64,000 nucleotides of DNA from Flagellimonas sp. MMG031 (lineage in GTDB: Bacteria; Bacteroidota; Bacteroidia; Flavobacteriales; Flavobacteriaceae). The notes beneath the pieces were generated by a model that worked only from the letters and a program-made list of their open reading frames with translations, was not told the DNA's origin and did not search any database. The stretch's first letter is position 1. Each line of letters opens with the position of its first letter. Positions 1 through 64,000 of the stretch are shown piece by piece. The position numbers and the translations under genes were made by a program. The DNA lies in assembly GCF_040112705.1 (NCBI RefSeq), contig NZ_CP157804.1, positions 1,661,001 through 1,725,000 of the forward strand. The letters run 5' to 3'.

Positions 1-1275
1 CTTAACACGATTATTGCGCTCAATCCGAATGTACTGGAAGAAGCCCGAAAGTTGGACGCCAACCAAGGCGACCAGCATCCCATTTATGGAATGCCCATTT
101 TGTTGAAGGACAATATTGGAACGTCCGAAATGAAGACTACGGCAGGCGCCATTGCATTGCAACAAAGCCAAACAGATGATGCCTTTATCGTGGAACGTTT
201 ACAAGAAAAAGGCGCGCTTATTTTGGGCAAGGCCAATTTGAGCGAGTGGGCCAATTTTATCTGTGGCGTATGTCCAAATGGACAAAGTGCCGTAGGTGGA
301 CAAACCTTGAATCCCTACGGAAGACGGGTTTTTGATACCGGGGGGTCCAGTGCAGGGAGCGGAACATCCACAGCCGCCAACTATGCCGTAGGTGCCGTGG
401 GAACCGAAACCTCGGGGTCCATACTTTCGCCTTCGAGTCAGAACTCGGTCGTAGGCCTAAAACCGACCATTGGTTTGTTGAGCCGAACAGGAATTGTGCC
501 CATTTCCAGCACCCTCGATACGCCGGGCCCCATGACCAAGAATGTAACGGACAACGCTATTTTATTGGATGCCATGTTGGGTAAGGACAGCCAAGACTCT
601 AAGTCCTTGGATTCCGAAACAGGTATGTTGTCCTCGGCGATGGACTCAGCATCGATAGAGGATTTGCGACTTGGGGTGATGACCAATCTTATGGAAGCGG
701 ATTCTATCTACGCTGCCAATGTGGAAGCCTTACGCACTGCGGGAGCACAAATCATCGAATTTGAACCCGAAAACATTCCCTTAGATGGTTTCGTAACCTT
801 GCTGAATTTGGATATGAAGCAAGACTTGCCGGCTTATATCGCGGCCCAAGTCAAAAATAAAGATGTAGTTTCGGTGGATAGCGTTGAAGATGTAGTAAGA
901 TTCAACCAACAGGACTCTTTGGTTAGGATTCCTTATGGCCAAGAGCGATTGGACGGGATTTTGGCGGATTCCACTTCGGCAGAGGAATTTGAGGAAATCA
1001 AAATCAATTTAAAAGAATCGGGTAGGGCATTCTTTCAAATTTTGGAAGAACAAGATTTGGACGCCGTTTTGAGCATCAATAACTACCACGCAGGTTATGC
1101 AGCGGTGGCAGAATACCCGGCGTTGACCGTTCCGATGGGGTACAAGGCCAATGGTGAACCCGAAAGCTTGACGTTTATTGGAAAGCCACTCTCGGAAGCC
1201 CAGTTATTGCGCATAGGTAAAGCCTTTGAAGATCTGACCAAGGCCCGAAAGATTCCAGAGGGATACAAAAACTAA
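1..1275 (+). CDS. Amidase signature family enzyme, 5' end outside window
   Basis: The reading frame is open from base 1, so the N-terminus lies upstream; 424 residues are visible. The amidase-signature Ser-cisSer-Lys triad is present: Lys in LLKDNIG (about visible residue 36), the glycine/serine loop GGSSAGSG (about 114-121), and the nucleophilic Ser region in GTETSGSIL (about 135-143). The family hydrolyses amide bonds; GatA, fatty-acid amide hydrolases and peptide amidases share the fold. The sequence after the loop (VGLKPTIGLLSRTGIVPIS) also fits. No gatB or gatC is next to it, so a stand-alone amidase is more likely than the tRNA amidotransferase subunit. The substrate cannot be told. A rimO gene follows after about 80 bases containing its own promoter-like box. 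Confidence 0.9.
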   Translation, partial: LNTIIALNPNVLEEARKLDANQGDQHPIYGMPILLKDNIGTSEMKTTAGAIALQQSQTDDAFIVERLQEKGALILGKANLSEWANFICGVCPNGQSAVGGQTLNPYGRRVFDTGGSSAGSGTSTAANYAVGAVGTETSGSILSPSSQNSVVGLKPTIGLLSRTGIVPISSTLDTPGPMTKNVTDNAILLDAMLGKDSQDSKSLDSETGMLSSAMDSASIEDLRLGVMTNLMEADSIYAANVEALRTAGAQIIEFEPENIPLDGFVTLLNLDMKQDLPAYIAAQVKNKDVVSVDSVEDVVRFNQQDSLVRIPYGQERLDGILADSTSAEEFEEIKINLKESGRAFFQILEEQDLDAVLSINNYHAGYAAVAEYPALTVPMGYKANGEPESLTFIGKPLSEAQLLRIGKAFEDLTKARKIPEGYKN

Positions 1276-1326
1276 ATGCCTTTTTAAAATTATGACCTAA
1301 TCGGGCTGTAATGCATTGTGTTGTTG

Positions 1327-1334
1327 TATTTTTG
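1327..1334 (+). promoter_or_regulatory. Bacteroidota -7 box ahead of rimO
   Basis: TATTTTTG matches the Bacteroidota primary-sigma -7 consensus TAnnTTTG exactly and lies 20 bases before the rimO ATG. I see no good TTG box at the usual 19-20 base distance upstream, so support comes from one element only. Confidence 0.45.
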
Positions 1335-1353
1335 CACTCCATTTTAAGGAACT

Positions 1354-2655
1354 ATGCGCACAAAATCGCTTAAAAAGAACAAAATCAATGTGGTGACCTT
1401 GGGTTGTAGCAAGAACGTCTACGACTCGGAAGTGTTGATGGGACAACTGCGTGCCAACAACAAGGAAGTTGCCCATGAGGAGGAAGGCAATGTAGTGGTC
1501 ATCAACACCTGCGGATTTATTGCCAATGCCAAGGAAGAAAGCGTCAACACGATTTTGGAATACGTGCAGCGCAAAGAGGCCGGTGATGTGGACAAGGTCT
1601 TTGTGACCGGCTGTTTGAGCGAGCGCTACAAACCCGATTTGGAGAAGGAGATTCCCAATGTAGATGCCTATTTTGGGACTACCGACCTTCCCAATTTATT
1701 GAAGGCCCTTGGAGCCGACTACAAGCACGAGCTGATAGGTGAGCGCTTGACCACCACCCCAAAAAACTACGCTTACCTTAAAATTGCCGAGGGCTGCGAT
1801 AGACCATGTTCTTTTTGTGCGATTCCTTTGATGCGCGGTAAACACCGTAGCACCCCCATTGAGGATTTGGTGAAAGAGGCCGAAAAATTGGCAGCAAACG
1901 GTGTTAAGGAATTAATTTTGATTGCCCAAGACCTTACATATTACGGTCTGGATTTGTATAAGAAACGAAACTTGGCCGAACTTCTCCAAGCCTTGGCCCA
2001 AGTGGAGGCTATTGAATGGATTCGTTTGCACTACGCTTTCCCAACGGGCTTCCCTATGGATGTGTTGGAGGTGATGCGCAACGAACCCAAAATCTGCAAT
2101 TACATCGATATCCCATTGCAGCATATATCCGACAACATACTTAAAAGTATGCGCCGTGGAACCACCCAAGCCAAAACCACAAAACTGTTACAGGATTTCA
2201 GGGCGGCGGTACCCGAAATGGCCATCCGAACTACCTTGATAGTGGGTTATCCCGGAGAGACTAAGGAAGATTTTGAGACCTTGAAACAATGGGTGCAGGA
2301 CATGCGTTTTGAGCGCTTGGGCTGCTTTACCTATAGCCATGAGGAAAATACCCATGCCTACCAGTTGGAGGACAATGTCCCCGAAGAAGTAAAGCAAGAA
2401 CGGGCCAATGCCATCATGGAAATCCAATCCCAGATTTCGTGGGAGCTCAATCAGGAAAAAATTGGCAAAACCTTCCGTTGTATTATCGATAGGAAAGAAG
2501 GGAACCATTTTATCGGTCGTACCGAATTTGATTCCCCCGATGTGGACAACGAGGTACTTATAGATGCGACCAAACATTACGTGAAAATTGGTGATTTCAC
2601 CAACATCAAGATCACGGATGCATCCGACTACGACCTTTTTGGGGAACCGGTGTAA
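1354..2655 (+). CDS. rimO: Ribosomal protein S12 methylthiotransferase RimO
   Basis: Radical-SAM methylthiotransferase that adds a methylthio group to an aspartate of ribosomal protein uS12. The N-terminal UPF0004 domain has its three cluster cysteines (C18 in TLGCSKN, C53 in NTCGF, C87 in TGCLSE). The radical SAM motif CxxxCxxC is C148/C152/C155 in EGCDRPCSFCAIP, followed by RGKHRSTP. A TRAM-like RNA/protein-binding domain closes the protein (from about residue 370). The length of 433 aa is normal for RimO. TLGCSKN and the RGKHRS region favour RimO over MiaB. It stands alone, with its own -7 box upstream. Confidence 0.95.
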   Translation: MRTKSLKKNKINVVTLGCSKNVYDSEVLMGQLRANNKEVAHEEEGNVVVINTCGFIANAKEESVNTILEYVQRKEAGDVDKVFVTGCLSERYKPDLEKEIPNVDAYFGTTDLPNLLKALGADYKHELIGERLTTTPKNYAYLKIAEGCDRPCSFCAIPLMRGKHRSTPIEDLVKEAEKLAANGVKELILIAQDLTYYGLDLYKKRNLAELLQALAQVEAIEWIRLHYAFPTGFPMDVLEVMRNEPKICNYIDIPLQHISDNILKSMRRGTTQAKTTKLLQDFRAAVPEMAIRTTLIVGYPGETKEDFETLKQWVQDMRFERLGCFTYSHEENTHAYQLEDNVPEEVKQERANAIMEIQSQISWELNQEKIGKTFRCIIDRKEGNHFIGRTEFDSPDVDNEVLIDATKHYVKIGDFTNIKITDASDYDLFGEPV

Positions 2656-2664
2656 TCCTGTTTT

Positions 2665-2808
2665 TTAATATAGATTTTCTAGTGCAACTTCCCGTTGCAC
2701 CTCATATACCATAAAGCTGTTGGTATTTCGCGCAATCCCTTTGCGCGTTGACACAATGGCTTTTTTGTTTTCCATTTCTTCTAAACCGTCAAAACTGACA
2801 ATGGTCAT
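2665..2808 (-). CDS. Possible 47-aa small protein
   Basis: A short frame on the minus strand, convergent with rimO, runs from ATG at 2808 to TAA at 2665 and encodes a mixed-charge peptide (begins MTIVSFDGLEEMENKK, ends VALENLY). A second in-frame ATG 12 codons in is also a possible start. The composition (no long low-complexity stretch, balanced charge, hydrophilic ends) looks protein-like and it fills most of an otherwise empty 283-base gap. There is no strong ribosome binding site, which is usual in this phylum. I do not recognise a family. Confidence 0.35.
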   Translation of the reverse strand: MTIVSFDGLEEMENKKAIVSTRKGIARNTNSFMVYEVQREVALENLY

Positions 2809-2938
2809 GGTTTGTGATTGGACTCTTGTCTAATTTTAGGGGATTGAACCATTTTTCATGTTCATGGTCCCCAAATCCCCTGCTTTATGCCATTTTGGAT
2901 GAGCTATTATTGAATAATGACAATTAACTATAACCATT

Positions 2939-3418
2939 ATGAACCAAAATCACAATAAACTAAAAGCAAGCGTCACCCTGCTTCGCATTTTTATAGGGTG
3001 GCACTTTTTATTTGAAGGTGTGGTGAAAATGTACAATCCCGAGTGGACCTCATTCGGGTACCTGGCCACTGCACAAGGACCATTTGAGTGGTTCTTTACC
3101 CTATTGATTGGGGATGCTACCATTGGTTGGGTGGATACCTTGAACATTATTGCCCTCATGGTAGTGGGAGTAACCTTTACCTTGGGCATTTTTGAACGTA
3201 TTGGCGCTATAGTGGGCATTGGCCTGCTTGCCCTTTACTTTTTGGCTCACCCACCCTTTCCTGGTCTTACACAAATGAATGTGGAAGGGAACTATTGGCT
3301 CATCAACAAAAACTTAATTGAAATGGTGGCCTGTATCGTAATCTACCAACTGCCTACGGGGCGGTATTTTGGATTGGACTATCTCAGAAAGCATAAACTT
3401 AAAACCCAAGAGCAATGA
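2939..3418 (+). CDS. DoxX-family membrane protein
   Basis: 159-aa integral membrane protein with about four hydrophobic helices and the DoxX-type opening LLRIFIGWHFLFEGVVKM. The DoxX/DoxD family comprises small quinone-linked or uncharacterised membrane subunits. The motif YxxNPEWTSFGYLATAQGPF before the second helix is typical of Bacteroidota versions. Its stop overlaps the next gene's start (ATGA at 3415-3418), so translation is probably coupled to the Gfo/Idh-type oxidoreductase. That suggests a membrane partner for an exported dehydrogenase-like protein. Substrate unknown. Confidence 0.8.
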   Translation: MNQNHNKLKASVTLLRIFIGWHFLFEGVVKMYNPEWTSFGYLATAQGPFEWFFTLLIGDATIGWVDTLNIIALMVVGVTFTLGIFERIGAIVGIGLLALYFLAHPPFPGLTQMNVEGNYWLINKNLIEMVACIVIYQLPTGRYFGLDYLRKHKLKTQEQ

Positions 3419-5031
3419 AATGGACTAGAAGAGACCTGTTAATAGGATTGGGAGGCCTTCCCATATTGGGCGCTGTATGGTGGGCCGGAGCTGCGACCTC
3501 TGTCGGTTCCAGAAAAAAGCGCTCGGAAATATTGGAGCAACTCAATATAAAACCGTCACTGCCCCCAGCCGTACCCGGAATAGGAGGAGACCCTGTTCGT
3601 ATCGGGGTCATTGGGTTTGGTATACGGGGCGAACAGTTGACAAGGGCCTTGGGATTTGCAACGGATGAATGGAAGGAGGAAATGCGATTGGCCGCCGAAG
3701 AAGACCCCAATAACAAACGATTGGAGGATTTTGAAAGCCAAGAACGTCTCAATGTCAAATTGGTGGGTATCTGCGACATATTTGATGTGAGGGCAGAAAC
3801 GTTTATCAATTCCTTTTCCACAGCGGACCATAAAGTAAAGCGATACACCACATATACCGATATGATCCGAAGCGGTGAAGTGGATGCTGTGGTGATTGCT
3901 ACCCCTGATCACTGGCACGCGCCCATGTCCATCGAAGCTTTGAACAACAATGTGCACGTGTACGTGGAAAAACCGATGACCCATACTGTAGGTGAAACCT
4001 ATACGTTGCGTGAGGCCGCAGCAAATTCAGATGCGGTTTTTGCCGTGGGTCATCAACACAGACAGACGCTTAGCTTTGGAACAGCCAGGGATATTGTGGA
4101 AAAGGGAACTTTGGGCCATGTCTCATTGATTCAGACCAATACCAACAGGAACGATGACAATGGTGCCTGGAACTATGATATCCATGAAAAGGCCAGTCCT
4201 GAAACTATCGACTGGGAGCAATTTTTGGGCTCTGCACCAAAGGTGCCCTTTAATAAGAACCACTTTTTTAGATGGCGCAAATGGTGGGCCTATGGCTCTG
4301 GACTCTCCGGAGATTTGTTGACCCACGATTACGACCGTTTGAACTGTGTGCTCAATATGGGGATACCTGCTTCGGTGAGTGCTTCGGGGGGAATATACAC
4401 CCATAATGATGGCAGAAACGTTCCCGATGTCATACAGGTGAATATGGAGTTCCCGGATTTCAGTACAGGAAGTAGTCAAACCAAGGGCAAGGAAAAAGGA
4501 ATGACATTCTGCTACAGTGCTACTTTGGGCAACGGCTTCAACAGACCCACTGTTTTGATGGGCCACGATGCCACCATGGAATTGGGCAACCGTTTGACTG
4601 TCTGGCCAGATGGCGCATCCACCCGATATGCCGAAATGCTGGAAGCTGAAAAAATGAGACCCGATGTGCCCATTTATCAATATGATCCTGCAGGTACCGC
4701 TACCGATGCGGTATCCTCTGCAACTTCGCAATATTTTGCTGATAAAGGGCTTATGTGGACCTACATTGATGGTGTTCGTGTGGACTCTACCTTTTTGCAC
4801 ATGCGCGAATGGTTGAGCGTTATTAAAAATGGAGGAAAGGTCAGTTGTGGAATCAACGAAGGCTTCGATGAAGCGATTTCGGCCCATATGGCAGGTCTGT
4901 CGTGGAAATTGGGCAGAAAAATAGAGTGGGATGCCGCTAGCCAGACCTTAAAGCCCATCGAAGGCATTGATTTTGACCAAGTACTCTTGGCCAACGAAAA
5001 TTGGAACATACAACCAGAGATGGTTGGGTGA
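3415..5031 (+). CDS. Exported Gfo/Idh/MocA family oxidoreductase
   Basis: 538-aa NAD(P)-binding oxidoreductase. The N-terminus MKWTRRDLLIGLGGLPILGA carries a twin-arginine pair and a hydrophobic stretch, so Tat export or membrane anchoring is likely. The dinucleotide-binding motif is GVIGFGIRG (about residues 64-72). The family's ATPDHWHAP and VEKPMTHT motifs follow (EKP carries the catalytic-region lysine), then a long C-terminal domain. Relatives act on sugars, inositols or glycosides. Export of an NAD-dependent fold is known for this family, where the cofactor is bound before Tat transport. Translationally coupled to the upstream DoxX gene. The specific substrate is not evident. Confidence 0.88.
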   Translation: MKWTRRDLLIGLGGLPILGAVWWAGAATSVGSRKKRSEILEQLNIKPSLPPAVPGIGGDPVRIGVIGFGIRGEQLTRALGFATDEWKEEMRLAAEEDPNNKRLEDFESQERLNVKLVGICDIFDVRAETFINSFSTADHKVKRYTTYTDMIRSGEVDAVVIATPDHWHAPMSIEALNNNVHVYVEKPMTHTVGETYTLREAAANSDAVFAVGHQHRQTLSFGTARDIVEKGTLGHVSLIQTNTNRNDDNGAWNYDIHEKASPETIDWEQFLGSAPKVPFNKNHFFRWRKWWAYGSGLSGDLLTHDYDRLNCVLNMGIPASVSASGGIYTHNDGRNVPDVIQVNMEFPDFSTGSSQTKGKEKGMTFCYSATLGNGFNRPTVLMGHDATMELGNRLTVWPDGASTRYAEMLEAEKMRPDVPIYQYDPAGTATDAVSSATSQYFADKGLMWTYIDGVRVDSTFLHMREWLSVIKNGGKVSCGINEGFDEAISAHMAGLSWKLGRKIEWDAASQTLKPIEGIDFDQVLLANENWNIQPEMVG

Positions 5032-5062
5032 GGTTTCTTGATTTTTAAGGATTTTAGTCCGG

Positions 5063-5111
5063 AAAGTGGGACGTTGCAAAAAGGATTTTTCCTTGGTCAA
5101 TGTCCCACTTT
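5063..5111. terminator. Nested inverted repeat between convergent genes
   Basis: AAAGTGGGAC (5063-5072) pairs perfectly with GTCCCACTTT (5102-5111), and a smaller hairpin (AAGGA/TCCTT) sits inside the loop. It lies between the oxidoreductase stop and the end of the minus-strand anti-sigma gene, so a bidirectional terminator is the simplest reading, though there is no long T tract. Confidence 0.5.
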
Positions 5112-5134
5112 AATTTTAGTGTACTTTCCAAACA

Positions 5135-5890
5135 TCAAAGGGTAACGAAGGAAACCAATTGTTCCACGTTGGGGTGGTCGCTTCCCCCTGCAGGTTCAAT
5201 AGTGATGTTAAGGGATTCCGCGTTCTCGATATATTTTAATGACACTAGCTCCGTATCTGTGGGCAGTGTGCCCATACTGATCATTTCCCCGTCCACATCG
5301 CTCCACATTTGGTAGGTCTTATCACTTGGCAACACGGGTAGGCCTTTGGGGTTGACCAGTACTAGGTGGTTTTTGTGGTTTACATAGGCAACCGCCTTTC
5401 CATTAGGTGCCTTTTGGTTTCCGTACAATACCAAAGGAATCACATCGGGATTGTTGATGCTTTCCAGACGATTGGACGTCAATCGAAATTCAGATTCCAG
5501 ATTATTTACCTGACGTTGTAATCTATCGGTCTGTGTTTGCAGCGTCTCCAAGTTACTTTCGGCATTTTGCCATTTTTCATAGAGCCAAAAGCTGCTCAGA
5601 CCAAAAATCAGGGCAAAACCTGCCGCTATGGAAAGAGGCGTCCAATTGGTCTTACGTACCAAATTAGGTTGTACTGAGTCTTTGATTCTTGCCTTCACGG
5701 CTGGGGGTGGTGCAATGGCCTGCTCCATGCTCATTCGTTCAAAGTCGGCTTCCAGGGCATCAAACTGCTCCCGTAGGGCTGTATCTTGGTCCAGGGCTTC
5801 TTCCACCATGGAGGCCTGTTCCTCTGAAAGCTCTCCGGTAAGATAAAGCTCCAGAAGTCCTTCTTCCAATATCTTTTTCTTTTCCATCAT
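5135..5890 (-). CDS. Anti-sigma factor, RskA-type C-terminal domain
   Basis: 251-aa single-pass membrane protein from the ATG at 5890, which overlaps the stop of the sigma gene by four bases; a further ATG follows directly. Layout: cytosolic N-terminal helical domain with LxLYLTGELSEEQ (anti-sigma zinc-finger-like, but I see no CxxC zinc ligands), one transmembrane helix (about residues 88-105), a coiled coil (about 108-145), then a periplasmic anti-sigma-K/RskA domain with AYVNHKNHLVLVNPKGLP and TYQMWSDVDG. It would sequester the co-transcribed ECF sigma factor until an envelope signal. Anti-sigma role inferred from the pairing and domain type. Confidence 0.85.
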   Translation of the reverse strand: MMEKKKILEEGLLELYLTGELSEEQASMVEEALDQDTALREQFDALEADFERMSMEQAIAPPPAVKARIKDSVQPNLVRKTNWTPLSIAAGFALIFGLSSFWLYEKWQNAESNLETLQTQTDRLQRQVNNLESEFRLTSNRLESINNPDVIPLVLYGNQKAPNGKAVAYVNHKNHLVLVNPKGLPVLPSDKTYQMWSDVDGEMISMGTLPTDTELVSLKYIENAESLNITIEPAGGSDHPNVEQLVSFVTL

Positions 5891-6450
5891 GCCATTAATT
5901 CTAAAACGGCCCAAATATAGACCAACTTGGTACCGTAAGTCTCCCTTAATTGTTTTAGTGCTTGTCGAACATAGGATTTAAAGGTGCCCAACGGGACCCC
6001 CATCTTTTCGTGGGCCTCCCTATGGGTGTACCCGCTGTAATATACCAGTGCAATTGCCTGTTGATGGTGGGGCTCCAGAGATTTGATGGAACCTTTCAAT
6101 TCTGAATAATCCGGTGCCTCTTCATCATCCTTGATATTAGTATATACACTCAAATCATCCGTTTGGATGAGCTTGTCCTTGGTTCTCAATGCATTTAGGG
6201 TCGTATTTCGTGCAATCCGGTATGCCCAAGTGTAAAATCTTCCCTTGGATGCATCATAACCATCAATACTTTTCCAAATTTTGATAAAAGTCTCCTGCAA
6301 CAGGTCCTCCGCCTTATTTTGATCCCTGCACATTCGGAGTATGACCCCGAAAAGTGCCCCGGAATATTTATCGTAAAGTTGGTAGAGTGCCGCATTGTCG
6401 CCGGAAAGCAATCGGTTTATAAGCTCTGTATCGTTGGTTGTGGTCCTCAT
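5887..6450 (-). CDS. ECF-type RNA polymerase sigma factor
   Basis: 187 aa with region 2 (QLYDKYSGALFGVILRMCRDQNKAEDLLQETFIKIWKSI; the tract AYRIARN follows) and region 4 (HHQQAIALVYYSGYTHREAHEKMGVPLGTFKSYVRQALKQL helix-turn-helix). No region 1.1 or 3, so it belongs to group 4 (ECF). It is first in a two-gene unit with its anti-sigma factor and diverges from the fasciclin gene across about 118 bases. RskA-partnered ECF factors and fasciclin-domain proteins occur together in other bacteria, so the fasciclin protein may be in its regulon. That link is inference. Confidence 0.92.
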   Translation of the reverse strand: MRTTTNDTELINRLLSGDNAALYQLYDKYSGALFGVILRMCRDQNKAEDLLQETFIKIWKSIDGYDASKGRFYTWAYRIARNTTLNALRTKDKLIQTDDLSVYTNIKDDEEAPDYSELKGSIKSLEPHHQQAIALVYYSGYTHREAHEKMGVPLGTFKSYVRQALKQLRETYGTKLVYIWAVLELMA

Positions 6451-6568
6451 TGTCGATGTTAAAGATATGATAAAAAACTACAGACTTCATCCAGAAGGTA
6501 AAAGCATGTGTAAATACTAGTAGAAAGCGCTTTAAAAACAATAATCATTAAAATTTAAATCTGAAAAC

Positions 6569-7084
6569 ATGAAAAAATTAATTTTTGCACTAGCCGCCTT
6601 TGTACTTTTGCTGGCACCTAAAACAACTACAGCACAATCTAAGGACATTGTTGATGTTGCCGTATCGGTAGATGACTTTTCAACCTTGGTCACTGCACTC
6701 AAGGCCGCCGATTTGGTGGGAGCTTTGAAAGGTGACGGACCTTTTACCGTATTTGCGCCAGTCAATTCAGGATTTGCCAAAATCGATTCCGAAACCTTGA
6801 ATTCCCTATTGCAGCCCGAGAACAAAGAACAATTATCCGCAATCTTAACCTATCACGTGGTTTCCGGAAAGCTAATGGCCTCTGATGTGGCCGCTGCCCT
6901 TGGAAAAGGAAATGGTAAAGCAGAACTTACAACCTTGAACGGTGGGAAATTGACTGCTATGAAAAAGGACGACGGTATCTATTTGAAAGATGCCAAAGGG
7001 AACTGGAGCAAAATCTCCAAAACCGATGTCGTTGCCTCAAATGGAGTGATCCATATTATTGAGGATGTTGTAATGCCCAACTAA
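6569..7084 (+). CDS. Secreted fasciclin (FAS1) domain protein
   Basis: 171 aa: signal peptide MKKLIFALAAFVLLLAPKTTTAQ, then one FAS1 domain. Diagnostic segments are GPFTVFAPVNSGFAKI (H1 region), LTYHVVSGKLMASD (YH motif) and VVASNGVIHIIEDVVMP at the end. FAS1 domains mediate surface adhesion or ligand binding. Divergent from an ECF sigma/anti-sigma pair and followed by a strong terminator, so it forms its own transcription unit. Confidence 0.93.
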   Translation: MKKLIFALAAFVLLLAPKTTTAQSKDIVDVAVSVDDFSTLVTALKAADLVGALKGDGPFTVFAPVNSGFAKIDSETLNSLLQPENKEQLSAILTYHVVSGKLMASDVAAALGKGNGKAELTTLNGGKLTAMKKDDGIYLKDAKGNWSKISKTDVVASNGVIHIIEDVVMPN

Positions 7085-7108
7085 GTAAGCGTTGTTCGTT
7101 TTGATGCT

Positions 7109-7136
7109 GAAAAGCACCGCGGGGGCGGTGCTTTTC
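7109..7136. terminator. Rho-independent terminator after fasciclin gene
   Basis: A 12-bp perfect stem GAAAAGCACCGC/GCGGTGCTTTTC with a four-base G loop. The A-rich left and T-rich right arms let it serve both the plus-strand fasciclin gene and the minus-strand serine hydrolase gene ending at 7159. Confidence 0.85.
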
Positions 7137-7158
7137 TATTTTATAAGGTAAAGTGAAG

Positions 7159-8292
7159 TTATCTTTTCCGTTCCAACTCTAATTGGTACAGTTCCCGGCC
7201 CAATTGCGCCAAAAAGGGTATGCCCACCTCGTCATATTCATAGGCATCGTCATTGAAGACTTCATCACTATTCACCAAAATAGTGGCCGTTAACATAAAA
7301 TCGATGTTGTTTTTGGTGTCTTTGATGTAAGCGTTGTCCGTTAGTGTGCCATAGGCATAGCCCACTTTGTTATAGATTTTGATATGCTCCGGCATGGGTT
7401 CGGTACTATCGCCGAACAGAAAGAATTTAACATAGCTGTCGTAATACTCCACAGGGTCGTATCCCACTTTTGAGGGCAAAGTGTGCATGGCTTCCAATAG
7501 AAATTCCCGTTGTTTCTTATTTAGATTGAATTGTTGGGCTTCGGGAAACACTTCCGGGAAGATGATTCTTTTCAGCAAGGCGGATTGGGCTTCGATAGGA
7601 AAGTAGTTCTTCAAACTGAAATCAAAGGCACCCTGTTGATAGGTCTCACCGGCAATATATCCTTTTCCTTTTTCGATATCGTCCAAATCGAGTGGACGAA
7701 TGGCGGCATTTATAATGGAGCTGCTCAAGGCCGTGGTCGAATCGTTCAAGTAAAAAACCAAAGGTTTGGTGGTCACATCGTCCGCATTATCCGTGGAAAG
7801 TCTATGGGCAATCCTAATGGGACTGATCCCTCTTCGCTCCATCCTGCGGTTGAGGTCGTCCTGCCCCAAAAACTCCAACAAGCGGTTGTTCGCTGCATTG
7901 TCCGAAACCGCAAAGATTTCCGAAACTGCCTTGGCAAAGGTGGTCTGTACCGAATCGCCTTCCACGAAAAAGCGGGTGTCCATGGATAGGGAGTCAATCT
8001 CGTTCAACTTTTCCAGAGCGGCCACGGCTGCAGGGAACTTTACCGTGCTCGCCGGATAAAAATAGCTGTTCGCGTCCACTTGAAAATCATGGTCCGTAAA
8101 TATTACGCTATCGTTTCGTCGGTCAATTTGGGTATAGCGAATTTGGACCTCGTAGGCATCCAAATTGTCCATTACCCTTTGAATGTTCGGGCTCTGGGAA
8201 GCAAGGGCTTTCTCCAGTGGGGGGGTGGTGTCATTTTTTGCACAGGACACGACCCACAAAGCCGTGCCTAAGATTACGAATCTGGTCCACAT
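7159..8292 (-). CDS. Class A beta-lactamase-like serine hydrolase lipoprotein
   Basis: 377 aa from the ATG at 8292. This start is preferred to an in-frame GTG at 8313 because AAGGAA lies just upstream and the peptide MWTRFVILGTALWVVSC is a compact lipoprotein signal with C17 as lipidation site. The serine beta-lactamase/DD-peptidase motifs are in order: S82-T-V-K85 (nucleophile and base), S130-D-N132, and a KVG triad near residue 315 in place of KTG. The fold is that of class A beta-lactamases, but many such lipoproteins in this phylum have no proven lactamase activity. A role in peptidoglycan or beta-lactam hydrolysis is possible. Last gene of a three-gene minus-strand run. Confidence 0.85.
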   Translation of the reverse strand: MWTRFVILGTALWVVSCAKNDTTPPLEKALASQSPNIQRVMDNLDAYEVQIRYTQIDRRNDSVIFTDHDFQVDANSYFYPASTVKFPAAVAALEKLNEIDSLSMDTRFFVEGDSVQTTFAKAVSEIFAVSDNAANNRLLEFLGQDDLNRRMERRGISPIRIAHRLSTDNADDVTTKPLVFYLNDSTTALSSSIINAAIRPLDLDDIEKGKGYIAGETYQQGAFDFSLKNYFPIEAQSALLKRIIFPEVFPEAQQFNLNKKQREFLLEAMHTLPSKVGYDPVEYYDSYVKFFLFGDSTEPMPEHIKIYNKVGYAYGTLTDNAYIKDTKNNIDFMLTATILVNSDEVFNDDAYEYDEVGIPFLAQLGRELYQLELERKR

Positions 8293-8302
8293 AAGCAATT
8301 CC

Positions 8303-8560
8303 TTATATTTCACCCGTATATACCTGACCCCTATGCGGTTTTAGGATGCTGCGCACCTCTTTGAGTTCAAATTCCGCCACTACCAAAAAGGCAATGCTAT
8401 GGGTTGGGCTGAAATGTTCCACACCTCCTAGATCGTACTTCAGTTCTTCGACCTCGACGAACTCCTTTAGGTGCTTTAGGTAATGTTCTGCCGTATGGGC
8501 CGCACTGGGTCCACGAAAATCCCAAATAATCTTGATTTTTCTATCCAAAAGTTTATCCAT
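8303..8560 (-). CDS. Conserved-looking 85-aa protein, unknown
   Basis: An 85-residue soluble protein with no signal peptide or cysteine. It begins MDKLLDRKIKIIWDFRGPSA, is rich in His/Glu in the middle (HTAEHYLKHLKEF) and has a beta-rich second half (THSIAFLVVAEFELKEVRSIL). It sits between the SRPBCC gene and the serine hydrolase gene with gaps of 5 and 10 bases, so it is probably co-transcribed. I do not recognise the family; the alternating pattern suggests a small alpha/beta fold. Confidence 0.75.
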   Translation of the reverse strand: MDKLLDRKIKIIWDFRGPSAAHTAEHYLKHLKEFVEVEELKYDLGGVEHFSPTHSIAFLVVAEFELKEVRSILKPHRGQVYTGEI

Positions 8561-8565
8561 TGTAT

Positions 8566-9018
8566 TTAGTTATTTAGTACCGACTCGCCTTTTTCGGCGA
8601 ATGCTTTAAAATCTTCCATGTATGCCAAGGACTGCTTTTTAAATGCCCCAGGCATCAAAAGTCCCATCAATTTCATTCCAAAACTGGAGAATTGGAACTC
8701 CGTCTCGGAAATCCATCGGGTTTTGTCTCCTTCGTCCCTAAAGTAGTTTTTTTGAATATTGTGCACGCCTTTGGTATCGTAGGTCATGTGCATTTCTTCC
8801 GGAAGCTGTTTTTTGATGATGGTCTCCACCATGCTAAGTTCGCGTTTTCCCATTTTATAGCTTAAGCTCATTTGGGCGCCTTCCTGTCCGGGGTTGGGTG
8901 AAAGTTGCTCAAATTCCAATAGTCCCTTTTGCCAGTGTTTCATGTTCTCGGGATTCATCATTTTTTCGATGAATTCATCCCTTGGCACATTCACAACGAC
9001 TTCGGTAGTATACTTCAT
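8566..9018 (-). CDS. SRPBCC-fold lipid/ligand-binding protein
   Basis: 150 aa from the ATG at 9018; an upstream extension of the frame has no convincing start. The pattern MKYTTEVVVNVPRDEFIEKMMNPENMKHWQKGL is the start of a START/SRPBCC (polyketide cyclase-like) fold. RWISETEFQFSSFGMKLMGLLMPGAFKKQS followed by a terminal helix is the usual C-terminal part. These proteins bind hydrophobic ligands in a helix-grip pocket. First gene of the minus-strand unit that ends with the serine hydrolase. Confidence 0.82.
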   Translation of the reverse strand: MKYTTEVVVNVPRDEFIEKMMNPENMKHWQKGLLEFEQLSPNPGQEGAQMSLSYKMGKRELSMVETIIKKQLPEEMHMTYDTKGVHNIQKNYFRDEGDKTRWISETEFQFSSFGMKLMGLLMPGAFKKQSLAYMEDFKAFAEKGESVLNN

Positions 9019-9101
9019 GTTGGTTTGGTTTTGCACTAATGTAGCAATTTCTGTGCATCTATCCCCAACCAAAAAATTCTGTTAATGATATGAGAACCTT
9101 C

Positions 9102-9131
9102 TTGTAAGGGATTTTGTAATTGTTATTTTTG
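9102..9131 (+). promoter_or_regulatory. Bacteroidota promoter of the peptidyl-prolyl isomerase operon
   Basis: TTG at 9102-9104, a 19-base spacer, then TATTTTTG at 9124-9131 (TAnnTTTG). Both spacing and boxes match the Bacteroidota consensus. The start codon at 9136 is only five bases after the -7 box, so the transcript would be nearly or fully leaderless. Confidence 0.65.
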
Positions 9132-9135
9132 CGAA

Positions 9136-10017
9136 ATGCTTAAGCTCCAAAAAAATAGGTTCTTCCTACTATGCTGTTTTGTGGCGCTATTGGTTTCCTC
9201 CTGCGAGGGAATGTTCAATAAGGAAGAGGAAAAGGAACCCTTGGCTCGGGTAGGCGACACCTATCTTTACAAGGAAGATATCGCGTCTTTGATACGAGAT
9301 GACATGACCGCCGAGGATAGCACCATTTTCGTAACCAATTACATCAACAATTGGGCGTCGAAGCAATTACTGCTCGATAAATCCAAGATCAATCTGCCCG
9401 AAGAAAAGCTGAGGGAATTTGACCGTTTGGTCTCGGATTACAGATCGGACCTTTACACACGTGCCTACATTGAGGCTTTGGTGCTCCAATCCCAAGATAC
9501 CGCGGTCACCAAAAACCAGCTGCAAGAATTTTACGATAGGGAAAAGGAAAATTTCAAACTGAACGAGAAATTGGTGCAGTTGCGTTTTGTGGGCATGTCC
9601 GAACAATTTCTGGACCGCGATGGGGTAGAGCAAAAAATCAAGAATTGGGACGAGGCTGACAAACGGTATTTGGATTCCATAGCCGTCCAATTCAAAAAAA
9701 TCCATTTTAACGACTCCATTTGGGTAAGTGCCAGTCGGGTAATAGAGGAAATACCCCCATTGACGCAGGCAAATGAGGAATCCCACTTAAAAAAATCACA
9801 ATTTTTTGAGCTACAAGACTCGTTAGAGGTATATTTGGGCTGGGTGACCAACGTTCTGGAAGTCAATGAAACAGCCCCATTCGATTATGTGGAACCGGAC
9901 ATAAGGCAATTGATACTCAACCGGAGACGTTTGAATTATGTAAAAAAACTAGAAACCGAAATAATAGATGAAGCTATCAAGAAGAATGAATTTGAGGTTT
10001 ATGACAAAGAAAAGTAA
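9136..10017 (+). CDS. PpiC/SurA-like lipoprotein (degenerate parvulin)
   Basis: 293 aa. Lipoprotein signal MLKLQKNRFFLLCCFVALLVSSC with C23 as lipidation site. ARVGDTYLYKEDIASLI is the SurA-N type helical opening, followed by a chaperone-like helical region (NWASKQLLLDKSKINL) and a region in the parvulin position that lacks the classical catalytic pattern. Probably an outer-membrane-protein chaperone tethered at the periplasmic face of a membrane. Overlaps the next, full-length isomerase gene by 17 bases, so the two are co-expressed. Confidence 0.8.
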   Translation: MLKLQKNRFFLLCCFVALLVSSCEGMFNKEEEKEPLARVGDTYLYKEDIASLIRDDMTAEDSTIFVTNYINNWASKQLLLDKSKINLPEEKLREFDRLVSDYRSDLYTRAYIEALVLQSQDTAVTKNQLQEFYDREKENFKLNEKLVQLRFVGMSEQFLDRDGVEQKIKNWDEADKRYLDSIAVQFKKIHFNDSIWVSASRVIEEIPPLTQANEESHLKKSQFFELQDSLEVYLGWVTNVLEVNETAPFDYVEPDIRQLILNRRRLNYVKKLETEIIDEAIKKNEFEVYDKEK

Positions 10018-11401
10018 GGCACTTTCCATCGCACTCTTAGCGATTGTTGGAATGGTGCAGGCACAGGAAGTGGACCAAGCTTTGAGCGAGACAGATTCCA
10101 CCACTAATACCAACCGGGTTAAATTGGACGGTATCGCTGCCGTCATTGGCGATTATGTGATCCTGGAATCGGATATCGACAAGACCTTGATCGATTTGCA
10201 GAACCAAGGAGCGTCCACAGAAGACGTAACCCGCTGCGGATTATTGGGCAAACTTATGGAGGACCGGTTGTATGCGCATCAAGCGGTGCAGGACAGTTTG
10301 TTAGTCTCCGACGATATGGTGAATGCCCAAAGTGATCGTCAAATCCAGCAACTGACCCAACAGATCGGTAGTGTGGAGAAGATGCTGAGCTACTACAAAA
10401 AATCGGATATGGAAAGTTTCCGTGAAGAGCTGTTTGAAATCAACAAACTGCGGATGCTTTCAGAAAAGATGCAGGGAAAAATTGTCGAGGAAATTGAAGT
10501 GACCCCTGAGGAGGTGCGTCAGTTCTTCTATAAAATTCCTGAAGATGAGCGCCCAGTATTTGGAGCGGAATTGGAAATTGCCCAGATTGTAAAACAACCG
10601 GAAGCCCCTGAAGAGGAAAAGCAAAAGGTCATCAACCAACTGAAGGAAATCCGTCAAGATGTGTTGGAGAACGATGCCAGTTTTAATGTGAAGGCTATTT
10701 TGTACTCACAAGACCCAGGGTCAAAATCAAAAGGTGGGTTTTACAGTATGACCAAGGAAACTCCTTTTGTAAAAGAATTCAAGGATGTTGCCTTCAGCCT
10801 TAGGGAAGGGGAAATTTCAGAGCCTTTTGAAACCATTTTTGGTTACCACATTATTTATATTGAAAAAATTAGGGGTCAGGAACTGGATTTAAGACATATC
10901 TTGATGATTCCAGATATTCCCAAAAGTGCCATTGACAAAGCAGTAAAAGAACTGGACAGCATCCGTCAGCAGGTTTTGGATGGGAAATATACGTTCGCAG
11001 AAGCTGCATTGAACTTTTCCGATGAAAAAGAGACCAAGTTCGATGGTGGTTTGCTCCGAAACCCAATCAACTTCGACTCCCGTTTTGAACTGACCAAAAT
11101 GGACCCGACCCTTTACAATCAGGTGCGAAACCTGAAAGACGGGGAAATTTCAAGGCCTATTCGCGAGGATGACCCAAGAGGGGGACCTCCAAAGTTCAAG
11201 ATCATGAAGATTTCCAACCGCTATGATGAACATGAGGCCGATTTTGCGAAAGATTATATGAAGATACAGGAATTGGCTCTTCGCGAGAAACAATTCAAGG
11301 CCATTAAGGAGTGGATGGACGAACATATCGAAGACACCTATATTCACGTTGACCCAGACAATAGGGACTGTGATTTTGCGAACAACTGGGTAAAGGAATA
11401 A
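10001..11401 (+). CDS. Periplasmic peptidyl-prolyl isomerase, SurA-like
   Basis: 466 aa from the ATG at 10001, which gives the signal peptide MTKKSKALSIALLAIVGMVQAQ. A SurA N-terminal chaperone domain (GIAAVIGDYVILESDIDKTL) is followed by two rotamase PpiC modules. The first contains LYSQDPGSKSKGGFYSMTK and VAFSLREGEISEPFETIFGYHIIYI; the second opens with LDLRHILMIP and includes FSDEKETKFDGG. It assists folding of outer-membrane barrels. Sits between its shorter homologue and a MoxR ATPase, a common flavobacterial order. The 17-base overlap with the upstream gene suggests translational coupling. Confidence 0.9.
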   Translation: MTKKSKALSIALLAIVGMVQAQEVDQALSETDSTTNTNRVKLDGIAAVIGDYVILESDIDKTLIDLQNQGASTEDVTRCGLLGKLMEDRLYAHQAVQDSLLVSDDMVNAQSDRQIQQLTQQIGSVEKMLSYYKKSDMESFREELFEINKLRMLSEKMQGKIVEEIEVTPEEVRQFFYKIPEDERPVFGAELEIAQIVKQPEAPEEEKQKVINQLKEIRQDVLENDASFNVKAILYSQDPGSKSKGGFYSMTKETPFVKEFKDVAFSLREGEISEPFETIFGYHIIYIEKIRGQELDLRHILMIPDIPKSAIDKAVKELDSIRQQVLDGKYTFAEAALNFSDEKETKFDGGLLRNPINFDSRFELTKMDPTLYNQVRNLKDGEISRPIREDDPRGGPPKFKIMKISNRYDEHEADFAKDYMKIQELALREKQFKAIKEWMDEHIEDTYIHVDPDNRDCDFANNWVKE

Positions 11402-11405
11402 TTGT

Positions 11406-12359
11406 ATGTCTGATGTTGTTGCAGTAGAAAATCTGGTTAAAAAGCATCAAGAGCTAAAAAAGGAAATCGCAAAGGTCATTGTGGGCCAAGAGGCGGTCAT
11501 CGAACAAATACTCTTGTCCATATACACTGGAGGACATTCCTTGCTGATAGGTGTTCCCGGTCTGGCGAAGACTTTGATGGTCAATACCATAGCGCAGACC
11601 TTGGGATTGGATTTCAAAAGGATACAATTTACCCCCGATTTGATGCCCAGTGATATTTTGGGCAGCGAGGTACTCGACCAAAACCGCAACTTCAAATTCA
11701 TTATGGGTCCTGTGTTCGGGAATATTATCCTTGCGGACGAAATCAACCGGACGCCACCAAAAACACAGGCCGCTTTGTTGGAGGCTATGCAGGAAAGGGC
11801 GGTGACCATTGGTGGAAAGCAGTACAAGCTCAATGAGCCCTATTTTGTGCTGGCTACACAGAATCCGATTGAGCAGGAAGGAACCTATCCCTTGCCAGAG
11901 GCGCAATTGGACCGTTTTATGTTCGCCATCGAACTCAAATATCCGTCCATAGCGGAGGAAATACAAGTGGTCAAATCCACCACCACCGATGATCAGGTGA
12001 CCATCAATACACTTTTTGATGCTGAAGAGATCATTGAAGTGCAACATTTGATTCGTCGCATACCAGTACCCGACAATGTTATCGATTATGCCGTTAGGCT
12101 GGTGAACAGAACAAGGCCAGGGCAAGAAGACGCACCGGATTTTGTAAAAAACTACATCGATTGGGGCGCTGGGCCAAGGGCTTCACAAAATTTGGTGCTG
12201 GCTGCAAAAGCCCATGCCGCCATCCACGGGAAGTTCTCTCCGGACATTGAAGATGTAAAGGCGGTAAGCCTGGGAATCCTTCGTCACCGGATTTTAAAAA
12301 ACTACAAAGCGGAAGCTGAAGGCCTTACCGAGGAAAAAATTATTACGGAACTGTTGTAA
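11406..12359 (+). CDS. MoxR-family AAA+ ATPase
   Basis: 317 aa. Walker A GVPGLAKTLM, Walker B ILADEINRTPPKTQAALLEAMQE (the MoxR signature), sensor 1 ATQNPIEQEGTYPLPEAQLDRF, and a C-terminal lid with WGAGPRASQNL. MoxR ATPases act as chaperones, often with VWA-domain partners; no VWA gene follows here. It starts four bases after the isomerase gene and so belongs to that operon, pointing to a role in envelope protein maturation. Confidence 0.93.
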   Translation: MSDVVAVENLVKKHQELKKEIAKVIVGQEAVIEQILLSIYTGGHSLLIGVPGLAKTLMVNTIAQTLGLDFKRIQFTPDLMPSDILGSEVLDQNRNFKFIMGPVFGNIILADEINRTPPKTQAALLEAMQERAVTIGGKQYKLNEPYFVLATQNPIEQEGTYPLPEAQLDRFMFAIELKYPSIAEEIQVVKSTTTDDQVTINTLFDAEEIIEVQHLIRRIPVPDNVIDYAVRLVNRTRPGQEDAPDFVKNYIDWGAGPRASQNLVLAAKAHAAIHGKFSPDIEDVKAVSLGILRHRILKNYKAEAEGLTEEKIITELL

Positions 12360-12463
12360 AAAATAATTCGGTCCAGAAGGATTTAGTTCGATTCTAATTC
12401 CAAATTACTATACGATTTAGTAAATTTACCGAATTACGAAAATCTTAAAAACTCAATTGTAGA

Positions 12464-14731
12464 ATGGCATTTGATATAGACATGATAAAGGGTGTCTACG
12501 CTTCCATGGGGGAACGCGTGGAAAAGGCCCGTGAATTGGTGGGCAAGCCCCTTACACTTTCAGAAAAAATCTTATACTCCCACCTTTGGGACGGTAAACC
12601 GGAAAAAGCCTTTGTTAGAGGCAAGGATTACGTTGACTTTGCCCCCGATAGGATTGCATGTCAAGATGCAACGGCCCAAATGGCCCTGTTGCAATTTATG
12701 CAGGCTGGAAAAGACAAGGTGGCAGTTCCTACAACGGTTCACTGTGACCACTTGATCCAAGCCAAGGAAGGTGCCGCACAAGATTTGAAGCATGCCAACG
12801 AGACCAGCAAGGAAGTTTTTGATTTTCTGGAGTCTGTATCGAACAAATACGGAATCGGCTTTTGGAAGCCGGGAGCAGGTATCATTCACCAAGTAGTTTT
12901 GGAGAACTATGCCTTTCCAGGCGGTATGATGATTGGAACCGACTCACACACCGTAAATGCTGGTGGATTGGGTATGGTGGCCATTGGGGTAGGTGGTGCT
13001 GATGCCGTGGATGTTATGGCCGGAATGGCCTGGGAGCTTAAATTCCCTAAATTGATTGGTGTAAAGTTGACCGGAAAATTATCAGGTTGGACCGCACCCA
13101 AGGATGTTATCCTTAAAGTAGCCGAAATTCTTACCGTAAAAGGCGGTACGGGTGCCATTGTAGAATATTTTGGCCCTGGAGCTACCTCCATGTCATGTAC
13201 CGGTAAAGGAACCATTTGTAACATGGGTGCTGAAATTGGTGCTACCACGTCAACCTTTGGTTATGACGAATCCATGGAGCGCTATCTAAGAGCTACCGAC
13301 AGGTCCGACGTTGCTGACGAAGCCAACAAGGTAAAAGAACATTTGACCGCTGACCCAGAAGTATATGCCAATCCAGAGCAGTATTTTGATCAAGTGATCG
13401 AAATCAATCTTTCCGAATTGAAACCATTGCTCAACGGACCATTTACCCCGGATTTGGCCACAGAAGTGGGAACCATGAAGGAAAAGGCAGAGAAAAATGG
13501 ATGGCCATTGGCCGTGGAGTGGGGATTGATAGGTTCTTGTACCAACTCTTCCTATGAAGATTTATCTCGAGCCTCATCCATTGCACAACAGGCTTTGGAC
13601 AAAAAACTGAAGACAAAGGCCGAGTTTGGAATCAACCCAGGTTCGGAACAAGTGCGATATACAACGGAGCGGGACGGTATCCTCGAAATCTTTGAAAAAC
13701 TGGATGCCAAAATCTTCACCAACGCCTGCGGACCATGTATCGGTCAGTGGGGACGTTATGAAGATCCAAAGAACGCACCCAAGAACAGTATCGTACATTC
13801 CTTCAACCGAAACTTCGCAAAGCGTGCGGACGGTAACCCAAATACCCACGCATTTGTGGCATCACCAGAGATGACCGCTGCAATTGCCATTGCAGGTCGT
13901 TTGGACTTTAACCCTTTGACCGATAAGTTGATCAATGAGGACGGTGAAGAAGTGATGTTGGATGAGCCAACAGGATGGGAATTGCCTCCAAAAGGTTTTG
14001 AAGTGAAGGAGAATGGTTATCTAGAGCCCGTTAAGGATGGAAGCGGAGTTGAGGTAATCGTTGCCGAAGGTTCTGAAAGACTACAACTGTTGGAGCCTTT
14101 TGAGCCTATCACTGCAAAAGACCTTCAAGGGATGAAGCTGCTGATCAAGGCCTTTGGAAAATGTACCACGGACCACATTTCCATGGCGGGACCATGGTTG
14201 CGCTTTAGAGGACATTTGGACAATATTGCCAACAATACCTTAATTGGAGCAGTCAATGCCTTCAACCAAAAAACAAACTTTGTCAAGAACCAATTGACAG
14301 GGGAGTACGGTGGAGTTCCAGATACCCAGCGCGAGTACAAAAAGAAAGGTATCAAGACCATTGTTGTGGGAGACCATAACTACGGTGAAGGTTCTTCCCG
14401 TGAGCATGCGGCTATGCAACCCAGACATTTGGGCGTAGCTGTGGTTTTGGTGAAATCCTTTGCAAGGATTCACGAGACCAACTTGAAAAAACAAGGAATG
14501 TTGGCCTTGACCTTCGTCAATGAGAACGATTATGACCTGATCCAAGAAGACGATACTTTCAATTTTGTGGATGTTGCAGAGTTTGCACCGGACAAGCCAC
14601 TCACCATTGAGGTAGTGCATGCCGATGGTAGCAAAGACACTATTATGGCAAACCATTCTTACAACGATGCACAGATCAAATGGTTCAATGAAGGTTCGGC
14701 CTTGAACTTGATCAAAAAACAAAATGCTTAA
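12464..14731 (+). CDS. acn: Aconitate hydratase, mitochondrial type
   Basis: 755 aa, full length. It interconverts citrate and isocitrate in the TCA cycle through a [4Fe-4S] cluster. Cluster cysteines are in [11 protein letters not shown] and [12 protein letters not shown]. Other motifs: [40 protein letters not shown], and the swivel domain [22 protein letters not shown]. Overall pattern and length fit the mitochondrial-type aconitase rather than AcnB. It is a single gene with its own terminator. Isocitrate dehydrogenase is encoded about 10 kb away. Confidence 0.95.
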
Positions 14732-14753
14732 TTGTATCTAAAATAATCTGTTG

Positions 14754-14796
14754 AAACTCCTGATGTCGACTATTGATGTCAGGAGTTTTTATTTTT
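14754..14796 (+). terminator. Rho-independent terminator after aconitase
   Basis: AAACTCCTGA (14754-14763) pairs with TCAGGAGTTT (14779-14788), followed by a T-rich run. Lies 23 bases after the aconitase stop. Confidence 0.85.
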
Positions 14797-14812
14797 TGAG
14801 AAAAACCATTCC

Positions 14813-15373
14813 ATGAAAATCAGTAAGAAGACCGTCCTCAATATCATTTTGATTCTCTTTGTCCTGTCATTTTTTGTGACTCCCATTGGATATTATGGGA
14901 AAATCTGGTTGAACAGGCTCTTCTCGTTTTCCCCAGCGGTCATTGAGGAAACAGAGCGTCAACAGATTACGGATTACGATTGGCGATTAAAGGATGCTGA
15001 TTGGAACTTCTTCAATTTTGAAAAATCCAAGGGAAATGTGGTCTTAATCAATTTTTGGGCCTCTTGGCGACTGCCTTCCGAAGCGGAGCTTGCAAGTATT
15101 CAGGAATTGTACGACAAATACAAAGGGCAAATGGATTTTTATATCATTACCAATGAAGAGCAAGAACCTGTAGAAGCCTTTATGGAAGAGCATGGATTTT
15201 CTTTTCCGGTCACCTATTTGATCATCGGGGAGAAGATGCCGGTGGATGCTAGCAAGGTGCCATCATCCTATCTGCTCGATAAGGAGGGCCATATCGTAAT
15301 CCATGAAGAAGGCATTTCGGATTGGAGCTCGAAAAAGGTGTACCAGTTATTGGATGAATTGATTGCAGAATGA
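14813..15373 (+). CDS. TlpA/thioredoxin-like protein lacking CxxC
   Basis: 186 aa: an N-terminal membrane anchor (about residues 10-30) and a thioredoxin-like domain. In the active-site position the sequence reads NFWASWRLPSEAEL, so both cysteines of WCxxC are gone (Arg and Ser instead). The rest of the fold is kept, including VPSSYLLDKEGHIVIHEEG with the cis-proline region. It cannot do CxxC redox chemistry; a partner-binding or chaperone role, or a relic after duplication, are the options. It shares anchor pattern, length and C-terminus with the next gene, with which it overlaps (ATGA at 15370), so a tandem duplication is likely. Confidence 0.85.
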   Translation: MKISKKTVLNIILILFVLSFFVTPIGYYGKIWLNRLFSFSPAVIEETERQQITDYDWRLKDADWNFFNFEKSKGNVVLINFWASWRLPSEAELASIQELYDKYKGQMDFYIITNEEQEPVEAFMEEHGFSFPVTYLIIGEKMPVDASKVPSSYLLDKEGHIVIHEEGISDWSSKKVYQLLDELIAE

Positions 15374-15936
15374 AAATCACAAAAGAACAGGTCGGCAATA
15401 TTATTTGGATTGTAGCGATATTGCTCATTCTTTTTACCCCAGTAGGATTTCATGTGCGCGTGTGGGCCAACAAAGCCATGGCAGCGATTGTCAGTCCAAG
15501 CACGGTGGAAGAATCAGAGCGTTCAGTTTTGGAGGATTATACTTGGAACTGGGTGGATTTGGAAGGCAAACCAGCCAATCTTCAATCCAAAAAAGGCAAA
15601 GTGATCTTGATCAACGTTTGGGCCACTTGGTGCCCGCCCTGTGTGGCTGAGCTACCTGGGTTTGCCACACTATATGCAGACTATAAGGATAAGGTCGAAT
15701 TTGCCTTTGTCGCCAATGACGACCAAGAAAAAGTGCTGACTTTTTTGGAGAAAAAGGGCTATGATCTACCTGTTTATTTTCAGGTATCCGCAACACCAAA
15801 AGCGTTGGAGAGCGGAAGCATCCCTGTTACCTACATCATAGATAAAAAAGGCGATTTGGTGGTGGACAAAACAGGTGCCGCTAACTGGAATTCGGACAAG
15901 GTCCGCAATCTTTTGGACCAACTGTTGGCCCAATAA
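15370..15936 (+). CDS. TlpA-family membrane-anchored thiol-disulfide protein
   Basis: 188 aa, N-terminal transmembrane anchor (about residues 9-28) followed by a TlpA-like thioredoxin domain with an intact active site, NVWATWCPPCVAELPGF. SIPVTYIIDKKGDLVVDKTG includes the cis-Pro loop. Probably a periplasmic reductant. Translationally coupled to the cysteine-less copy upstream. Its stop directly abuts the stop of the convergent carotenoid hydroxylase gene, with no room for a terminator. Confidence 0.9.
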   Translation: MKITKEQVGNIIWIVAILLILFTPVGFHVRVWANKAMAAIVSPSTVEESERSVLEDYTWNWVDLEGKPANLQSKKGKVILINVWATWCPPCVAELPGFATLYADYKDKVEFAFVANDDQEKVLTFLEKKGYDLPVYFQVSATPKALESGSIPVTYIIDKKGDLVVDKTGAANWNSDKVRNLLDQLLAQ

Positions 15937-16389
15937 CTACTTTTTCTTAAAGTATTTGAAGGGAACCACCAACATCCCAAAACATTCCCCATCTTCTTTT
16001 CCTAGATGCTTGTGATGGATTTTGTGCGCCCTGCGGACTCCACGGGCATACCAATTATTGGCATTGCGGAACATTTTAAAGCGTTGGTGAATAAAAATAT
16101 CATGTACCATAAAATAGGCGATTCCATAGGCCAATATGCCGAAGCCCAACGGCCAACCATACCAGAAAGAAGTGGCGCTGCCCAGATAAAACAGGGACAT
16201 GCTCACTACGGCATAAAAGATAAAAAAGGCATCGTTACGCTCGAACCAAGAGTCATGGTCCTTTCTGTGATGATCCTTGTGAAGGCTCCATAAGAAGCCG
16301 TGCATCACATACTTGTGGGTAAACCATGCCATAAATTCCATAAAGCAAAAAGTTGCCAAAAATATCAATATCCAAAGTGCTACTTTCAT
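15937..16389 (-). CDS. crtZ: Beta-carotene hydroxylase
   Basis: 150-aa membrane enzyme of the fatty-acid hydroxylase superfamily with the histidine clusters that hold a di-iron centre: HKYVMHG, HKDHHRKDHDSWFE, HDIFIHQRF and HKIHHKHLGKEDGECFG. It hydroxylates the beta-ionone rings of beta-carotene to give zeaxanthin. Last gene of the minus-strand operon regulator-crtI-crtB-crtZ and overlaps crtB by four bases. No lycopene cyclase gene is in this cluster; it must be elsewhere or absent. Confidence 0.92.
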   Translation of the reverse strand: MKVALWILIFLATFCFMEFMAWFTHKYVMHGFLWSLHKDHHRKDHDSWFERNDAFFIFYAVVSMSLFYLGSATSFWYGWPLGFGILAYGIAYFMVHDIFIHQRFKMFRNANNWYARGVRRAHKIHHKHLGKEDGECFGMLVVPFKYFKKK

Positions 16390-17228
16390 TGTACCAATTG
16401 TAGTTTATAATTTACGTAAGATTGTGCCAAAAGTCCGAATTTTTGATAATTGGGCACACGTATCCTGGTATTTTTTATTTCTAAAGGTGGAGTGCTCTGC
16501 AATTTTTGCAACAGCTTTTTATAATAGCGGTATGCAGTATAAACGCCAAACTTAGCCTGTTCCGGCAATTCAACGATACCTGCGTAACCTAAGGCAAAAT
16601 CTGCTTTTATTTCATTGACAATGCGTCTTTTGGACGCTTCATCGAGTTCCAAAAGGTCAGTGTCGGGAAAATAGGTGCGGTTCAAGTCCTCATAATCCGC
16701 TTTAAGATCCCTGAGGAAATTTACCTTTTGGAAAGCTGAGCCCAAGGCCATGGCAGATTCCTTCAATCTTTCATATTTTTCCTTGTCCCCATCCACAAAT
16801 ACACAGAGGCACATTAGGCCGACTACATCAGCGGAACCATAAATGTACTCCCGGTATTCATCAAAAGTCTCATAGTTTTTCTTGGTCAGGTCCATCCGCA
16901 TACTCTTCATAAAGGACTCCACCAAATGATGCGGAATGTCGTATTTGTGATAGGTATGTTGAAATGCGTTCAAAATAGGATTTAGGCTGATTTTATCCGC
17001 GATGGCCCGCTCCATGTCCTTTTCAAAGGCATCGAACAGTTGTGCTTTATCGTAATCATGAAAAGTATCCACGATTTCATCCGCAAATCGCACAAAACCA
17101 TAAATATTGTAAATATCGGCCCTGATCGATGGGGCCAGCATTTTGGTGGCCAAGGAAAAGGAAGTGCTGTAAGACTTGGTTACGATCTTACTGCAATCGT
17201 ACGAGACGTTGTCAAAAATAGTTTTCAT
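16386..17228 (-). CDS. crtB: Phytoene synthase
   Basis: 280 aa, squalene/phytoene synthase family: joins two geranylgeranyl diphosphates into phytoene. The first Asp-rich motif is RFADEIVDTFHD (about residues 48-59). The second is in NFLRDLKADYEDLNRTYFPD, the expected LRDxxxD motif. The opening YSTSFSLATKML is also characteristic. Overlaps crtI upstream and crtZ downstream by four bases each (ATGA junctions), so the three are translated as a coupled unit. Confidence 0.94.
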   Translation of the reverse strand: MKTIFDNVSYDCSKIVTKSYSTSFSLATKMLAPSIRADIYNIYGFVRFADEIVDTFHDYDKAQLFDAFEKDMERAIADKISLNPILNAFQHTYHKYDIPHHLVESFMKSMRMDLTKKNYETFDEYREYIYGSADVVGLMCLCVFVDGDKEKYERLKESAMALGSAFQKVNFLRDLKADYEDLNRTYFPDTDLLELDEASKRRIVNEIKADFALGYAGIVELPEQAKFGVYTAYRYYKKLLQKLQSTPPLEIKNTRIRVPNYQKFGLLAQSYVNYKLQLVQ

Positions 17229-18685
17229 CGGTTTTCATCTTTAATGATTAAATCAGCCACCAGTTTACCGGATATCAGGGATGGTGGGACCCCTGGTCCG
17301 GGTACGGTCAACTGACCGGTAAAGAACAAGTTTTTTACCTTGCTACTTTTGAGGTTAGGTCTTAAAAAAGCGGTCTGGCGCAGCGTGTTGGCCATTCCAT
17401 AAGCGTTTCCTTTATAGGAATTGTACTGTTCCACAAAATCGTTTACGCAAAAACTTTCCCGAAAAATTACAGAATTTTTTACAGATTGATGGGTTAAATT
17501 TTCAAATCGGTCCATCACAATATCAAAATATTGATCCCGTAATTGAGGGGTGTCTTCCAAGCCCGGAGCGATGGGCACCAAGAAAAAGCCCGTTTCCATG
17601 CCTTCCGGGGCCATGGAGGCATCCGTTACCGAGGGGAAATTGGCATAGAACAGCGGATTGCTCGGCCATTGTGGATGGTCATATATTTCTTGTGCATGCT
17701 GCTCAAAATCGGTGTCAAAGAACAGGTTGTGATGCTCGATATTGTTCAATTTCTTATCAAAGCCGATGTAAAACAATAGGGAGGAAGGGGCGTAGGTCTT
17801 TTTGGCCCAGTAGTCCTCCGAATATTGTCGGTATTTTTTGTCCAAGAGGGTCTCGGAATGATGATAATCCGCCCCACTGACCACATAATCGGCCAAGTGA
17901 TTGTTTCCTTTGCTTCGTATGCCCAGTACTTCTCCTTCGGAAACTAGAATGTGGCTGACGGGACTGTTGGTATGTATGGTTACTCCAAGTTCCTCTGCGA
18001 CACCTTTCATGGCCTTGATGATTTCATACATCCCTCCTTTGGGATGCCAAGTACCGAGGCCAAAATCGGCAAAATTCATAAAATTATAGAAAGAAGGTGT
18101 CTTACTGGGTTTGGCTCCCAAAAACAGCACAGGAAATTCCAACGTGGACACCAATTTGGGATTTTTGAACCTTTTTCTGACCTGTTGACTTATAGTCTTG
18201 AAAAATTGGTCCACTTTGAGTACGGTTTCCTTGGTTACGAGCTCCAATGGGGATAGCCCGGGACGCAACACCACTTTGTTTATGGCGATGTCATAATTTT
18301 CCTGAGCCTCACCTATAAACTGTTTCAAATGCTTGCTGCTGCCCGATTCGATGCGCTCAAACTCCTCACAGATGCTTTCCATGCAGTCACCTATGGTAAT
18401 CACATCATCCTCAAAAAATATTTTGTAAGCGGGGTTTAATTTGTCCAAATGGTAGTAGTCCGACGTCTTTTTGCCAAAATCGGCAAAGAACTTTTCAAAA
18501 ATATCGGGCATCCAATACCAACTGGGGCCAATATCAAAGGTAAATCCATCCTTTATCAGCTGACGGGCTCTTCCTCCCACGGTGTCGTTCTTTTCGAACA
18601 TGTCTACCTCATATCCCGCCTTTGCCAAGTAGCAAGAGGCCGAAAGGGAAGAGAAACCGGAACCGATTACAATAACTTTTTTCAT
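17225..18685 (-). CDS. crtI: Phytoene desaturase
   Basis: 486 aa FAD-dependent desaturase that converts phytoene to lycopene. The N-terminal dinucleotide motif is VIGSGFSSLSASCYLAKAGYEV, with GGRARQLIKDGFTFDIGPSWYWMP typical of CrtI. The C-terminal family signature reads FFTGQLTVPGPGVPPSLISGKLVAD. Lies seven bases after the MerR/cobalamin regulator and is coupled to crtB. Confidence 0.94.
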   Translation of the reverse strand: MKKVIVIGSGFSSLSASCYLAKAGYEVDMFEKNDTVGGRARQLIKDGFTFDIGPSWYWMPDIFEKFFADFGKKTSDYYHLDKLNPAYKIFFEDDVITIGDCMESICEEFERIESGSSKHLKQFIGEAQENYDIAINKVVLRPGLSPLELVTKETVLKVDQFFKTISQQVRKRFKNPKLVSTLEFPVLFLGAKPSKTPSFYNFMNFADFGLGTWHPKGGMYEIIKAMKGVAEELGVTIHTNSPVSHILVSEGEVLGIRSKGNNHLADYVVSGADYHHSETLLDKKYRQYSEDYWAKKTYAPSSLLFYIGFDKKLNNIEHHNLFFDTDFEQHAQEIYDHPQWPSNPLFYANFPSVTDASMAPEGMETGFFLVPIAPGLEDTPQLRDQYFDIVMDRFENLTHQSVKNSVIFRESFCVNDFVEQYNSYKGNAYGMANTLRQTAFLRPNLKSSKVKNLFFTGQLTVPGPGVPPSLISGKLVADLIIKDENR

Positions 18686-18691
18686 TGGATT

Positions 18692-19600
18692 TTAAATCGA
18701 ATCTAACAGTTGGTTGATGGATTTGAATATGATTATGGGGTCCTTAACGGAATCGTCGTCAAATTCTTGGATTTGATGACCAAGTACCCACAGTTTGGAA
18801 CCTGGGGACTTCTTAAGGACTTCGCCAAAGCGCTTAAAATAGGTGTCGATTTCATCCTTGGTCGGCGATACGGTAAAATAGGAAACAAATCGGATGTTCG
18901 TGTAATATTTGAGCAGGTCTTCCAAACTTTCCACAGGCATGGTCTGGCCCAGATAAACCGTTTTGTAGCCATTTAAGGCCAATTGGTAGTTTACGTATAA
19001 GAGCCCCAACTCATGGATTTCATTTTCTGGGAGGAAGAGCACATACACCTCGTCCTTTTTCGTGGGTGCCTCGAATTGCAGCTGCTCGGTATGGATATAG
19101 ATTTTTTGTTTGATCAAGTTGGAAATAAAATGTTCGTGGGCAGGACTGATGGTATTGGTCTGCCACAAAAGCCCAAGTTCGTTCAACAATGGTAAAAAGA
19201 CATCGTTAAAGATCTGTGTGAATGATTTATCTTCCTTAAGCTCATTATAGGTATTCAGGAAGAGCGCCTGATCAAAATTGAGCATCGCCAACTTAAAGGA
19301 GTTCAGCGCATGGCTCTTTTCGCTTTTTTCAGCGATGATTTCATTGACCAAAACCGGGATGTTATCTTCTCCCAATTTGGCAATCTTGGAAATCTTGTAA
19401 CCGTTGTTATAGAGCAATGTGACGTTCAGCAGTTTTTGCAGACTCTCCAAACTGTAGGTGCGAATGTTGGTGTCCGTTCGTTCTGGGCTGAACAAGTTGT
19501 ATCTCTTTTCCCAAATCCGAATGGTATGCGCCTTGATTCCCGAAAGGTTCTCCATATCCCGAATGCTGAAGGAAGTTTTTACGTTGTTCATCATTTTCAT
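18692..19600 (-). CDS. MerR-type regulator with cobalamin-binding domain (CarH-like)
   Basis: 302 aa. N-terminal MerR winged helix (FSIRDMENLSGIKAHTIRIWEKRYNLFSPERT, residues 11-43). A four-helix module follows with the CarH/CarA W-x9-EH motif (W146, E156, H157), then a B12-binding Rossmann domain with E194-x-H196-x-x-G199, where H196 would be the upper cobalt ligand. CarH proteins repress carotenoid genes in the dark as adenosylcobalamin tetramers and let go on illumination. The residue after W146 is Gln, where Thermus CarH has the His that caps cobalt after photolysis, so light sensing may differ. First gene of the carotenoid operon, so it probably autoregulates. Confidence 0.9.
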   Translation of the reverse strand: MKMMNNVKTSFSIRDMENLSGIKAHTIRIWEKRYNLFSPERTDTNIRTYSLESLQKLLNVTLLYNNGYKISKIAKLGEDNIPVLVNEIIAEKSEKSHALNSFKLAMLNFDQALFLNTYNELKEDKSFTQIFNDVFLPLLNELGLLWQTNTISPAHEHFISNLIKQKIYIHTEQLQFEAPTKKDEVYVLFLPENEIHELGLLYVNYQLALNGYKTVYLGQTMPVESLEDLLKYYTNIRFVSYFTVSPTKDEIDTYFKRFGEVLKKSPGSKLWVLGHQIQEFDDDSVKDPIIIFKSINQLLDSI

Positions 19601-19613
19601 TTAAACGTTAAAC
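19600..19613. promoter_or_regulatory. Candidate operator palindrome at the carotenoid operon start
   Basis: The plus strand reads TTTAAACGTTAAA (starting at the last base of the CAT complement), an almost perfect palindrome with five-base arms TTTAA/TTAAA. It lies exactly between the -7 box and the regulator's ATG, where a bound repressor would block initiation. The operator role is inferred. Confidence 0.4.
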
Positions 19614-19620
19614 AAATTTA
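19613..19620 (-). promoter_or_regulatory. -7 box of the carotenoid operon
   Basis: On the minus strand this reads TAAATTTG, an exact TAnnTTTG. It sits 12 bases before the regulator's ATG, giving a very short leader. No clear TTG box at 19-20 bases upstream, as often seen for regulated promoters. Confidence 0.5.
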
Positions 19621-19724
19621 CGATTAAATAGATGCCGTCCTAGTTTTTTATCATAAAATTTGGATACCGCTGTATAAAAATCAGGGTTTTGGGGAAAGGA
19701 TTGCGGATTTTTCAGGAAGTGTTG

Positions 19725-19754
19725 AACAAAAAAAACCGCAATGGCTTGCGGTTT
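19725..19754 (-). terminator. Terminator of the tRNA-Leu gene
   Basis: A 9-bp stem (19733-19741 with 19746-19754, core CCGCAA/TTGCGG) with a four-base loop. On the minus strand it is followed by a run of T and lies just past the tRNA-Leu 3' end. Confidence 0.85.
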
Positions 19755-19761
19755 TCTTTTG

Positions 19762-19845
19762 TGCCCACGACTGGAGTCGAACCAGCACGTCCTTACGAAC
19801 ACTACCCCCTCAAGGTAGCGTGTCTACCAATTCCACCACGTGGGC
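19762..19845 (-). tRNA. tRNA-Leu(GAG)
   Basis: 84-nt class II tRNA with a long variable arm. 5' strand GCCCACG pairs with CGTGGGC, discriminator A; anticodon stem CTACC/GGTAG with loop TTGAGGG, giving anticodon GAG; T arm GGTTCGACTCC. No CCA is encoded. A terminator follows. Confidence 0.93.
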
Positions 19846-20018
19846 CTTCGTGATTTTTGGTGTGCAAATATAATTTTTTTGTGCAAAAGGAAGGTCTTGA
19901 AATTGGAATTTATAAGGAGGGCAAATCATTTTCTTTGCTTCGGGTCCATTAGGGCCAAACTTCCCCAAACTCACTTAAAATGATGTGAAACCTGCATAGC
20001 AGGGTAGATAAAATCCCG

Positions 20019-20026
20019 TAATTTTG
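20019..20026 (+). promoter_or_regulatory. -7 box ahead of the MscS-type channel gene
   Basis: TAATTTTG matches TAnnTTTG and lies 28 bases before the ATG at 20054. The -33 element is not obvious. The gap between tRNA-Leu and this gene (19846-20053) holds nothing else I can name. Confidence 0.4.
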
Positions 20027-20053
20027 TGTCAAATCTTTATTTTCAAAAGGATT

Positions 20054-21313
20054 ATGGACAAGGATTTAGGTCGTTTGCTTTACAACTACTTACTGGAACA
20101 GGGCATGGCCGATGGTTTGGCGGCATACATCAATCTTTTTGTGCTGGTATTGGTGGTCTTGGTGCTGGTATTTTTCTTGGATATCCTCCTTTGGAAGATT
20201 TTGCGTGCTGTTTCCGTGCGCCTAGCCCGAAAATCCAAGAACAATTTTGATAATTTTTTAGTGGCACACCGGGTGCCACGTTATGTGGCCCATGTGATTC
20301 CCTTGTTCATTTTGTTGAGGTTTGTACCAGTAGCTTTTGAAGATTTTGATTATGCAGAGGTGATTGCCCTTAAGACAATCAAGATTTTGTTTGTCTTTTT
20401 GACCCTCGTCATTTTTCGCAAATTCTTCAAAAGTGTCAACAGTTATCTAAAAACCCTCACCCAATTTAAGGATAAGCCGATTGATAGCTATGTGCAGGTT
20501 TTCATGATTTTCGCTTGGATCATTGGGATTCTGACGATTTTCGCTATAGTGACGGATACCACGGTCTGGAAATTTTTCACGGCCTTGGGTGCAGCCTCCG
20601 CTGTGGTATTGTTGATTTTTAAGGATTCCATTTTAGGATTGGTAGCGAGCATACAGGTCACCATAAACGACATGGTTAGGATAGGGGATTGGATCACTTT
20701 TGAAAAATATGGGGCGGACGGGGACGTTGTGGAAATTAGTTTGGCGACCGTGAAAGTTCGGAACTTTGATATGACCATTACCACAATCCCGACCTATGCA
20801 TTGATTTCCGATTCCTTTAAAAACTGGAGGGGGATGCAGGTATCCGGAGGAAGAAGAATCAAACGCTCGTTGATCATTCGGCAGAAAAGTATCCGTTTTC
20901 TCACGGAAGAAGAAGTGGAGCGTTTGAAAAAAATTCAATTGATCGAAGCATATATCACCACTAGGAGCGAGCAGATCAGGTCGCACAATCAGGATAACCA
21001 GATAAATAAAGAGTTATTGGTCAATGGTAGGAACCTTACCAATTTTGGGGTGTTCCGAAAGTATGTGACCAATTATCTGGAGGGTCATTCTGCCATCAAT
21101 AAAAAAATGACCCTAATGGTACGCCAATTGCAACCAACACCACAGGGGATTCCCTTAGAGATTTATGCATTTAGTTCGGATAAGCGATGGGAGAATTATG
21201 AGTATGTAATGGCGGATATTTTTGACCATCTGCTGGCGGCATTGCCTTATTTTTCCTTGGAGCTTTTTGAGCTTCCCGTGTCGGCAGCATACATCCCCAC
21301 CACTGACGATTAG
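20054..21313 (+). CDS. MscS-family mechanosensitive ion channel
   Basis: 419 aa from the ATG at 20054. Four to five transmembrane helices (first at about residues 20-45) lead to the pore-lining helix and beta domain. The segment FFTALGAASAVVLLIFKDSILGLVASIQVTINDMVRIGDWITFEKYGADGDVVEISLATVKVRNFD is the conserved MscS TM3/beta region. Family members open on membrane tension during hypo-osmotic shock; this longer version fits the YbdG/YnaI-like subgroup. Stands alone, convergent with deoD. Confidence 0.9.
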   Translation: MDKDLGRLLYNYLLEQGMADGLAAYINLFVLVLVVLVLVFFLDILLWKILRAVSVRLARKSKNNFDNFLVAHRVPRYVAHVIPLFILLRFVPVAFEDFDYAEVIALKTIKILFVFLTLVIFRKFFKSVNSYLKTLTQFKDKPIDSYVQVFMIFAWIIGILTIFAIVTDTTVWKFFTALGAASAVVLLIFKDSILGLVASIQVTINDMVRIGDWITFEKYGADGDVVEISLATVKVRNFDMTITTIPTYALISDSFKNWRGMQVSGGRRIKRSLIIRQKSIRFLTEEEVERLKKIQLIEAYITTRSEQIRSHNQDNQINKELLVNGRNLTNFGVFRKYVTNYLEGHSAINKKMTLMVRQLQPTPQGIPLEIYAFSSDKRWENYEYVMADIFDHLLAALPYFSLELFELPVSAAYIPTTDD

Positions 21314-21326
21314 CTCAAAGTTTGAT

Positions 21327-22031
21327 TTATGGCATTGCGGCGGCCAAAGCGATTTCCACCATTTGCTGGAATGAAGTTTCCCGGGCCTCGGCCAACAGCT
21401 GTTCCCCGGTAATCAAGGAATCGGAAATGGTTAATATGGTCAACGCTTTTACGTTATATTTTGCAGCAATGGTATAAATGCCCGCAGCTTCCATTTCCAC
21501 ACAAAGAACCCCGTACTTTGCCCAATGCTCGTAGGCCTTTGGGTCGTCCTCATAAAATTCATCCGAAGAGAGCACATTGCCTGCCTTTATGGGAATGCCG
21601 TGTTTTTGGGCATAATTTACCGCTTTGATGAACAGATCAAAGTTGGCGGTAGGGGAGTAGTCCGAATTGATAAATCTCGAATTATTGATGCCCGATGTGG
21701 TCGATGCAGTCATGGCCAGCACAACATCGTTGAGTTGAATGTCTTTTTGATAGGAACCGGCCGAACCTACCCTGATCACCTTCTTTACGCCGTAGTCCTT
21801 GATGAGTTCATGTAGATAGATCATGGCCGAAGGCATGCCCATACCACTGCCCTGAACAGAAATTCGTTGACCGTTAAAGAAGCCGGTATAGCCCAACATT
21901 CCCCTGATCTGGTTGTAACAAAAGGAGTCTTCGAGAAAGGTTTCGGCAATCCATTTTGCACGCAATGGGTCACCGGGCATTAGAACCGTTTCTGCTATTT
22001 CTCCTTTTTTGGCCTCAATGTGTATGCTCAT
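21327..22031 (-). CDS. deoD: Purine-nucleoside phosphorylase DeoD type
   Basis: 234 aa, normal for the hexameric DeoD family. It cleaves purine (deoxy)nucleosides with phosphate to base and (deoxy)ribose-1-phosphate. Motifs: HIEAKKGEIAETVLMPGDPLRAKWIAE near the start, GMLGYTGFFNGQRISVQGSGMGMPSAMIYLHEL, RVGSAGSY, and CVEMEAAGIYTIAAKY with the substrate-binding ExE segment. Six bases after deoC; together they form a deoxynucleoside salvage unit. Confidence 0.94.
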   Translation of the reverse strand: MSIHIEAKKGEIAETVLMPGDPLRAKWIAETFLEDSFCYNQIRGMLGYTGFFNGQRISVQGSGMGMPSAMIYLHELIKDYGVKKVIRVGSAGSYQKDIQLNDVVLAMTASTTSGINNSRFINSDYSPTANFDLFIKAVNYAQKHGIPIKAGNVLSSDEFYEDDPKAYEHWAKYGVLCVEMEAAGIYTIAAKYNVKALTILTISDSLITGEQLLAEARETSFQQMVEIALAAAMP

Positions 22032-22037
22032 GATGTG

Positions 22038-22679
22038 CTATTTGATTAATTCCGGGCCAGAAGATGTGCCTATTCTCGATACGCCAAGGGCTATATATTT
22101 CAGGGCTTCTTCCTTGGTTTTTATACCACCGGAGGCTTTGATCTTAAGTTGGTCCGCTACCACGCGCTTCATTAATTGCACATCCGCCAAAGTGGCTCCC
22201 CCGTTGCCAAAGCCCGTGGAGGTCTTCACAAAATCGGCTTTTGCATCAACGGCCAGTAGGCAAGCCCGCTCTTTTTCGGCTTCGGTAAGGTAGCAGGTTT
22301 CAATGATCACCTTTAAAATTTTGGGTCCAATAGCTTTTTTGATGGCCTTGATTTCATCGCGGACGGCATCAAAGCGTTCCGACTTTATCCATCCAACATT
22401 AATGACCATATCAATTTCATCCGCACCGTTCTCAATACAATCCATGGCTTCGCACACTTTGGCCTTGGTGGACATGGCGCCTAGTGGAAAACCGATTACC
22501 GCGGCCACTTTTACAAGAGTTCCTTTAAGCGTTTCGTGAGCCGTGGCCACATGGCACCCATTTACGCAAACAGCATAAAAGTCATTTATAATGGCTTCCT
22601 TGCATAGCGCAACGATATCCTGATGGCTTGCGGTAGGTTTTAGATTGGTGTGGTCAATGTATTTTTCTAGGCCCATCAA
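22038..22679 (-). CDS. deoC: Deoxyribose-phosphate aldolase
   Basis: 213 aa class I aldolase that splits deoxyribose-5-phosphate into glyceraldehyde-3-phosphate and acetaldehyde. The N-terminal IDHTNLKPTA, the central NVGWIKSERFD and KVIIETCYL, and the Schiff-base lysine in FVKTSTGFG are all present; the phosphate loop near KASGGIKT follows. Overlaps the upstream TerB-like gene by four bases and precedes deoD. Confidence 0.94.
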   Translation of the reverse strand: MMGLEKYIDHTNLKPTASHQDIVALCKEAIINDFYAVCVNGCHVATAHETLKGTLVKVAAVIGFPLGAMSTKAKVCEAMDCIENGADEIDMVINVGWIKSERFDAVRDEIKAIKKAIGPKILKVIIETCYLTEAEKERACLLAVDAKADFVKTSTGFGNGGATLADVQLMKRVVADQLKIKASGGIKTKEEALKYIALGVSRIGTSSGPELIK

Positions 22680-23080
22680 TGATTGAACAGTTGTTTGAGC
22701 TTAAAGATAGCCAACATCTCCGATCTATTCTTTCCGGCAAATGATTTGGCTATGGCTTCGGAGGTTTCCACAATCAATTTTTTGATGGGTTCTGAAAATT
22801 TCTCGGGATGCTCTTTGTAAAATTCCTTGAATTCATCAAAATACGCTTCACCTTCCTTTTCTTCCCCATCCAACCAATCAAAAACAATTTCTATTTGATA
22901 AGCGGCATCGGTATGGAACTCATCTTCAATTTCATCCACATCCAACCAGTATTGGCGGACATAGTTTCGCAACCTTTCGATTTCGATGGGCCTTACGGTA
23001 TGGTCGGCCATGGCCACGAAATAGAACAGTTTGCCTAGACTTTGATAGAATTCGTTCCCTATTTTTTCTGAGTTGTACAT
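22676..23080 (-). CDS. TerB-like helical protein
   Basis: 134 aa, acidic, all-helical, no signal peptide. The opening GKLFYFVAMADHTVRPIEIERLRNYVRQYW resembles the TerB domain (tellurite resistance TerB family), where helices carry Asp/Glu residues that can bind metal. The family is mostly uncharacterised and a real tellurite link is doubtful. ATGA overlap with deoC makes it the first gene of the unit. What it adds to nucleoside salvage is not evident. Confidence 0.7.
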   Translation of the reverse strand: MYNSEKIGNEFYQSLGKLFYFVAMADHTVRPIEIERLRNYVRQYWLDVDEIEDEFHTDAAYQIEIVFDWLDGEEKEGEAYFDEFKEFYKEHPEKFSEPIKKLIVETSEAIAKSFAGKNRSEMLAIFKLKQLFNH

Positions 23081-23192
23081 GATTCTTGTTTTTAAACTCG
23101 TTTAAAATTAGGGCTAAAACCAGCGTATTTTTATGACATTGCTCACGTATTCCACATCGGGAAGCATATCATGCCGCGCTATGTTTGGGTAA

Positions 23193-24146
23193 TTATTGGG
23201 TTGCTCTTTCCAGTCGATCATTGATGGACACTCCAAGTCCTATTTGGGGCACCCGCTCGGCGATGATCATATCTAGTTTCATGCTATCCAATCGGTGCAA
23301 TGCGCCATAAAGGTTGGCTGTGGCTTCTGCTAGATCACCGGATGGCGATAATATTTCGATATGACGGTAATTGGGGTCTTCGGACTTTCCTGTGAAGCGC
23401 AGCAGTCCTACTTTTTTTCCTTCCGTCAGGTAGGCCATCTCTTGGGCGTTGTCGGTCAAATAGGTTTTGGTGGTAGGGGCGTAGTGCTTTTTTAACATGC
23501 CAGGGGCGTTCGGCGCTGCTTTAGCCTTATTTTGAACACGGACTTCACCAATGACCTCTTCTATGGTTTCCTTGGAAATGGAACCCAATCGATACAGGAT
23601 GGGTTCTTCACCTTCAAAACCAATAATAGTGGATTCGATACCCTTTTTGCAAGCTCCGCCATCCAAAACAGCCAGTGTATTTTGGAAGTATCCAAGTACA
23701 TGCTCGGCACTGGTGGGGCTAATCCTATTAAAGGGATTGGCACTTGGCGCAGCGATGGGGAAAGGTAGCTTTTCCAATAAGGCCAATGTTACCGGATGAT
23801 CGGGGATCCGGATGGCAACGGTATCCTTACCTGCCGTTACCAAATCGGGTACGTTGTTTCCCTTTTTAAGCACAAGGGTCAAAGGGCCTGGCCAGAATTG
23901 TTCGGCAAGCAATTTCGCTTTCGGCGGAAATTCCGCTACAATTTCATGGACCTGTTCCATCTTATGGAGATGCACGATCAGTGGATTGTTGAGCGGTCTT
24001 TTCTTCAGTTCAAAAATCTTGGCAATGGCTTCTTCGCTATAAATGTTTCCGGCCAATCCGTAAACGGTTTCGGTGGGGATGGCCAAAACATCGTTTTTTT
24101 TCAAAATGGCTACCGCCTTTTCCAATTCATCGGGACCTAGTAACAT
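23193..24146 (-). CDS. L-threonylcarbamoyladenylate synthase, Sua5 type
   Basis: 317 aa: an N-terminal YrdC domain (about residues 1-190) with AIPTETVYGLAGNIYSEEAIAKIFELKKRPLNNPLIVHL and the SANPFNRISPTSAEHV loop, plus a C-terminal Sua5 domain (YAPTTKTYLTDN onward). It makes threonylcarbamoyl-AMP from Thr, bicarbonate and ATP for t6A37 of ANN-decoding tRNAs. The two-domain form is Sua5/TsaC2 rather than short TsaC. Single gene. Confidence 0.93.
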   Translation of the reverse strand: MLLGPDELEKAVAILKKNDVLAIPTETVYGLAGNIYSEEAIAKIFELKKRPLNNPLIVHLHKMEQVHEIVAEFPPKAKLLAEQFWPGPLTLVLKKGNNVPDLVTAGKDTVAIRIPDHPVTLALLEKLPFPIAAPSANPFNRISPTSAEHVLGYFQNTLAVLDGGACKKGIESTIIGFEGEEPILYRLGSISKETIEEVIGEVRVQNKAKAAPNAPGMLKKHYAPTTKTYLTDNAQEMAYLTEGKKVGLLRFTGKSEDPNYRHIEILSPSGDLAEATANLYGALHRLDSMKLDMIIAERVPQIGLGVSINDRLERATQ

Positions 24147-24274
24147 GATCAGGTATTTTATTCGCCTTCTTTAATTTTAAAAAGTTGCGCAAAGTACGGT
24201 ATTTTTTGGATGGAAAAAGCGCACCGACCACAAGGATCGATACGCTCGCTCAAAACACATCCAAAATGGTTGTT

Positions 24275-25789
24275 CTATTCGCCTTGACCTAGTGAAAATC
24301 CTCGTTTCCCATCAAACTCATATAGGTTTTCCGTTTTGATCACATCAAAACCTAGATGGTGCAATTTGGACAACAGGGCCACAACGTGTTCGTAGGTGAT
24401 GGGCGCATAGGAAAGCTCGGGGCCGCTAATTTGCGCACCCATCCCCACAAATCTGCATCGCCAATGGTCAGTGCAGTATGTTTCTTTAATCCCTTCGGGA
24501 TATACTTTTACTCCACGGTTGGTGATCATTTTTAGCTTGAGTTGGTATACTTCCAGTTTTGCGAGGGCGTCACCGAGTTCGTTTGGGTCCGTACCTTGCC
24601 AATCCAAGAAGACATCCACGCCTACCAGTTCCTTGGTCTCGTTTTTACGGACATATGCTGGTAGTTGTATGGTTCCCTTTCCTTGAACCATCAAGCTTTT
24701 GGGCAGCGTGCTTGGGGTTTGACCCAAATTGGCGATGACCTTATCGGCAAATTCCTGAGTGCCCACTTTTGCGGTGCTGACACCCTCTTGATAAATGTCG
24801 GCCGTATGGAAGCCTTGCTCCAAGGTGGTCAACCAAGCATTTTTTACCTTATCCGCCACTTCAGCTTGTCCAATATGGGCCAGCATGGATATGGCTGCGT
24901 TGATGAGACCGGATGGGTTGGCCACATTTTTCCCGGCAATGTCGGGTGCAGATCCATGTATGGCTTCGAACATGGCAACTTCGGTACCAATGTTGGCGGA
25001 ACCGCACATACCCACCGAACCGCCTACTTCTGCAGCGATATCGGAAATAATGTCGCCATAAAGGTTGGCCGTGACCACAACATCATAATCCTCTGGACTT
25101 GCGGCCAATCGGGCAGAACCTATATCGATAATCTGTGTTTCATTTTTGATTTCGGGGTATTCCAGTGCGATTTCATCAAAAACCTGATGGAACAATCCGT
25201 CCGTCAATTTCATGATATTGTCCTTCACCATACAAGTGACCTTTTTTCTTCCGAACGCTTTGGCATATTCGAAGGCATATCGAATAATACGCTCGCAACC
25301 CGGCCTAGTGATAAGTTTTAGGCATTGGTAGACCTCTTGTGTCTGGCGGTGTTCGATGCCAGCGTAAAGATCTTCCTCGTTTTCGCGGATGATGACCACA
25401 TCCATCTTGGGAAAGTTGGTGGGTACATAGGGAGAAAGGGCGGATACTGGTCGTACATTGGCAAAAAGGCCAAGGGATTTTCGCAGGGTAACGTTCAAGC
25501 TTTTGTAGCCTTTTCCCTGAGGGGTGGTTATGGGAGCCTTGAAAATAATTTTGTTGCTTCGGATGGCTTCCCATGCCTTACTGTCGATTCCGGAGGTATT
25601 GCCGGATAGGTAGACTTTTTCACCCAAATCGATATATTCAGGTTCAATCGGAGCTCCTGCAGCTTCCAAAATGCGCAGGGTAGCTTTCATGATTTCGGGA
25701 CCGATTCCGTCACCGTTGGCAACGGCAATCTTTACAGGGGTATTGAGTTGTTTTTTTGTTTTTTGTTCAGTTAATGCTTTTGTACCCAT
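24275..25789 (-). CDS. icd: Isocitrate dehydrogenase (long form)
   Basis: 504 aa from the ATG at 25789; the frame extends a little upstream, only to a TTG. Beta-decarboxylating dehydrogenase fold: AVANGDGIGPEIM, substrate-binding SLNVTLRKSLGLFANVRPV, VIIRENEEDLYAGIEH, metal/cofactor loop TANLYGDIISDIAAEVGGSVGM, and EAIHGSAPDIAGKNVANPSG. An extra domain of about 150 residues at the C-terminus marks the elongated type found in Rickettsia and many Bacteroidota. Oxidises isocitrate to 2-oxoglutarate. Whether NADP or NAD is used cannot be settled by eye. Single gene. Confidence 0.9.
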   Translation of the reverse strand: MGTKALTEQKTKKQLNTPVKIAVANGDGIGPEIMKATLRILEAAGAPIEPEYIDLGEKVYLSGNTSGIDSKAWEAIRSNKIIFKAPITTPQGKGYKSLNVTLRKSLGLFANVRPVSALSPYVPTNFPKMDVVIIRENEEDLYAGIEHRQTQEVYQCLKLITRPGCERIIRYAFEYAKAFGRKKVTCMVKDNIMKLTDGLFHQVFDEIALEYPEIKNETQIIDIGSARLAASPEDYDVVVTANLYGDIISDIAAEVGGSVGMCGSANIGTEVAMFEAIHGSAPDIAGKNVANPSGLINAAISMLAHIGQAEVADKVKNAWLTTLEQGFHTADIYQEGVSTAKVGTQEFADKVIANLGQTPSTLPKSLMVQGKGTIQLPAYVRKNETKELVGVDVFLDWQGTDPNELGDALAKLEVYQLKLKMITNRGVKVYPEGIKETYCTDHWRCRFVGMGAQISGPELSYAPITYEHVVALLSKLHHLGFDVIKTENLYEFDGKRGFSLGQGE

Positions 25790-26007
25790 TTCGGTTATGT
25801 TTATGTTACAGTGCAAATATGCGGGTAAAAAACCATAAATTTTTATTTAAATAAATTACCTAAACCATAAACATATTTTATGCAAATAGGTTAAAAAGCG
25901 GCAGAGTCAAGGTTAGAGAGGTTAGATGCAAGGATTCGATTTTGATTAAAAGGACCTTCAAAACGTAGTTTTGGTTATGGAATTCGTAAAAAAAGGATAC
26001 CAGTTAC

Positions 26008-26490
26008 TCAGTCTTCCTGTGATAAAAATTGGTGCATCCCTTTTGGGGACAGATACTCAAAGAACCTATCGAGCACTTTGAACTCGGTATCCAATAGAAT
26101 GAGGGCAGGCACGGAAAAGGGGGCATTTTCCCGTGAAGCCAATAATTTGGGTATTTGATGAATGGGGCTTCTTTTTTTGCCCAGTTCACTATTGATAAAG
26201 CGTTGTCCACCAAAAACAATAGTGTCCGCGGTTTCAACATCCATTTTTACAACATAATAGTCATTGCGAAGCAAGGAGGTAACTTTGGCGTCCTTAAATG
26301 CAGCTCTCTCCATTTTTTTGCAGTAGGCGCACCAATCTGCATTAAAAAAGATCAGGACTTTTTTGGGTTGTACCGTAAGGGAATCTTCCAGTTGTTCAAA
26401 ACTAAGCCACTCCACTTCTTGTTTCTGCCCTAAAAGGGGAGAAGCGATCATAAAAATCAAACAAATGCTAGAAAAGAGTGTGCGTAACAT
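26008..26490 (-). CDS. Secreted thioredoxin-like protein
   Basis: 160 aa from the ATG at 26490. Signal peptide MLRTLFSSICLIFMIASPLLGQ, then a thioredoxin-like domain with active site FFNADWCAYCKKME. FSVPALILLDTEFKVLDRF includes the cis-Pro region. This is the DsbD-gamma/SoxW-like thioredoxin type that acts outside the cytoplasm. Lies 26 bases downstream of the TonB receptor stop on the same strand, so it may be co-transcribed. Note the close spacing to a receptor of unknown ligand. Confidence 0.85.
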   Translation of the reverse strand: MLRTLFSSICLIFMIASPLLGQKQEVEWLSFEQLEDSLTVQPKKVLIFFNADWCAYCKKMERAAFKDAKVTSLLRNDYYVVKMDVETADTIVFGGQRFINSELGKKRSPIHQIPKLLASRENAPFSVPALILLDTEFKVLDRFFEYLSPKGMHQFLSQED

Positions 26491-26516
26491 GTTCAAAGTT
26501 TACAGTAATCTTGGTC

Positions 26517-28883
26517 TTAATGTAACTTACCAAATTTTAGCCCAAAAAAGATGGCGCGCGGAGCGTCCGGGCCGTAAACGTAATCAGAGTCACGGCCAGG
26601 ACCAATATCAAAATCATCTTGAAAGCTATTAAAGATATTGGTCACACCACCCGATAGGGTTATCATAAAGGACTCGCTGAAATCAAAATGGGTTTCCAGT
26701 TTAATGTTCATATCAAAAAACGAACCTGAATCGTTGAGTTCCAAAAAGCCGTTATCGCTAATGACCCTTGGGACGGTCATGTTGCCCGTGTAGGTACCTG
26801 TGACGTCCACGTTAAACTTTTCGCTGGGAATCCAAGTGGTGTTCAAATACCCATAAAAGTCGGGTACTCTAACAAATTCATCGATAACAATGTCACTTTC
26901 CCCCGGGGTACCATCGCTCTCGAAAAGGATTTGAGGTTGGTTCCACTCGGTTTTTTGTAAGGTTCCGCCCAATTGAAAACGCCATTCCGGGTCAGGCGAA
27001 AGACCCAGTTCAAAGTTGGAGCCATAGACTCGGGCGCCTTCACCATTGCGTACCTCTTCCAATATGGAACCGTTGGACAACGCCGCTCCCGTGCTGACCA
27101 GTGTAAACGGATCCTCCAAAAGGGTGTAGAATCCTTCCATTAATACATCCAGTTGTAGCAGGTCTTTGGTTTTGGAATAGTTTACGGAACCGGTAAAGGC
27201 ATTTGAAAATTCCGTATCCAAATCATCGGACAACAATACGAACTGCGGTTCGCCACCTACACTTGAAATGTGCAGATCTTCGTTAAAGGTTTGTGGGGCC
27301 CTGAATCCTCGCGCATATCCGGCCCGAAGACGCCATGCTTCTGTAAGTTTATAGGATAGCGTTAACCTTGGTGAAAGGGCCGTTTGGTTGAGGTCCAAAT
27401 CCCTCTCGAGACCTCCTACCGAATAATTCCCGAAAACATTCACGTTGTCCAATCTGGTTCCGAGCAAGGCAGAAAATTGGTCGGAAGGTTTCCATTCGTA
27501 TTGTGCATATCCGCCCAAGGTATTCACATTTTGGTCAACGAGCCGATCATAGCCGGGAATTTGATCTTCCGTGGCGCTATAATTATATTCGGCCCCGATT
27601 GTCAAAACGTCTTTATTATTGAATGTTTTGGTAATCTGCACCCCGTTTACCCACGCCAAGTCTTTGGTGGTACCGAAGGCATTGTTGGCCAAAAGGCTGT
27701 CCTGCCGGGTTCTGGCACCGCCCAGTCCCCCGTAGTAGCTATCACGATTTGTATAGGAGGCAGAAGTATACACTTGGGTCTTTTGGGTGCCATCCTTGCT
27801 ATCAATTTCATAATCGGCGCCACCGATAAAGGTATCGTGGTCCAATTCCTCGGTAATGTCGGTGAATTGTGGAGCCAGTTCCAGCCTGTCACCACCTCTG
27901 CGGTATTCTCTTATGGCATTTAAATTCAATGAGATACGGCTTCTATCGGTAGGCCTAAAAAATGCTTTTGCACCTACAGTGGTATTACGAAGTTCCACCA
28001 GCTCGGTAAAACCATCATCGTTCGCATCATAGGCTTCTCGGTTGCGGTAGGCCCCAAAGAAGGTGACGCCACTGGAGAGGTCATCGGCGACAATGGAACT
28101 GTTGAAGTTGACCACCCGGTCCCATGCTTCGCCCCCCACAATGGCCATGTTGCTTCCAATCTCCCATGTATTCAAGATAGGATCTTTGGTAATAATGTTT
28201 ACTGTTCCCGCGATGGCATTGGAGCCGTAGAGGGCCGAACCTCCGCTGCGAACCACCTCCACACGTTCTATGATGTTGGTTGGAATTTGCTCCAATCCAT
28301 AAACGCCCAACAATGAGGTGAAAATGGGTCTGCTGTTGAGCAATATTTGGGTATAGGCACCATCCAATCCATTTAAGCGGACTTGGGTAAACCCACAGTT
28401 TTGGCAGTTGGTTTCCACGCGGACACCGGGGGTAAAGTTTAAGCCTTCGGCTACCGAAATGGATTGTGTAGCCGTCAATAATCTTGGTTTTAGGGATGAC
28501 ACGACCACGGGTGCACTCCGACGTTCCACCCTGTTTCGAGTGGCACTGATGACTACTTCGTCTAGGCCAAGCGCATCTTCAATCAATTCAAAGTTCAAGG
28601 TTACATTTTGATTTGATGTGATGGTGATTTTTTTCGAGTTGGTCCTGAAGCCTTGGGAAGCTACTTCCAGAATATGCTCACCAATTGGGATTTCAAGTTG
28701 GTATTGACCATCGATGTTGGTATTGACACCGAGATTTCCATTCTTCAAATAGACTGCTGCGTAGGGGACAGGGTTTCCGTTGGATGTTACCCTACCAGAA
28801 ACTGTGACAGCATTGTCTTGGGCCCAAATCAGGGATAATGGGATGGTTAAAAAGAAGAATATGAGATACTTCAACCGAATCAT
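26517..28883 (-). CDS. TonB-dependent outer membrane receptor
   Basis: 788 aa from the ATG at 28883; the frame is open further upstream but encodes nothing protein-like there. Signal peptide MIRLKYLIFFFLTIPLSLIWAQ; a carboxypeptidase-like beta domain (VSGRVTSNGNPVPYAAVYLKNGNLGVNTNIDG); plug domain (VVSSLKPRLLTATQ through RVEVVRSGGSALYGSNAIAGTVNIITK); and a 22-strand barrel ending in a terminal strand with FFGLKFGKL. The plug has NCQNCGFTQVRLNGLDGAYTQILL, the CxxC-bearing plug seen in siderophore, heme or copper receptors of this phylum. Ligand not proven. A thioredoxin-like gene follows. Confidence 0.92.
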   Translation of the reverse strand: MIRLKYLIFFFLTIPLSLIWAQDNAVTVSGRVTSNGNPVPYAAVYLKNGNLGVNTNIDGQYQLEIPIGEHILEVASQGFRTNSKKITITSNQNVTLNFELIEDALGLDEVVISATRNRVERRSAPVVVSSLKPRLLTATQSISVAEGLNFTPGVRVETNCQNCGFTQVRLNGLDGAYTQILLNSRPIFTSLLGVYGLEQIPTNIIERVEVVRSGGSALYGSNAIAGTVNIITKDPILNTWEIGSNMAIVGGEAWDRVVNFNSSIVADDLSSGVTFFGAYRNREAYDANDDGFTELVELRNTTVGAKAFFRPTDRSRISLNLNAIREYRRGGDRLELAPQFTDITEELDHDTFIGGADYEIDSKDGTQKTQVYTSASYTNRDSYYGGLGGARTRQDSLLANNAFGTTKDLAWVNGVQITKTFNNKDVLTIGAEYNYSATEDQIPGYDRLVDQNVNTLGGYAQYEWKPSDQFSALLGTRLDNVNVFGNYSVGGLERDLDLNQTALSPRLTLSYKLTEAWRLRAGYARGFRAPQTFNEDLHISSVGGEPQFVLLSDDLDTEFSNAFTGSVNYSKTKDLLQLDVLMEGFYTLLEDPFTLVSTGAALSNGSILEEVRNGEGARVYGSNFELGLSPDPEWRFQLGGTLQKTEWNQPQILFESDGTPGESDIVIDEFVRVPDFYGYLNTTWIPSEKFNVDVTGTYTGNMTVPRVISDNGFLELNDSGSFFDMNIKLETHFDFSESFMITLSGGVTNIFNSFQDDFDIGPGRDSDYVYGPDAPRAIFFGLKFGKLH

Positions 28884-29192
28884 TTTTGTGGGGTTAAAAT
28901 TAAATTTAGACAAAGCTAAAAAAATATTTATAAGTATAAAAATTACCCAATGAAAATTGGAAACAATTTCATAAATGATATGAGCGGGTTGTGGTGTTCG
29001 TTGGGATGGTAGTAAAGAGAATGGTAGCGCCTTAAAGGGGCATTGGATAGTGAATATGGAGTAGGATTGATGGGATGTTAAGCGTAGCACCCTAACAAAA
29101 GAAGAAATACTACGATTTATTGCTGGGATATGTCCACCCCTTGAAACTTCAGGTAGCCCAACTTCGTTTTATAACGAGGACGATTGAAACCT
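28884..29192. other. Intergenic region upstream of the TonB receptor, with -7 box
   Basis: A 309-base gap between two minus-strand genes. On the minus strand TAGCTTTG (complement of 28911-28918), an exact TAnnTTTG, lies 28 bases before the receptor ATG and is the only promoter-like element I see. The rest (about 28960-29190) shows no convincing reading frame, RNA or repeat. Confidence 0.4.
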
Positions 29193-29402
29193 TTAATTGT
29201 TTTTGATTTTTTGTGAAGTGCCAAACAAGAAGTAAAGTAGGGCTCCGAGGAAATTCATCAATAGAATCACTAAAACCCAGATTAGTTTGTTGTTCTTGGT
29301 ATATTCATTTCGGATGACATCTATCAAAGCGATAATTGGAAGTACCAATCCACATACGATTAAAATGATTTGCCAAGCTCCGATTATTCCAAGTTGTTGC
29401 AT
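29193..29402 (-). CDS. PLDc_N domain small membrane protein
   Basis: 69 aa with two transmembrane helices (about residues 8-27 and 39-59). The joining segment ALIDVIRNEYTKNNKLIWVLVILLMNFLGALLYFLFG matches the phospholipase D/cardiolipin-synthase N-terminal (PLDc_N) module, which occurs alone as a small protein in many bacteria. Function unknown. It is the last chromosomal gene before the left end of the tRNA-Lys island. Confidence 0.85.
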   Translation of the reverse strand: MQQLGIIGAWQIILIVCGLVLPIIALIDVIRNEYTKNNKLIWVLVILLMNFLGALLYFLFGTSQKIKNN

Positions 29403-29560
29403 AGTCGGTATATTAATGCTGAGGTGTTATTGTCCTGATTCCTTATTTAACCGTTGCCTTACACCCTAGGTTGGCTTATAAGCAAGTAAATCAATGTTCT
29501 TTTCCGTATCAAAAATACGGACTAGGAAAAAGAATACAACCGATAGATTGTTAAAATAAA

Positions 29561-29590
29561 AAAGTCTGTAAAATATAGTTTACAGACTTT
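29561..29590 (-). terminator. Hairpin just outside the island's left end
   Basis: AAAGTCTGTAAA (29561-29572) pairs perfectly with TTTACAGACTTT (29579-29590), loop of six. It sits 20 bases outside the left core repeat, matching the hairpin 19 bases from the right core repeat. I read it as the original chromosomal terminator of tRNA-Lys, displaced by integration. No gene lies directly in front of it now. Confidence 0.6.
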
Positions 29591-29609
29591 ATGAGTTTTT
29601 TTGAAATAA

Positions 29610-29628
29610 AAAAAGTGACCTGACTGGG
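29610..29628 (+). repeat. Left core repeat of the tRNA-Lys island (att copy)
   Basis: AAAAAGTGACCTGACTGGG is identical to 41869-41887, which covers the 3' end of the tRNA-Lys gene. Similarity continues weakly into the T-arm (GAACC in register), then stops. Same orientation as the right copy, as expected for an integration-generated direct repeat. The gap 29403-29928 holds nothing else coding. Confidence 0.8.
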
Positions 29629-29689
29629 TTCAGAACCTTCGCTAATCAGCCCAGTGTCTATCAATATCCTGAGAAAGTTCACATCCGTT

Positions 29690-29709
29690 GTTGACGATTT
29701 GTGAACTTT
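29690..29709 (+). repeat. Left arm-type repeat
   Basis: GTTGACGATTTGTGAACTTT also occurs at 41754-41773 inside the right end. On the left it is preceded by AAAGTTCAC (29674-29682), the reverse complement of its second half, making an inverted repeat. Position 62 bases inside the core repeat suggests an integrase arm-binding site or excision-factor site (inference). Confidence 0.6.
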
Positions 29710-29928
29710 TACGTTTGATTTGCTTTCGTCATTTCAAATATAATTAAACCTTTATAAATAGTTGGAATGGACACGATGAGTTGTTGATCGTATAAGTTTT
29801 ATTTATCTCGGTCATCTTAAACCCCATTAAACTATTTTGAGGTCAATTGCTCCCCCAAGATGAAGATCAATACTCCTTGCACCTAATTTAAGCCAGATAT
29901 ATTTTAGTTAACTTAGTGATTAAGAGTG

Positions 29929-32760
29929 ATGAAAAAAATGGCCCTAACTAAATATAATCTTGTTTGCATTTTTACATCAATAGGTATTTCATCATTTGGC
30001 CAAAATATATCCCAAGAGTTTTTGACCAACCAATCACAAATAGACTCCTTATCAAAAATCTCGGCATATGATGATGCACTTCTGCTAGCATTGCAAAATT
30101 TGAAAATTGCAAAAAATATGTCCTCACCTTTACTCTTGGGCAAAGCGCAAAGTGAGGTGGCCAATTGCTACTTTTACAAAGGCAATTACGATTCCACACA
30201 GCACTATGCCAAAAAGGCCATTGCATTAGGAACTGAGAAGAATTTGCCCGAAGTGACCACAAGTGGCCTACTTTCCATTGGTAACATACATTACTCAAAG
30301 TTTGAAGATGTTGAAGCCATAGCCACATACCAGCAAATAGACTCTATTGCTTCGTATTCCAATGAAAAGAACCCATATGTTGTGAAAGCGTTGTTCAATT
30401 TGGGCAAAGTACTTTTAAGGACCTATAGTGTACAGGACACCTCATATATCGGAAAGTCCGAAGGCTATTTCAGAAATGCCATAAACATGGCTTCGGAAAT
30501 CAATGACAGTGACCAGGAACACTACGGCTATATTATGCTAGGAAATATTTTTGGGCAAAGAAAGGAATATGAAAAAGCCAAGCCCTATTTTAAAAAAAGC
30601 TTGGCATATTTTAAAAGCAACGGTTCCATTGAAAACGTGGCAAATATTTATTGGTCCTTGGGTATCATAGAGACAGACCTCAATAATTATGATCAAGCCG
30701 ATGCCTACTATAAAAAAAGGCTTGACCTGCTCACTGAGACAAGGGACCCTAATCAAATCGCTAATGCCAATCGGGTCTACGCTGGGTTTCTTCTAAGAAT
30801 TGGGCGCTATAAACAGGCCATACCATATTTTGAAGACGCTTATGCTTATTTTAAACAAGCCGATGCCGGTTCTAGTGGTGTTTTGTTGGGAATCGCCAAA
30901 AACCTAGCTGAATCCTATGGAAAAACCGGTGACTTTGAGCAAGCGGTCAAATACTATGGACAATCGTTCGTTCTGCAAGATTCTCTAGAGGCCCGAAAGC
31001 AAAAGAGCCTTGCTCTGGACCTTGAAGCCAAATACCAAACACAAAAAAGAGAACAAGAAATAGCACTGTTGAAATCACAAAATGAACTCGCCGAACAACA
31101 AAAAAGGAATCAGCGCAATCTTTTTTTGGGAGGAATAGGTTTAACATCCTTGGCAGTAATGTTCCTCTTTGTTCTTTATCGCAACCGTCAAAGAACGAAT
31201 CAAAAATTAAGAGAGCTGGATGTGGCCAAATCAAACTTTTTTGCCAACATATCCCATGAACTGCGTACACCTTTGTCTTTGATACAGGGTCCGATAGAAC
31301 AGCAACTGGAGCGTTTGGAACTAAGCCAAGAAGATAAACGGAACCTGACCATTGCCAAAAAGAACACCCAACGGCTAGCTGCTTTGGTCGACCAGTTGCT
31401 GGACCTATCAAAACTGGAATCAGGGTTTTACAAATTGCATGTAGGTAAAGCAATATTGTCCACTTTTTTGAAATCACAGGCGGAATCGTTCGTGTTCAGC
31501 GCCGAAAAAAAGTCCCAACAACTCCAAATAAAAATCTCCAAAGATCAAAATCATTATTGGTTTGATGCAGACATACTTCAGAAGGTGGTTGGTAATCTCT
31601 TGGGCAATGCACTAAAATACAGTCCACAAAATGCCAAGATAGATTTTGAGGCGGAAATCATAGAGGGCGTTCTTTCATTAACGGTGACAAATACAGATGT
31701 ATCCATAACAAAAAAAGAGTTACAGGAAATATTCAACCGCTTTCACCAAATTCATACCAATAAAAGAGGCACGGGCATTGGGCTAGCTCTCACCCATGAA
31801 CTGGTCGGGTTGCATAAAGGAAAGATTGAGGCCAAGAGCAGTACAGAAAGTGTCACGTTTCACGTAGAATTGCCCATACTTGAAACCGACTACTCAAACG
31901 AGGAAAAAGTAACTGGCACAAAATCAACAACTTTAAAGGAAACCTATCAAGAAAATACAGATGCAATTGAAGATGAAAGTAAAGTATCCATTACGGAAAA
32001 TGATGAAAACCGCGACATTATTTTGATCGTGGATGACAATGAGGATCTACGAACCTACGTTTCTTCTATTTTTAATAACGAATTCAATATTGTTACGGCA
32101 GATAATGGAAGCACCGGTTTTCAAAAAGCATTGAAACGGGTACCCGATCTTATCATAACAGACCTGATGATGCCCGAAGAGGATGGACTGAAATTGACCG
32201 AAAATTGTAAGACCAACGATGCTACATCCCACATTCCCATTCTAATGCTCACTGCAAAGGCTGGTGATGAAAATAGACTGACAGGATTGGAAACAGGTGC
32301 CGATGCCTATCTGACCAAGCCATTCAACAACAAAATTTTGAAGCAGACTGCAAAAAACTTATTGGAGAGCCGTAGAAAACTACAGGAGCGTTTTAGTCAA
32401 GAGATTGTTTTAACCCCGAAGGACATATCCATCAGCTCTTATGATGAGCGCTTCTTAGAGTCCCTTCAAAATGTTTTGGACGATCATTTGGTCGCCTCAG
32501 ACTTTAATTCAAAAGATTTTGCAAAGGCTTTGGGTATGAGCAGAATGCAGCTGCACCGAAAGTTAAAAGCGCTCACAGGACAGACCACTACGGAATTCAT
32601 TCGTAGCCAAAGGCTAAAATTGGCCGCTTCACTACTTCAAAAAAGTGATGTCAATATTTCCGAAATTGGCTATCAGGTGGGCTTTAACGATCATTCCTAT
32701 TTTACAAAGTGTTTTAGGGAAACCTATGGAACATCTCCCTCTGAATTCAGTAAAAAATAA
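29929..32760 (+). CDS. TPR-sensor hybrid histidine kinase / response regulator with AraC output
   Basis: 943 aa, five parts in one chain. Signal peptide and periplasmic TPR-type repeats (about 30-350); a transmembrane helix (about 397-418); HisKA with the phospho-accepting H443 in FFANISHELRTPLSL; HATPase (about 538-650) with NLLGNALKYSP and GTGIGLALTHEL; receiver domain ILIVDDNEDLRTYV with phospho-acceptor D745 in LIITDLMMPEEDG; and an AraC helix-turn-helix (about 855-943). This resembles the hybrid two-component systems of Bacteroidota but with TPRs in place of a beta-propeller sensor. First gene of the island after the left end; it may control the exported proteins that follow. The start is the ATG one codon after a GTG. 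Confidence 0.93.
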   Translation: MKKMALTKYNLVCIFTSIGISSFGQNISQEFLTNQSQIDSLSKISAYDDALLLALQNLKIAKNMSSPLLLGKAQSEVANCYFYKGNYDSTQHYAKKAIALGTEKNLPEVTTSGLLSIGNIHYSKFEDVEAIATYQQIDSIASYSNEKNPYVVKALFNLGKVLLRTYSVQDTSYIGKSEGYFRNAINMASEINDSDQEHYGYIMLGNIFGQRKEYEKAKPYFKKSLAYFKSNGSIENVANIYWSLGIIETDLNNYDQADAYYKKRLDLLTETRDPNQIANANRVYAGFLLRIGRYKQAIPYFEDAYAYFKQADAGSSGVLLGIAKNLAESYGKTGDFEQAVKYYGQSFVLQDSLEARKQKSLALDLEAKYQTQKREQEIALLKSQNELAEQQKRNQRNLFLGGIGLTSLAVMFLFVLYRNRQRTNQKLRELDVAKSNFFANISHELRTPLSLIQGPIEQQLERLELSQEDKRNLTIAKKNTQRLAALVDQLLDLSKLESGFYKLHVGKAILSTFLKSQAESFVFSAEKKSQQLQIKISKDQNHYWFDADILQKVVGNLLGNALKYSPQNAKIDFEAEIIEGVLSLTVTNTDVSITKKELQEIFNRFHQIHTNKRGTGIGLALTHELVGLHKGKIEAKSSTESVTFHVELPILETDYSNEEKVTGTKSTTLKETYQENTDAIEDESKVSITENDENRDIILIVDDNEDLRTYVSSIFNNEFNIVTADNGSTGFQKALKRVPDLIITDLMMPEEDGLKLTENCKTNDATSHIPILMLTAKAGDENRLTGLETGADAYLTKPFNNKILKQTAKNLLESRRKLQERFSQEIVLTPKDISISSYDERFLESLQNVLDDHLVASDFNSKDFAKALGMSRMQLHRKLKALTGQTTTEFIRSQRLKLAASLLQKSDVNISEIGYQVGFNDHSYFTKCFRETYGTSPSEFSKK

Positions 32761-32942
32761 CCTTCCCGAGTCTCCTTAAGGCCAAGGTTTTTCTACCCTG
32801 TTACATATTTCATAGGCTTTGATACATAATTCATAGCCCTCAGCATTATGTGCCATTATGTTTGCTCAAGCGTTGAGTGATGGCCTATACCCCATACATT
32901 CAGCCTTACAGATTGACTAACACAAAAACACTTCATATCACC

Positions 32943-33092
32943 ATGAAGAAAAAGAGGTATGAAGGCATACTTGAAGAAGTTCCCCGATATGAGATTTATT
33001 TGAACGTGAACAAATTGCAAAAGGGAAAATACAAGCTAAAGATTATGAATAAAAACCATGTCATCAAAAGCACACATTTCTCTAAGGAGTAG
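32943..33092 (+). CDS. Small 49-aa basic protein
   Basis: Starts at the ATG at 32943; the frame extends upstream without clear coding character. A 49-residue lysine-rich peptide with alternating beta-type pattern (YEIYLNVNKLQKGKYKLKIMNKNHVIKS). It resembles short single-domain proteins seen in Bacteroidota genomes that I cannot name. It stands between the hybrid kinase and the kelch-like lipoprotein, with about 180 non-coding bases before it. Confidence 0.6.
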   Translation: MKKKRYEGILEEVPRYEIYLNVNKLQKGKYKLKIMNKNHVIKSTHFSKE

Positions 33093-33212
33093 GCCAAGGA
33101 GAAAAATGTCAACAAGGTAAAATAAATAATCTGCCATCAAGTGATCAATCACTTTGGCTCGAAGATGGAATAACAAAATTGTTCCCCTAAATAACATAAA
33201 ATTAAACTACTC

Positions 33213-34520
33213 ATGAAACCTTTTTTTAGATCAATTATCGTTTGTCTTATCCTATTGTGCCAAGGTTGCAGCAATGATGACAATGGAAATGGAGTTGTCG
33301 TTATTGATGATGACGGTGTTGGTGATGAGCCAATTATAGAAACATTGGCAACCTTGACTCCGTCTAATAACGAAATCCCAGTTTCCAAAACACCCTCAAT
33401 CAGCTGGGAAAATTACGGTAGCGACCAACCGATAACGTATTCCCTTTTCCTTGGAACCTCTGAAAATACACTGACTGAAATCGAATCAGGACTCACAGTT
33501 ACATCATATGATATTGAAATTGCCAATGCTCTTGATTTGAACACCGAATATTTTTGGCAGATCATTGCTTATGAAGAAGGTGAGACAGTGGCGCAAAGCG
33601 AAGTTCAAACATTTACCACCGAGCTCATATTCCCAAGCTTAATCACTGAAGATGCGGCATACGGCGCCAGAAAAGCCACCGGGGTTGAAGTCTTTGATGA
33701 TAAAATTTGGGTGATTGGAGGACGAAATGAAGCAGATGTTGCCCTTACGGATATCTGGTCCAGTGATGATGGTGAGAATTGGACCTTGGAAGGTGATTTT
33801 CCTTTTGGAGGCATTTATGGGCATGAATTGATTGCCTTCAACGGTAAGTTATGGATTTACGGAGGAATTTCTGAAGGTGTCCTGTCCAATAAGATTTTTA
33901 GTTCGGAAGATGGCATTGCTTGGGTGGAAGAAACGGAGACCACGCCATTTATACAATATCAAAATTCAAAGTTTGAAGTTTTTGGGGATAGCATATTTAG
34001 ATTTGCCGGTTATTCGGGCGATATAGATGACCTATCTCCAGAACGCAATGTGTATAGCAGTATCGACGGATTAAATTGGAATTTGGAAATAGAAAATCAC
34101 GGGTTTGATACCAAGTACAGTTTTCAAATTGAAGACTTGAATGAAACCCTATATTCCTTTGAGCCCAATCCAGATTTGGACATTGAAGAAATCAGTACAA
34201 GGACCAGTATGGATGGAATCAACTGGTCGAGCCCAGAAGTTTCAGAAATCCGTGAGAGAGGCATAAACTCGGTAAGGACTGTAGTGTTGGATGGTAAAAT
34301 TATATTGATGACCACCCCTGTGGATGGCCCAAACCTTGATTCAACCTTTTATGAATCTTCCAACGGAGTAGATTGGGTAGCTGCCACAACGATTGATTCG
34401 GTTCCGATAAGAGCAATTTTCTATGCATTGGTCAATCTAAATGGCGAACTATTTGCCATTGGTGGAACACAACGGAGCAATTTTTCAACAACAAACAATT
34501 CCGTTTGGAAACTTAACTGA
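33213..34520 (+). CDS. Lipoprotein with Fn3-like and kelch-type beta-propeller
   Basis: 435 aa. Lipoprotein signal ending CQGC (lipid on the cysteine of QGCSNDD), an Asp/Gly-rich linker, a fibronectin-III-like domain (ATLTPSNNEIPVSKTPSISWENY to FTTEL, about 45-140), then a propeller of repeats of about 50 residues containing WVIGGRNE, LWIYGGISE, IFRFAGYSG and LFAIGGTQ with W-SSDDGENW motifs. The fold suggests a surface-exposed binding protein. It lacks catalytic signatures. Downstream of the hybrid kinase and in line with three more exported proteins. Confidence 0.8.
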   Translation: MKPFFRSIIVCLILLCQGCSNDDNGNGVVVIDDDGVGDEPIIETLATLTPSNNEIPVSKTPSISWENYGSDQPITYSLFLGTSENTLTEIESGLTVTSYDIEIANALDLNTEYFWQIIAYEEGETVAQSEVQTFTTELIFPSLITEDAAYGARKATGVEVFDDKIWVIGGRNEADVALTDIWSSDDGENWTLEGDFPFGGIYGHELIAFNGKLWIYGGISEGVLSNKIFSSEDGIAWVEETETTPFIQYQNSKFEVFGDSIFRFAGYSGDIDDLSPERNVYSSIDGLNWNLEIENHGFDTKYSFQIEDLNETLYSFEPNPDLDIEEISTRTSMDGINWSSPEVSEIRERGINSVRTVVLDGKIILMTTPVDGPNLDSTFYESSNGVDWVAATTIDSVPIRAIFYALVNLNGELFAIGGTQRSNFSTTNNSVWKLN

Positions 34521-34550
34521 AGATCTTAATCAATTCAATTAAATAAGCTT

Positions 34551-35246
34551 ATGAAATCAATTGTTAAATTATTACTAGCTACTATGGTAACAGGAATTTG
34601 CACGCTGCATGCCCAAAAGTTGCCCAAGAACACAAACATCAATATTTCCCAGACCTCCAAAATAGATTTGAGCAATAAAATCATTGCCAAGCCACAAAGG
34701 ATAGACGTGAGAATATTTGAAAGCCTTGATGCAAAACAAATAGCAAAACTTCCCGCTACCACATATGACCGTTCTGCTTTACTAAGGCTTAAGTACAACA
34801 AGTCATGGGAAATTGAACCTGGACGAATGACGGACAAGGATATGAAGGTAGTGTCATATTTTGGAAAATTTGAGCAGTCCCCCAGATACATTAGTGTGTA
34901 TCCAGAAAACAAATATTATCCACGAGTAAACAATGGAGCACCAGGGTTTTTACCAGAAATGAGATATCTGGTTTTGCAATTCAATCCAGAGGCCGGACAA
35001 AGATACCGCGTGATCATCAAACTTAAACCCGGCGAATACGGAAACAAAAAAGTGATGACCAATGTCACAGGAAGATATAACGATACGTGGTTTATCAATA
35101 ACCAATACGACGAAATTATGTTCGATTTCATTGGCGATAGCAAAGAAATAAAGATAAGTCCGATTATAGCGGGGTTAGAGAACTATTATATCAAGTATGA
35201 ACCATTGGAGATCGCGAATATTAAAGTTGATAGAATTGATGACTAG
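34551..35246 (+). CDS. Secreted protein of unknown function
   Basis: 231 aa with signal peptide MKSIVKLLLATMVTGICTLHAQ. The mature part is basic and beta-rich, with tyrosine-rich stretches (SVYPENKYYPRVNN, NNQYDEIMFDFIGDSKEIKISPII) and no cysteines after the signal. I recognise no family. It is the first of a tightly spaced set (gaps of 60, 7 and -1 bases) with the next three exported proteins. Confidence 0.75.
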   Translation: MKSIVKLLLATMVTGICTLHAQKLPKNTNINISQTSKIDLSNKIIAKPQRIDVRIFESLDAKQIAKLPATTYDRSALLRLKYNKSWEIEPGRMTDKDMKVVSYFGKFEQSPRYISVYPENKYYPRVNNGAPGFLPEMRYLVLQFNPEAGQRYRVIIKLKPGEYGNKKVMTNVTGRYNDTWFINNQYDEIMFDFIGDSKEIKISPIIAGLENYYIKYEPLEIANIKVDRIDD

Positions 35247-35306
35247 GCTTAACTGTAAGCCAAATTCAAAAAATAGGAGTGCCTTAAGAAACATTATAAC
35301 AACATC

Positions 35307-35915
35307 ATGAAAGTATCGAACATTACCATCGCCTTTTTGGGCATGTTGCTAATAGCTGCTTGCGGCAATACCGGAAAAAAGGAGAAATCTACTACAGAGA
35401 GTTCTGGGACAGATGTAAAATTGGAAGCTACCAGTACAATGGATTTGGAGCAAAAAGGGGACTATACCCAACTATATACTCCAAATGCAGATTGCAAACT
35501 TACCACCTCCCAATTGGCGGAGTCTTTGGGATACAGCATTGATCAAGTAGAAGAACAAAGCAATTATCAAGGAAATTGTTGGTATAAAGTGACCCATCCA
35601 GGCAATTTTACGGTCAACTACGGAATAAGCCTTGAAAAGTGGGGGGACAAAAACATTGTGGAAGATGAAATACAAAGTGGGCTGAAGAACGAGATGGTCA
35701 ATGTCCGTATAAGTGAATCTGGGGATACCTATATAAAAAGACATCCCGTTCAGGGCTTTCTGCTACTGTTAAATACCAACTATGGAAACCCTATAAAAAT
35801 CAGCTATAGTTATTTAAACACCAGTGGCCCAAAACTGACGGATTCCCAAAGTGAAGAACAGAAACAGAATACGTACAAAATTGCCAACTATCTTATTGGT
35901 CACTACCAAAAATAA
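35307..35915 (+). CDS. Lipoprotein of unknown function
   Basis: 202 aa with lipoprotein signal MKVSNITIAFLGMLLIAAC, a low-complexity Lys/Ser/Thr linker and a compact domain with two cysteines (NADCKLTTSQLAESLGY and GNCWYKVTHPG) that could pair. The DCKLxT...ESLGY...GNCWY arrangement recalls small ligand-binding lipoproteins but no family is recognised. Seven bases before the next gene, so very probably co-translated. Confidence 0.75.
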   Translation: MKVSNITIAFLGMLLIAACGNTGKKEKSTTESSGTDVKLEATSTMDLEQKGDYTQLYTPNADCKLTTSQLAESLGYSIDQVEEQSNYQGNCWYKVTHPGNFTVNYGISLEKWGDKNIVEDEIQSGLKNEMVNVRISESGDTYIKRHPVQGFLLLLNTNYGNPIKISYSYLNTSGPKLTDSQSEEQKQNTYKIANYLIGHYQK

Positions 35916-35922
35916 ATTTAAG

Positions 35923-37317
35923 ATGAAACGATTGCAAAACATCTTGTTGTTTGGCCTCTTGTTCATAGGTGCGTTTCAGGGATATGCCCAACCTTTCACC
36001 TTGAACAAAGCGATTCAGCCGGTAGAATTGAAACTATTGGCAGACACTAGAACGGGGCACGAAGGGGAACTTGGCATTGCTTATTTTAATAGATTAAAAG
36101 ATTCCGTAATGTACCACTACGTTACCGGCCACGACCTTTATAATTTTGTTGATGTGTTGGTGACCAGTGTAGACGGCACTCCATTAAAAGTAAGTTTGGC
36201 AAAAGACAACTGGGAAGTCGTGCAGGCCCAACAGAACACCGTCAATGCACGAGATGGAGTAGCGAACTTCAAGATACGCACCTGGGGAAGTTTTGGAATA
36301 AAAATAGAGCCGGAGCAACCCAATAATTCGATCTATACCATTGCAGTGGTAGCCAGCCCCGAAAGAAAAACCTATTTGGGCAGTGCCTTTAGGTCGATCA
36401 ATGAAGATGAAATGACATCCAGCGGTGAAGCCTCACCTAGCGAAGCTGCTGGGACGAGCGATGATGGAGGGGGTGCCAATTACCTGTTGTACATTGCCCT
36501 TGGGGTTGCTTTACTGGTCATTGGTGTTTTGGCCGGAAAACTTATGGGCAGAAAAGGAAAGGGGACAACAGTGATTTTGGTGCTTCTATCATTAGTGCCG
36601 TTATCAAGCTTTGGTCAAGATGGGGGCGCTGTGTTGACCATGGAAGAGTTTGAAAATTGGAAGAAGCAGCAAAATTCAAAACATGCCATGGTCATGAGCC
36701 AATTAGCGGCCCTGGAGAGCGAACGCAAAGCTGTGGACAAAGCAGTTATGGATTTAGATAAGACTATCGCAACGATACGGAAACAATGGGACAACGTTAA
36801 ATTGCTCTATGATGCCTATAACAACGGATTGGGTAAATGTATCAGTTCCACTCCGCCGGCCCAGGCGCCCTCCATACCTTCCATTTGCACTGATTTATCT
36901 CTTGACGATAACGGCTACATTTCGGAGGAGGAAGATCAAGAGTGCGCCGAATGTTTTCTGGAAGCCCGAAAGGAGTTTAACAATATACGGTACCAGTTTG
37001 AAAAGCTTGCTACAATCTATAAATGCACCAAGGACTTTTCCAATGCTGCAATTTCTTTTGGTGATGACGTATCTGGTTTTACACCTAGTGGAGTAGGTGG
37101 ATTGGCCTGGCAGACACAACGGAGGAATATAGAAAAATCCGTTACAGAACTTGAACAGGCTTATGACAAAAAATATGGCGAGTTTCTGCAGAGCTTGGCC
37201 GACGCTATGATGGAACTCAATATATGTGAGGCCAAGTATGGGGTTGAAGACTGGTACGACCGTTTTGGCTATATGTATTTTGAATTTATGAAAGATAAAT
37301 ACCAAAGAAAAGACTAA
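35923..37317 (+). CDS. Two-part exported membrane protein with internal signal-like segment
   Basis: 464 aa from the ATG at 35923. Signal peptide MKRLQNILLFGLLFIGAFQGYAQ, a beta-rich domain (about 24-165), a Ser/Glu linker, a transmembrane helix (LLYIALGVALLVIGVLAGKL), a basic turn GRKGKG, then a second hydrophobic segment TTVILVLLSLVPLSSFGQ that looks like a signal peptide without its Met. After this comes a coiled-coil domain with five or six cysteines (SICTDLSL, ECAECF, YKCTKDF, NICEAKY) and a degenerate EF-hand-like loop (SLDDNGYISEEE). Both outer domains would face the periplasm. It looks like a fusion of two exported proteins. Function unknown. Confidence 0.75.
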   Translation: MKRLQNILLFGLLFIGAFQGYAQPFTLNKAIQPVELKLLADTRTGHEGELGIAYFNRLKDSVMYHYVTGHDLYNFVDVLVTSVDGTPLKVSLAKDNWEVVQAQQNTVNARDGVANFKIRTWGSFGIKIEPEQPNNSIYTIAVVASPERKTYLGSAFRSINEDEMTSSGEASPSEAAGTSDDGGGANYLLYIALGVALLVIGVLAGKLMGRKGKGTTVILVLLSLVPLSSFGQDGGAVLTMEEFENWKKQQNSKHAMVMSQLAALESERKAVDKAVMDLDKTIATIRKQWDNVKLLYDAYNNGLGKCISSTPPAQAPSIPSICTDLSLDDNGYISEEEDQECAECFLEARKEFNNIRYQFEKLATIYKCTKDFSNAAISFGDDVSGFTPSGVGGLAWQTQRRNIEKSVTELEQAYDKKYGEFLQSLADAMMELNICEAKYGVEDWYDRFGYMYFEFMKDKYQRKD

Positions 37318-37724
37318 TGGAAGTAAAGAAAATAAAGTTCATCGTATTGCTGTCCCTATGCTTGGGCATATGGGTCAGCTGTAAATCTATAAGTCCAATA
37401 GCGACTTCGACCAATACGAACATTATTGGATCTTGGGAAGGATGTGATGGACGTGTGGTTACCTTTTACACCAATAAAAATGGAGAAATTGAAGGACGCT
37501 ATGAAAAGCTTGGGGGACTTGGACAGTACAAGTTTACCTTGAATGAAGTAGGCTTCCATCTTTCCCAGCAAACCCCGGGCACTTATGTTGGACAGGTGAA
37601 ATGGAGAAATACTATGGGAAAGGAAACTTGGAGGGATGAAACCATTGTAGTCGAAAACAATATCTTAAAAACATCAAGTTCGGATGATTGTAGCAAGGAA
37701 TTGACTAGAGTTGAACAAAAATGA
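37317..37724 (+). CDS. Small lipoprotein, lipocalin-like pattern
   Basis: 135 aa; the start overlaps the previous stop by one base. Lipoprotein signal ending WVSCKS. The mature part (IIGSWEGCDGRVVTFYTNKNGEIEGRYEKLG onward) has the GxW plus repeated beta-strand pattern of small lipocalin-like or META-type barrels, with two cysteines (EGCDG and DDCSK) that could form a disulphide. Last of the four-gene exported set. Family assignment is tentative. Confidence 0.7.
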   Translation: MEVKKIKFIVLLSLCLGIWVSCKSISPIATSTNTNIIGSWEGCDGRVVTFYTNKNGEIEGRYEKLGGLGQYKFTLNEVGFHLSQQTPGTYVGQVKWRNTMGKETWRDETIVVENNILKTSSSDDCSKELTRVEQK

Positions 37725-38058
37725 GTCAATGATTTATGAGATAGTCTTTTAATAATATCTTTGAATCGTTTATTTGGACTTTACTTTAAAGGTAAGAATT
37801 CTGGTTTATCAATGGTTTGAAAACAGGAAGCCAACAATTGCGAAGCCTCATGGGTTAATTTTTATAATTACCGGTAACTGAAAAAATGTGTTCTAAAAGT
37901 TTCAAAAGAAATAGATACACTGTTAAGAACCTGTCAAAATGGTGTAAACCTATGGTTACATGAAGGGATTAAAGTACCTTTTCCCATATTTGGGGATGAC
38001 AGAGCATAGCACTATTGGAAAGCTATATATTTTTCCCTATTCATTTGAAACCGACTCT
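37725..38058. other. Intergenic region before the DinB-like gene, with repeat copy
   Basis: 334 bases without a convincing gene. Contains ATCGTTTATTTGGACTTT at 37765-37782, a one-mismatch copy of the 18-bp repeats at 38815 and 39534, and a hairpin GTAAACC-TAT-GGTTAC near 37940-37960. No TAnnTTTG box was seen directly before the next gene. Confidence 0.5.
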
Positions 38059-38622
38059 ATGAAATCTTTAAAAACAAAAAACAGCCTTTTATTGCTATGC
38101 TTACCGATGCTATTTTTGCAGGCACAGGGAGAATTAAAGTCAGTGGCCGGCTATTCGCCGAATATTGGTAGCATGGTCTATATGTTGGAAGACCTAAAGG
38201 AACGAATCACCGAACAGGTGAAGGACTTGGACCAAACACAAACCGATTTCCAATATGATGGCGATGCAAATAGCATAGGCGCATTGATCATGCATTTGGT
38301 CTCTACGGAGTCGTATTACCAAGTAGCTACCTTAGAAGGTAGGGAATGGACAGCAGAGGAGATGGAAAGCCTTGGGGTTGCAGGGGAACTGAACTCCAAA
38401 GTTAATAACATGCTCAAAGGAGAGCCTATTGGCTACTATTTAGATCTGTGGGATGAGGTGCGTGCAAAAACCCTGGCCGGACTCAAAACCAAGGATGATG
38501 CCTGGTTCGCCTCCAACATTGAGGAAGGTTTGAACTACCGTTACATTTGGTACCATGTCATGGAACATTCGGCAAACCACATGGGGCAAATAGGCACTAT
38601 AATGAACCGCTTGCCGAAATAA
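38059..38622 (+). CDS. Exported DinB-fold protein
   Basis: 187 aa from the ATG at 38059. Signal peptide MKSLKTKNSLLLLCLPMLFLQAQG, then a four-helix DinB/YfiT-type domain. The candidate metal-binding histidines are in IGALIMHLVSTESYYQ and WYHVMEHSANHMGQIG, the usual H...HxxxH arrangement. Most DinB enzymes are cytosolic thiol transferases; a secreted form is less common but occurs in Bacteroidota. Lies alone between copies of the 18-bp repeat at 37765 and 38815. Confidence 0.82.
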   Translation: MKSLKTKNSLLLLCLPMLFLQAQGELKSVAGYSPNIGSMVYMLEDLKERITEQVKDLDQTQTDFQYDGDANSIGALIMHLVSTESYYQVATLEGREWTAEEMESLGVAGELNSKVNNMLKGEPIGYYLDLWDEVRAKTLAGLKTKDDAWFASNIEEGLNYRYIWYHVMEHSANHMGQIGTIMNRLPK

Positions 38623-38814
38623 AACCATCACATTGACATTTTGATGTAGGAGGTAAGCAAAGGGTTGGTAAAGTTTTTGATCACCGCCCAAACTCGCCTA
38701 ATGTTTTATAGAATGTCATTCTCAAAAATTGTAACATCTGAAAAACCCTTATGAAAATCTACTTTTATAAGGGAAATACATTGGGCATTTGCAAAATGCA
38801 TCTTTGAGCTTTTC

Positions 38815-38832
38815 ATCGTTTATTTGAACTTT
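38815..38832 (+). repeat. 18-bp direct repeat, left flank of cassette-like module
   Basis: ATCGTTTATTTGAACTTT, identical to 39534-39551 and one base different from 37765-37782. The two identical copies bracket the GC-rich block plus the DUF3592-like gene. Confidence 0.75.
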
Positions 38833-39018
38833 GGCAACGGTCTCGGCTATGGTTACGTTGCGGCTGGGCGGTACAGTGGAGCTAAAGGCGCTGGCCATTA
38901 CCTCTGGCCTGCGGAGCAAGCCGCCGGTTGTAAACCTTTGCGGTCGAAGTTTGTTTTTATTAAAAATAGGAAACTTTAAACAGGCTGGGAGAGGAGCAAT
39001 GAATTATAGCCAATGTTG
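38833..39018. repeat. GC-rich foldable non-coding block
   Basis: About 185 bases, noticeably richer in G+C than the flanks (runs such as GCGGCTGGGCGG and GCCGCCGG) with no sensible reading frame. Its ends are complementary: CAAC (38835-38838) and GGCTAT (38845-38850) against ATAGCC (39006-39011) and GTTG (39015-39018), so a long imperfect hairpin is possible. The right end runs into the inverted repeat bordering the next gene. From memory, related blocks beside short genes are scattered in other flavobacterial genomes; this needs a search. Confidence 0.55.
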
Positions 39019-39024
39019 TAGGTA
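39010..39024 (+). repeat. Inverted repeat, left copy
   Basis: CCAATGTTGTAGGTA; its exact reverse complement is at 39467-39481. The pair tightly encloses the minus-strand DUF3592-like gene (9 bases from its stop, 14 bases from its start). Confidence 0.8.
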
Positions 39025-39032
39025 GTTTTTAT

Positions 39033-39452
39033 TTATACTTTTTTCAGCAACCACAAGATTCCTATTCCAAAAAACAAAAATCCTCCGAATATAAAAATCA
39101 CAGGGAAATATGTTTTCCAAAAGTCGCTGTTTATCATTATTTCGTATTCATTGTCTTTTTTCAAGTAAATTATTTCAATTGGCTGATTTATCCGTTTCGG
39201 ATTTGTGCTAGAGTCCAATTTTTGAGTCGTTTCGATTCCGTTTTTGTCAGTAAATCGAACTATAGGGAAGTGATATACCTTTGAAAATCCGTCAGCGTCT
39301 TTATTCCGCTCCTCAACGAAGTCAATTATTTTAGCTTTTGTTTTAATTCCACTTGTTTGTATTCTTCGATTTGAATTCCGAAGGTAAAATCCAGCGTATA
39401 AGAACCCACCACCAACCGTTAAAAAGACAAATGCTCCAATCAAGTTTTCCAT
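39033..39452 (-). CDS. DUF3592-like membrane protein
   Basis: 139 aa with two transmembrane helices (about residues 4-24 and 113-135) on either side of a soluble beta domain (KTKAKIIDFVEERNKDADGFSKVYHFPIVRFTDKNGIETTQKL), the DUF3592 architecture. Function of the family is unknown. It is the only gene inside a 15-bp inverted-repeat pair and is AT-rich, like a mobile single-gene cassette. The start is the ATG at 39452, 14 bases after the inner edge of the right inverted repeat. Confidence 0.82.
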   Translation of the reverse strand: MENLIGAFVFLTVGGGFLYAGFYLRNSNRRIQTSGIKTKAKIIDFVEERNKDADGFSKVYHFPIVRFTDKNGIETTQKLDSSTNPKRINQPIEIIYLKKDNEYEIMINSDFWKTYFPVIFIFGGFLFFGIGILWLLKKV

Positions 39453-39466
39453 TCAGTTTTTCAAAT

Positions 39467-39481
39467 TACCTACAACATTGG
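39467..39481 (+). repeat. Inverted repeat, right copy
   Basis: TACCTACAACATTGG, the reverse complement of 39010-39024. On the minus strand it continues as GGTAATTTG just before the gene start, so it may also carry promoter information (TAATTTG is one base short of TAnnTTTG). Confidence 0.8.
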
Positions 39482-39533
39482 AATATAGATTATATGATCT
39501 ATATATCCTCTATGTGTGGAACTAAGATAAAGG

Positions 39534-39551
39534 ATCGTTTATTTGAACTTT
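39534..39551 (+). repeat. 18-bp direct repeat, right flank of cassette-like module
   Basis: ATCGTTTATTTGAACTTT, identical to 38815-38832. The distance between the two copies is 719 bases. Confidence 0.75.
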
Positions 39552-40395
39552 TATAAATGTAGGAATTTTCCAGTTGTTAAAAATTTACTTTTCGGCAAAA
39601 AGGAGGAAAAACAGTCAAGAGGTCTTGAGGAAGCAAACTTCAATGTAGGGGTAATTAAAGGTCTAAATGGTAAACCAATTAAGTGTACGGAAAAGGTAAA
39701 CTCTTTATTATCAGTAAACTTGATTTAGAGTGAAAGTTCAGTAAAACGGTGCCTTTAAAGCCTGGCCATAAATCTGAAATCGATACTAAAGCGAACGCAA
39801 CGAAGTGAAGTGCTGCAAGCCCCAAATCTTGCCAAACTAACCTTGCTGAGCGAGGCAAGTTTTATCAAAATCACAATTGTATATTCCATTTTTCCATGAA
39901 AAATACCTTCATTTTACTGGGCTGAACACTCTTTTCCGTGAAAAATGAGATTCTGGACCATTAAACTAATTCAACTACGAAAGCCTTAATTTTTCAACTA
40001 AGTTAGAGTCCAAAAAACTATTTTTTAGTCAAAAATCCATTGATTTTACTGGACTGAAAGTCTTTTTTAGTCAAAAATGCTTTAAATGCCATTGTTCAGT
40101 ATTTTTGAAAAACATCCTAAAAATGGGTTTTTCCGAATGAAAATGAATCAATAGCATCGCGCCAGCGTGCTATCCTCTTGCTCTTCATATTTTCTTTGCT
40201 CGCAAAGAAAACCTGAAAAGCCCTTTGATGTTAGAAATAGATTGGTCCAATCTAGGATTTGAAGTAGGTCATTGCACCCTATTCCAATTTTACTTTACGC
40301 TTATCTTCCCGAACACTATAAAATTACAACAGGGACCAAGCGCAAAAGTCTTGGTAAGATTGGGGCTTATTTAATTTTTCTTTTTTAAAATTAAT
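39552..40395. other. Non-coding region with short repeats and hairpins beside the integrase
   Basis: About 840 bases with no credible gene. It holds two similar 24-25-bp segments opening ATTTTACTGG (39911-39935, 40043-40066), two copies of TTTTTTAGTCAAAAAT (40021-40036, 40063-40078), a hairpin around TAGCA/TGCTA (about 40153-40173), and a perfect 10-bp hairpin TTTTCTTTGC-TC-GCAAAGAAAA (40191-40212). A place for integrase/excision regulation or a decayed gene are both possible. Confidence 0.5.
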
Positions 40396-41643
40396 CTATT
40401 CTAGTTGGTTAATCTGATCTTTTAGCTTGGATCGTAGCAGTTGCATATCATTGCTGACTTTCTTTTCAATAACCCGTGCATAAATCTGGGTTGTTGCCAA
40501 TTTGGTATGGCCGAGCATTTTTGATACTGTCTCAATGGGAACACCATTTGACAATGTTACGGTAGTTGCAAAGGTGTGGCGAGCCATATGGAAAGTAAGA
40601 TTCTTTCTGATCTTGCACAGGTCCGCAATCTCCTTTAAGTAGCTGTTTAATTTTTGGTTGGATATTTTTGGTAATAGAGTACTTGTTGCTTGTGTTCTTG
40701 CATGTCCAAAGTATTTGGTTATTAGCGAAAGCGGGAGGTCCAACAATGGGATTTCATATGGGACTCCATTCTTGTTTCGTTTTGCGGCAATCCATTTATT
40801 CCCATCAATCCCAATAATTAGATTTTTATGGCTAAGTTGTATGATGTCTCCATAGGGAATACCGGTGTAGCAACTAAAAAGAAAAAGGTCTCGTACAATT
40901 TCGAGACGCTCGCATGTGATTTCCAAATTTACAATGCTCTTAAGTTCTTCCTCGGTCAGAAATTCCCTCTGCCTTTTTTCCATTTTAGGGGTGAACTTTT
41001 TAAATGGGTCGTCTTTCAACCAATCCAGTTCAACAGCCAACTTTATTTGCTTTCTGAAACGTTGGATATGTTTCATGACAGCATTGTTGGCAATGGATTT
41101 TCTATAATGCTTTTTTGGATCATACGAGCGCAGAAAGCCCTCCAATCTCAAAAGGAACGGATAATCGAGTTCGTGTAGTGGATAGTCATTTTTATGGTAT
41201 TGTTCTTTTATGAATTCAAGAACATACCTTTGATTGGTCCTGTAATGACAAAGGGTTTTGGGAGCCAATTTTTCCTTGTGAGTCTCATTGTGAAAATCAA
41301 AGACCTCACTCAAATAATGTACTTTTTTGTTCTCACCGAGATAATGGGATTTTATCCTTTCCACTGTAACTAGACCGTGGGTTGCCTTTAGTTCCCGGTA
41401 CAGTTGGAAAATTTCCATTCTTACCTCCTCGAGGTATTCGTTTAAGTACCTGGCGGATGCTTTTGTACCCTTGGCACGTTGTTTTTTTGAGTCCCAACTG
41501 TTGACATTCAGTTTTTTCTTAAGGCTGATGTTCGCCTTCTTGCCGTTAAGACTGATTCTGGCGTAAAGATTTGCTTCATTATTGGCATCAGCTCGTTGGG
41601 CGTATTGCCAAATTAGGATGGAAAATGTTCTGGTCGATCTCAT
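40396..41643 (-). CDS. Tyrosine recombinase (island integrase)
   Basis: 415 aa from the ATG at 41643. An N-terminal arm-binding domain and a SAM-like core-binding domain (KVHYLSEVFDFHNETHKEKLAPKTLCHYRTN) lead to the catalytic domain. Box II is HMARHTFATTVTLSNGVPIETVSKMLGHTKLATTQIYARV, giving H-x-x-R-H, the second His in LGHT, and the nucleophile Y388. In box I the usual TGLR Arg is replaced: CYTGIPYGDI. Loss of this Arg is known in Bacteroides integrases such as IntDOT. It lies 230 bases from the tRNA-Lys 3' end, transcribed away from it, and is the likely driver of the 12-kb island. Confidence 0.94.
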   Translation of the reverse strand: MRSTRTFSILIWQYAQRADANNEANLYARISLNGKKANISLKKKLNVNSWDSKKQRAKGTKASARYLNEYLEEVRMEIFQLYRELKATHGLVTVERIKSHYLGENKKVHYLSEVFDFHNETHKEKLAPKTLCHYRTNQRYVLEFIKEQYHKNDYPLHELDYPFLLRLEGFLRSYDPKKHYRKSIANNAVMKHIQRFRKQIKLAVELDWLKDDPFKKFTPKMEKRQREFLTEEELKSIVNLEITCERLEIVRDLFLFSCYTGIPYGDIIQLSHKNLIIGIDGNKWIAAKRNKNGVPYEIPLLDLPLSLITKYFGHARTQATSTLLPKISNQKLNSYLKEIADLCKIRKNLTFHMARHTFATTVTLSNGVPIETVSKMLGHTKLATTQIYARVIEKKVSNDMQLLRSKLKDQINQLE

Positions 41644-41731
41644 AGAGAAAGGTTTTTGGTTAAACAATTTTCTACGAAAGTCAAATCAACCATAGAGTCA
41701 AATCGTCCGATTTTAAATGCCAAAATTTCAT

Positions 41732-41742
41732 GTTGACGATTT
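41732..41742 (+). repeat. Short arm-type repeat GTTGACGATTT
   Basis: An extra 11-bp copy of the first half of the arm repeat, 22 bases before the full right copy. Tandem spacing close to two helical turns fits a protein-binding array (inference). Confidence 0.5.
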
Positions 41743-41753
41743 AAAAATCCTAT

Positions 41754-41773
41754 GTTGACGATTTGTGAACTTT
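41754..41773 (+). repeat. Right arm-type repeat
   Basis: GTTGACGATTTGTGAACTTT, identical to 29690-29709 inside the left end. It lies between the integrase start and the core repeat. Confidence 0.6.
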
Positions 41774-41816
41774 TTAAACCATTTTATATCAAATTAAATG
41801 ATATGCTAAAAAATGC

Positions 41817-41850
41817 AAAATCCTGTAAATCAGATAGATTACAGGATTTT
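41817..41850 (-). terminator. Terminator of tRNA-Lys brought in by the island
   Basis: AAAATCCTGTAA (41817-41828) pairs perfectly with TTACAGGATTTT (41839-41850). It is directly past the tRNA-Lys 3' end on the minus strand. Similar in size and position, but different in sequence, from the hairpin at 29561-29590. Confidence 0.75.
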
Positions 41851-41868
41851 GATATCTTGTGGTTTGTT

Positions 41869-41887
41869 AAAAAGTGACCTGACTGGG
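41869..41887 (+). repeat. Right core repeat of the tRNA-Lys island
   Basis: AAAAAGTGACCTGACTGGG. It covers the last 13 bases of the tRNA-Lys gene and six bases beyond, and matches 29610-29628 exactly. The tRNA stays intact, so integration was into the 3' end and rebuilt it. Confidence 0.8.
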
Positions 41888-41947
41888 GCTCGAACCCAGG
41901 ACCCTCTCCTTAAAAGGGAGATGCTCTACCAACTGAGCTATCAGGTC
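41875..41947 (-). tRNA. tRNA-Lys(TTT), island integration target
   Basis: 73 nt. Acceptor GACCTGA/TCAGGTC with discriminator A; D arm AGCTCAGTTGGTAGAGC; anticodon stem TCTCC/GGAGA with loop CTTTTAA, anticodon TTT; T arm CTGGGTTCGAGCCCCAG. No encoded CCA. All arms are intact although its 3' end is the integration site. Confidence 0.95.
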
Positions 41948-42066
41948 TTTCAGTAAGTGCCTAGCTGTTTGGCTAAGCGGGTGCAAATATAACATCAATA
42001 ATCTATTTTCCAAGGTGAATTCTGGATAAATTTGTGTTTTTTTGAAATCGGATAATATTCTTCGAT

Positions 42067-42579
42067 ATGAAAATAGTTTTACTGGGATATATGGCAAGTG
42101 GAAAGTCGACCGTTGGACGATTGTTGGCCAGGCAATTAGGGATATCGTTTGTCGATTTGGATGATTATATCGAACAGCATCAAAAAAAATCCATAAAAGA
42201 TATTTTTTCTGAAAAAGGCGAGATTTTCTTTCGCAAATTGGAGCATCAAATGCTAAAAGAGGTCTTGGATTCACATACAGCGGTGGTGCTTTCCACTGGA
42301 GGAGGGACTCCTTGTTATGCCAACAATATGGAGACCATTTTACAACAGTCAGACAATTCCATCTATTTAAACCACAGCATACCGGTTTTAGTGGAACGTA
42401 TCACCAAAGAGAAGGAACACCGTCCTCTTGTAAAAAACATTCCGGATAATGATTTGCCAGAGTTCGTTGGCAAGCATTTGTTCGAGCGTCGACCCTTTTA
42501 TATGCAGGCCGAACACCGGGTAGATTGCGACCCTTTGTCCGCAGAGGAAGTGGTAGCTGAAATCAAGAAACTACTCTAG
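42067..42579 (+). CDS. aroK: Shikimate kinase
   Basis: 170 aa, usual length. Phosphorylates shikimate in chorismate biosynthesis. P-loop LLGYMASGKSTVGRLLA (about residues 4-20), shikimate-binding DLDDYIEQ (about 33-40), FRKLEHQML, the GGGTP motif (STGGGTPCY), and the lid RPLVKN/ERRPFYMQAE. The stop codon lies inside the end of the convergent phosphoribosyltransferase gene (9-base overlap). First chromosomal gene after tRNA-Lys. Confidence 0.95.
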   Translation: MKIVLLGYMASGKSTVGRLLARQLGISFVDLDDYIEQHQKKSIKDIFSEKGEIFFRKLEHQMLKEVLDSHTAVVLSTGGGTPCYANNMETILQQSDNSIYLNHSIPVLVERITKEKEHRPLVKNIPDNDLPEFVGKHLFERRPFYMQAEHRVDCDPLSAEEVVAEIKKLL

Positions 42580-43068
42580 GTACACCGCGTTGTTTTTGGG
42601 CTCAAAATCCACTCGGATGTGCTCGTTCAACGAAGTGGACAGCGAAATCCCCTTAAAATCCGCCTTAATCGGGTATTTTTTATGGTTGCGGTTTACCAGT
42701 ACAGCGGTTTTTAGTCGTTTTATCGGGGTTTTTAGAAAGTGATGGGTGCCATAGATCAAAGTGGTCCCGGAATTCAACACATCATCCACAAGAACAATGG
42801 ATTTGTTTTTGTAGGCTTCCTCCCCCAAGGAGGTGGTGACACCACTCGTTAGCGGATTCTTTTTGTCCATATCCATTTTGCACATCACAATATGGGCATC
42901 CGTTATCTTTTTGAGGACAGCAACGATCTTTTTGGCAAAACTTTCCCCACCGCCCGTAATTCCGGCCACTACTATTTGATCTTCATCCACATTGGACTCG
43001 TAGATTTGGTAGGCAATTCGTTTGGTAATATGCTGAATTTGGTCGTGGGTAAGGATACGGTTCATCAT
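42571..43068 (-). CDS. PyrR-like phosphoribosyltransferase
   Basis: 165 aa from the ATG at 43068 (a second ATG follows directly). Type I phosphoribosyltransferase fold: the PRPP-binding loop is IVLVDDVLNSGTTLIYG (13-residue motif VLVDDVLNSGTT), with GITGGGESFAKKI as the pyrophosphate loop region. Closest by eye to the PyrR group, which can regulate pyrimidine genes or act as a uracil phosphoribosyltransferase, but other purine/pyrimidine PRTases are possible. Convergent overlap with aroK. Confidence 0.85.
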   Translation of the reverse strand: MMNRILTHDQIQHITKRIAYQIYESNVDEDQIVVAGITGGGESFAKKIVAVLKKITDAHIVMCKMDMDKKNPLTSGVTTSLGEEAYKNKSIVLVDDVLNSGTTLIYGTHHFLKTPIKRLKTAVLVNRNHKKYPIKADFKGISLSTSLNEHIRVDFEPKNNAVYLE

Positions 43069-43104
43069 AGTTGTGGATACTTGTTTCAAAGATAGGAAAA
43101 CGGT

Positions 43105-43476
43105 TTATTCCGATTCATCCAAAAAATCGTCCAAATCCCTTCGGTCTTTTTTGGTAGGTCTGCCAAGTCCTTTTTTCCGATAATGCTTTTTGGCAAACTG
43201 CAGCAGCTCATTGTGCTCAAAGGCATCTTTGGGAGTGGTGTCCTTTCGATAGATATCCACCAATTTGGCCCCAACACGGCTTTCAGGCAGGTCCAGTACG
43301 GTAAGCTGATAGTCGATTTGGTTTTTTCTGACCACGATCTTGTCCATAGGGTATACCTCCCGCGATGGTTTTACGGAATCACCATTCACTTTCACCTGAC
43401 CTTTCTTTACGGCGGTGGAAGCAATGTTTCTTGTTTTAAAGTATCTGGTGCACCAAAGGTACTTGTCTATTCGCAT
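43105..43476 (-). CDS. S4-domain RNA-binding protein, Hsp15-like
   Basis: 123 aa. N-terminal S4 domain MRIDKYLWCTRYFKTRNIASTAVKKGQVKVNGDSVKPSREVYPMDKIVVRKNQ, and a basic tail GLGRPTKKDRRDLDDFLDE typical of the Hsp15/RlbA group, which rescues stalled large ribosomal subunits in E. coli. Placed next to the phosphoribosyltransferase gene with 36 bases between them; probably one unit. Confidence 0.9.
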   Translation of the reverse strand: MRIDKYLWCTRYFKTRNIASTAVKKGQVKVNGDSVKPSREVYPMDKIVVRKNQIDYQLTVLDLPESRVGAKLVDIYRKDTTPKDAFEHNELLQFAKKHYRKKGLGRPTKKDRRDLDDFLDESE

Positions 43477-43553
43477 GGTCTTCGCAAATCTTTGTTAAGG
43501 GGCGGAACAAAAATAATGGAAAATTGTATCTTGCGCGCCTAATTAAAGACTTG

Positions 43554-44510
43554 ATGAGGTACGGAATTTTAGTATTTATTGGTTTTGCGGTAACACTGCT
43601 GTCCTGCAACAATGACGACGACGGAGGAATCGAACAAGTGCCGCCCAGATTATTGAGCGAGGTGTCACCAGAGGACGACGAAATCATACAAGAGTTCATG
43701 AGAACCCATTTTTACAACTATGAGGATTTTGAAACACCTCCAGAAGGGTTCAACTATAGGATTGTAATCGACACCATTGCAGGAGCCAATGCAGATAAGA
43801 GACCTTTGATAGAGGAAGACTACAAAACCTTCACCGTAAACGTGTCTTCAAGCTTTTTGGGATTGGACACCGGGGAGGAAGATATCCCACATACGCTCTA
43901 CTATATTGAGGCAAGACCCGGCGGAGGAGCGAATCCTACTTTTGCCGATTCCACCTTGGTTCGCTATCAGGGAACTTTGTTGGATGGAACCACTTTTGAT
44001 GAAAACCAAGATTTTTTGTGGCAAGAACTGCCCTTTACGGTAAGGGGCTATGCCAATGGGATTGCACAAATGAAATCAGGAACACCCGATCAGATTGTCG
44101 ATAATCCTGATGGTACCTACGGTATTTCCAATAGTAGTGTAGGAATTATTATAATGCCCTCCGGTTTGGCCTATTTCAATAACCCACCATCTTCTTTGAT
44201 TCCAAGATATGCCCCCCTTATCTTTAAAGTGGAGCTTGGACTTTTTATTGAGGATACGGATAACGATAATGATGGCGTTCCCTCCATTGAGGAAGATTTG
44301 AACGGTAATGGATATTTGTTCGACGACAACACCGATTTTGAGCAAGAGGCATTGGGCGGTCGTTTGGCGAATTTTAGGGATGCAGATGATGATGCCGATG
44401 GGGTATCCACACGAACAGAGATCACGGACGATAATGGGGAGATTCTCATCCCTTATCCAGATTCTGATGGGGATGGGATTCCGGATTACTTGGATCGTGA
44501 TTCCAACTAG
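43554..44510 (+). CDS. FKBP-like lipoprotein with calcium-binding repeats
   Basis: 318 aa from the ATG at 43554. Lipoprotein signal MRYGILVFIGFAVTLLSC, Asp-rich linker, an FKBP-type isomerase domain (STLVRYQGTLLDGTTFDENQDFLW, GYANGIAQMKSG, GIIIMPSGLAYFNNPPSSLIPRYAPLIFKVELGLF), and C-terminal thrombospondin-3-like calcium motifs (DTDNDNDGVPSIEED, DADDDADGVSTRTE, DSDGDGIPDYLDRDSN). Resembles gliding-motility-associated isomerases. Probably folds surface or periplasmic proteins. Divergent from the S4 gene. Confidence 0.9.
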   Translation: MRYGILVFIGFAVTLLSCNNDDDGGIEQVPPRLLSEVSPEDDEIIQEFMRTHFYNYEDFETPPEGFNYRIVIDTIAGANADKRPLIEEDYKTFTVNVSSSFLGLDTGEEDIPHTLYYIEARPGGGANPTFADSTLVRYQGTLLDGTTFDENQDFLWQELPFTVRGYANGIAQMKSGTPDQIVDNPDGTYGISNSSVGIIIMPSGLAYFNNPPSSLIPRYAPLIFKVELGLFIEDTDNDNDGVPSIEEDLNGNGYLFDDNTDFEQEALGGRLANFRDADDDADGVSTRTEITDDNGEILIPYPDSDGDGIPDYLDRDSN

Positions 44511-44533
44511 TCAGAACGAAAATATAGTACATA

Positions 44534-44570
44534 AAAAAATCCCCGTTGAAAGCAACGGGGATTTTTTTTT
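44534..44570. terminator. Bidirectional terminator
   Basis: Stem AAAAAATCCCCGTTG/CAACGGGGATTTTTT with a four-base loop, followed by more T. It separates the FKBP-like gene from the convergent outer-membrane protein gene. Confidence 0.9.
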
Positions 44571-44586
44571 AGATCAACATGCACTA

Positions 44587-45210
44587 TTACAATTTCAATA
44601 GTGCTGAGAAAATGATCTGTGATGGTCTCGTATCCACTCTACCAGAAACGTCGGTAATATTGTTTCCAATAAAACGGGCTTCGTTTTCAGAGAATCCTCT
44701 TTCATATCGAACGTCAAGGCCCAATCTTCCGATGTTAACTCCAACACCTACGTTTAGGCCCACGGTAAAGTCGTTTTCCACGTCTTCTACCTGCAAATCG
44801 CCCAAATCGTTGTTCAAGGTATATTGGAAGGCAGGTCCTGCAAAAATATGTAAGGGGCCAATCAATTTATAGCCCAACAACACAGGCAGGTCCAATTTGG
44901 ACACATCGTAATCCTGGGAGTTTCCGTCCACGTCATACGAACTTTTTGTTTTTGAGTACACCAATTCGGGTCTGAGGTAAATCTTTGGAAAATCCAATTT
45001 TCCCCAAAAACCAAAATGATATCCCGTTTTGCCTTCGGCGCCCTCAATAATATCCTGACCGCCATCACCGACAGAACCGATCAAATCCCCATTTTTGTTG
45101 TAAGAAAGTCCAGCCTTGATTCCAAAACCGGAGCCGCTTTGTGCCATTACAGCAGAGCCCATAAGTGCAAATGCTACTACTAGAAACGTTTTTTTCATAA
45201 GTGTGTTCAT
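44587..45210 (-). CDS. Outer-membrane beta-barrel protein
   Basis: 207 aa. Signal peptide with MKKTFLVVAFALMGSAVMAQ; the ATG at 45210 is four codons before the in-frame ATG at 45198, and either can be the start. The mature part opens GFGIKAGLSYNKNG and repeats alternating strands (FGFWGKLDFPKIYLRPELVY, HIFAGPAFQYTLN, VGVNIGRLGLDVRYERGF), ending in IIFSALLKL, as in small eight-strand porin-family barrels. Function unknown. Single gene. Confidence 0.9.
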   Translation of the reverse strand: MNTLMKKTFLVVAFALMGSAVMAQSGSGFGIKAGLSYNKNGDLIGSVGDGGQDIIEGAEGKTGYHFGFWGKLDFPKIYLRPELVYSKTKSSYDVDGNSQDYDVSKLDLPVLLGYKLIGPLHIFAGPAFQYTLNNDLGDLQVEDVENDFTVGLNVGVGVNIGRLGLDVRYERGFSENEARFIGNNITDVSGRVDTRPSQIIFSALLKL

Positions 45211-45247
45211 TTTAGAAGTTGAATATCCCCAAAAGGGATAGTTGAAA

Positions 45248-46201
45248 CTACTTACGTTTCAACACCTTTAAAACGGCCGATTCTATGGCTTTATTGTTCA
45301 AACCGTACTTCTCCATCAGCTGTTCGGGCGTTCCACTCTCCCCAAAAGTATCTTGGGTTGCCACAAACTCTTGAGGGGTAGGATGGTGCGTAGCCAGCAC
45401 TCGTGCTACACTTTCTCCGAGTCCACCTAAATAATTGTGCTCTTCGGCAGTCACCACACAACCTGTTTTTTTAACGGAATCCAAAATAGCCTTATCGTCC
45501 AACGGTTTTATAGTATGTATGTTGATGACCTCTGCGGAGATACCTTGGTTTTTCAAACTTTCTGCTGCAAGCAAAGCTTCCCAGACCAGATGACCTGTAG
45601 CAATAATGGTCACATCGGTACCTTCATTGAGCATAAGGGCCTTTCCGATTTCAAATTTCTGGTCCACTGGGGTAAAATTGGCCACTTTGGGTCGTCCAAA
45701 TCGAAGATAGACCGGTCCATGGTGCTCAGCAATCGCAATGGTAGCTGCCTTGGTTTGGTTGTAATCACATGGATTGATAACGGTCATCCCTGGCAACATT
45801 TTCATCAAACCGATATCCTCTAAAATCTGGTGGGTCGCGCCATCCTCACCCAAGGTCAAACCAGAGTGGGATGCACATATTTTCACGTTCTTATCGGAAT
45901 AGGCAATGGATTGACGGATTTGATCGTAGACACGGCCTGTGGCAAAGTTGGCAAATGTGGATGCAAAGGGTATTTTGCCTCCAATGGTCAAGCCAGCCGC
46001 AATACCCATCATATTCGCCTCGGCGATGCCCACTTGAAAGAAGCGCTCGGGATTTTCCTCGATAAACGTTTCTATTTTAAGGGAACCTACCAAATCGGCG
46101 CAAAGTGCTACCACATTTGGATTGGTTCTCCCCAATTCTGTCATTCCCGCGCCATAACCGCTACGGGTATCTTGTTTTCCTTGATCTGTATATTTTGTCA
46201 T
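45248..46201 (-). CDS. Transketolase, C-terminal subunit
   Basis: 317 aa carrying the pyrimidine-binding domain (TRSGYGAGMTELGRTNPNVVALCADLVGS, GIAEANMMGIAAGLTIGGKIPFASTFANF with the Glu that activates the cofactor) and the C-terminal domain. With the gene upstream it makes a split two-chain transketolase of the pentose phosphate pathway, common in Bacteroidota, transferring two-carbon units between sugars with thiamine diphosphate. 17 bases after the N-terminal subunit gene. Confidence 0.92.
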   Translation of the reverse strand: MTKYTDQGKQDTRSGYGAGMTELGRTNPNVVALCADLVGSLKIETFIEENPERFFQVGIAEANMMGIAAGLTIGGKIPFASTFANFATGRVYDQIRQSIAYSDKNVKICASHSGLTLGEDGATHQILEDIGLMKMLPGMTVINPCDYNQTKAATIAIAEHHGPVYLRFGRPKVANFTPVDQKFEIGKALMLNEGTDVTIIATGHLVWEALLAAESLKNQGISAEVINIHTIKPLDDKAILDSVKKTGCVVTAEEHNYLGGLGESVARVLATHHPTPQEFVATQDTFGESGTPEQLMEKYGLNNKAIESAVLKVLKRK

Positions 46202-46218
46202 TCTATCTTTTTCTATGA

Positions 46219-47064
46219 TTAGTAATCGCCTAGGGTCTCTGGGTTTTGCTCCAATGCTGTGGCCAGTTGTTCATCGTTCGGCGCTTTACCGTGCCAAGCA
46301 TGTGTGCCCATCATAAAGTCTACTCCATTGCCCATTTCGGTGGTCATCACAATACAAACCGGCTTTCCTTGTCCTGTTCTGCTTTTGGCTTCCTTTAGGC
46401 CTGCAATGACTTGTTCCAAATCGTTTCCGTTTTCTATTTCGAGTACATCCCAACCGAAAACCCGGAACTTTTCCGCAACATCACCTAGGGGAAGTACATC
46501 CTCCGTACCGCCATCAATTTGTTGGCCGTTTCTGTCCACGGTTGCAATAAGATTGTCCACTTTATTGCCGGCAGCGTACATAATGGCTTCCCAGTTTTGC
46601 CCTTCCTGTAATTCACCATCACCGTGTAAACTGAATACCAAATGGTCATCTCCGTTCAGTTTTTTGGCCAGAGCGGCACCAATGGCTACGGACATGCCCT
46701 GTCCCAAAGAACCGGATGCTACGCGAACCCCTGGTAAACCTTCGTGCGTGGTGGGATGGCCCTGTAATCTGGAATTAATCAGCCTAAAAGTGTTCAATTC
46801 CTCCAATGGGAAATAACCTCTTCGAGCTAAAACACTATAAAAAACGGGCGAAATGTGACCATTGGACAGGAAAAAGACATCTTCCCCGATTCCGTCCATA
46901 TCAAACCCATCCTTTAACTCCATAATTTCGTTGTAGAGTGCTACAAAAAACTCGGTACAGCCCAAAGATCCTCCCGGGTGTCCCGAATTTACGTTATGGA
47001 CCATTCGTAAAATGTCCCTTCTTACCTGTACGACCAGGTCTTGTAATTCTTGCGTATTCGGCAT
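46219..47064 (-). CDS. Transketolase, N-terminal subunit
   Basis: 281 aa, the thiamine-diphosphate (PP) domain. NSGHPGGSLGCTEFFVALY near the start, GQGMSVAIGAALAKK, and the metal/diphosphate motif GDGELQEGQNWEA ending near NRNGQQIDGG. The partner half is the next gene. Splitting matches the DXS/transketolase heterodimer layout rather than a broken gene, because both halves have normal starts and stops. Confidence 0.93.
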   Translation of the reverse strand: MPNTQELQDLVVQVRRDILRMVHNVNSGHPGGSLGCTEFFVALYNEIMELKDGFDMDGIGEDVFFLSNGHISPVFYSVLARRGYFPLEELNTFRLINSRLQGHPTTHEGLPGVRVASGSLGQGMSVAIGAALAKKLNGDDHLVFSLHGDGELQEGQNWEAIMYAAGNKVDNLIATVDRNGQQIDGGTEDVLPLGDVAEKFRVFGWDVLEIENGNDLEQVIAGLKEAKSRTGQGKPVCIVMTTEMGNGVDFMMGTHAWHGKAPNDEQLATALEQNPETLGDY

Positions 47065-47195
47065 GGTGTCTTATATATTTAGATATCAAATGTAATGGCA
47101 TTATTCGTCTAAAACAAGTTTGGCAATGAAGCCTTTAGGTCACTTGCTTCCAGAAACTTTATTTTTTTGTTAAGGATTGGCCAAACCGAGTTAAT

Positions 47196-47203
47196 TATAT
47201 TTG
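47196..47203 (+). promoter_or_regulatory. -7 box of tgt
   Basis: TATATTTG, an exact TAnnTTTG, 18 bases before the start codon of tgt. A TTG is present at 47177-47179 but spacing is 16, slightly short. Confidence 0.5.
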
Positions 47204-47221
47204 CGGTTCTAAAACGAACAA

Positions 47222-48352
47222 TTGGAATTTACCTTAACACAAAAGGACGGAAAAACCAAGGCAAGGGCCGGGGAAGTGCTTACGGACAATGGTACCATAC
47301 AAACCCCGATCTTTATGCCCGTGGGTACGGTTGCCTCTGTAAAAGGGGTGCATCAGCGGGAGCTAAAGGAGGAAATAAATCCGGATATTATTTTAGGAAA
47401 TACGTATCACCTGTACCTCAGGCCTGGCACTGGGATTCTGGAAGAAGCTGGCGGACTCCATCAATTTATGGGGTGGGACCGTCCTATTTTGACCGACAGC
47501 GGGGGGTATCAGGTATATTCACTTTCCGATAACAGAAAAATTAAGGAGGAGGGCGTTAAGTTCAAGTCCCATATTGATGGCTCCCTGCACGTATTTACCC
47601 CTGAAAATGTGATGGAAATACAGCGCACCATAGGTGCGGATATCATCATGGCTTTTGATGAGTGTACGCCGTATCCTTGCGATTACCAATATGCAAAGCG
47701 TTCCATGCACCTTACCCATAGATGGCTGGACAGATGTATCGATCATTTGGAAAAACTTCCATTCAAATACGGCTATTCCCAAAGCTTTTTCCCCATTGTT
47801 CAAGGGTCTACCTACAAAGATTTAAGGAAACAATCGGCGGAATATATTGCATCCGTAGAGGCTGAAGGTAATGCCATTGGTGGACTTTCCACGGGAGAGC
47901 CTGCCGAGGAGATGTACGAAATGGCCGAGATAGTTTGCGATATATTGCCAGAGGACAAGCCCAGATATCTTATGGGGGTAGGAACACCCATCAATATTTT
48001 GGAGAACATTGCCCTTGGAGTGGATATGTTCGATTGTGTAATGCCCACTCGAAATGCACGCAATGGCATGTTGTTCACAGCGCACGGCACCATCAACATC
48101 AAAAACAAAAAATGGGAAAACGATTTTTCTCCCATCGACGAAATGGACATCACCTTTGTGGATACCGAGTATTCGAAAGCTTACTTGCGACATTTATTTG
48201 CAGCCAACGAGTATTTGGGCAAGCAGATTGCCACCATCCATAACCTGGGCTTTTATTTGTGGTTGGTGCGTACGGCAAGAGAACGTATTTTAGCCGGAGA
48301 TTTCTTGGAGTGGAAGACCATGATGGTGAACCAAATGGATAAACGACTGTAA
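47222..48352 (+). CDS. tgt: Queuine tRNA-ribosyltransferase without the zinc cysteines
   Basis: 376 aa. Exchanges G34 for preQ1 in tRNAs with GUN anticodons. The start must be TTG at 47222: a stop codon lies only four codons upstream (47210-47212), and the homologous N-terminus (EFTLTQKDGKTKARAG) begins here. Core motifs: TDSGGYQVYSLSDNRKIKEEGVKFKSHIDGS, GGLSTGEPAEEMYEM, and the nucleophile-region FDCVMPTRNARNG. The C-terminal zinc motif of classical TGT (CxCxxC then His) is replaced by EMDITFVDTEYSKAYLRHL with no cysteine, so the structural zinc site is absent. The downstream permease start overlaps its stop by one base. Confidence 0.93.
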   Translation: MEFTLTQKDGKTKARAGEVLTDNGTIQTPIFMPVGTVASVKGVHQRELKEEINPDIILGNTYHLYLRPGTGILEEAGGLHQFMGWDRPILTDSGGYQVYSLSDNRKIKEEGVKFKSHIDGSLHVFTPENVMEIQRTIGADIIMAFDECTPYPCDYQYAKRSMHLTHRWLDRCIDHLEKLPFKYGYSQSFFPIVQGSTYKDLRKQSAEYIASVEAEGNAIGGLSTGEPAEEMYEMAEIVCDILPEDKPRYLMGVGTPINILENIALGVDMFDCVMPTRNARNGMLFTAHGTINIKNKKWENDFSPIDEMDITFVDTEYSKAYLRHLFAANEYLGKQIATIHNLGFYLWLVRTARERILAGDFLEWKTMMVNQMDKRL

Positions 48353-49434
48353 TGCTTACCATACTCGATAGATACATCCTTAAACGCTACCTCATTACCT
48401 TTATGGGGATGCTCCTGTTGTTCGTGCCCATTGGGATTATGGCCAACTTAGCGGAGAAAATTGGGAAAATCATTGATAACGAGGCCCCTTTGGCAGAGGT
48501 CATTGTGTTTTACGGCAACTTTACTTTAGTAATCGGAAACTTGTTGTTGCCCATCTTTTTGTTTCTATCGATTATATTTTTTACCTCCAAATTGGCCAGT
48601 AATACCGAAATCGTTGCGATTTTGAGCAGCGGCGTCTCCTTTTGGCGGTTTTTGAGACCTTATTTTGTAGGTGCAACCCTAGTGGCCATTCTGATTTTTA
48701 TGATGGGGATGTTTATTGTGCCACATGCCAGTATTGGTTTCAATGAGTTTGAGTACAAATACTTTAAAAAAGGGAAGCGCGACCGTGTAACGGAAAATAT
48801 CTTCAACCAATTGAACGAACGGGATTACATCTACGTAAGCAGTTTTGATCCCAACCGTCAAATCGGGTATAATTTTACCTACGAGCATTTTGATTCCATA
48901 GGCAAACTCGACTATAAGATTTCCGCTAGCAACATCCGGTGGGTAAAGGATGATAGCCTTTACAGGTTGACGAACTACGAAAAACGCACCTTGCGCAACG
49001 AAATCGAATATATCGAGGCCAAAAGGCGATTGGATACCATCTTTTCATTTCAGATTGATGATCTTACCCCAGTTTCTTACGTGGCCGAGACCAAAAACCT
49101 TTTTGAACTTAACGATTTTATTGAAGATCAGCGAAAAAAGGGTGCCTCCAATATCAATGCTTACGTGCTGGTGAAGTACAAACGGTGGGCACTTCCCATT
49201 GCAGCTTTTATCCTTACTGTAATTGCCGTAGCTGTTTCTTCCATGAAACGAAGGGGCGGTATGGGGCTCAATTTGGCCTTTGGTATCGGGGTGGCCTTTG
49301 TATACATCTTTTTCGACAAGGTTTTTGGGACATTGGCGGAGCAATCTGGTTTTTCACCGCTATTGGCCGTGGTGATACCCAACCTTCTTTTTGGCGTTTT
49401 TGCCGTTTACATGCTCATGAAAGCCAAGCGCTAA
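48352..49434 (+). CDS. LptF/LptG-family permease
   Basis: 360 aa. Six transmembrane helices in a 3+3 arrangement around a periplasmic beta-jellyroll region (about 110-260). The opening MLTILDRYILKRYLITFMGMLLLFVPIG and the C-terminal RGGMGLNLAFGIGVAFVYIFFDKVF are typical of YjgP/YjgQ (LptF/G). It would extract lipopolysaccharide from the inner membrane with LptB/LptC. Which of F or G cannot be told by eye. Overlaps tgt by one base. Confidence 0.92.
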   Translation: MLTILDRYILKRYLITFMGMLLLFVPIGIMANLAEKIGKIIDNEAPLAEVIVFYGNFTLVIGNLLLPIFLFLSIIFFTSKLASNTEIVAILSSGVSFWRFLRPYFVGATLVAILIFMMGMFIVPHASIGFNEFEYKYFKKGKRDRVTENIFNQLNERDYIYVSSFDPNRQIGYNFTYEHFDSIGKLDYKISASNIRWVKDDSLYRLTNYEKRTLRNEIEYIEAKRRLDTIFSFQIDDLTPVSYVAETKNLFELNDFIEDQRKKGASNINAYVLVKYKRWALPIAAFILTVIAVAVSSMKRRGGMGLNLAFGIGVAFVYIFFDKVFGTLAEQSGFSPLLAVVIPNLLFGVFAVYMLMKAKR

Positions 49435-49505
49435 TCTGTCCAAAATAGTGTATATTGTTGACGTTAAAAGACTTGTATATTTCAGGTGAGTATGCCATAA
49501 TGTTA

Positions 49506-49513
49506 TATATTTG
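49506..49513 (+). promoter_or_regulatory. -7 box ahead of accA
   Basis: TATATTTG, an exact TAnnTTTG, 35 bases before the accA ATG. No clear TTG partner. Confidence 0.45.
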
Positions 49514-49548
49514 TCCCCATTGTTTTTCGTGAAAATAAAAGACTTCCC

Positions 49549-50502
49549 ATGGAATATCTAGAATTTGAACTCCCCATCAAAGAACTTGAAGAGCAACTTC
49601 AAAAATGTATGGTGATCGGGGAAGAAAGTGATGTAGACGTTACCGAAACCTGCTCGCAAATCGAGAAAAAGCTCGAAAAGACCCGAAAGGATATTTACCA
49701 AAATCTCACGGCCTGGCAAAGGGTGCAACTGTCAAGGCACCCCAGTAGACCCTATACCATGGACTACATCAATGCCATTTGCGGGGATACCTTTTTGGAG
49801 CTTCATGGGGATAGAAATGTAAAGGATGACAAGGCCATGGTGGGCGGATTGGGAAAAATCGGCGACCAGAGCTATATGTTCATTGGGCAGCAAAAGGGCT
49901 ACAACACCAAAACCCGCCAGTACCGAAATTTTGGTATGGCGAATCCCGAGGGATATAGGAAAGCATTGCGTTTGATGAAATCTGCCGAGAAGTTCAAGAT
50001 TCCAGTAGTGTGCTTTGTGGACACTCCCGGTGCTTATCCCGGCATTGAGGCGGAAGAGCGCGGACAAGGTGAGGCCATTGCCAGAAATATCTTGGAAATG
50101 ACCCGTCTTAAGGTTCCGATCATTGTTATCATTATTGGGGAAGGAGCTTCTGGAGGTGCTTTGGGCATTGGAGTCGGGGACAAGGTGTTGATGTTGGAAA
50201 ACACATGGTATTCCGTAATCTCCCCAGAATCCTGCTCATCCATTCTTTGGAGAAGCTGGGAATACAAGGAACAGGCTGCAGAAGCCCTCAAATTGACCGC
50301 CACCGATATGAAGAAGCAAGGGTTGGTCGATGAAATCGTGAAGGAGCCCCTTGGTGGAGCCCATTCGAACCGACAAAAGACCTTTGAGACCGTTGCGGAC
50401 AAAATTTCTTCCCATTACGAAGAACTCAAAAAGTTATCACCAAAAGAATTGGTGAAAACCCGTATGGATAAATACGCCAACATGGGTGTTTTCAGCGAAT
50501 AA
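49549..50502 (+). CDS. accA: Acetyl-CoA carboxylase carboxyltransferase subunit alpha
   Basis: 317 aa, standard length. Together with AccD it moves the carboxyl group from biotin to acetyl-CoA for fatty-acid synthesis. Motifs: [66 protein letters not shown] and [32 protein letters not shown]. Single gene with own promoter-like box and a terminator-like stem after it. Confidence 0.96.
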
Positions 50503-50512
50503 ATCTTGTTTT

Positions 50513-50558
50513 TCGGGGACTTATCTTTTTTGTTAGGTAATATCCCCGATTTTTTTTA
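50513..50558 (+). terminator. Terminator-like stem after accA
   Basis: TCGGGGA (50513-50519) pairs with TCCCCGA (50543-50549) across a 23-base loop and is followed by eight T. Confidence 0.65.
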
Positions 50559-50560
50559 TG

Positions 50561-50589
50561 TTATCAACAGGTATTTTAAGTTATCAACA
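50561..50589 (+). repeat. Pair of DnaA-box-like repeats upstream of dnaB
   Basis: TTATCAACA at 50561-50569 and again at 50581-50589, exactly 20 bases apart. Each is one mismatch from the DnaA box TTATCCACA. CAGGTA just after the first copy is complementary to TACCTG at about 50604-50609. A regulatory role for dnaB is possible; no origin hallmarks accompany it. Confidence 0.4.
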
Positions 50590-50656
50590 TTTAAATTGTT
50601 GAGTACCTGTGGAAATCACATCCGTCAAAATTAAAGTTAACTAAAGGTTAATTAGC

Positions 50657-50664
50657 TACTTTCG
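50657..50664 (+). promoter_or_regulatory. -7 box-like element of dnaB
   Basis: TACTTTCG matches TAnnTTTG except for one base and ends five bases before the dnaB ATG, which would give a nearly leaderless message. Confidence 0.35.
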
Positions 50665-50669
50665 CATTC

Positions 50670-52217
50670 ATGGAAAAACCTAGCCCCATTGTTGGACATC
50701 GCGTGGACAAATCCACCCTTATCAATTTGGAGAAGGGAAAAATACCACCTCAAGCAGTTGATTTAGAGGAGGTTGTATTGGGTGCGATGATGATTGACAA
50801 AAAAGGGGTGGATGAGGTCATCGATATTCTTCATCCAGATGTTTTCTACAAGGATTCCCACAAATATATTTACGAAGCCATCTTTAAATTGTTCGAATCT
50901 TCCGAACCGGTGGATTTATTAACCGTTTCGGCCCAATTGAAGAAAGATGGTAAGCTGGAAGCGGTAGGAGGTGATTTTTACCTGATAAAACTGACCCAAA
51001 AAGTAGCCTCTTCGGCGCATATTGAGTTTCACGCAAGAATCATACTCCAAAAATACATTCAAAGAAGTCTGATCAAGATTTCTAACGATATCATTGAGGA
51101 GGCCTACAGTGATGCTACCGATGTTTTTGACCTTCTGGATAATGCAGAGGCCAAATTGTACGAAGTCACCCAAGGAAACCTTAAACGTTCGGCCGAAACC
51201 GCCCAAAATTTGGTGATACAGGCCAAAAAACGAATCGAGGAGATTTCCAACAAGGAGGGGTTGAGTGGAATCCCCTCCGGTTTTGATAAATTGGACAAGT
51301 TGACCTCTGGATGGCAGCCCAGTGATTTGATCATTGTGGCAGCACGTCCCGGTATGGGTAAAACGGCCTTGACCCTATCCATGGCGAGGAACATTGCGGT
51401 GAATTCAGAAATTCCCGTTGCCTTTTTCTCCTTGGAGATGTCATCCGTGCAGTTGATTACCCGTTTGATTTCTTCCGAAACGGGCTTGTCTTCCGAAAAG
51501 TTACGGACCGGTAAGCTGGAAAAGCATGAGTGGGAACAGCTCAATGTAAAAGTAAAGACGCTGGAAAAGGCACCGCTTTTCATTGATGACACACCATCGC
51601 TATCCATTTTTGATTTGAGGGCAAAGGCCAGACGATTGGCATCCCAACACGGTATCAAGTTGATTATCATTGACTATTTGCAGTTGATGACCGCTGGTGG
51701 AAGCCAAAAAGGAGGGAACCGTGAACAGGAAATCTCCACCATCTCCAGAAACTTAAAAGCATTGGCGAAGGAACTCAATGTTCCCGTGATTGCCCTATCC
51801 CAGTTATCAAGGGCCGTGGAGACAAGAGGTGGCAGTAAACGACCCATTCTTTCCGATTTGAGGGAATCTGGTGCTATTGAGCAGGACGCGGATATCGTTT
51901 CCTTTATTTACAGGCCGGAATATTATAAAATTGACGAGTGGGACGATGAGGAGCGCACCCCGACCCAAGGTCAAGCTGAGTTTATTGTGGCCAAACACCG
52001 TAATGGAGGTTTAGAAAATATTAGGTTAAAATTTGTGGGTGCTCTGGGTAAATTTGATAACTTGGATGACTTTGATTCCCCATTCGAATTCCAATCGAAG
52101 ATGAATGCGGATGAAGAAAATCCCTTTGCAACGCCAAATTATCCGAGTGCGGATGATGCTTTTGGCAGCGCAATGAACAGTGACGATGACCCAGATGATA
52201 ATGACGTACCTTTTTAA
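50670..52217 (+). CDS. dnaB: Replicative DNA helicase DnaB
   Basis: 515 aa hexameric 5'-3' helicase of the replisome. N-terminal domain KIPPQAVDLEEVVLGAMMID; RecA-like core with Walker A AARPGMGKTALTLSMA, SLEMSSVQLITRLIS, Walker B LIIIDYLQLM, QLSRAVETRGGSKRPILSDLRESGAIEQDAD, and AKHRNGGLENIRLKFVG near the end. The C-terminal tail is acidic (about 30 residues, DDDPDDNDVPF), which recalls SSB-tail-like ends that bind partner proteins, but that parallel is inference. The gene overlaps the next start by 17 bases. Confidence 0.96.
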   Translation: MEKPSPIVGHRVDKSTLINLEKGKIPPQAVDLEEVVLGAMMIDKKGVDEVIDILHPDVFYKDSHKYIYEAIFKLFESSEPVDLLTVSAQLKKDGKLEAVGGDFYLIKLTQKVASSAHIEFHARIILQKYIQRSLIKISNDIIEEAYSDATDVFDLLDNAEAKLYEVTQGNLKRSAETAQNLVIQAKKRIEEISNKEGLSGIPSGFDKLDKLTSGWQPSDLIIVAARPGMGKTALTLSMARNIAVNSEIPVAFFSLEMSSVQLITRLISSETGLSSEKLRTGKLEKHEWEQLNVKVKTLEKAPLFIDDTPSLSIFDLRAKARRLASQHGIKLIIIDYLQLMTAGGSQKGGNREQEISTISRNLKALAKELNVPVIALSQLSRAVETRGGSKRPILSDLRESGAIEQDADIVSFIYRPEYYKIDEWDDEERTPTQGQAEFIVAKHRNGGLENIRLKFVGALGKFDNLDDFDSPFEFQSKMNADEENPFATPNYPSADDAFGSAMNSDDDPDDNDVPF

Positions 52218-53520
52218 AATAGCATTCCTTCTTTCACCTCGAGCGAAGTCGAGAGGTCTCCTTTTTATTTTACTCTTACTTTCTTTACAATCTTTTGCCT
52301 CGGTCATCCTGGTACCGATGGATGCCGAAGGTCAAAAAAATCATTTAAAAGCTTACGGAATTACCTATTGGGTATTGTCCAAGCAGCAAAAGGTGCAATG
52401 GCTGCTCAATTATCGGGGCGGCTCTTTTTTATTGCCTGATGGTGATGCGATTCGAAAGGAATGCCAAATTCGTGGTGTTTCCTTTGAGGTCTTATCCGAT
52501 GCGCAGGCCGAGCAAATCTTGGATGAAATCAGCAGTCCATCACAGAATCAGGATGCCGTTATCCTTGAAAAAGCACCAAAGATTGCGGTGTATTCCCCAA
52601 AGGGGAACCAACCTTGGGACGATGCTGTGACCATGGTACTGACCTATGCGGAGATTCCCTATACCACCATATACGATACCGAAGTTCTGGGCGATAAATT
52701 GGCGCTATACGATTGGTTGCACCTGCACCATGAGGACTTTACAGGCCAGTATGGCCGCTTTTACGGACATTATCGAGCGGCTCCATGGTATATTGAGGAT
52801 AAGGCCAACGCTGAGGCATTGGCGCAGAGCTTAGGTTATTCGAAAGTATCGGAAGAGAAGTTGGCCGTTGCCCTCAAAATCAGGAATTATGTGATTGGGG
52901 GCGGGTTTATGTTTGCCATGTGCTCAGCAACCGATAGTTTTGATATCGCCCTTGCTGCCGAGGGAGTGGATATCTGTGAGCCCATGTTTGATGGAGACCC
53001 TTCCGATGCGAACTATCAAGCCAAATTGGATTTTAGCAAGACGTTCGCCTTCACCAACTTTACCTTGGAACGGAACCCCATCCGATATGAGTTTTCCTCC
53101 ATCGATATGACAAACAAACGTGCCAACGTACCCAGAGAATCGGATTATTTTTCTTTGATGGAGTTTTCCGCTAAATGGGACCCTGTACCTACCATGCTAA
53201 CGCAAAACCATACGAGTTTGGTGAAAGGGTTTATGGGCCAGACCACTGCCTATACCCGAAACGAAGTGAAGCCCACGGTAATGGTCTTGGGCGAGAACAA
53301 AATCAACGGAGAGGCCCGATACATTCATGGTATAAAAGGGAAAGGTTTCTTCACCTTTTATGGCGGACATGATCCAGAGGATTACCAGCATAGGGTAGGG
53401 GACCCCAAAACGGAATTGGAATTGCATCCAACTTCACCAGGATACCGATTGATTTTGAACAACGTTTTGTTTCCCGCCGCCCGCAAAAAAAAGCAGAAAC
53501 CTAGCCCAAGTGCTCTTTAA
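52201..53520 (+). CDS. Secreted protein of the group often labelled asparagine synthetase B
   Basis: 439 aa from the ATG at 52201, overlapping the dnaB end by 17 bases. Signal-like N-terminus with hydrophobic LLFILLLLSLQSFAS; a palindromic repeat encodes the preceding SPRAKSRG. The mature protein starts VILVPMDAEGQKNHLKAYGITYWVL and contains KIAVYSPKGNQPWDDAVTMVLTYAEIPY and FMFAMCSATDSFDIALAAEG, reminiscent of a class I glutamine-amidotransferase-like (ThuA-type) fold. From memory, homologues sit next to dnaB in relatives and carry the asparagine-synthetase name, but I see no ATP-pyrophosphatase domain and no N-terminal Cys nucleophile. Function unknown. The stop overlaps the convergent hydrolase gene by 20 bases. 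Confidence 0.8.
   Translation: MTYLFKIAFLLSPRAKSRGLLFILLLLSLQSFASVILVPMDAEGQKNHLKAYGITYWVLSKQQKVQWLLNYRGGSFLLPDGDAIRKECQIRGVSFEVLSDAQAEQILDEISSPSQNQDAVILEKAPKIAVYSPKGNQPWDDAVTMVLTYAEIPYTTIYDTEVLGDKLALYDWLHLHHEDFTGQYGRFYGHYRAAPWYIEDKANAEALAQSLGYSKVSEEKLAVALKIRNYVIGGGFMFAMCSATDSFDIALAAEGVDICEPMFDGDPSDANYQAKLDFSKTFAFTNFTLERNPIRYEFSSIDMTNKRANVPRESDYFSLMEFSAKWDPVPTMLTQNHTSLVKGFMGQTTAYTRNEVKPTVMVLGENKINGEARYIHGIKGKGFFTFYGGHDPEDYQHRVGDPKTELELHPTSPGYRLILNNVLFPAARKKKQKPSPSAL
52235..52258. repeat. REP-like palindrome inside a signal peptide
   Basis: A short palindrome with arms ACCTCGA/TCGAGAGGT and a GCGAAG loop. This kind of CTCGA...TCGAG element, usually intergenic, is widespread in flavobacterial genomes from memory. 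Here it lies within the coding sequence for the signal peptide and keeps the frame. Confidence 0.55.
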
Positions 53521-54388
53521 AGAAATCAACCGTCCGTTTCCAAGCTAAATCGGCCGAGGCCTCATCAAAACGTGGTGTGGTATTGTTATGAAAGCCGTGG
53601 TTGACATCGGGATAAAAATGGACTTCGTAATCTTTATCGAGTTCCTTTAGTTTTGCTTCGTAATCGGGCCAACCCGCGTTCACCCGCTCATCCAATCCAG
53701 CATAATGAATCAATAGTGGGGCCTGTATTTGTGCTACTTCACTATCTTCGGGCTGACTTCCATAAAAAGGAACAGCAGCGGCCAAATCCGGCACTTTCAC
53801 GGCCATCATATTGGAAATCCATCCGCCGAAACAAAATCCGACCATACCCACTTTGCCATTACAGTCTTCGTGATTTTTGAGATACTCGTAGGCGGCGATA
53901 AAATCCTCCAACATTTCGTTGCGATCTCGTTCCCGTTGCATGGCCCTTCCGTCATCATCATTTCCGGGATAACCTCCAAGCGGAGTAAGCGCATCCGGAG
54001 CTAATGAAATAAAACCGGCTTTTGCAGCTCTTCGCCCCACATCTTCTATATAGGGGTTGAGTCCGCGATTTTCGTGTACCACAACCACACCGCCCATTTT
54101 GCCCGAACTATTTTTTGGTTTGGACAATAATCCTTTGATTTCGCCACCGCCCTTTGGAGAGTTATAGGTGATGAACTTGGAATCCAGTTCCGGGTCATTG
54201 GGCGATACGGTCAGTGTATCCTTGTAATTGGGCATTACAAAACTCATCAAAGAGGCCAGGGTAATGCCGCCCACTGCGTAAACAGAGAGCTTTTCCATGA
54301 ATTCCCTACGGTCAATCTGGTTATGGGCATATTTGTCGTACAGGTCAAAAACTTCCTGTTTGATGTCGTCTTTTTTTAAGGGTGCCAT
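53501..54388 (-). CDS. Dienelactone hydrolase family protein
   Basis: 295 aa. N-terminal membrane-anchor/signal segment (KLSVYAVGGITLASLMSFVMP, after DRREF). Alpha/beta-hydrolase domain: GGVVVVHENRGLNPYIEDV, the nucleophile elbow VGMVGFCFGGWIS with Cys in place of Ser (as in dienelactone hydrolases), APLLIHYAGLDERVN with the catalytic Asp region, and YPDVNHGFHNNTTPRF with the catalytic His. Hydrolyses lactones or esters; the substrate is not known. Single gene; convergent 20-base overlap with the previous gene. Confidence 0.92.
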   Translation of the reverse strand: MAPLKKDDIKQEVFDLYDKYAHNQIDRREFMEKLSVYAVGGITLASLMSFVMPNYKDTLTVSPNDPELDSKFITYNSPKGGGEIKGLLSKPKNSSGKMGGVVVVHENRGLNPYIEDVGRRAAKAGFISLAPDALTPLGGYPGNDDDGRAMQRERDRNEMLEDFIAAYEYLKNHEDCNGKVGMVGFCFGGWISNMMAVKVPDLAAAVPFYGSQPEDSEVAQIQAPLLIHYAGLDERVNAGWPDYEAKLKELDKDYEVHFYPDVNHGFHNNTTPRFDEASADLAWKRTVDFFKEHLG

Positions 54389-54476
54389 GCTGCTGCTTTT
54401 ATAGTTTGTTCTTGAAGGTACAAATTTTCTAAAAGCAAATTGCTCGGAGAGAACTATTTAAGGCGGGATGATTTCG

Positions 54477-55268
54477 TTATATCAATTTCTCCAGAATACG
54501 CTCCACTCCAAAATCGTCATTGCTATGGGTGGTATATTTGGCGGTTTTCAAAACATTGGGATGGGCATTGGCCATGGCAAAACTGTAATCGGATAGTTCC
54601 AGCATTTCCAAATCGTTGTTGTAATCCCCGAAGACCATAAGTTCGTGTGATGTAATCTGATATTCATCCATCACCTTTTGCAGTGCGTAGCCCTTGTGGG
54701 CATTTTTATTGGAAACATCGACCCAGTTGGCACCGGATACCTTTACCTTTAAGTCACCTTCCAGGTGTTTTACGTGGGGATAAATGTGCTTCTCGGAACT
54801 CTCGAAGTGGTAGATGGCAATTTTCAGGACTTCTTCGTTCACTGTTTTCTGGTCGGTTACAATTTCAAATTCGGAATAGTACTCGCGGAGCATTTCCAGA
54901 AATTCATTGGAGTCACCGCCCACAAAGGCATTGTTTTGGCAACAAAGTACAGGATGCACATTCTGCAGAGGGCGAACGGTATCCAGAATTCGGTGTACTT
55001 CGGACAGGTTGATGGGTGTAGTGAGCAAGGTTTGCTCTTGTTTTCTGATGAGGGCCCCGTTTTCGGCAATCACCAAAATTTCGTTCTTGATGGAATCCAA
55101 TTTATCGACCATGCTGTGGTATTGTCTGCCGCTTGCGGCCACAAAAGCGATATTTTTCTTTTTGAGTTCTTGGTAGATTTCAAAAAAACGTGGGCTTACC
55201 TCATGTTTGGAATTCAACAAGGTGCCGTCCATATCGGTAACCACCATTTTTATCTGTGATAGGTCCAT
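54477..55268 (-). CDS. Cof-type HAD phosphatase
   Basis: 263 aa, HAD superfamily with a type IIB cap. Motif I VTDMDGTLLNSKHEVSP, motif II VAASGRQY, motif III lysine region near KGYALQKVMDEY, and motif IV FGDYNNDLEMLELSDYSFAMANA. These enzymes dephosphorylate sugar phosphates or cofactors such as FMN and PLP. Substrate not assignable. Single gene. Confidence 0.93.
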   Translation of the reverse strand: MDLSQIKMVVTDMDGTLLNSKHEVSPRFFEIYQELKKKNIAFVAASGRQYHSMVDKLDSIKNEILVIAENGALIRKQEQTLLTTPINLSEVHRILDTVRPLQNVHPVLCCQNNAFVGGDSNEFLEMLREYYSEFEIVTDQKTVNEEVLKIAIYHFESSEKHIYPHVKHLEGDLKVKVSGANWVDVSNKNAHKGYALQKVMDEYQITSHELMVFGDYNNDLEMLELSDYSFAMANAHPNVLKTAKYTTHSNDDFGVERILEKLI

Positions 55269-55364
55269 ACCAACAAATTAAGCTGCAAAGTTATCTGTTA
55301 TTCGCCGAACTGTGGGGCTGTTTTGGTAAACTTTATATTAAATTGGGGTAGAGAATATGTTAGC

Positions 55365-55787
55365 ATGAATTTTTATCAGAAGGAAATACAATTACCCGCC
55401 CATCAAAGGGGCTTTCATTTAATTACGGAACAGGTACTTGATGCAATGCCGGATATCGAGAACATCAATACCGGTTTTTTACAGGTCTTCATCAAGCATA
55501 CTTCGGCCAGTTTGACCATTAATGAGAATGCCGACCCCACGGTTAGAACGGATTTTGAGAGCCATATCAACCAAATGGTCCCTGAAAACGCGCCTTATTA
55601 CGTGCACAATTATGAGGGACCGGACGATATGCCTGCCCATATTAAAGCTTCGCTTATGGGATCCTCGGTCCAAGTACCGATTACCAATGGCAGGTTAAAC
55701 TTGGGGATTTGGCAAGGTATTTATCTTTGTGAACACCGTGACCGTGCTTCGGGAAGGAGGTTGGTATTGACCGCATTCGGCAATTAA
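55365..55787 (+). CDS. YjbQ family (secondary thiamine-phosphate synthase-like) protein
   Basis: 140 aa from the ATG at 55365; upstream only a TTG. UPF0047/YjbQ signature: FIKHTSASLTINENADPTVRTDFESHI and GIWQGIYLCEHRDRASGRRLVLTAFGN. The family can complement thiamine-phosphate synthase mutants in E. coli; its physiological role is unclear. 56 bases before the next gene on the same strand. Confidence 0.92.
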   Translation: MNFYQKEIQLPAHQRGFHLITEQVLDAMPDIENINTGFLQVFIKHTSASLTINENADPTVRTDFESHINQMVPENAPYYVHNYEGPDDMPAHIKASLMGSSVQVPITNGRLNLGIWQGIYLCEHRDRASGRRLVLTAFGN

Positions 55788-55843
55788 TCAGCTTGGCGCT
55801 TGGTATAATTATTGTGGTTGAATCGACCAAACAGACCTTAAAT

Positions 55844-57421
55844 ATGAACATAAAGAGGACCCATTTACTCGCCCTTGCCATACTACTGCCCTGTGGGCTT
55901 TTTTCCCAAGAATTTATTCAAGGACGTCTTTTGGATTCTGTATCAAAAGCACCTGTGGTGTTTGCCAATATTCTCTTGGAAGGCTCTTCCAAAGGGGTCA
56001 TATCCAATGAGGATGGTAGTTTCAGGATTCCGATGGAGTTCAAATCCGAATACGAAGGTCTTCTTATTTCATCTTTGGGGTACGAGTCTGTCTCCGTTGC
56101 GATGGATGCATTATCGGAAGACCGTCTCAATACTATTTATCTTACACCAAGGACCATAGCTTTGCAGGAGACCACGGTGGTCGGTTATACCAAAAGGTCT
56201 TTGGCCAAACGGATTGTTAGGAAGGCTATTCGGGCCATCCCCCGAAATTTTTCAAAGGACCCTTTTAGCCTTGTGGGATATTATAGGGATTATCAACAAG
56301 ATGAAGGAACGTACCTCAATTTGAATGAGTCGATTGTTGAGGTTAGAGACGAAGGTTTTCATAAAAGTGACGCCAAAACCACGAAATACCAGATTTATCG
56401 CTTGGTGAAGAACATGGATTTTCCGAGGGACAGTATTTCGAGTATGTCCTACGACTACGAAAATCAGAATAAGGTAATTGCCCAAGGATTTCTGCCTTCT
56501 TATAATGGGAATGAGCTGGTTATTCTTAGGGTTCACGATGCCGTACGTAATTATGACATCGATTCCTATTCATTTGTGAACAATCTTCGAAGGGATTTTG
56601 TTCACAATCATGATTTTCAAATGGGAAGTGATGTGTACTTGGATGGGGAATGGCTGTATAGTGTGCTGTTTGATACCTATAAAGAGAACGTTAGGGCAAA
56701 AGGGAGGATCATCATCTCCAAAACGGATTACTCCATTTATGGGCTGGATTATGCGGCCTATGAGTGGAACAAGAAAAAGGAGGGAAGCGAACCATCCAAT
56801 GAAGATTCCTCCCGGATGATATTCCACATACAATCGGAATATCGGCCGTACCAAGGCAAAATGTTCCTCAATTACCTCTCCTTTAGCAATCGGTTCGTGG
56901 TGCGTCTGTCCCCTGCATTCATGCTGAAGAACATAACTATCGATACGAACAATAAGATAACTTGGCTAGAATTTAACAATCCAGTGAACATTTCTTCCAC
57001 ATTGGACAAGGAGCATTATGAAGTATTTTTCAGAAAGAAGAAGTTGGCCTTTGAACTGTTGAAAGGTCATGAAGAGGAAGACAAGGTATTTATAAGACCC
57101 ATTTTTACTTCGGAAAAGGATGAGACAGCCTATTTTTCAAATGATAGGGAAGCTATTAAGAAGCGTATGGTGTATAAAGTGAAAGGGTTGATGGATGTTT
57201 ACGGGAATATGTTGGGTCATTCCGAGCAAAAGGAATATCTGCAATACAGGGAATTTTTTACCCAGCGCATACTACAGAGAAATGATGGAGCTGAAAATGG
57301 GGTTCCCATGGATAAGGAACGGCCATTGTTTGACCATGTGGTCACGGATGAATCGGTAGAGGCTGTACAGGACTATTGGATGAATACGCCGCTTCAGGAA
57401 GCAAACAATCCTCCAGAGTAA
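55844..57421 (+). CDS. Secreted protein with carboxypeptidase-like regulatory domain
   Basis: 525 aa from the ATG at 55844. Signal peptide MNIKRTHLLALAILLPCGLFSQ, a CarboxypepD_reg-like beta-sandwich (FIQGRLLDSVSKAPVVFANILLEGSSKGVISNEDGSFRIP through YLTPRTIALQETTVVGYTKR, about 23-115), then a region of about 400 residues (AKRIVRKAIRAIPRNFSKDPFSLVGYYRDYQQ onward) without known motifs, common in Bacteroidota. No TonB-box or barrel is visible. Probably periplasmic or surface located. The terminator that follows separates it from rplT. Confidence 0.8.
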   Translation: MNIKRTHLLALAILLPCGLFSQEFIQGRLLDSVSKAPVVFANILLEGSSKGVISNEDGSFRIPMEFKSEYEGLLISSLGYESVSVAMDALSEDRLNTIYLTPRTIALQETTVVGYTKRSLAKRIVRKAIRAIPRNFSKDPFSLVGYYRDYQQDEGTYLNLNESIVEVRDEGFHKSDAKTTKYQIYRLVKNMDFPRDSISSMSYDYENQNKVIAQGFLPSYNGNELVILRVHDAVRNYDIDSYSFVNNLRRDFVHNHDFQMGSDVYLDGEWLYSVLFDTYKENVRAKGRIIISKTDYSIYGLDYAAYEWNKKKEGSEPSNEDSSRMIFHIQSEYRPYQGKMFLNYLSFSNRFVVRLSPAFMLKNITIDTNNKITWLEFNNPVNISSTLDKEHYEVFFRKKKLAFELLKGHEEEDKVFIRPIFTSEKDETAYFSNDREAIKKRMVYKVKGLMDVYGNMLGHSEQKEYLQYREFFTQRILQRNDGAENGVPMDKERPLFDHVVTDESVEAVQDYWMNTPLQEANNPPE

Positions 57422-57449
57422 TTTAAGCCGTTGAAGATGATATAAAATA

Positions 57450-57480
57450 AAAGATCCCGCACAAGGCGGGATCTTTCAAT
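57450..57480. terminator. Bidirectional terminator between convergent genes
   Basis: AAAGATCCCGC/GCGGGATCTTT stem with a five-base loop. Serves the plus-strand secreted protein gene and the minus-strand thrS-rplT operon. Confidence 0.9.
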
Positions 57481-57506
57481 AAGCGGGGTAAGTTTATATT
57501 AACTTT

Positions 57507-57851
57507 TTACTTAACTTTCTCAACGATGGCCTTGAAGGCATCTGGGTGGTTCATGGCCAAATCGGCAAGAACTTTTCTGTTGAGCTCTATTCCATTGGCT
57601 TTTACTTTACCCATAAATTGAGAGTAAGACATTCCGTGCATTCTGGCACCGGCGTTGATACGGGTGATCCATAGGGAACGGAACGTACGTTTTTTGTTTC
57701 TTCTATCGCGGTATGCATAAAGCATTGCTTTTTCTACCGCATTTTTGGCTACTGTCCAAACGTTTTTACGTCTTCCAAAGTAACCTTTGGCTTGCTTCAT
57801 CACTTTTTTTCTTCTAGCTCGTGAAGCAACTGAATTTACTGATCTTGGCAT
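57507..57851 (-). CDS. rplT: 50S ribosomal protein L20
   Basis: 114 aa, typical length. Basic N-terminus [67 protein letters not shown] is the L20 signature. Assembly-initiating 23S-binding protein and, in E. coli, translational repressor of its own operon. Last gene of thrS-infC-rpmI-rplT. Confidence 0.98.
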
Positions 57852-57939
57852 AATGTCATTTTTTTGTAGCAGGCGTCCCTTTTAGAGATCTTTTAAGAGC
57901 CCGACTCCATGGTTAATAATTAATGTACCGTTGGAACGA

Positions 57940-58137
57940 TTATTTTAAACGTAATTGTTCCTTGATGTTGTCCTCATCCGCTGGGTGAACCAAGGTCGAA
58001 TGGGTCAACTTAAGCTTGCGCTTTTTCGATTTTTTCGTCAGAATGTGACTCTTGAAAGCGTGCTTTCTTTTGATTTTACCAGTTCCGGTAAGCTTAAAAC
58101 GCTTTTTGGCACTGGATTTTGTTTTCATCTTAGGCAT
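57940..58137 (-). CDS. rpmI: 50S ribosomal protein L35
   Basis: 65 aa, strongly basic: [50 protein letters not shown], the L35 pattern. Between infC and rplT as in most bacteria. Confidence 0.97.
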
Positions 58138-58182
58138 TTTCCTAGTATTTAACTCCGCTTATTGTACCGGACTCGGTCCGAT

Positions 58183-58740
58183 TTATTTTTTACTCGTCTT
58201 TGGCGCAATGAACATCGTCATCCGTTTGCCCTCCAATTTGGGCATTTGCTCCACTTTTCCAAGTTCTTCCAAATCTTGGGCCAGCCTGAGCAGTAATATT
58301 TCGCCTTGGTCCTTGTAAACGATCGAACGTCCTTTAAAGAACACATAGGCTTTTAGTTTGGCACCATCTTTCAAGAATTTTTCTGCATGTCTTTTCTTGA
58401 ACTCGTAATCATGGTCATCCGTTTGTGGCCCAAACCTTATTTCCTTTACGACCACTTTGCTCGCTTTGGCCTTCATGGCCTTGTCGCGTTTCTTCTGTTC
58501 GTAAAGAAACTTTTTATAATCCATTACCTTGCAAACAGGCGGTTCCGCATTTGGTGAAATCTCTACCAAATCCAACTCCTGTTCGTTGGCTATTTCCCTT
58601 GCCTTGGAAATGGGGTAAACACCCATCTCAACATTGTCGCCGACAAGCCTAACTTCCCGGGCTTTTATTTTCTCATTGATGTTGTGAGGGTTTTTGTTTT
58701 CCCTCCTTGGTTGGGGTCTAAATCTTCTTCTAATTGCTAT
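58183..58740 (-). CDS. infC: Translation initiation factor IF-3, non-AUG start
   Basis: 185 aa if translation starts at ATA (58738-58740). The first in-frame ATG is at 58626, which would cut off the conserved N-terminus ([11 protein letters not shown], then [20 protein letters not shown]). An in-frame stop lies five codons above the ATA, and no ATG, GTG or TTG occurs between; a downstream ATT two codons later is the other candidate. IF-3 disfavours non-AUG starts, and E. coli infC uses AUU for autoregulation; the same logic probably holds here. The C-terminal domain ([28 protein letters not shown]) is standard. Between thrS and rpmI. Confidence 0.9.
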
Positions 58741-58770
58741 GACGTAAACTTTTTAATTAAACTTAATTTT

Positions 58771-60711
58771 TTAGAACGACTTTAAGGTACTATTTATTTC
58801 AGTAGTTACCAAGTCCGAAAATGCATCAACGCTTAAACCGCCCAAATCTTCACCTCCGTGTCGCCTGACCGAAATGGTGGCAGACTCCTCTTCTTGTTCC
58901 CCAACAATGATCATAAATGGGATTTTCTTGAGCTCTGCCTCGCGGATTTTCTTCCCTACCGTTTCGTTCCTGTTATCAATGAGCGCGCGAATTTCGTGAT
59001 TTTCTAGCGAATTCAAAACTTTTTGCGCATATTTTTCATGCTTCTCACTGACAGGCAGAACAATAGCCTGTGTCGGAATCAGCCACAACGGGAAGTTTCC
59101 TCCCGTATGTTCCAGCAATAGCGCCACAAACCGTTCCATACTTCCAAAGGGGGCACGGTGAATCATTACAGGCCTGTGCAATTCGTTGTCACTTCCTTTG
59201 TAGGTAAGGTCAAATCGCTTGGGAAGGTTATAATCCACTTGGATGGTGCCCAATTGCCAACTTCTACCAAGCGCATCCTTGATCATAAAGTCCAGCTTGG
59301 GGCCGTAAAATGCGGCTTCACCACTTTCCACCACGTAGTTCAACCCTTTTTCCTCGGCTGCATCAATAATGGCCTGCTCGGCTTTTTCCCAATCTTCCTT
59401 GGCTCCAATATATTTTTCAGGATTCTCCAAGTCCCTCACGGAAACCTGTGCGGTGAAATTATCAAATCCAAGGGAATTCAATACATATAAGGTAAGATCG
59501 ATCACGTTTTTGAACTCGTCGTTCAATTGCTCCGTAGTACAGAAAATATGCGCATCATCTTGGGTGAACCCACGAACCCGCGTTAGGCCATGCAACTCGC
59601 CGCTTTGCTCATACCTGTAAACCGTACCAAATTCAGCGTAGCGTTTGGGAAGATCTTTGTAGCTAAAGGGCTGGCTGTTGTATATTTCACAATGATGTGG
59701 ACAGTTCATCGGCTTCAATAGGAACTCCTCATCTTCTTTTGGAGTGTGTATCGGCTGAAAGCTATCTTCCCCGTACTTGGCATAGTGGCCCGAGGTAACA
59801 TACAGTTCCTTTTGTCCAATATGGGGAGTGACCACCATTTCGTAACCCGCTTTCTTTTGTGCCTTCTTCAGGAATTGCTCCAATCGCTCACGAAGGGCCG
59901 CTCCATTGGGCAACCACAGGGGAAGGCCTTGACCTACCTTTTGCGAAAAGGTGAACAGCTCCAATTCCTTACCCAATTTTCGATGATCCCTTTTCTTGGC
60001 CTCTTCCAATAAGTGCAAGTACTCGGTCAATTCTTTTTGCTTTGGGAACGAAATGCCATATACACGGGTCAGCTGGGTGTTGTTTTCATCACCTCTCCAG
60101 TAGGCGCCGGCAACGCTTAATAACTTGATGGCTTTAATGATTCCTGTATTGGGAATGTGTCCCCCACGGCATAGATCGGTAAAAGTGCTGTGGTCGCAAA
60201 AGGTGATTGTACCGTCGTCGAGATTTTCGATGAGTTCTACCTTATATTCGTTGCCTTGACTCTTATAATAGGAAAGCGCATCCGTCTTGGAAACACTCCT
60301 CATTTTATAATCGTGCTTGCCACGGGCAATTTCCAATGCCTTTTTTTCGATTTTTGGAAAGTCCTTTTCGGAAATGGACTGGTCTCCAAAATCAACATCA
60401 TAATAAAAACCGTTCTCAATGGCCGGCCCTATGGTAAGTTTTATACCAGGATAAAGCTCTTCCAGTGCCTGTGCCACGACGTGCGAAGTGGAGTGCCAAA
60501 ACGCCTTTTTTCCCTCATCATCGTTCCAGGTATATAAGGTCAAGGTCCCGTCTTCGTTCAAAGGGGTTACTGTTTCAACGGTGGTATCGTTGAATTTGGC
60601 CGAAATGACGTTTCGGGCCAATCCTTCACTAATACTTTTGGCAACATCCATGGGTGTAGTTCCCATTTCAACTTCTTTTACAGCACCATCGGGCAGTGTG
60701 ATTTTTATCAT
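58771..60711 (-). CDS. thrS: Threonine-tRNA ligase
   Basis: 646 aa class II synthetase. TGS domain at the start ([19 protein letters not shown]), editing domain with [17 protein letters not shown] and [12 protein letters not shown] (HxxxH and CxxxH metal-type motifs), catalytic domain with motif 2 [26 protein letters not shown], zinc ligands NCPHHCEIY, and motif 3 [18 protein letters not shown], then the anticodon-binding domain. Charges tRNA-Thr and hydrolyses Ser-tRNA-Thr. Heads the infC-rpmI-rplT operon; 30 bases before infC. Confidence 0.97.
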
Positions 60712-60954
60712 GTTGTGTAAACTTCTATATTATGTAATCCAGAGGACAAAGATAATACCTTGTGTAGATGCTACAATAGTTAGTTGTAATACATGCTGAT
60801 TTTCTTCACCTTTTAGATAGGATAGGCTTCATTGGTTTGGATGGAAGAAAAGGCAAGGCAAAGGTGTTTTTGTAAGTTTAAAAAAAGTTGTATTTTTATC
60901 TGCTTCGCTTTCAGTGAGTTGATGCTTATTGTGGGTAAAAGCCCAAAAAAGCTC

Positions 60955-60984
60955 TTGTTTGTTGTCGAAATGGTGTTACATTTG
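60955..60984 (+). promoter_or_regulatory. rRNA operon promoter P1
   Basis: TTG at 60955-60957, 19-base spacer, TACATTTG at 60977-60984, followed by CAGCCCGAAAA. First of three tandem promoters. Confidence 0.75.
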
Positions 60985-61090
60985 CAGCCCGAAAACAACA
61001 AAGGGTTTGTTTTTTTTGGATAAGTTCAGAGTCAGATTGATGTATTGTTTTGACGAATCGACAGGATTGAAAAAAAACACAAAAAAAGCA

Positions 61091-61121
61091 TTGTGTAATC
61101 CAAAAAAGCGTTTTACATTTG
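61091..61121 (+). promoter_or_regulatory. rRNA operon promoter P2
   Basis: TTG at 61091-61093, 20-base spacer, TACATTTG at 61114-61121, again followed by CAGCCCGAAAA. It is 137 bases after P1. Confidence 0.75.
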
Positions 61122-61216
61122 CAGCCCGAAAAATACCGAGGTATTTTGAGGTAAGTTTTTGTGAAGACATCGTTTTTGAGGCAAATAAAATGTTTTTGAT
61201 TTTTTTCAAAAAAAGC

Positions 61217-61246
61217 TTGCCGGTTTAGAAAACAGTTGTAAATTTG
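61217..61246 (+). promoter_or_regulatory. rRNA operon promoter P3
   Basis: TTG at 61217-61219, 19-base spacer, TAAATTTG at 61239-61246, followed by CAGCCGC. It is 125 bases after P2 and about 190 before the 16S start. The three share the initial transcribed CAGCC. Confidence 0.75.
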
Positions 61247-61433
61247 CAGCCGCTTTGCCAACGAGGTAAAGGGCAAAAATTGATGAGACGATTGATGTAA
61301 TGTAGTTTGACTCAGTTTTTAAGAGAATGAAGAAGTTCATATACATATTGTAACGACAGCGTAGAATTAAGAAAGAACCATTTTGATGCGGGGACTCGGG
61401 ATTTCCGGGTGTCGGACAGACATTCAAGGAAAT

Positions 61434-62961
<1,528 letters not shown>

Positions 62962-63062
62962 AGAGAAAGAGACGTCCGGAAAGACCTTGTCCCGCACGAG
63001 ATGGATTTTATCCCTGCGCTGTCGTTTATGATATGTTACAAATACTGGCAATAGGCCAAGAC

Positions 63063-63136
63063 AGTCTCATAGCTCAGCTGGTTAGAGCGCTACACTGATA
63101 ATGTAGAGGTCGGCAGTTCGAGTCTGCCTGAGACTA
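63063..63136 (+). tRNA. tRNA-Ile(GAT)
   Basis: 74 nt in the 16S-23S spacer. Acceptor AGTCTCA/TGAGACT, discriminator A; anticodon stem CTACA/TGTAG with loop CTGATAA, anticodon GAT; T arm GGCAGTTCGAGTCTGCC. The last 15 bases of the acceptor/T arm are repeated further on. Confidence 0.96.
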
Positions 63137-63198
63137 CAAGTCGAAAGAAGGACGGGAAGCCTGCGCTGAGCACGGCCGAAGCAAGTCTGCCTGAGACT
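63121..63198 (+). repeat. Duplicated tRNA-Ile 3' segment flanking a REP-like insert
   Basis: AGTCTGCCTGAGACT occurs at 63121-63135 (inside tRNA-Ile) and again at 63184-63198. Between them is a 48-base stretch with the palindrome-like CTGCGCTGAGCACGGCCGAAGCA. This looks like insertion with a target duplication or a slip copy. The downstream copy cannot form a tRNA. Confidence 0.55.
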
Positions 63199-63315
63199 GC
63201 TAAAGAAGTTCATTGAGTATTGAATAAGGAAATTTTAGAAGTTGAGTGATTATCACGTAATGGTGAGCACGTTATCAAAACCGTTAACTGTTAACTGATA
63301 ACTGCCGACTGAAAC

Positions 63316-63389
63316 GGGGGATTAGCTCAGCTGGCTAGAGCGCCTGCCTTGCACGCAGGAGGTCATCGGTTCGACTCCGATATTCTCCA
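63316..63389 (+). tRNA. tRNA-Ala(TGC)
   Basis: 74 nt in the rRNA spacer. Acceptor GGGGGAT/ATTCTCC with two G-U pairs, discriminator A; anticodon stem CCTGC/GCAGG with loop CTTGCAC, anticodon TGC; T arm TCGGTTCGACTCCGA. Between the two tRNAs (63199-63315) there are only short tandem GTTAACT-type repeats. Confidence 0.95.
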
Positions 63390-63514
63390 CGAGTCCCTTT
63401 TGGGACATAGGTTCATTGACATATTGGGACGGAGCGCGGCGGTATTTTACCGTTGGCGTGAAGTCAAAAAGAAGAAACACGAAGTAGAATAGAACAATTA
63501 AGGATTACGAGAGG

Positions 63515-63538
63515 GCGTCCCATATTTATATGGGATGC
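63515..63538 (+). other. Spacer hairpin just before 23S
   Basis: GCGTCCCATA/TATGGGATGC stem with loop TTTA directly before the 23S start; probably a processing or folding element of the pre-rRNA. Confidence 0.5.
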
Positions 63539-63540
63539 GA

Positions 63541-64000
63541 CAAGCAAAAGAAGGGCGTATGGGGGATGCCTAGGCTCTCAGAGGCGACGAAGGACGTGAT
63601 AAGCTGCGAAAAACCGCGGGGAGCTGCACATGAGCATTGATCCGCGGGTATCCGAATGGGGCAACCCGGCTGGTTGAAGGCCAGTCATGCCGTAAGGCAG
63701 GCGAACCCGCCGAACTGAAACATCTAAGTAGGCGGAGGAAGAGAAAACAAGAGTGATTCCGAGAGTAGTGGCGAGCGAAATCGGATCGGCCCAAACCGTT
63801 GTTGTTCCGGCAATGACGGGGTTGTAGGACCACAATGTTCTTTGCGCGACGAACCGGAAGCAGTTGGAAAGCTGCACGATATGGGTGACAGTCCCGTACG
63901 GGCAAGGAGCGTTAAAGATAGTGGTATCCTGAGTAGCGCGGGGCACGTGAAACCCTGTGTGAATCCGGCGGGACCATCCGCCAAGGCTAAATACTCCTGG
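63541..64000 (+). rRNA. rrl: 23S ribosomal RNA, 5' part
   Basis: Starts about 63541 and continues past the window. Conserved segments GGGGGATGCCTAGGCTCTCAG, GAAGGACGTGATAAGCTGCGA, CCGCGGGGAGC and GAAACATCTAAGTAGGCGGAGGAA mark domain I. The start is approximate. Confidence 0.95.

Follow-up and report, generated by a model that had tools for sequence, protein, structure and literature searches.

The window analyzed here (64,000 nucleotides of the Flagellimonas sp. MMG031 genome) contains a 12.3 kb integrative element at tRNA-Lys (29612-41887) that carries a short array of two gene cassettes, delimited by three copies of an 18-bp sequence, ATCGTTTATTTGAACTTT (Table 1). The first cassette encompasses a DinB/MST-like gene that has the same direction as the sites, which is the unusual way for such cassettes, and the second one encompasses a gene coding for a 139-aa protein of a family without a name, itself enclosed in an inner, attC-like cassette. 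The array is followed by a res-like leader and the integrase gene. Between the latter two, there is a 60-nt direct repeat with 73% identity between the copies (39888-39947 and 40020-40079), perhaps representing integrase arm or accessory sites. An Rfam scan yielded two matches, both far under the gathering scores.

Table 1. Features of the integrative element and its cassette array, in window coordinates
Feature	Position	Strand	Remarks
Left att repeat AAAGTGACCTGACTGGG of the array-carrying integrative element	29612..29628	+	Second copy at 41871
Element cargo ahead of the array	29629..37764	.	92% identity over ~8.2 kb to genomes G004 and G025, ending inside site 1
Array site 1, ATCGTTTATTTGGACTTT	37765..37782	+	One mismatch relative to the 18-mer; similarity with G004 and G025 ends at 37775 and 37774, respectively
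Outer cassette 1 gene, DinB/MST-like	37960..38622	+	Pfam MST 1.9e-12, DinB_2 1.4e-9
Array site 2 (first 18-bp direct repeat)	38815..38832	+	Exact
attC-like site (GC-rich block), in gene sense CAACATTGGCTATAA ... CATAGCCGAGACCGTTG	38835..39018	-	184 nt, CAACGG to GTTG
Right end of inner cassette (inverted repeat 1)	39010..39024	-	Terminal complement rule 6/6 nt
Outer cassette 2 gene, 139 aa, family without a name	39033..39452	-	No Pfam family; inside inner cassette
Left end of inner cassette (inverted repeat 2)	39467..39481	-	Exact 15-bp repeat; complement rule
Array site 3 (second 18-bp direct repeat), closest to leader	39534..39551	+	Exact; G004 homology restarts exactly here
Res-like leader: site-I-like ACCGTTTTACTGAACTTT (39733-39750) and accessory-like repeats	39644..39750	-	Aligns with the ~107 bp ahead of the resolvase start in L061, L096, L102-L105
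Tyrosine integrase	40396..41667	-	Pfam Phage_integrase 4.2e-19, SAM_5, Arm-DNA-bind_5; by position, that of the tRNA-Lys element
Right att repeat AAAGTGACCTGACTGGG	41871..41887	+	Overlaps the end of tRNA-Lys (41874-41947)

The sequence-only reading of this locus perceived one nested module, that is, a DUF3592-like gene within exact 15-bp inverted repeats, adjoined by a foldable GC-rich block of about 185 bases and bracketed, along with that block, by identical 18-bp direct repeats, and proposed a single-gene mobile cassette moved by an unknown factor in trans. Both pairs of repeats are present as described, the inverted repeats being extendable to 19 nt at 95% identity, and no transposase or recombinase gene is seen between sites 2 and 3. 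The GC content of the block is 61% over 38833-38940 but only 50% over 38833-39024, compared to 43.6% for the window, and short stretches of its two ends are complementary to each other (CAAC/GTTG and GGCTAT/ATAGCC), but the block as a whole does not fold unusually well: the predicted fold is no more stable than those of shuffled sequences (z of -0.64, with 53 of 200 shuffles folding equally well). The DUF3592 label is not borne out, with a best Pfam match at E of 0.57 and no NCBIfam match at E of 0.001 or below.

The module itself comes apart into two systems, one defined by the 18-bp repeats and the other, attC-like, by the 15-bp inverted repeats and the block, so that the window contains two nested cassette systems, an outer, 18-bp-site cassette enclosing an integron-type one. 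For the outer repeats, the proposed single-gene mobile cassette with a mover in trans stands up well: cassette homology ends at these repeats, and in their recurrences throughout the genus they adjoin unrelated small genes. The factor acting in trans now has a candidate, a serine resolvase encoded elsewhere in the same genome (G000:C1:3235974-3236645). The absence of copies elsewhere, named in the sequence-only reading as speaking against a cassette, is not what we observed: other genomes hold copies.

Mobile cassettes between 18-bp sites

With up to 3 mismatches, the Flagellimonas sp. MMG031 genome contains 37 matches to the 18-mer (26 forward and 11 reverse); the reversed pattern gives 5 (2 and 3). 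All 19 matches with up to 2 mismatches fall into six clusters, one of which is the array in the window; such an excess and such clustering are more than expected by chance. At no more than 1 mismatch, the 18-mer is present in 60 of the 71 genomes of the genus, with 2 matches in total for the reversed control, and is missing in the other 11, including a genome of the same species (G041). Across the family, exact copies were detected in 22 of 397 genomes, spread over 16 of 237 genera, and still in 20 of 394 genomes from 15 of 236 genera when the own genus is left out; the control gave 1 match in total. Six viral contigs from IMG/VR (L188-L193) also contain one exact 18-mer apiece, and L193 additionally has a weak one; the fetched stretches of these contigs gave no resolvase match.

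The sites form arrays with the same orientation throughout, up to 26 in a single fetched locus (L124). In an alignment of 173 sites, no position outside the 18 bp (-25 to +44) exceeds 0.45 bits, compared to at least 1.16 bits inside; because these sites were chosen by the 18-mer, the inside conservation is there by construction and only the drop outside is informative. The conservation thus stops at 18 bp, and no features of a folding attC with R and L boxes were found in these sites. The intervals between the sites are short, with a median of 585 bp (300 intervals from 44 loci in 20 genomes, a few of which are leader intervals). An open reading frame (ORF) of at least 50 aa is present in 282 of these (18 have none), and in 263 of the 282, the longest ORF is opposite to the site direction; for such opposite-strand ORFs in intervals shorter than 1.5 kb, the median distance is 12 bp from the stop codon to the site and 21 bp from the start codon to the site. 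Likewise, among 391 intervals of 150-2500 bp, a few of them counted twice (L121 was untrimmed in this set), 351 have an ORF against the site direction that fills more than 40% of the interval. Overall, an outer cassette consists of a site and, in most cases, a single small gene, and non-coding DNA is scarce.

The contents of the cassettes are diverse. In 100 cassette proteins drawn from the 351, we detected 43 Pfam families, none with more than three members; the 25 of these that were listed include ParE (3), Fic and RhuM (2 each), the beta-lactamase and metallo-beta-lactamase folds (2 each), and Imm53 and GNAT (1 each). Hfx_Cass5, the Pfam family of an integron cassette protein, was found in two of the 100. 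A PADLOC search of cassette proteins yielded, among the 25 listed of 39, the candidate families PDC-S05 and PDC-S23, with 2 members each.

Evidence of movement comes from cassettes that recur in different contexts. Among 419 intervals from 65 loci, there are 37 pairs of cassettes that are alike over the full length, with 67-98% identity, not all of them independent because some cassettes belong to several pairs. Leader intervals were removed from this set (10 of the 33 pairs in the earlier 300-interval set were self-pairs of leader sites I and II), as were L139, which overlaps L178, and L059, for which the window was used instead, and L121 was trimmed. In 36 of the 37 pairs, the 400-bp flanks show no similarity on either side (blastn, E of 1e-3), and in the remaining pair, one flank does. 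The boundaries are sharp: at the edges of 13 pairs from a first set, the outer 40 bases match at 7-18 positions, compared to 32-40 of the inner 40 bases at 20 of the 26 ends and 12-24 at the other six (in an ungapped count). The DinB-like cassette of the window is itself a case in point, being 93% identical over 1071 bp to a cassette of genome G002 (L108:9913) with unrelated flanks. A search for the gain or loss of a single cassette between arrays gave only duplicated or merged intervals. Within arrays, there are also near-identical duplicates of cassettes (97-99%), at L150:6731-7511 and 14522-15303 and at L124:8821 and 17331.

The orthologous locus provides a direct comparison. In the same-species genome G041, the element is missing and the sequences corresponding to 28001-29628 and 41810-46000 of the window are joined there, so that the element was either gained recently here or lost in G041. 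Genome G004 contains the same element, with 92% identity that extends into site 1 and 79% identity from exactly site 3 onwards; between these sites, G004 has two intervals with other genes and nothing similar to those of the window. Both G004 cassettes recur elsewhere with other neighbors (in L107 at 84% and in L137 at 92% identity). This difference in content between fixed sites is, in our assessment of the compared genomes, the strongest single piece of evidence for the apparent movement of cassettes. The proximity of many sites to start codons (the median of 21 bp given above, in gene direction) and the usual co-orientation of genes in an array are compatible with a different role, namely that of a promoter or operator of a small-gene regulon that has nothing to do with recombination. 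This is highly improbable, given the end of cassette homology at the sites on both sides in 36 of the 37 pairs, the presence of other genes between the same sites in G004, and the lack of the 18-mer in 11 of the 71 genus genomes. On this comparative evidence, the outer 18-mer family can be regarded as well shown to be one of mobile gene cassettes.

An attC-like cassette inside the outer cassette

Along the gene, the inner site reads CAAC, 3 nt, GGCTATAA ... ATAGCC, GAGACC and GTTG, an arrangement from CAAC to GTTG that we take to be the attC layout. Searches with the block produced matches at E of 0.001 or below in 35 of 199 family genomes, the own one included. In 33 of the 35, the matches take in one or both ends, mostly with 85-100% identity over 22-39 nt, and in the other two (G105 and G267), they cover the interior only. 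Paired ends lie 127-160 bp apart in 10 of 12 fetched loci, with up to seven pairs in a 20-kb stretch (L213). The terminal 6-mers of adjacent cassettes from other genera are complementary at 5 or 6 of 6 positions in 8 of 12 cases (5.3% in a swapped control), and in a looser set of 45 cassettes, the value is 3.82 of 8 complementary positions versus 2.66. In the inner unit of the window, TAGGTA follows GTTG and its complement precedes CAAC; complementary cassette ends thus explain the 15-bp inverted repeat. The alternative notion that this is a dispersed genomic repeat was rejected, with the search near the control level: in the form of a 19-mer, it matches, besides the window, two places in the own genome, each with 3 mismatches, and the reversed control matches one. 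Integron right boxes have the consensus GTTRRRY. The right box here, GTTGCCA, is off this consensus, and GTTAGGC of Ulvibacterium would fit; the search pattern of the looser set favored GTTG and so gives no right-box frequency.

The 139-aa protein has relatives in Ulvibacterium, Nonlabens, Flavivirga, Mangrovimonas, an Allomuricauda metagenome-assembled genome, and five other genomes of the own genus. According to the sequence-only reading, homologues without the repeats in the same place would count against a cassette. Among 10 homologues, two of which are probably from one genome, only that of Ulvibacterium has both ends (GTTGTAGGTAATTT ahead of the gene and ACTACCTACAACA behind it), and two more, from Flavivirga and G045, have exactly the end behind the gene, which makes 3 of 10 with the downstream end; the others have neither. 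Such a pattern fits a gene moved by more than one route. The homologue in G043 (L130:11911-13849) is the only one within an outer array, where it lies directly beside a site without the inner ends, so that this gene family also came into outer arrays in a different form.

Other genera have attC-like arrays with a recombinase gene close by. Tyrosine recombinases are encoded within ~1-9 kb of such arrays in G171, G155, G245, G174 and G104, which represent five genera, and match TIGR02249 with 96-127 bits, under the cut-off of 265; this model also matches 4 of 14 control genomes. The loci L213, L215, L216, L221 and L223 contain arrays of attC-like sites that are ~130 bp long, and the tyrosine recombinases there are 379-410 aa long (306 aa in G104). 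In the own genome, no protein scores over the TIGR02249 cut-off, and the only match at E of 1e-20 or below has 83 bits. Judging from these features, there is a second, integron-like cassette system of Flavobacteriaceae behind the attC-like arrays, and one of its predicted cassettes appears to have been captured by an outer cassette of the window. A loose scan for attC-like sequences was discarded as evidence because it gave 18 matches compared to 9 in shuffled sequence, and a strict pattern was used instead. Among 419 outer intervals, five have an attC-like end no more than 40 nt from the 18-mer, always at exactly 2 nt, and 5 of 7833 interior windows were hit by the same pattern. This constant spacing points to a defined joining event. 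The five places are 38833-38834 in the window, L058:6377, L124:989, L126:3476 and L131:1218.

A serine resolvase as the candidate mover

Of the 62 listed arrays, 15 have a small serine resolvase gene within 8 kb of the head, and none has one that close to the tail. The 62 correspond to 61 distinct arrays, as the start of the L122 array was counted twice (L121 untrimmed); arrays cut by locus or contig ends were tallied separately, and L125, which overlaps L124, was excluded throughout. Three of the 15 genes are broken (L057, L104 and L105), one further array has a 53-aa resolvase fragment inside, and for 46 of the 62, the fetched stretch shows no resolvase match up to 8 kb away, some of these stretches reaching contig or locus ends. 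At E of 1e-60 or below, the gene is present in 32 of the 71 genus genomes, compared to 60 with sites. Of 40 resolvase loci of the genus, 33 are followed within 10 kb by an opposite-strand site, and two of the seven exceptions lie at contig ends; this tally was compiled by hand and covers downstream sites only. Genomes with the gene contain a median of 9.5 sites (n = 32) versus 3 in those without (n = 39; one-sided p of 3e-5, ignoring relatedness). The own genome encodes the intact resolvase mentioned above and has an interrupted second copy at 85163. This copy belongs to cluster A (L057, G000:C1:70000-89000), which shares identical site variants and spacings (351, 575 and 4931 bp) with the array at G004:C1:981029-990204; in both, the resolvase is interrupted by TGA, and so the whole array was moved or inherited recently.

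The head-gene resolvase contains the PF00239 catalytic domain (1.9e-41) with the conserved Ser and Arg residues, and the closest solved chains are those of a DNA invertase (4m6f, 1.2e-36) and gamma-delta resolvase. Arg7, Ser9, Asp66, Arg67 and Arg70, presumably the active-site residues, are invariant in 11 array resolvases. There are two types, one of 224 aa with a Cys/His-rich C-terminal tail and one of 202 aa without it; in L061:7975-8649 and relatives, the tail has the form CxECG ... CKxHK and possibly binds zinc. Close relatives are encoded in Muricauda/Allomuricauda, Croceitalea, Flagellimonas, Euzebyella and Maribacter, among others. All counted matches among the best 5000 plasmid records and in 759 phage records were below 60% identity.

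Ahead of the resolvase gene, in 8 of 26 fetched loci, there is a leader site, ACCGTTTWATTGAACTTT or close to it, in the opposite orientation and 107-110 bp from the start codon; behind it come more inverted half-sites of the GTTTAC kind, in a res-like arrangement. The leader of the window corresponds to this region, and its site-I-like sequence is an opposite-strand relative of the 18-mer with 4 mismatches. No resolvase gene follows the leader in the window or in L109, L112, L113, L062 and L175, so that the array in the window would depend on a resolvase encoded elsewhere in the genome. Leader sites often have AT at the center and array sites have TT, so exchange between leader and array would be hindered.

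We estimate at roughly two in three the probability that the 18-mer is the recombination site of integron-like arrays of Flavobacteriaceae, whose cassettes the resolvase probably moves, here in trans, and that the inner unit is older. The resolvase, which is probably the catalyst, would excise cassettes between direct 18-bp sites, presumably as circles, and would reinsert them at array sites or beside the leader. The array in the window, carried by the integrative element in tRNA-Lys, would have kept the leader and not the resolvase gene and would rely on the intact resolvase acting in trans; its second outer cassette would hold an attC-like, integron-type cassette of presumably older age. We also favor, with slightly less confidence, the broader proposal of a serine-recombinase analogue of the integron, in which a res-like leader and a small resolvase would assemble and shuffle single-gene cassette arrays via an 18-bp double-stranded site, in members of at least 16 genera, and could capture attC-like cassettes.

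Resolvases mostly resolve rather than integrate, and a serine resolvase should cut at the center of its site. The crossover was mapped on natural cassette pairs, with c denoting the position in the 18-bp site (c = 9 is the exact center). All pairs together were uninformative, and those of at least 85% identity leaned to the left edge. For pairs at least 90% identical, the left edge was preferred (log likelihoods of -158.5 at c = 2, -168.5 at c = 8 and -179.1 at c = 9); at 94% or more, the best value was -98.8 at c = 5, compared to -99.1 (c = 2 and c = 7), -101.8 (c = 8) and -113.3 (c = 9), which puts the exact center 14.5 units under the best. The right half was excluded in every set, and c = 8 fits only if the central two bases always pass to one side. 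The raw counts for the pairs at least 94% identical (14 and 12 pairs) weakly resemble what a mid-site switch might leave: at the left site, the outer seven bases have 7 mismatches versus 6.4 expected and the inner eight have 2 versus 7.3, and at the right site, the inner seven have 1 versus 6.3 and the outer eight have 6 versus 7.6. The mapping against the exact center slightly lowers the odds of the resolvase model.

A crossover left of the center, and the lack of a nearby resolvase in most arrays, would also suit truly mobile cassettes moved by a tyrosine recombinase, either XerCD, as with the dif modules of Acinetobacter, or the integrase of a host element. Integrases of the TYR2 type are encoded in 7 of the 26 fetched loci (L059, L099, L104, L105, L107, L112 and L113), and L057 and L102 encode other tyrosine recombinases; thus, in 5 of the 10 resolvase-headed arrays of this set, the stretch also encodes a tyrosine recombinase (TYR2 in L099, L104 and L105, another type in L057 and L102), whereas in the other 5, neither query type was found. 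A tyrosine mover would leave aside the near-copy of the 18-bp site just upstream of the resolvase gene; furthermore, the att repeat that belongs to the element integrase, at tRNA-Lys, does not resemble the 18-mer, and the lack of the 18-mer in 11 of the 71 genomes speaks against a chromosomal dif site and hence against XerCD. We consider such a mover unlikely. Another possibility, an improbable one, is that the arrays are dead remnants of a former resolvase system and the copy in the window a fixed island, as the leaders without a resolvase gene and the interrupted resolvase of cluster A might indicate. Against this, uninterrupted resolvase frames are found in many genomes, including the own one, cassettes in unrelated contexts are 93-98% identical, and the element missing in G041 points to a recent gain here or a loss there.

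The arrays can be compared with known systems. Gene-cassette arrays are known mainly from integrons, with a tyrosine recombinase and folded single-stranded attC, and from Xer-moved dif modules. Integrons comprise the IntI integrase, attI and gene cassettes with attC. The outer arrays share with them mostly single-gene cassettes in one orientation, sharp mobile boundaries, a recombinase gene at the head, diverse small genes and the Hfx_Cass5 family, and the inner layer has attC-like paired ends. However, in the 15 of 62 outer arrays with a detected head gene, the linked recombinase is a serine resolvase rather than a tyrosine recombinase, and the outer site is an 18-bp imperfect palindrome rather than a folding attC, in a genome with no TIGR02249 match over the cut-off. 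The outer arrays resemble integrons in function but are not integrons in their parts.

XerCD is the mover of the dif modules of Acinetobacter. In these (pdif) modules, which are found on plasmids and chromosomes, short recombinase sites lie on either side of the genes (PMC6449649). Short sites flanking genes are likewise seen here, but the array sites are co-oriented and associated with a serine resolvase of their own and with a res-like leader, and the 11 genus genomes without the site set them apart, as every genome should have dif. The SCC elements of staphylococci use the Ccr large serine recombinases, one chromosomal site and units of many kilobases; serine recombinases and tandem units parted by direct repeats are common to both, in contrast to the ~224-aa resolvase and the 585-bp median interval here. 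With gamma-delta, Tn3 and Gin, there is a shared PF00239 domain and a res-like region ahead of the gene, unlike the Cys/His-rich tail of the 224-aa type and the many solitary site-I-like copies between cargo genes. In our search of open-access articles, serine-resolvase cassette arrays were described in none of the listed titles or abstract openings, which is weak evidence of absence; the outer-array family of Flavobacteriaceae is apparently both widespread and new to the literature.

If this reading is correct, cassette capture evolved more than once, and Flavobacteriaceae would have a route of gene exchange likely to escape integron-finding software. Hundreds of candidate mobile genes, including those for toxin-antitoxin and immunity functions and many others, would be delimited in advance by their sites, and the very short site might be of use in DNA engineering.
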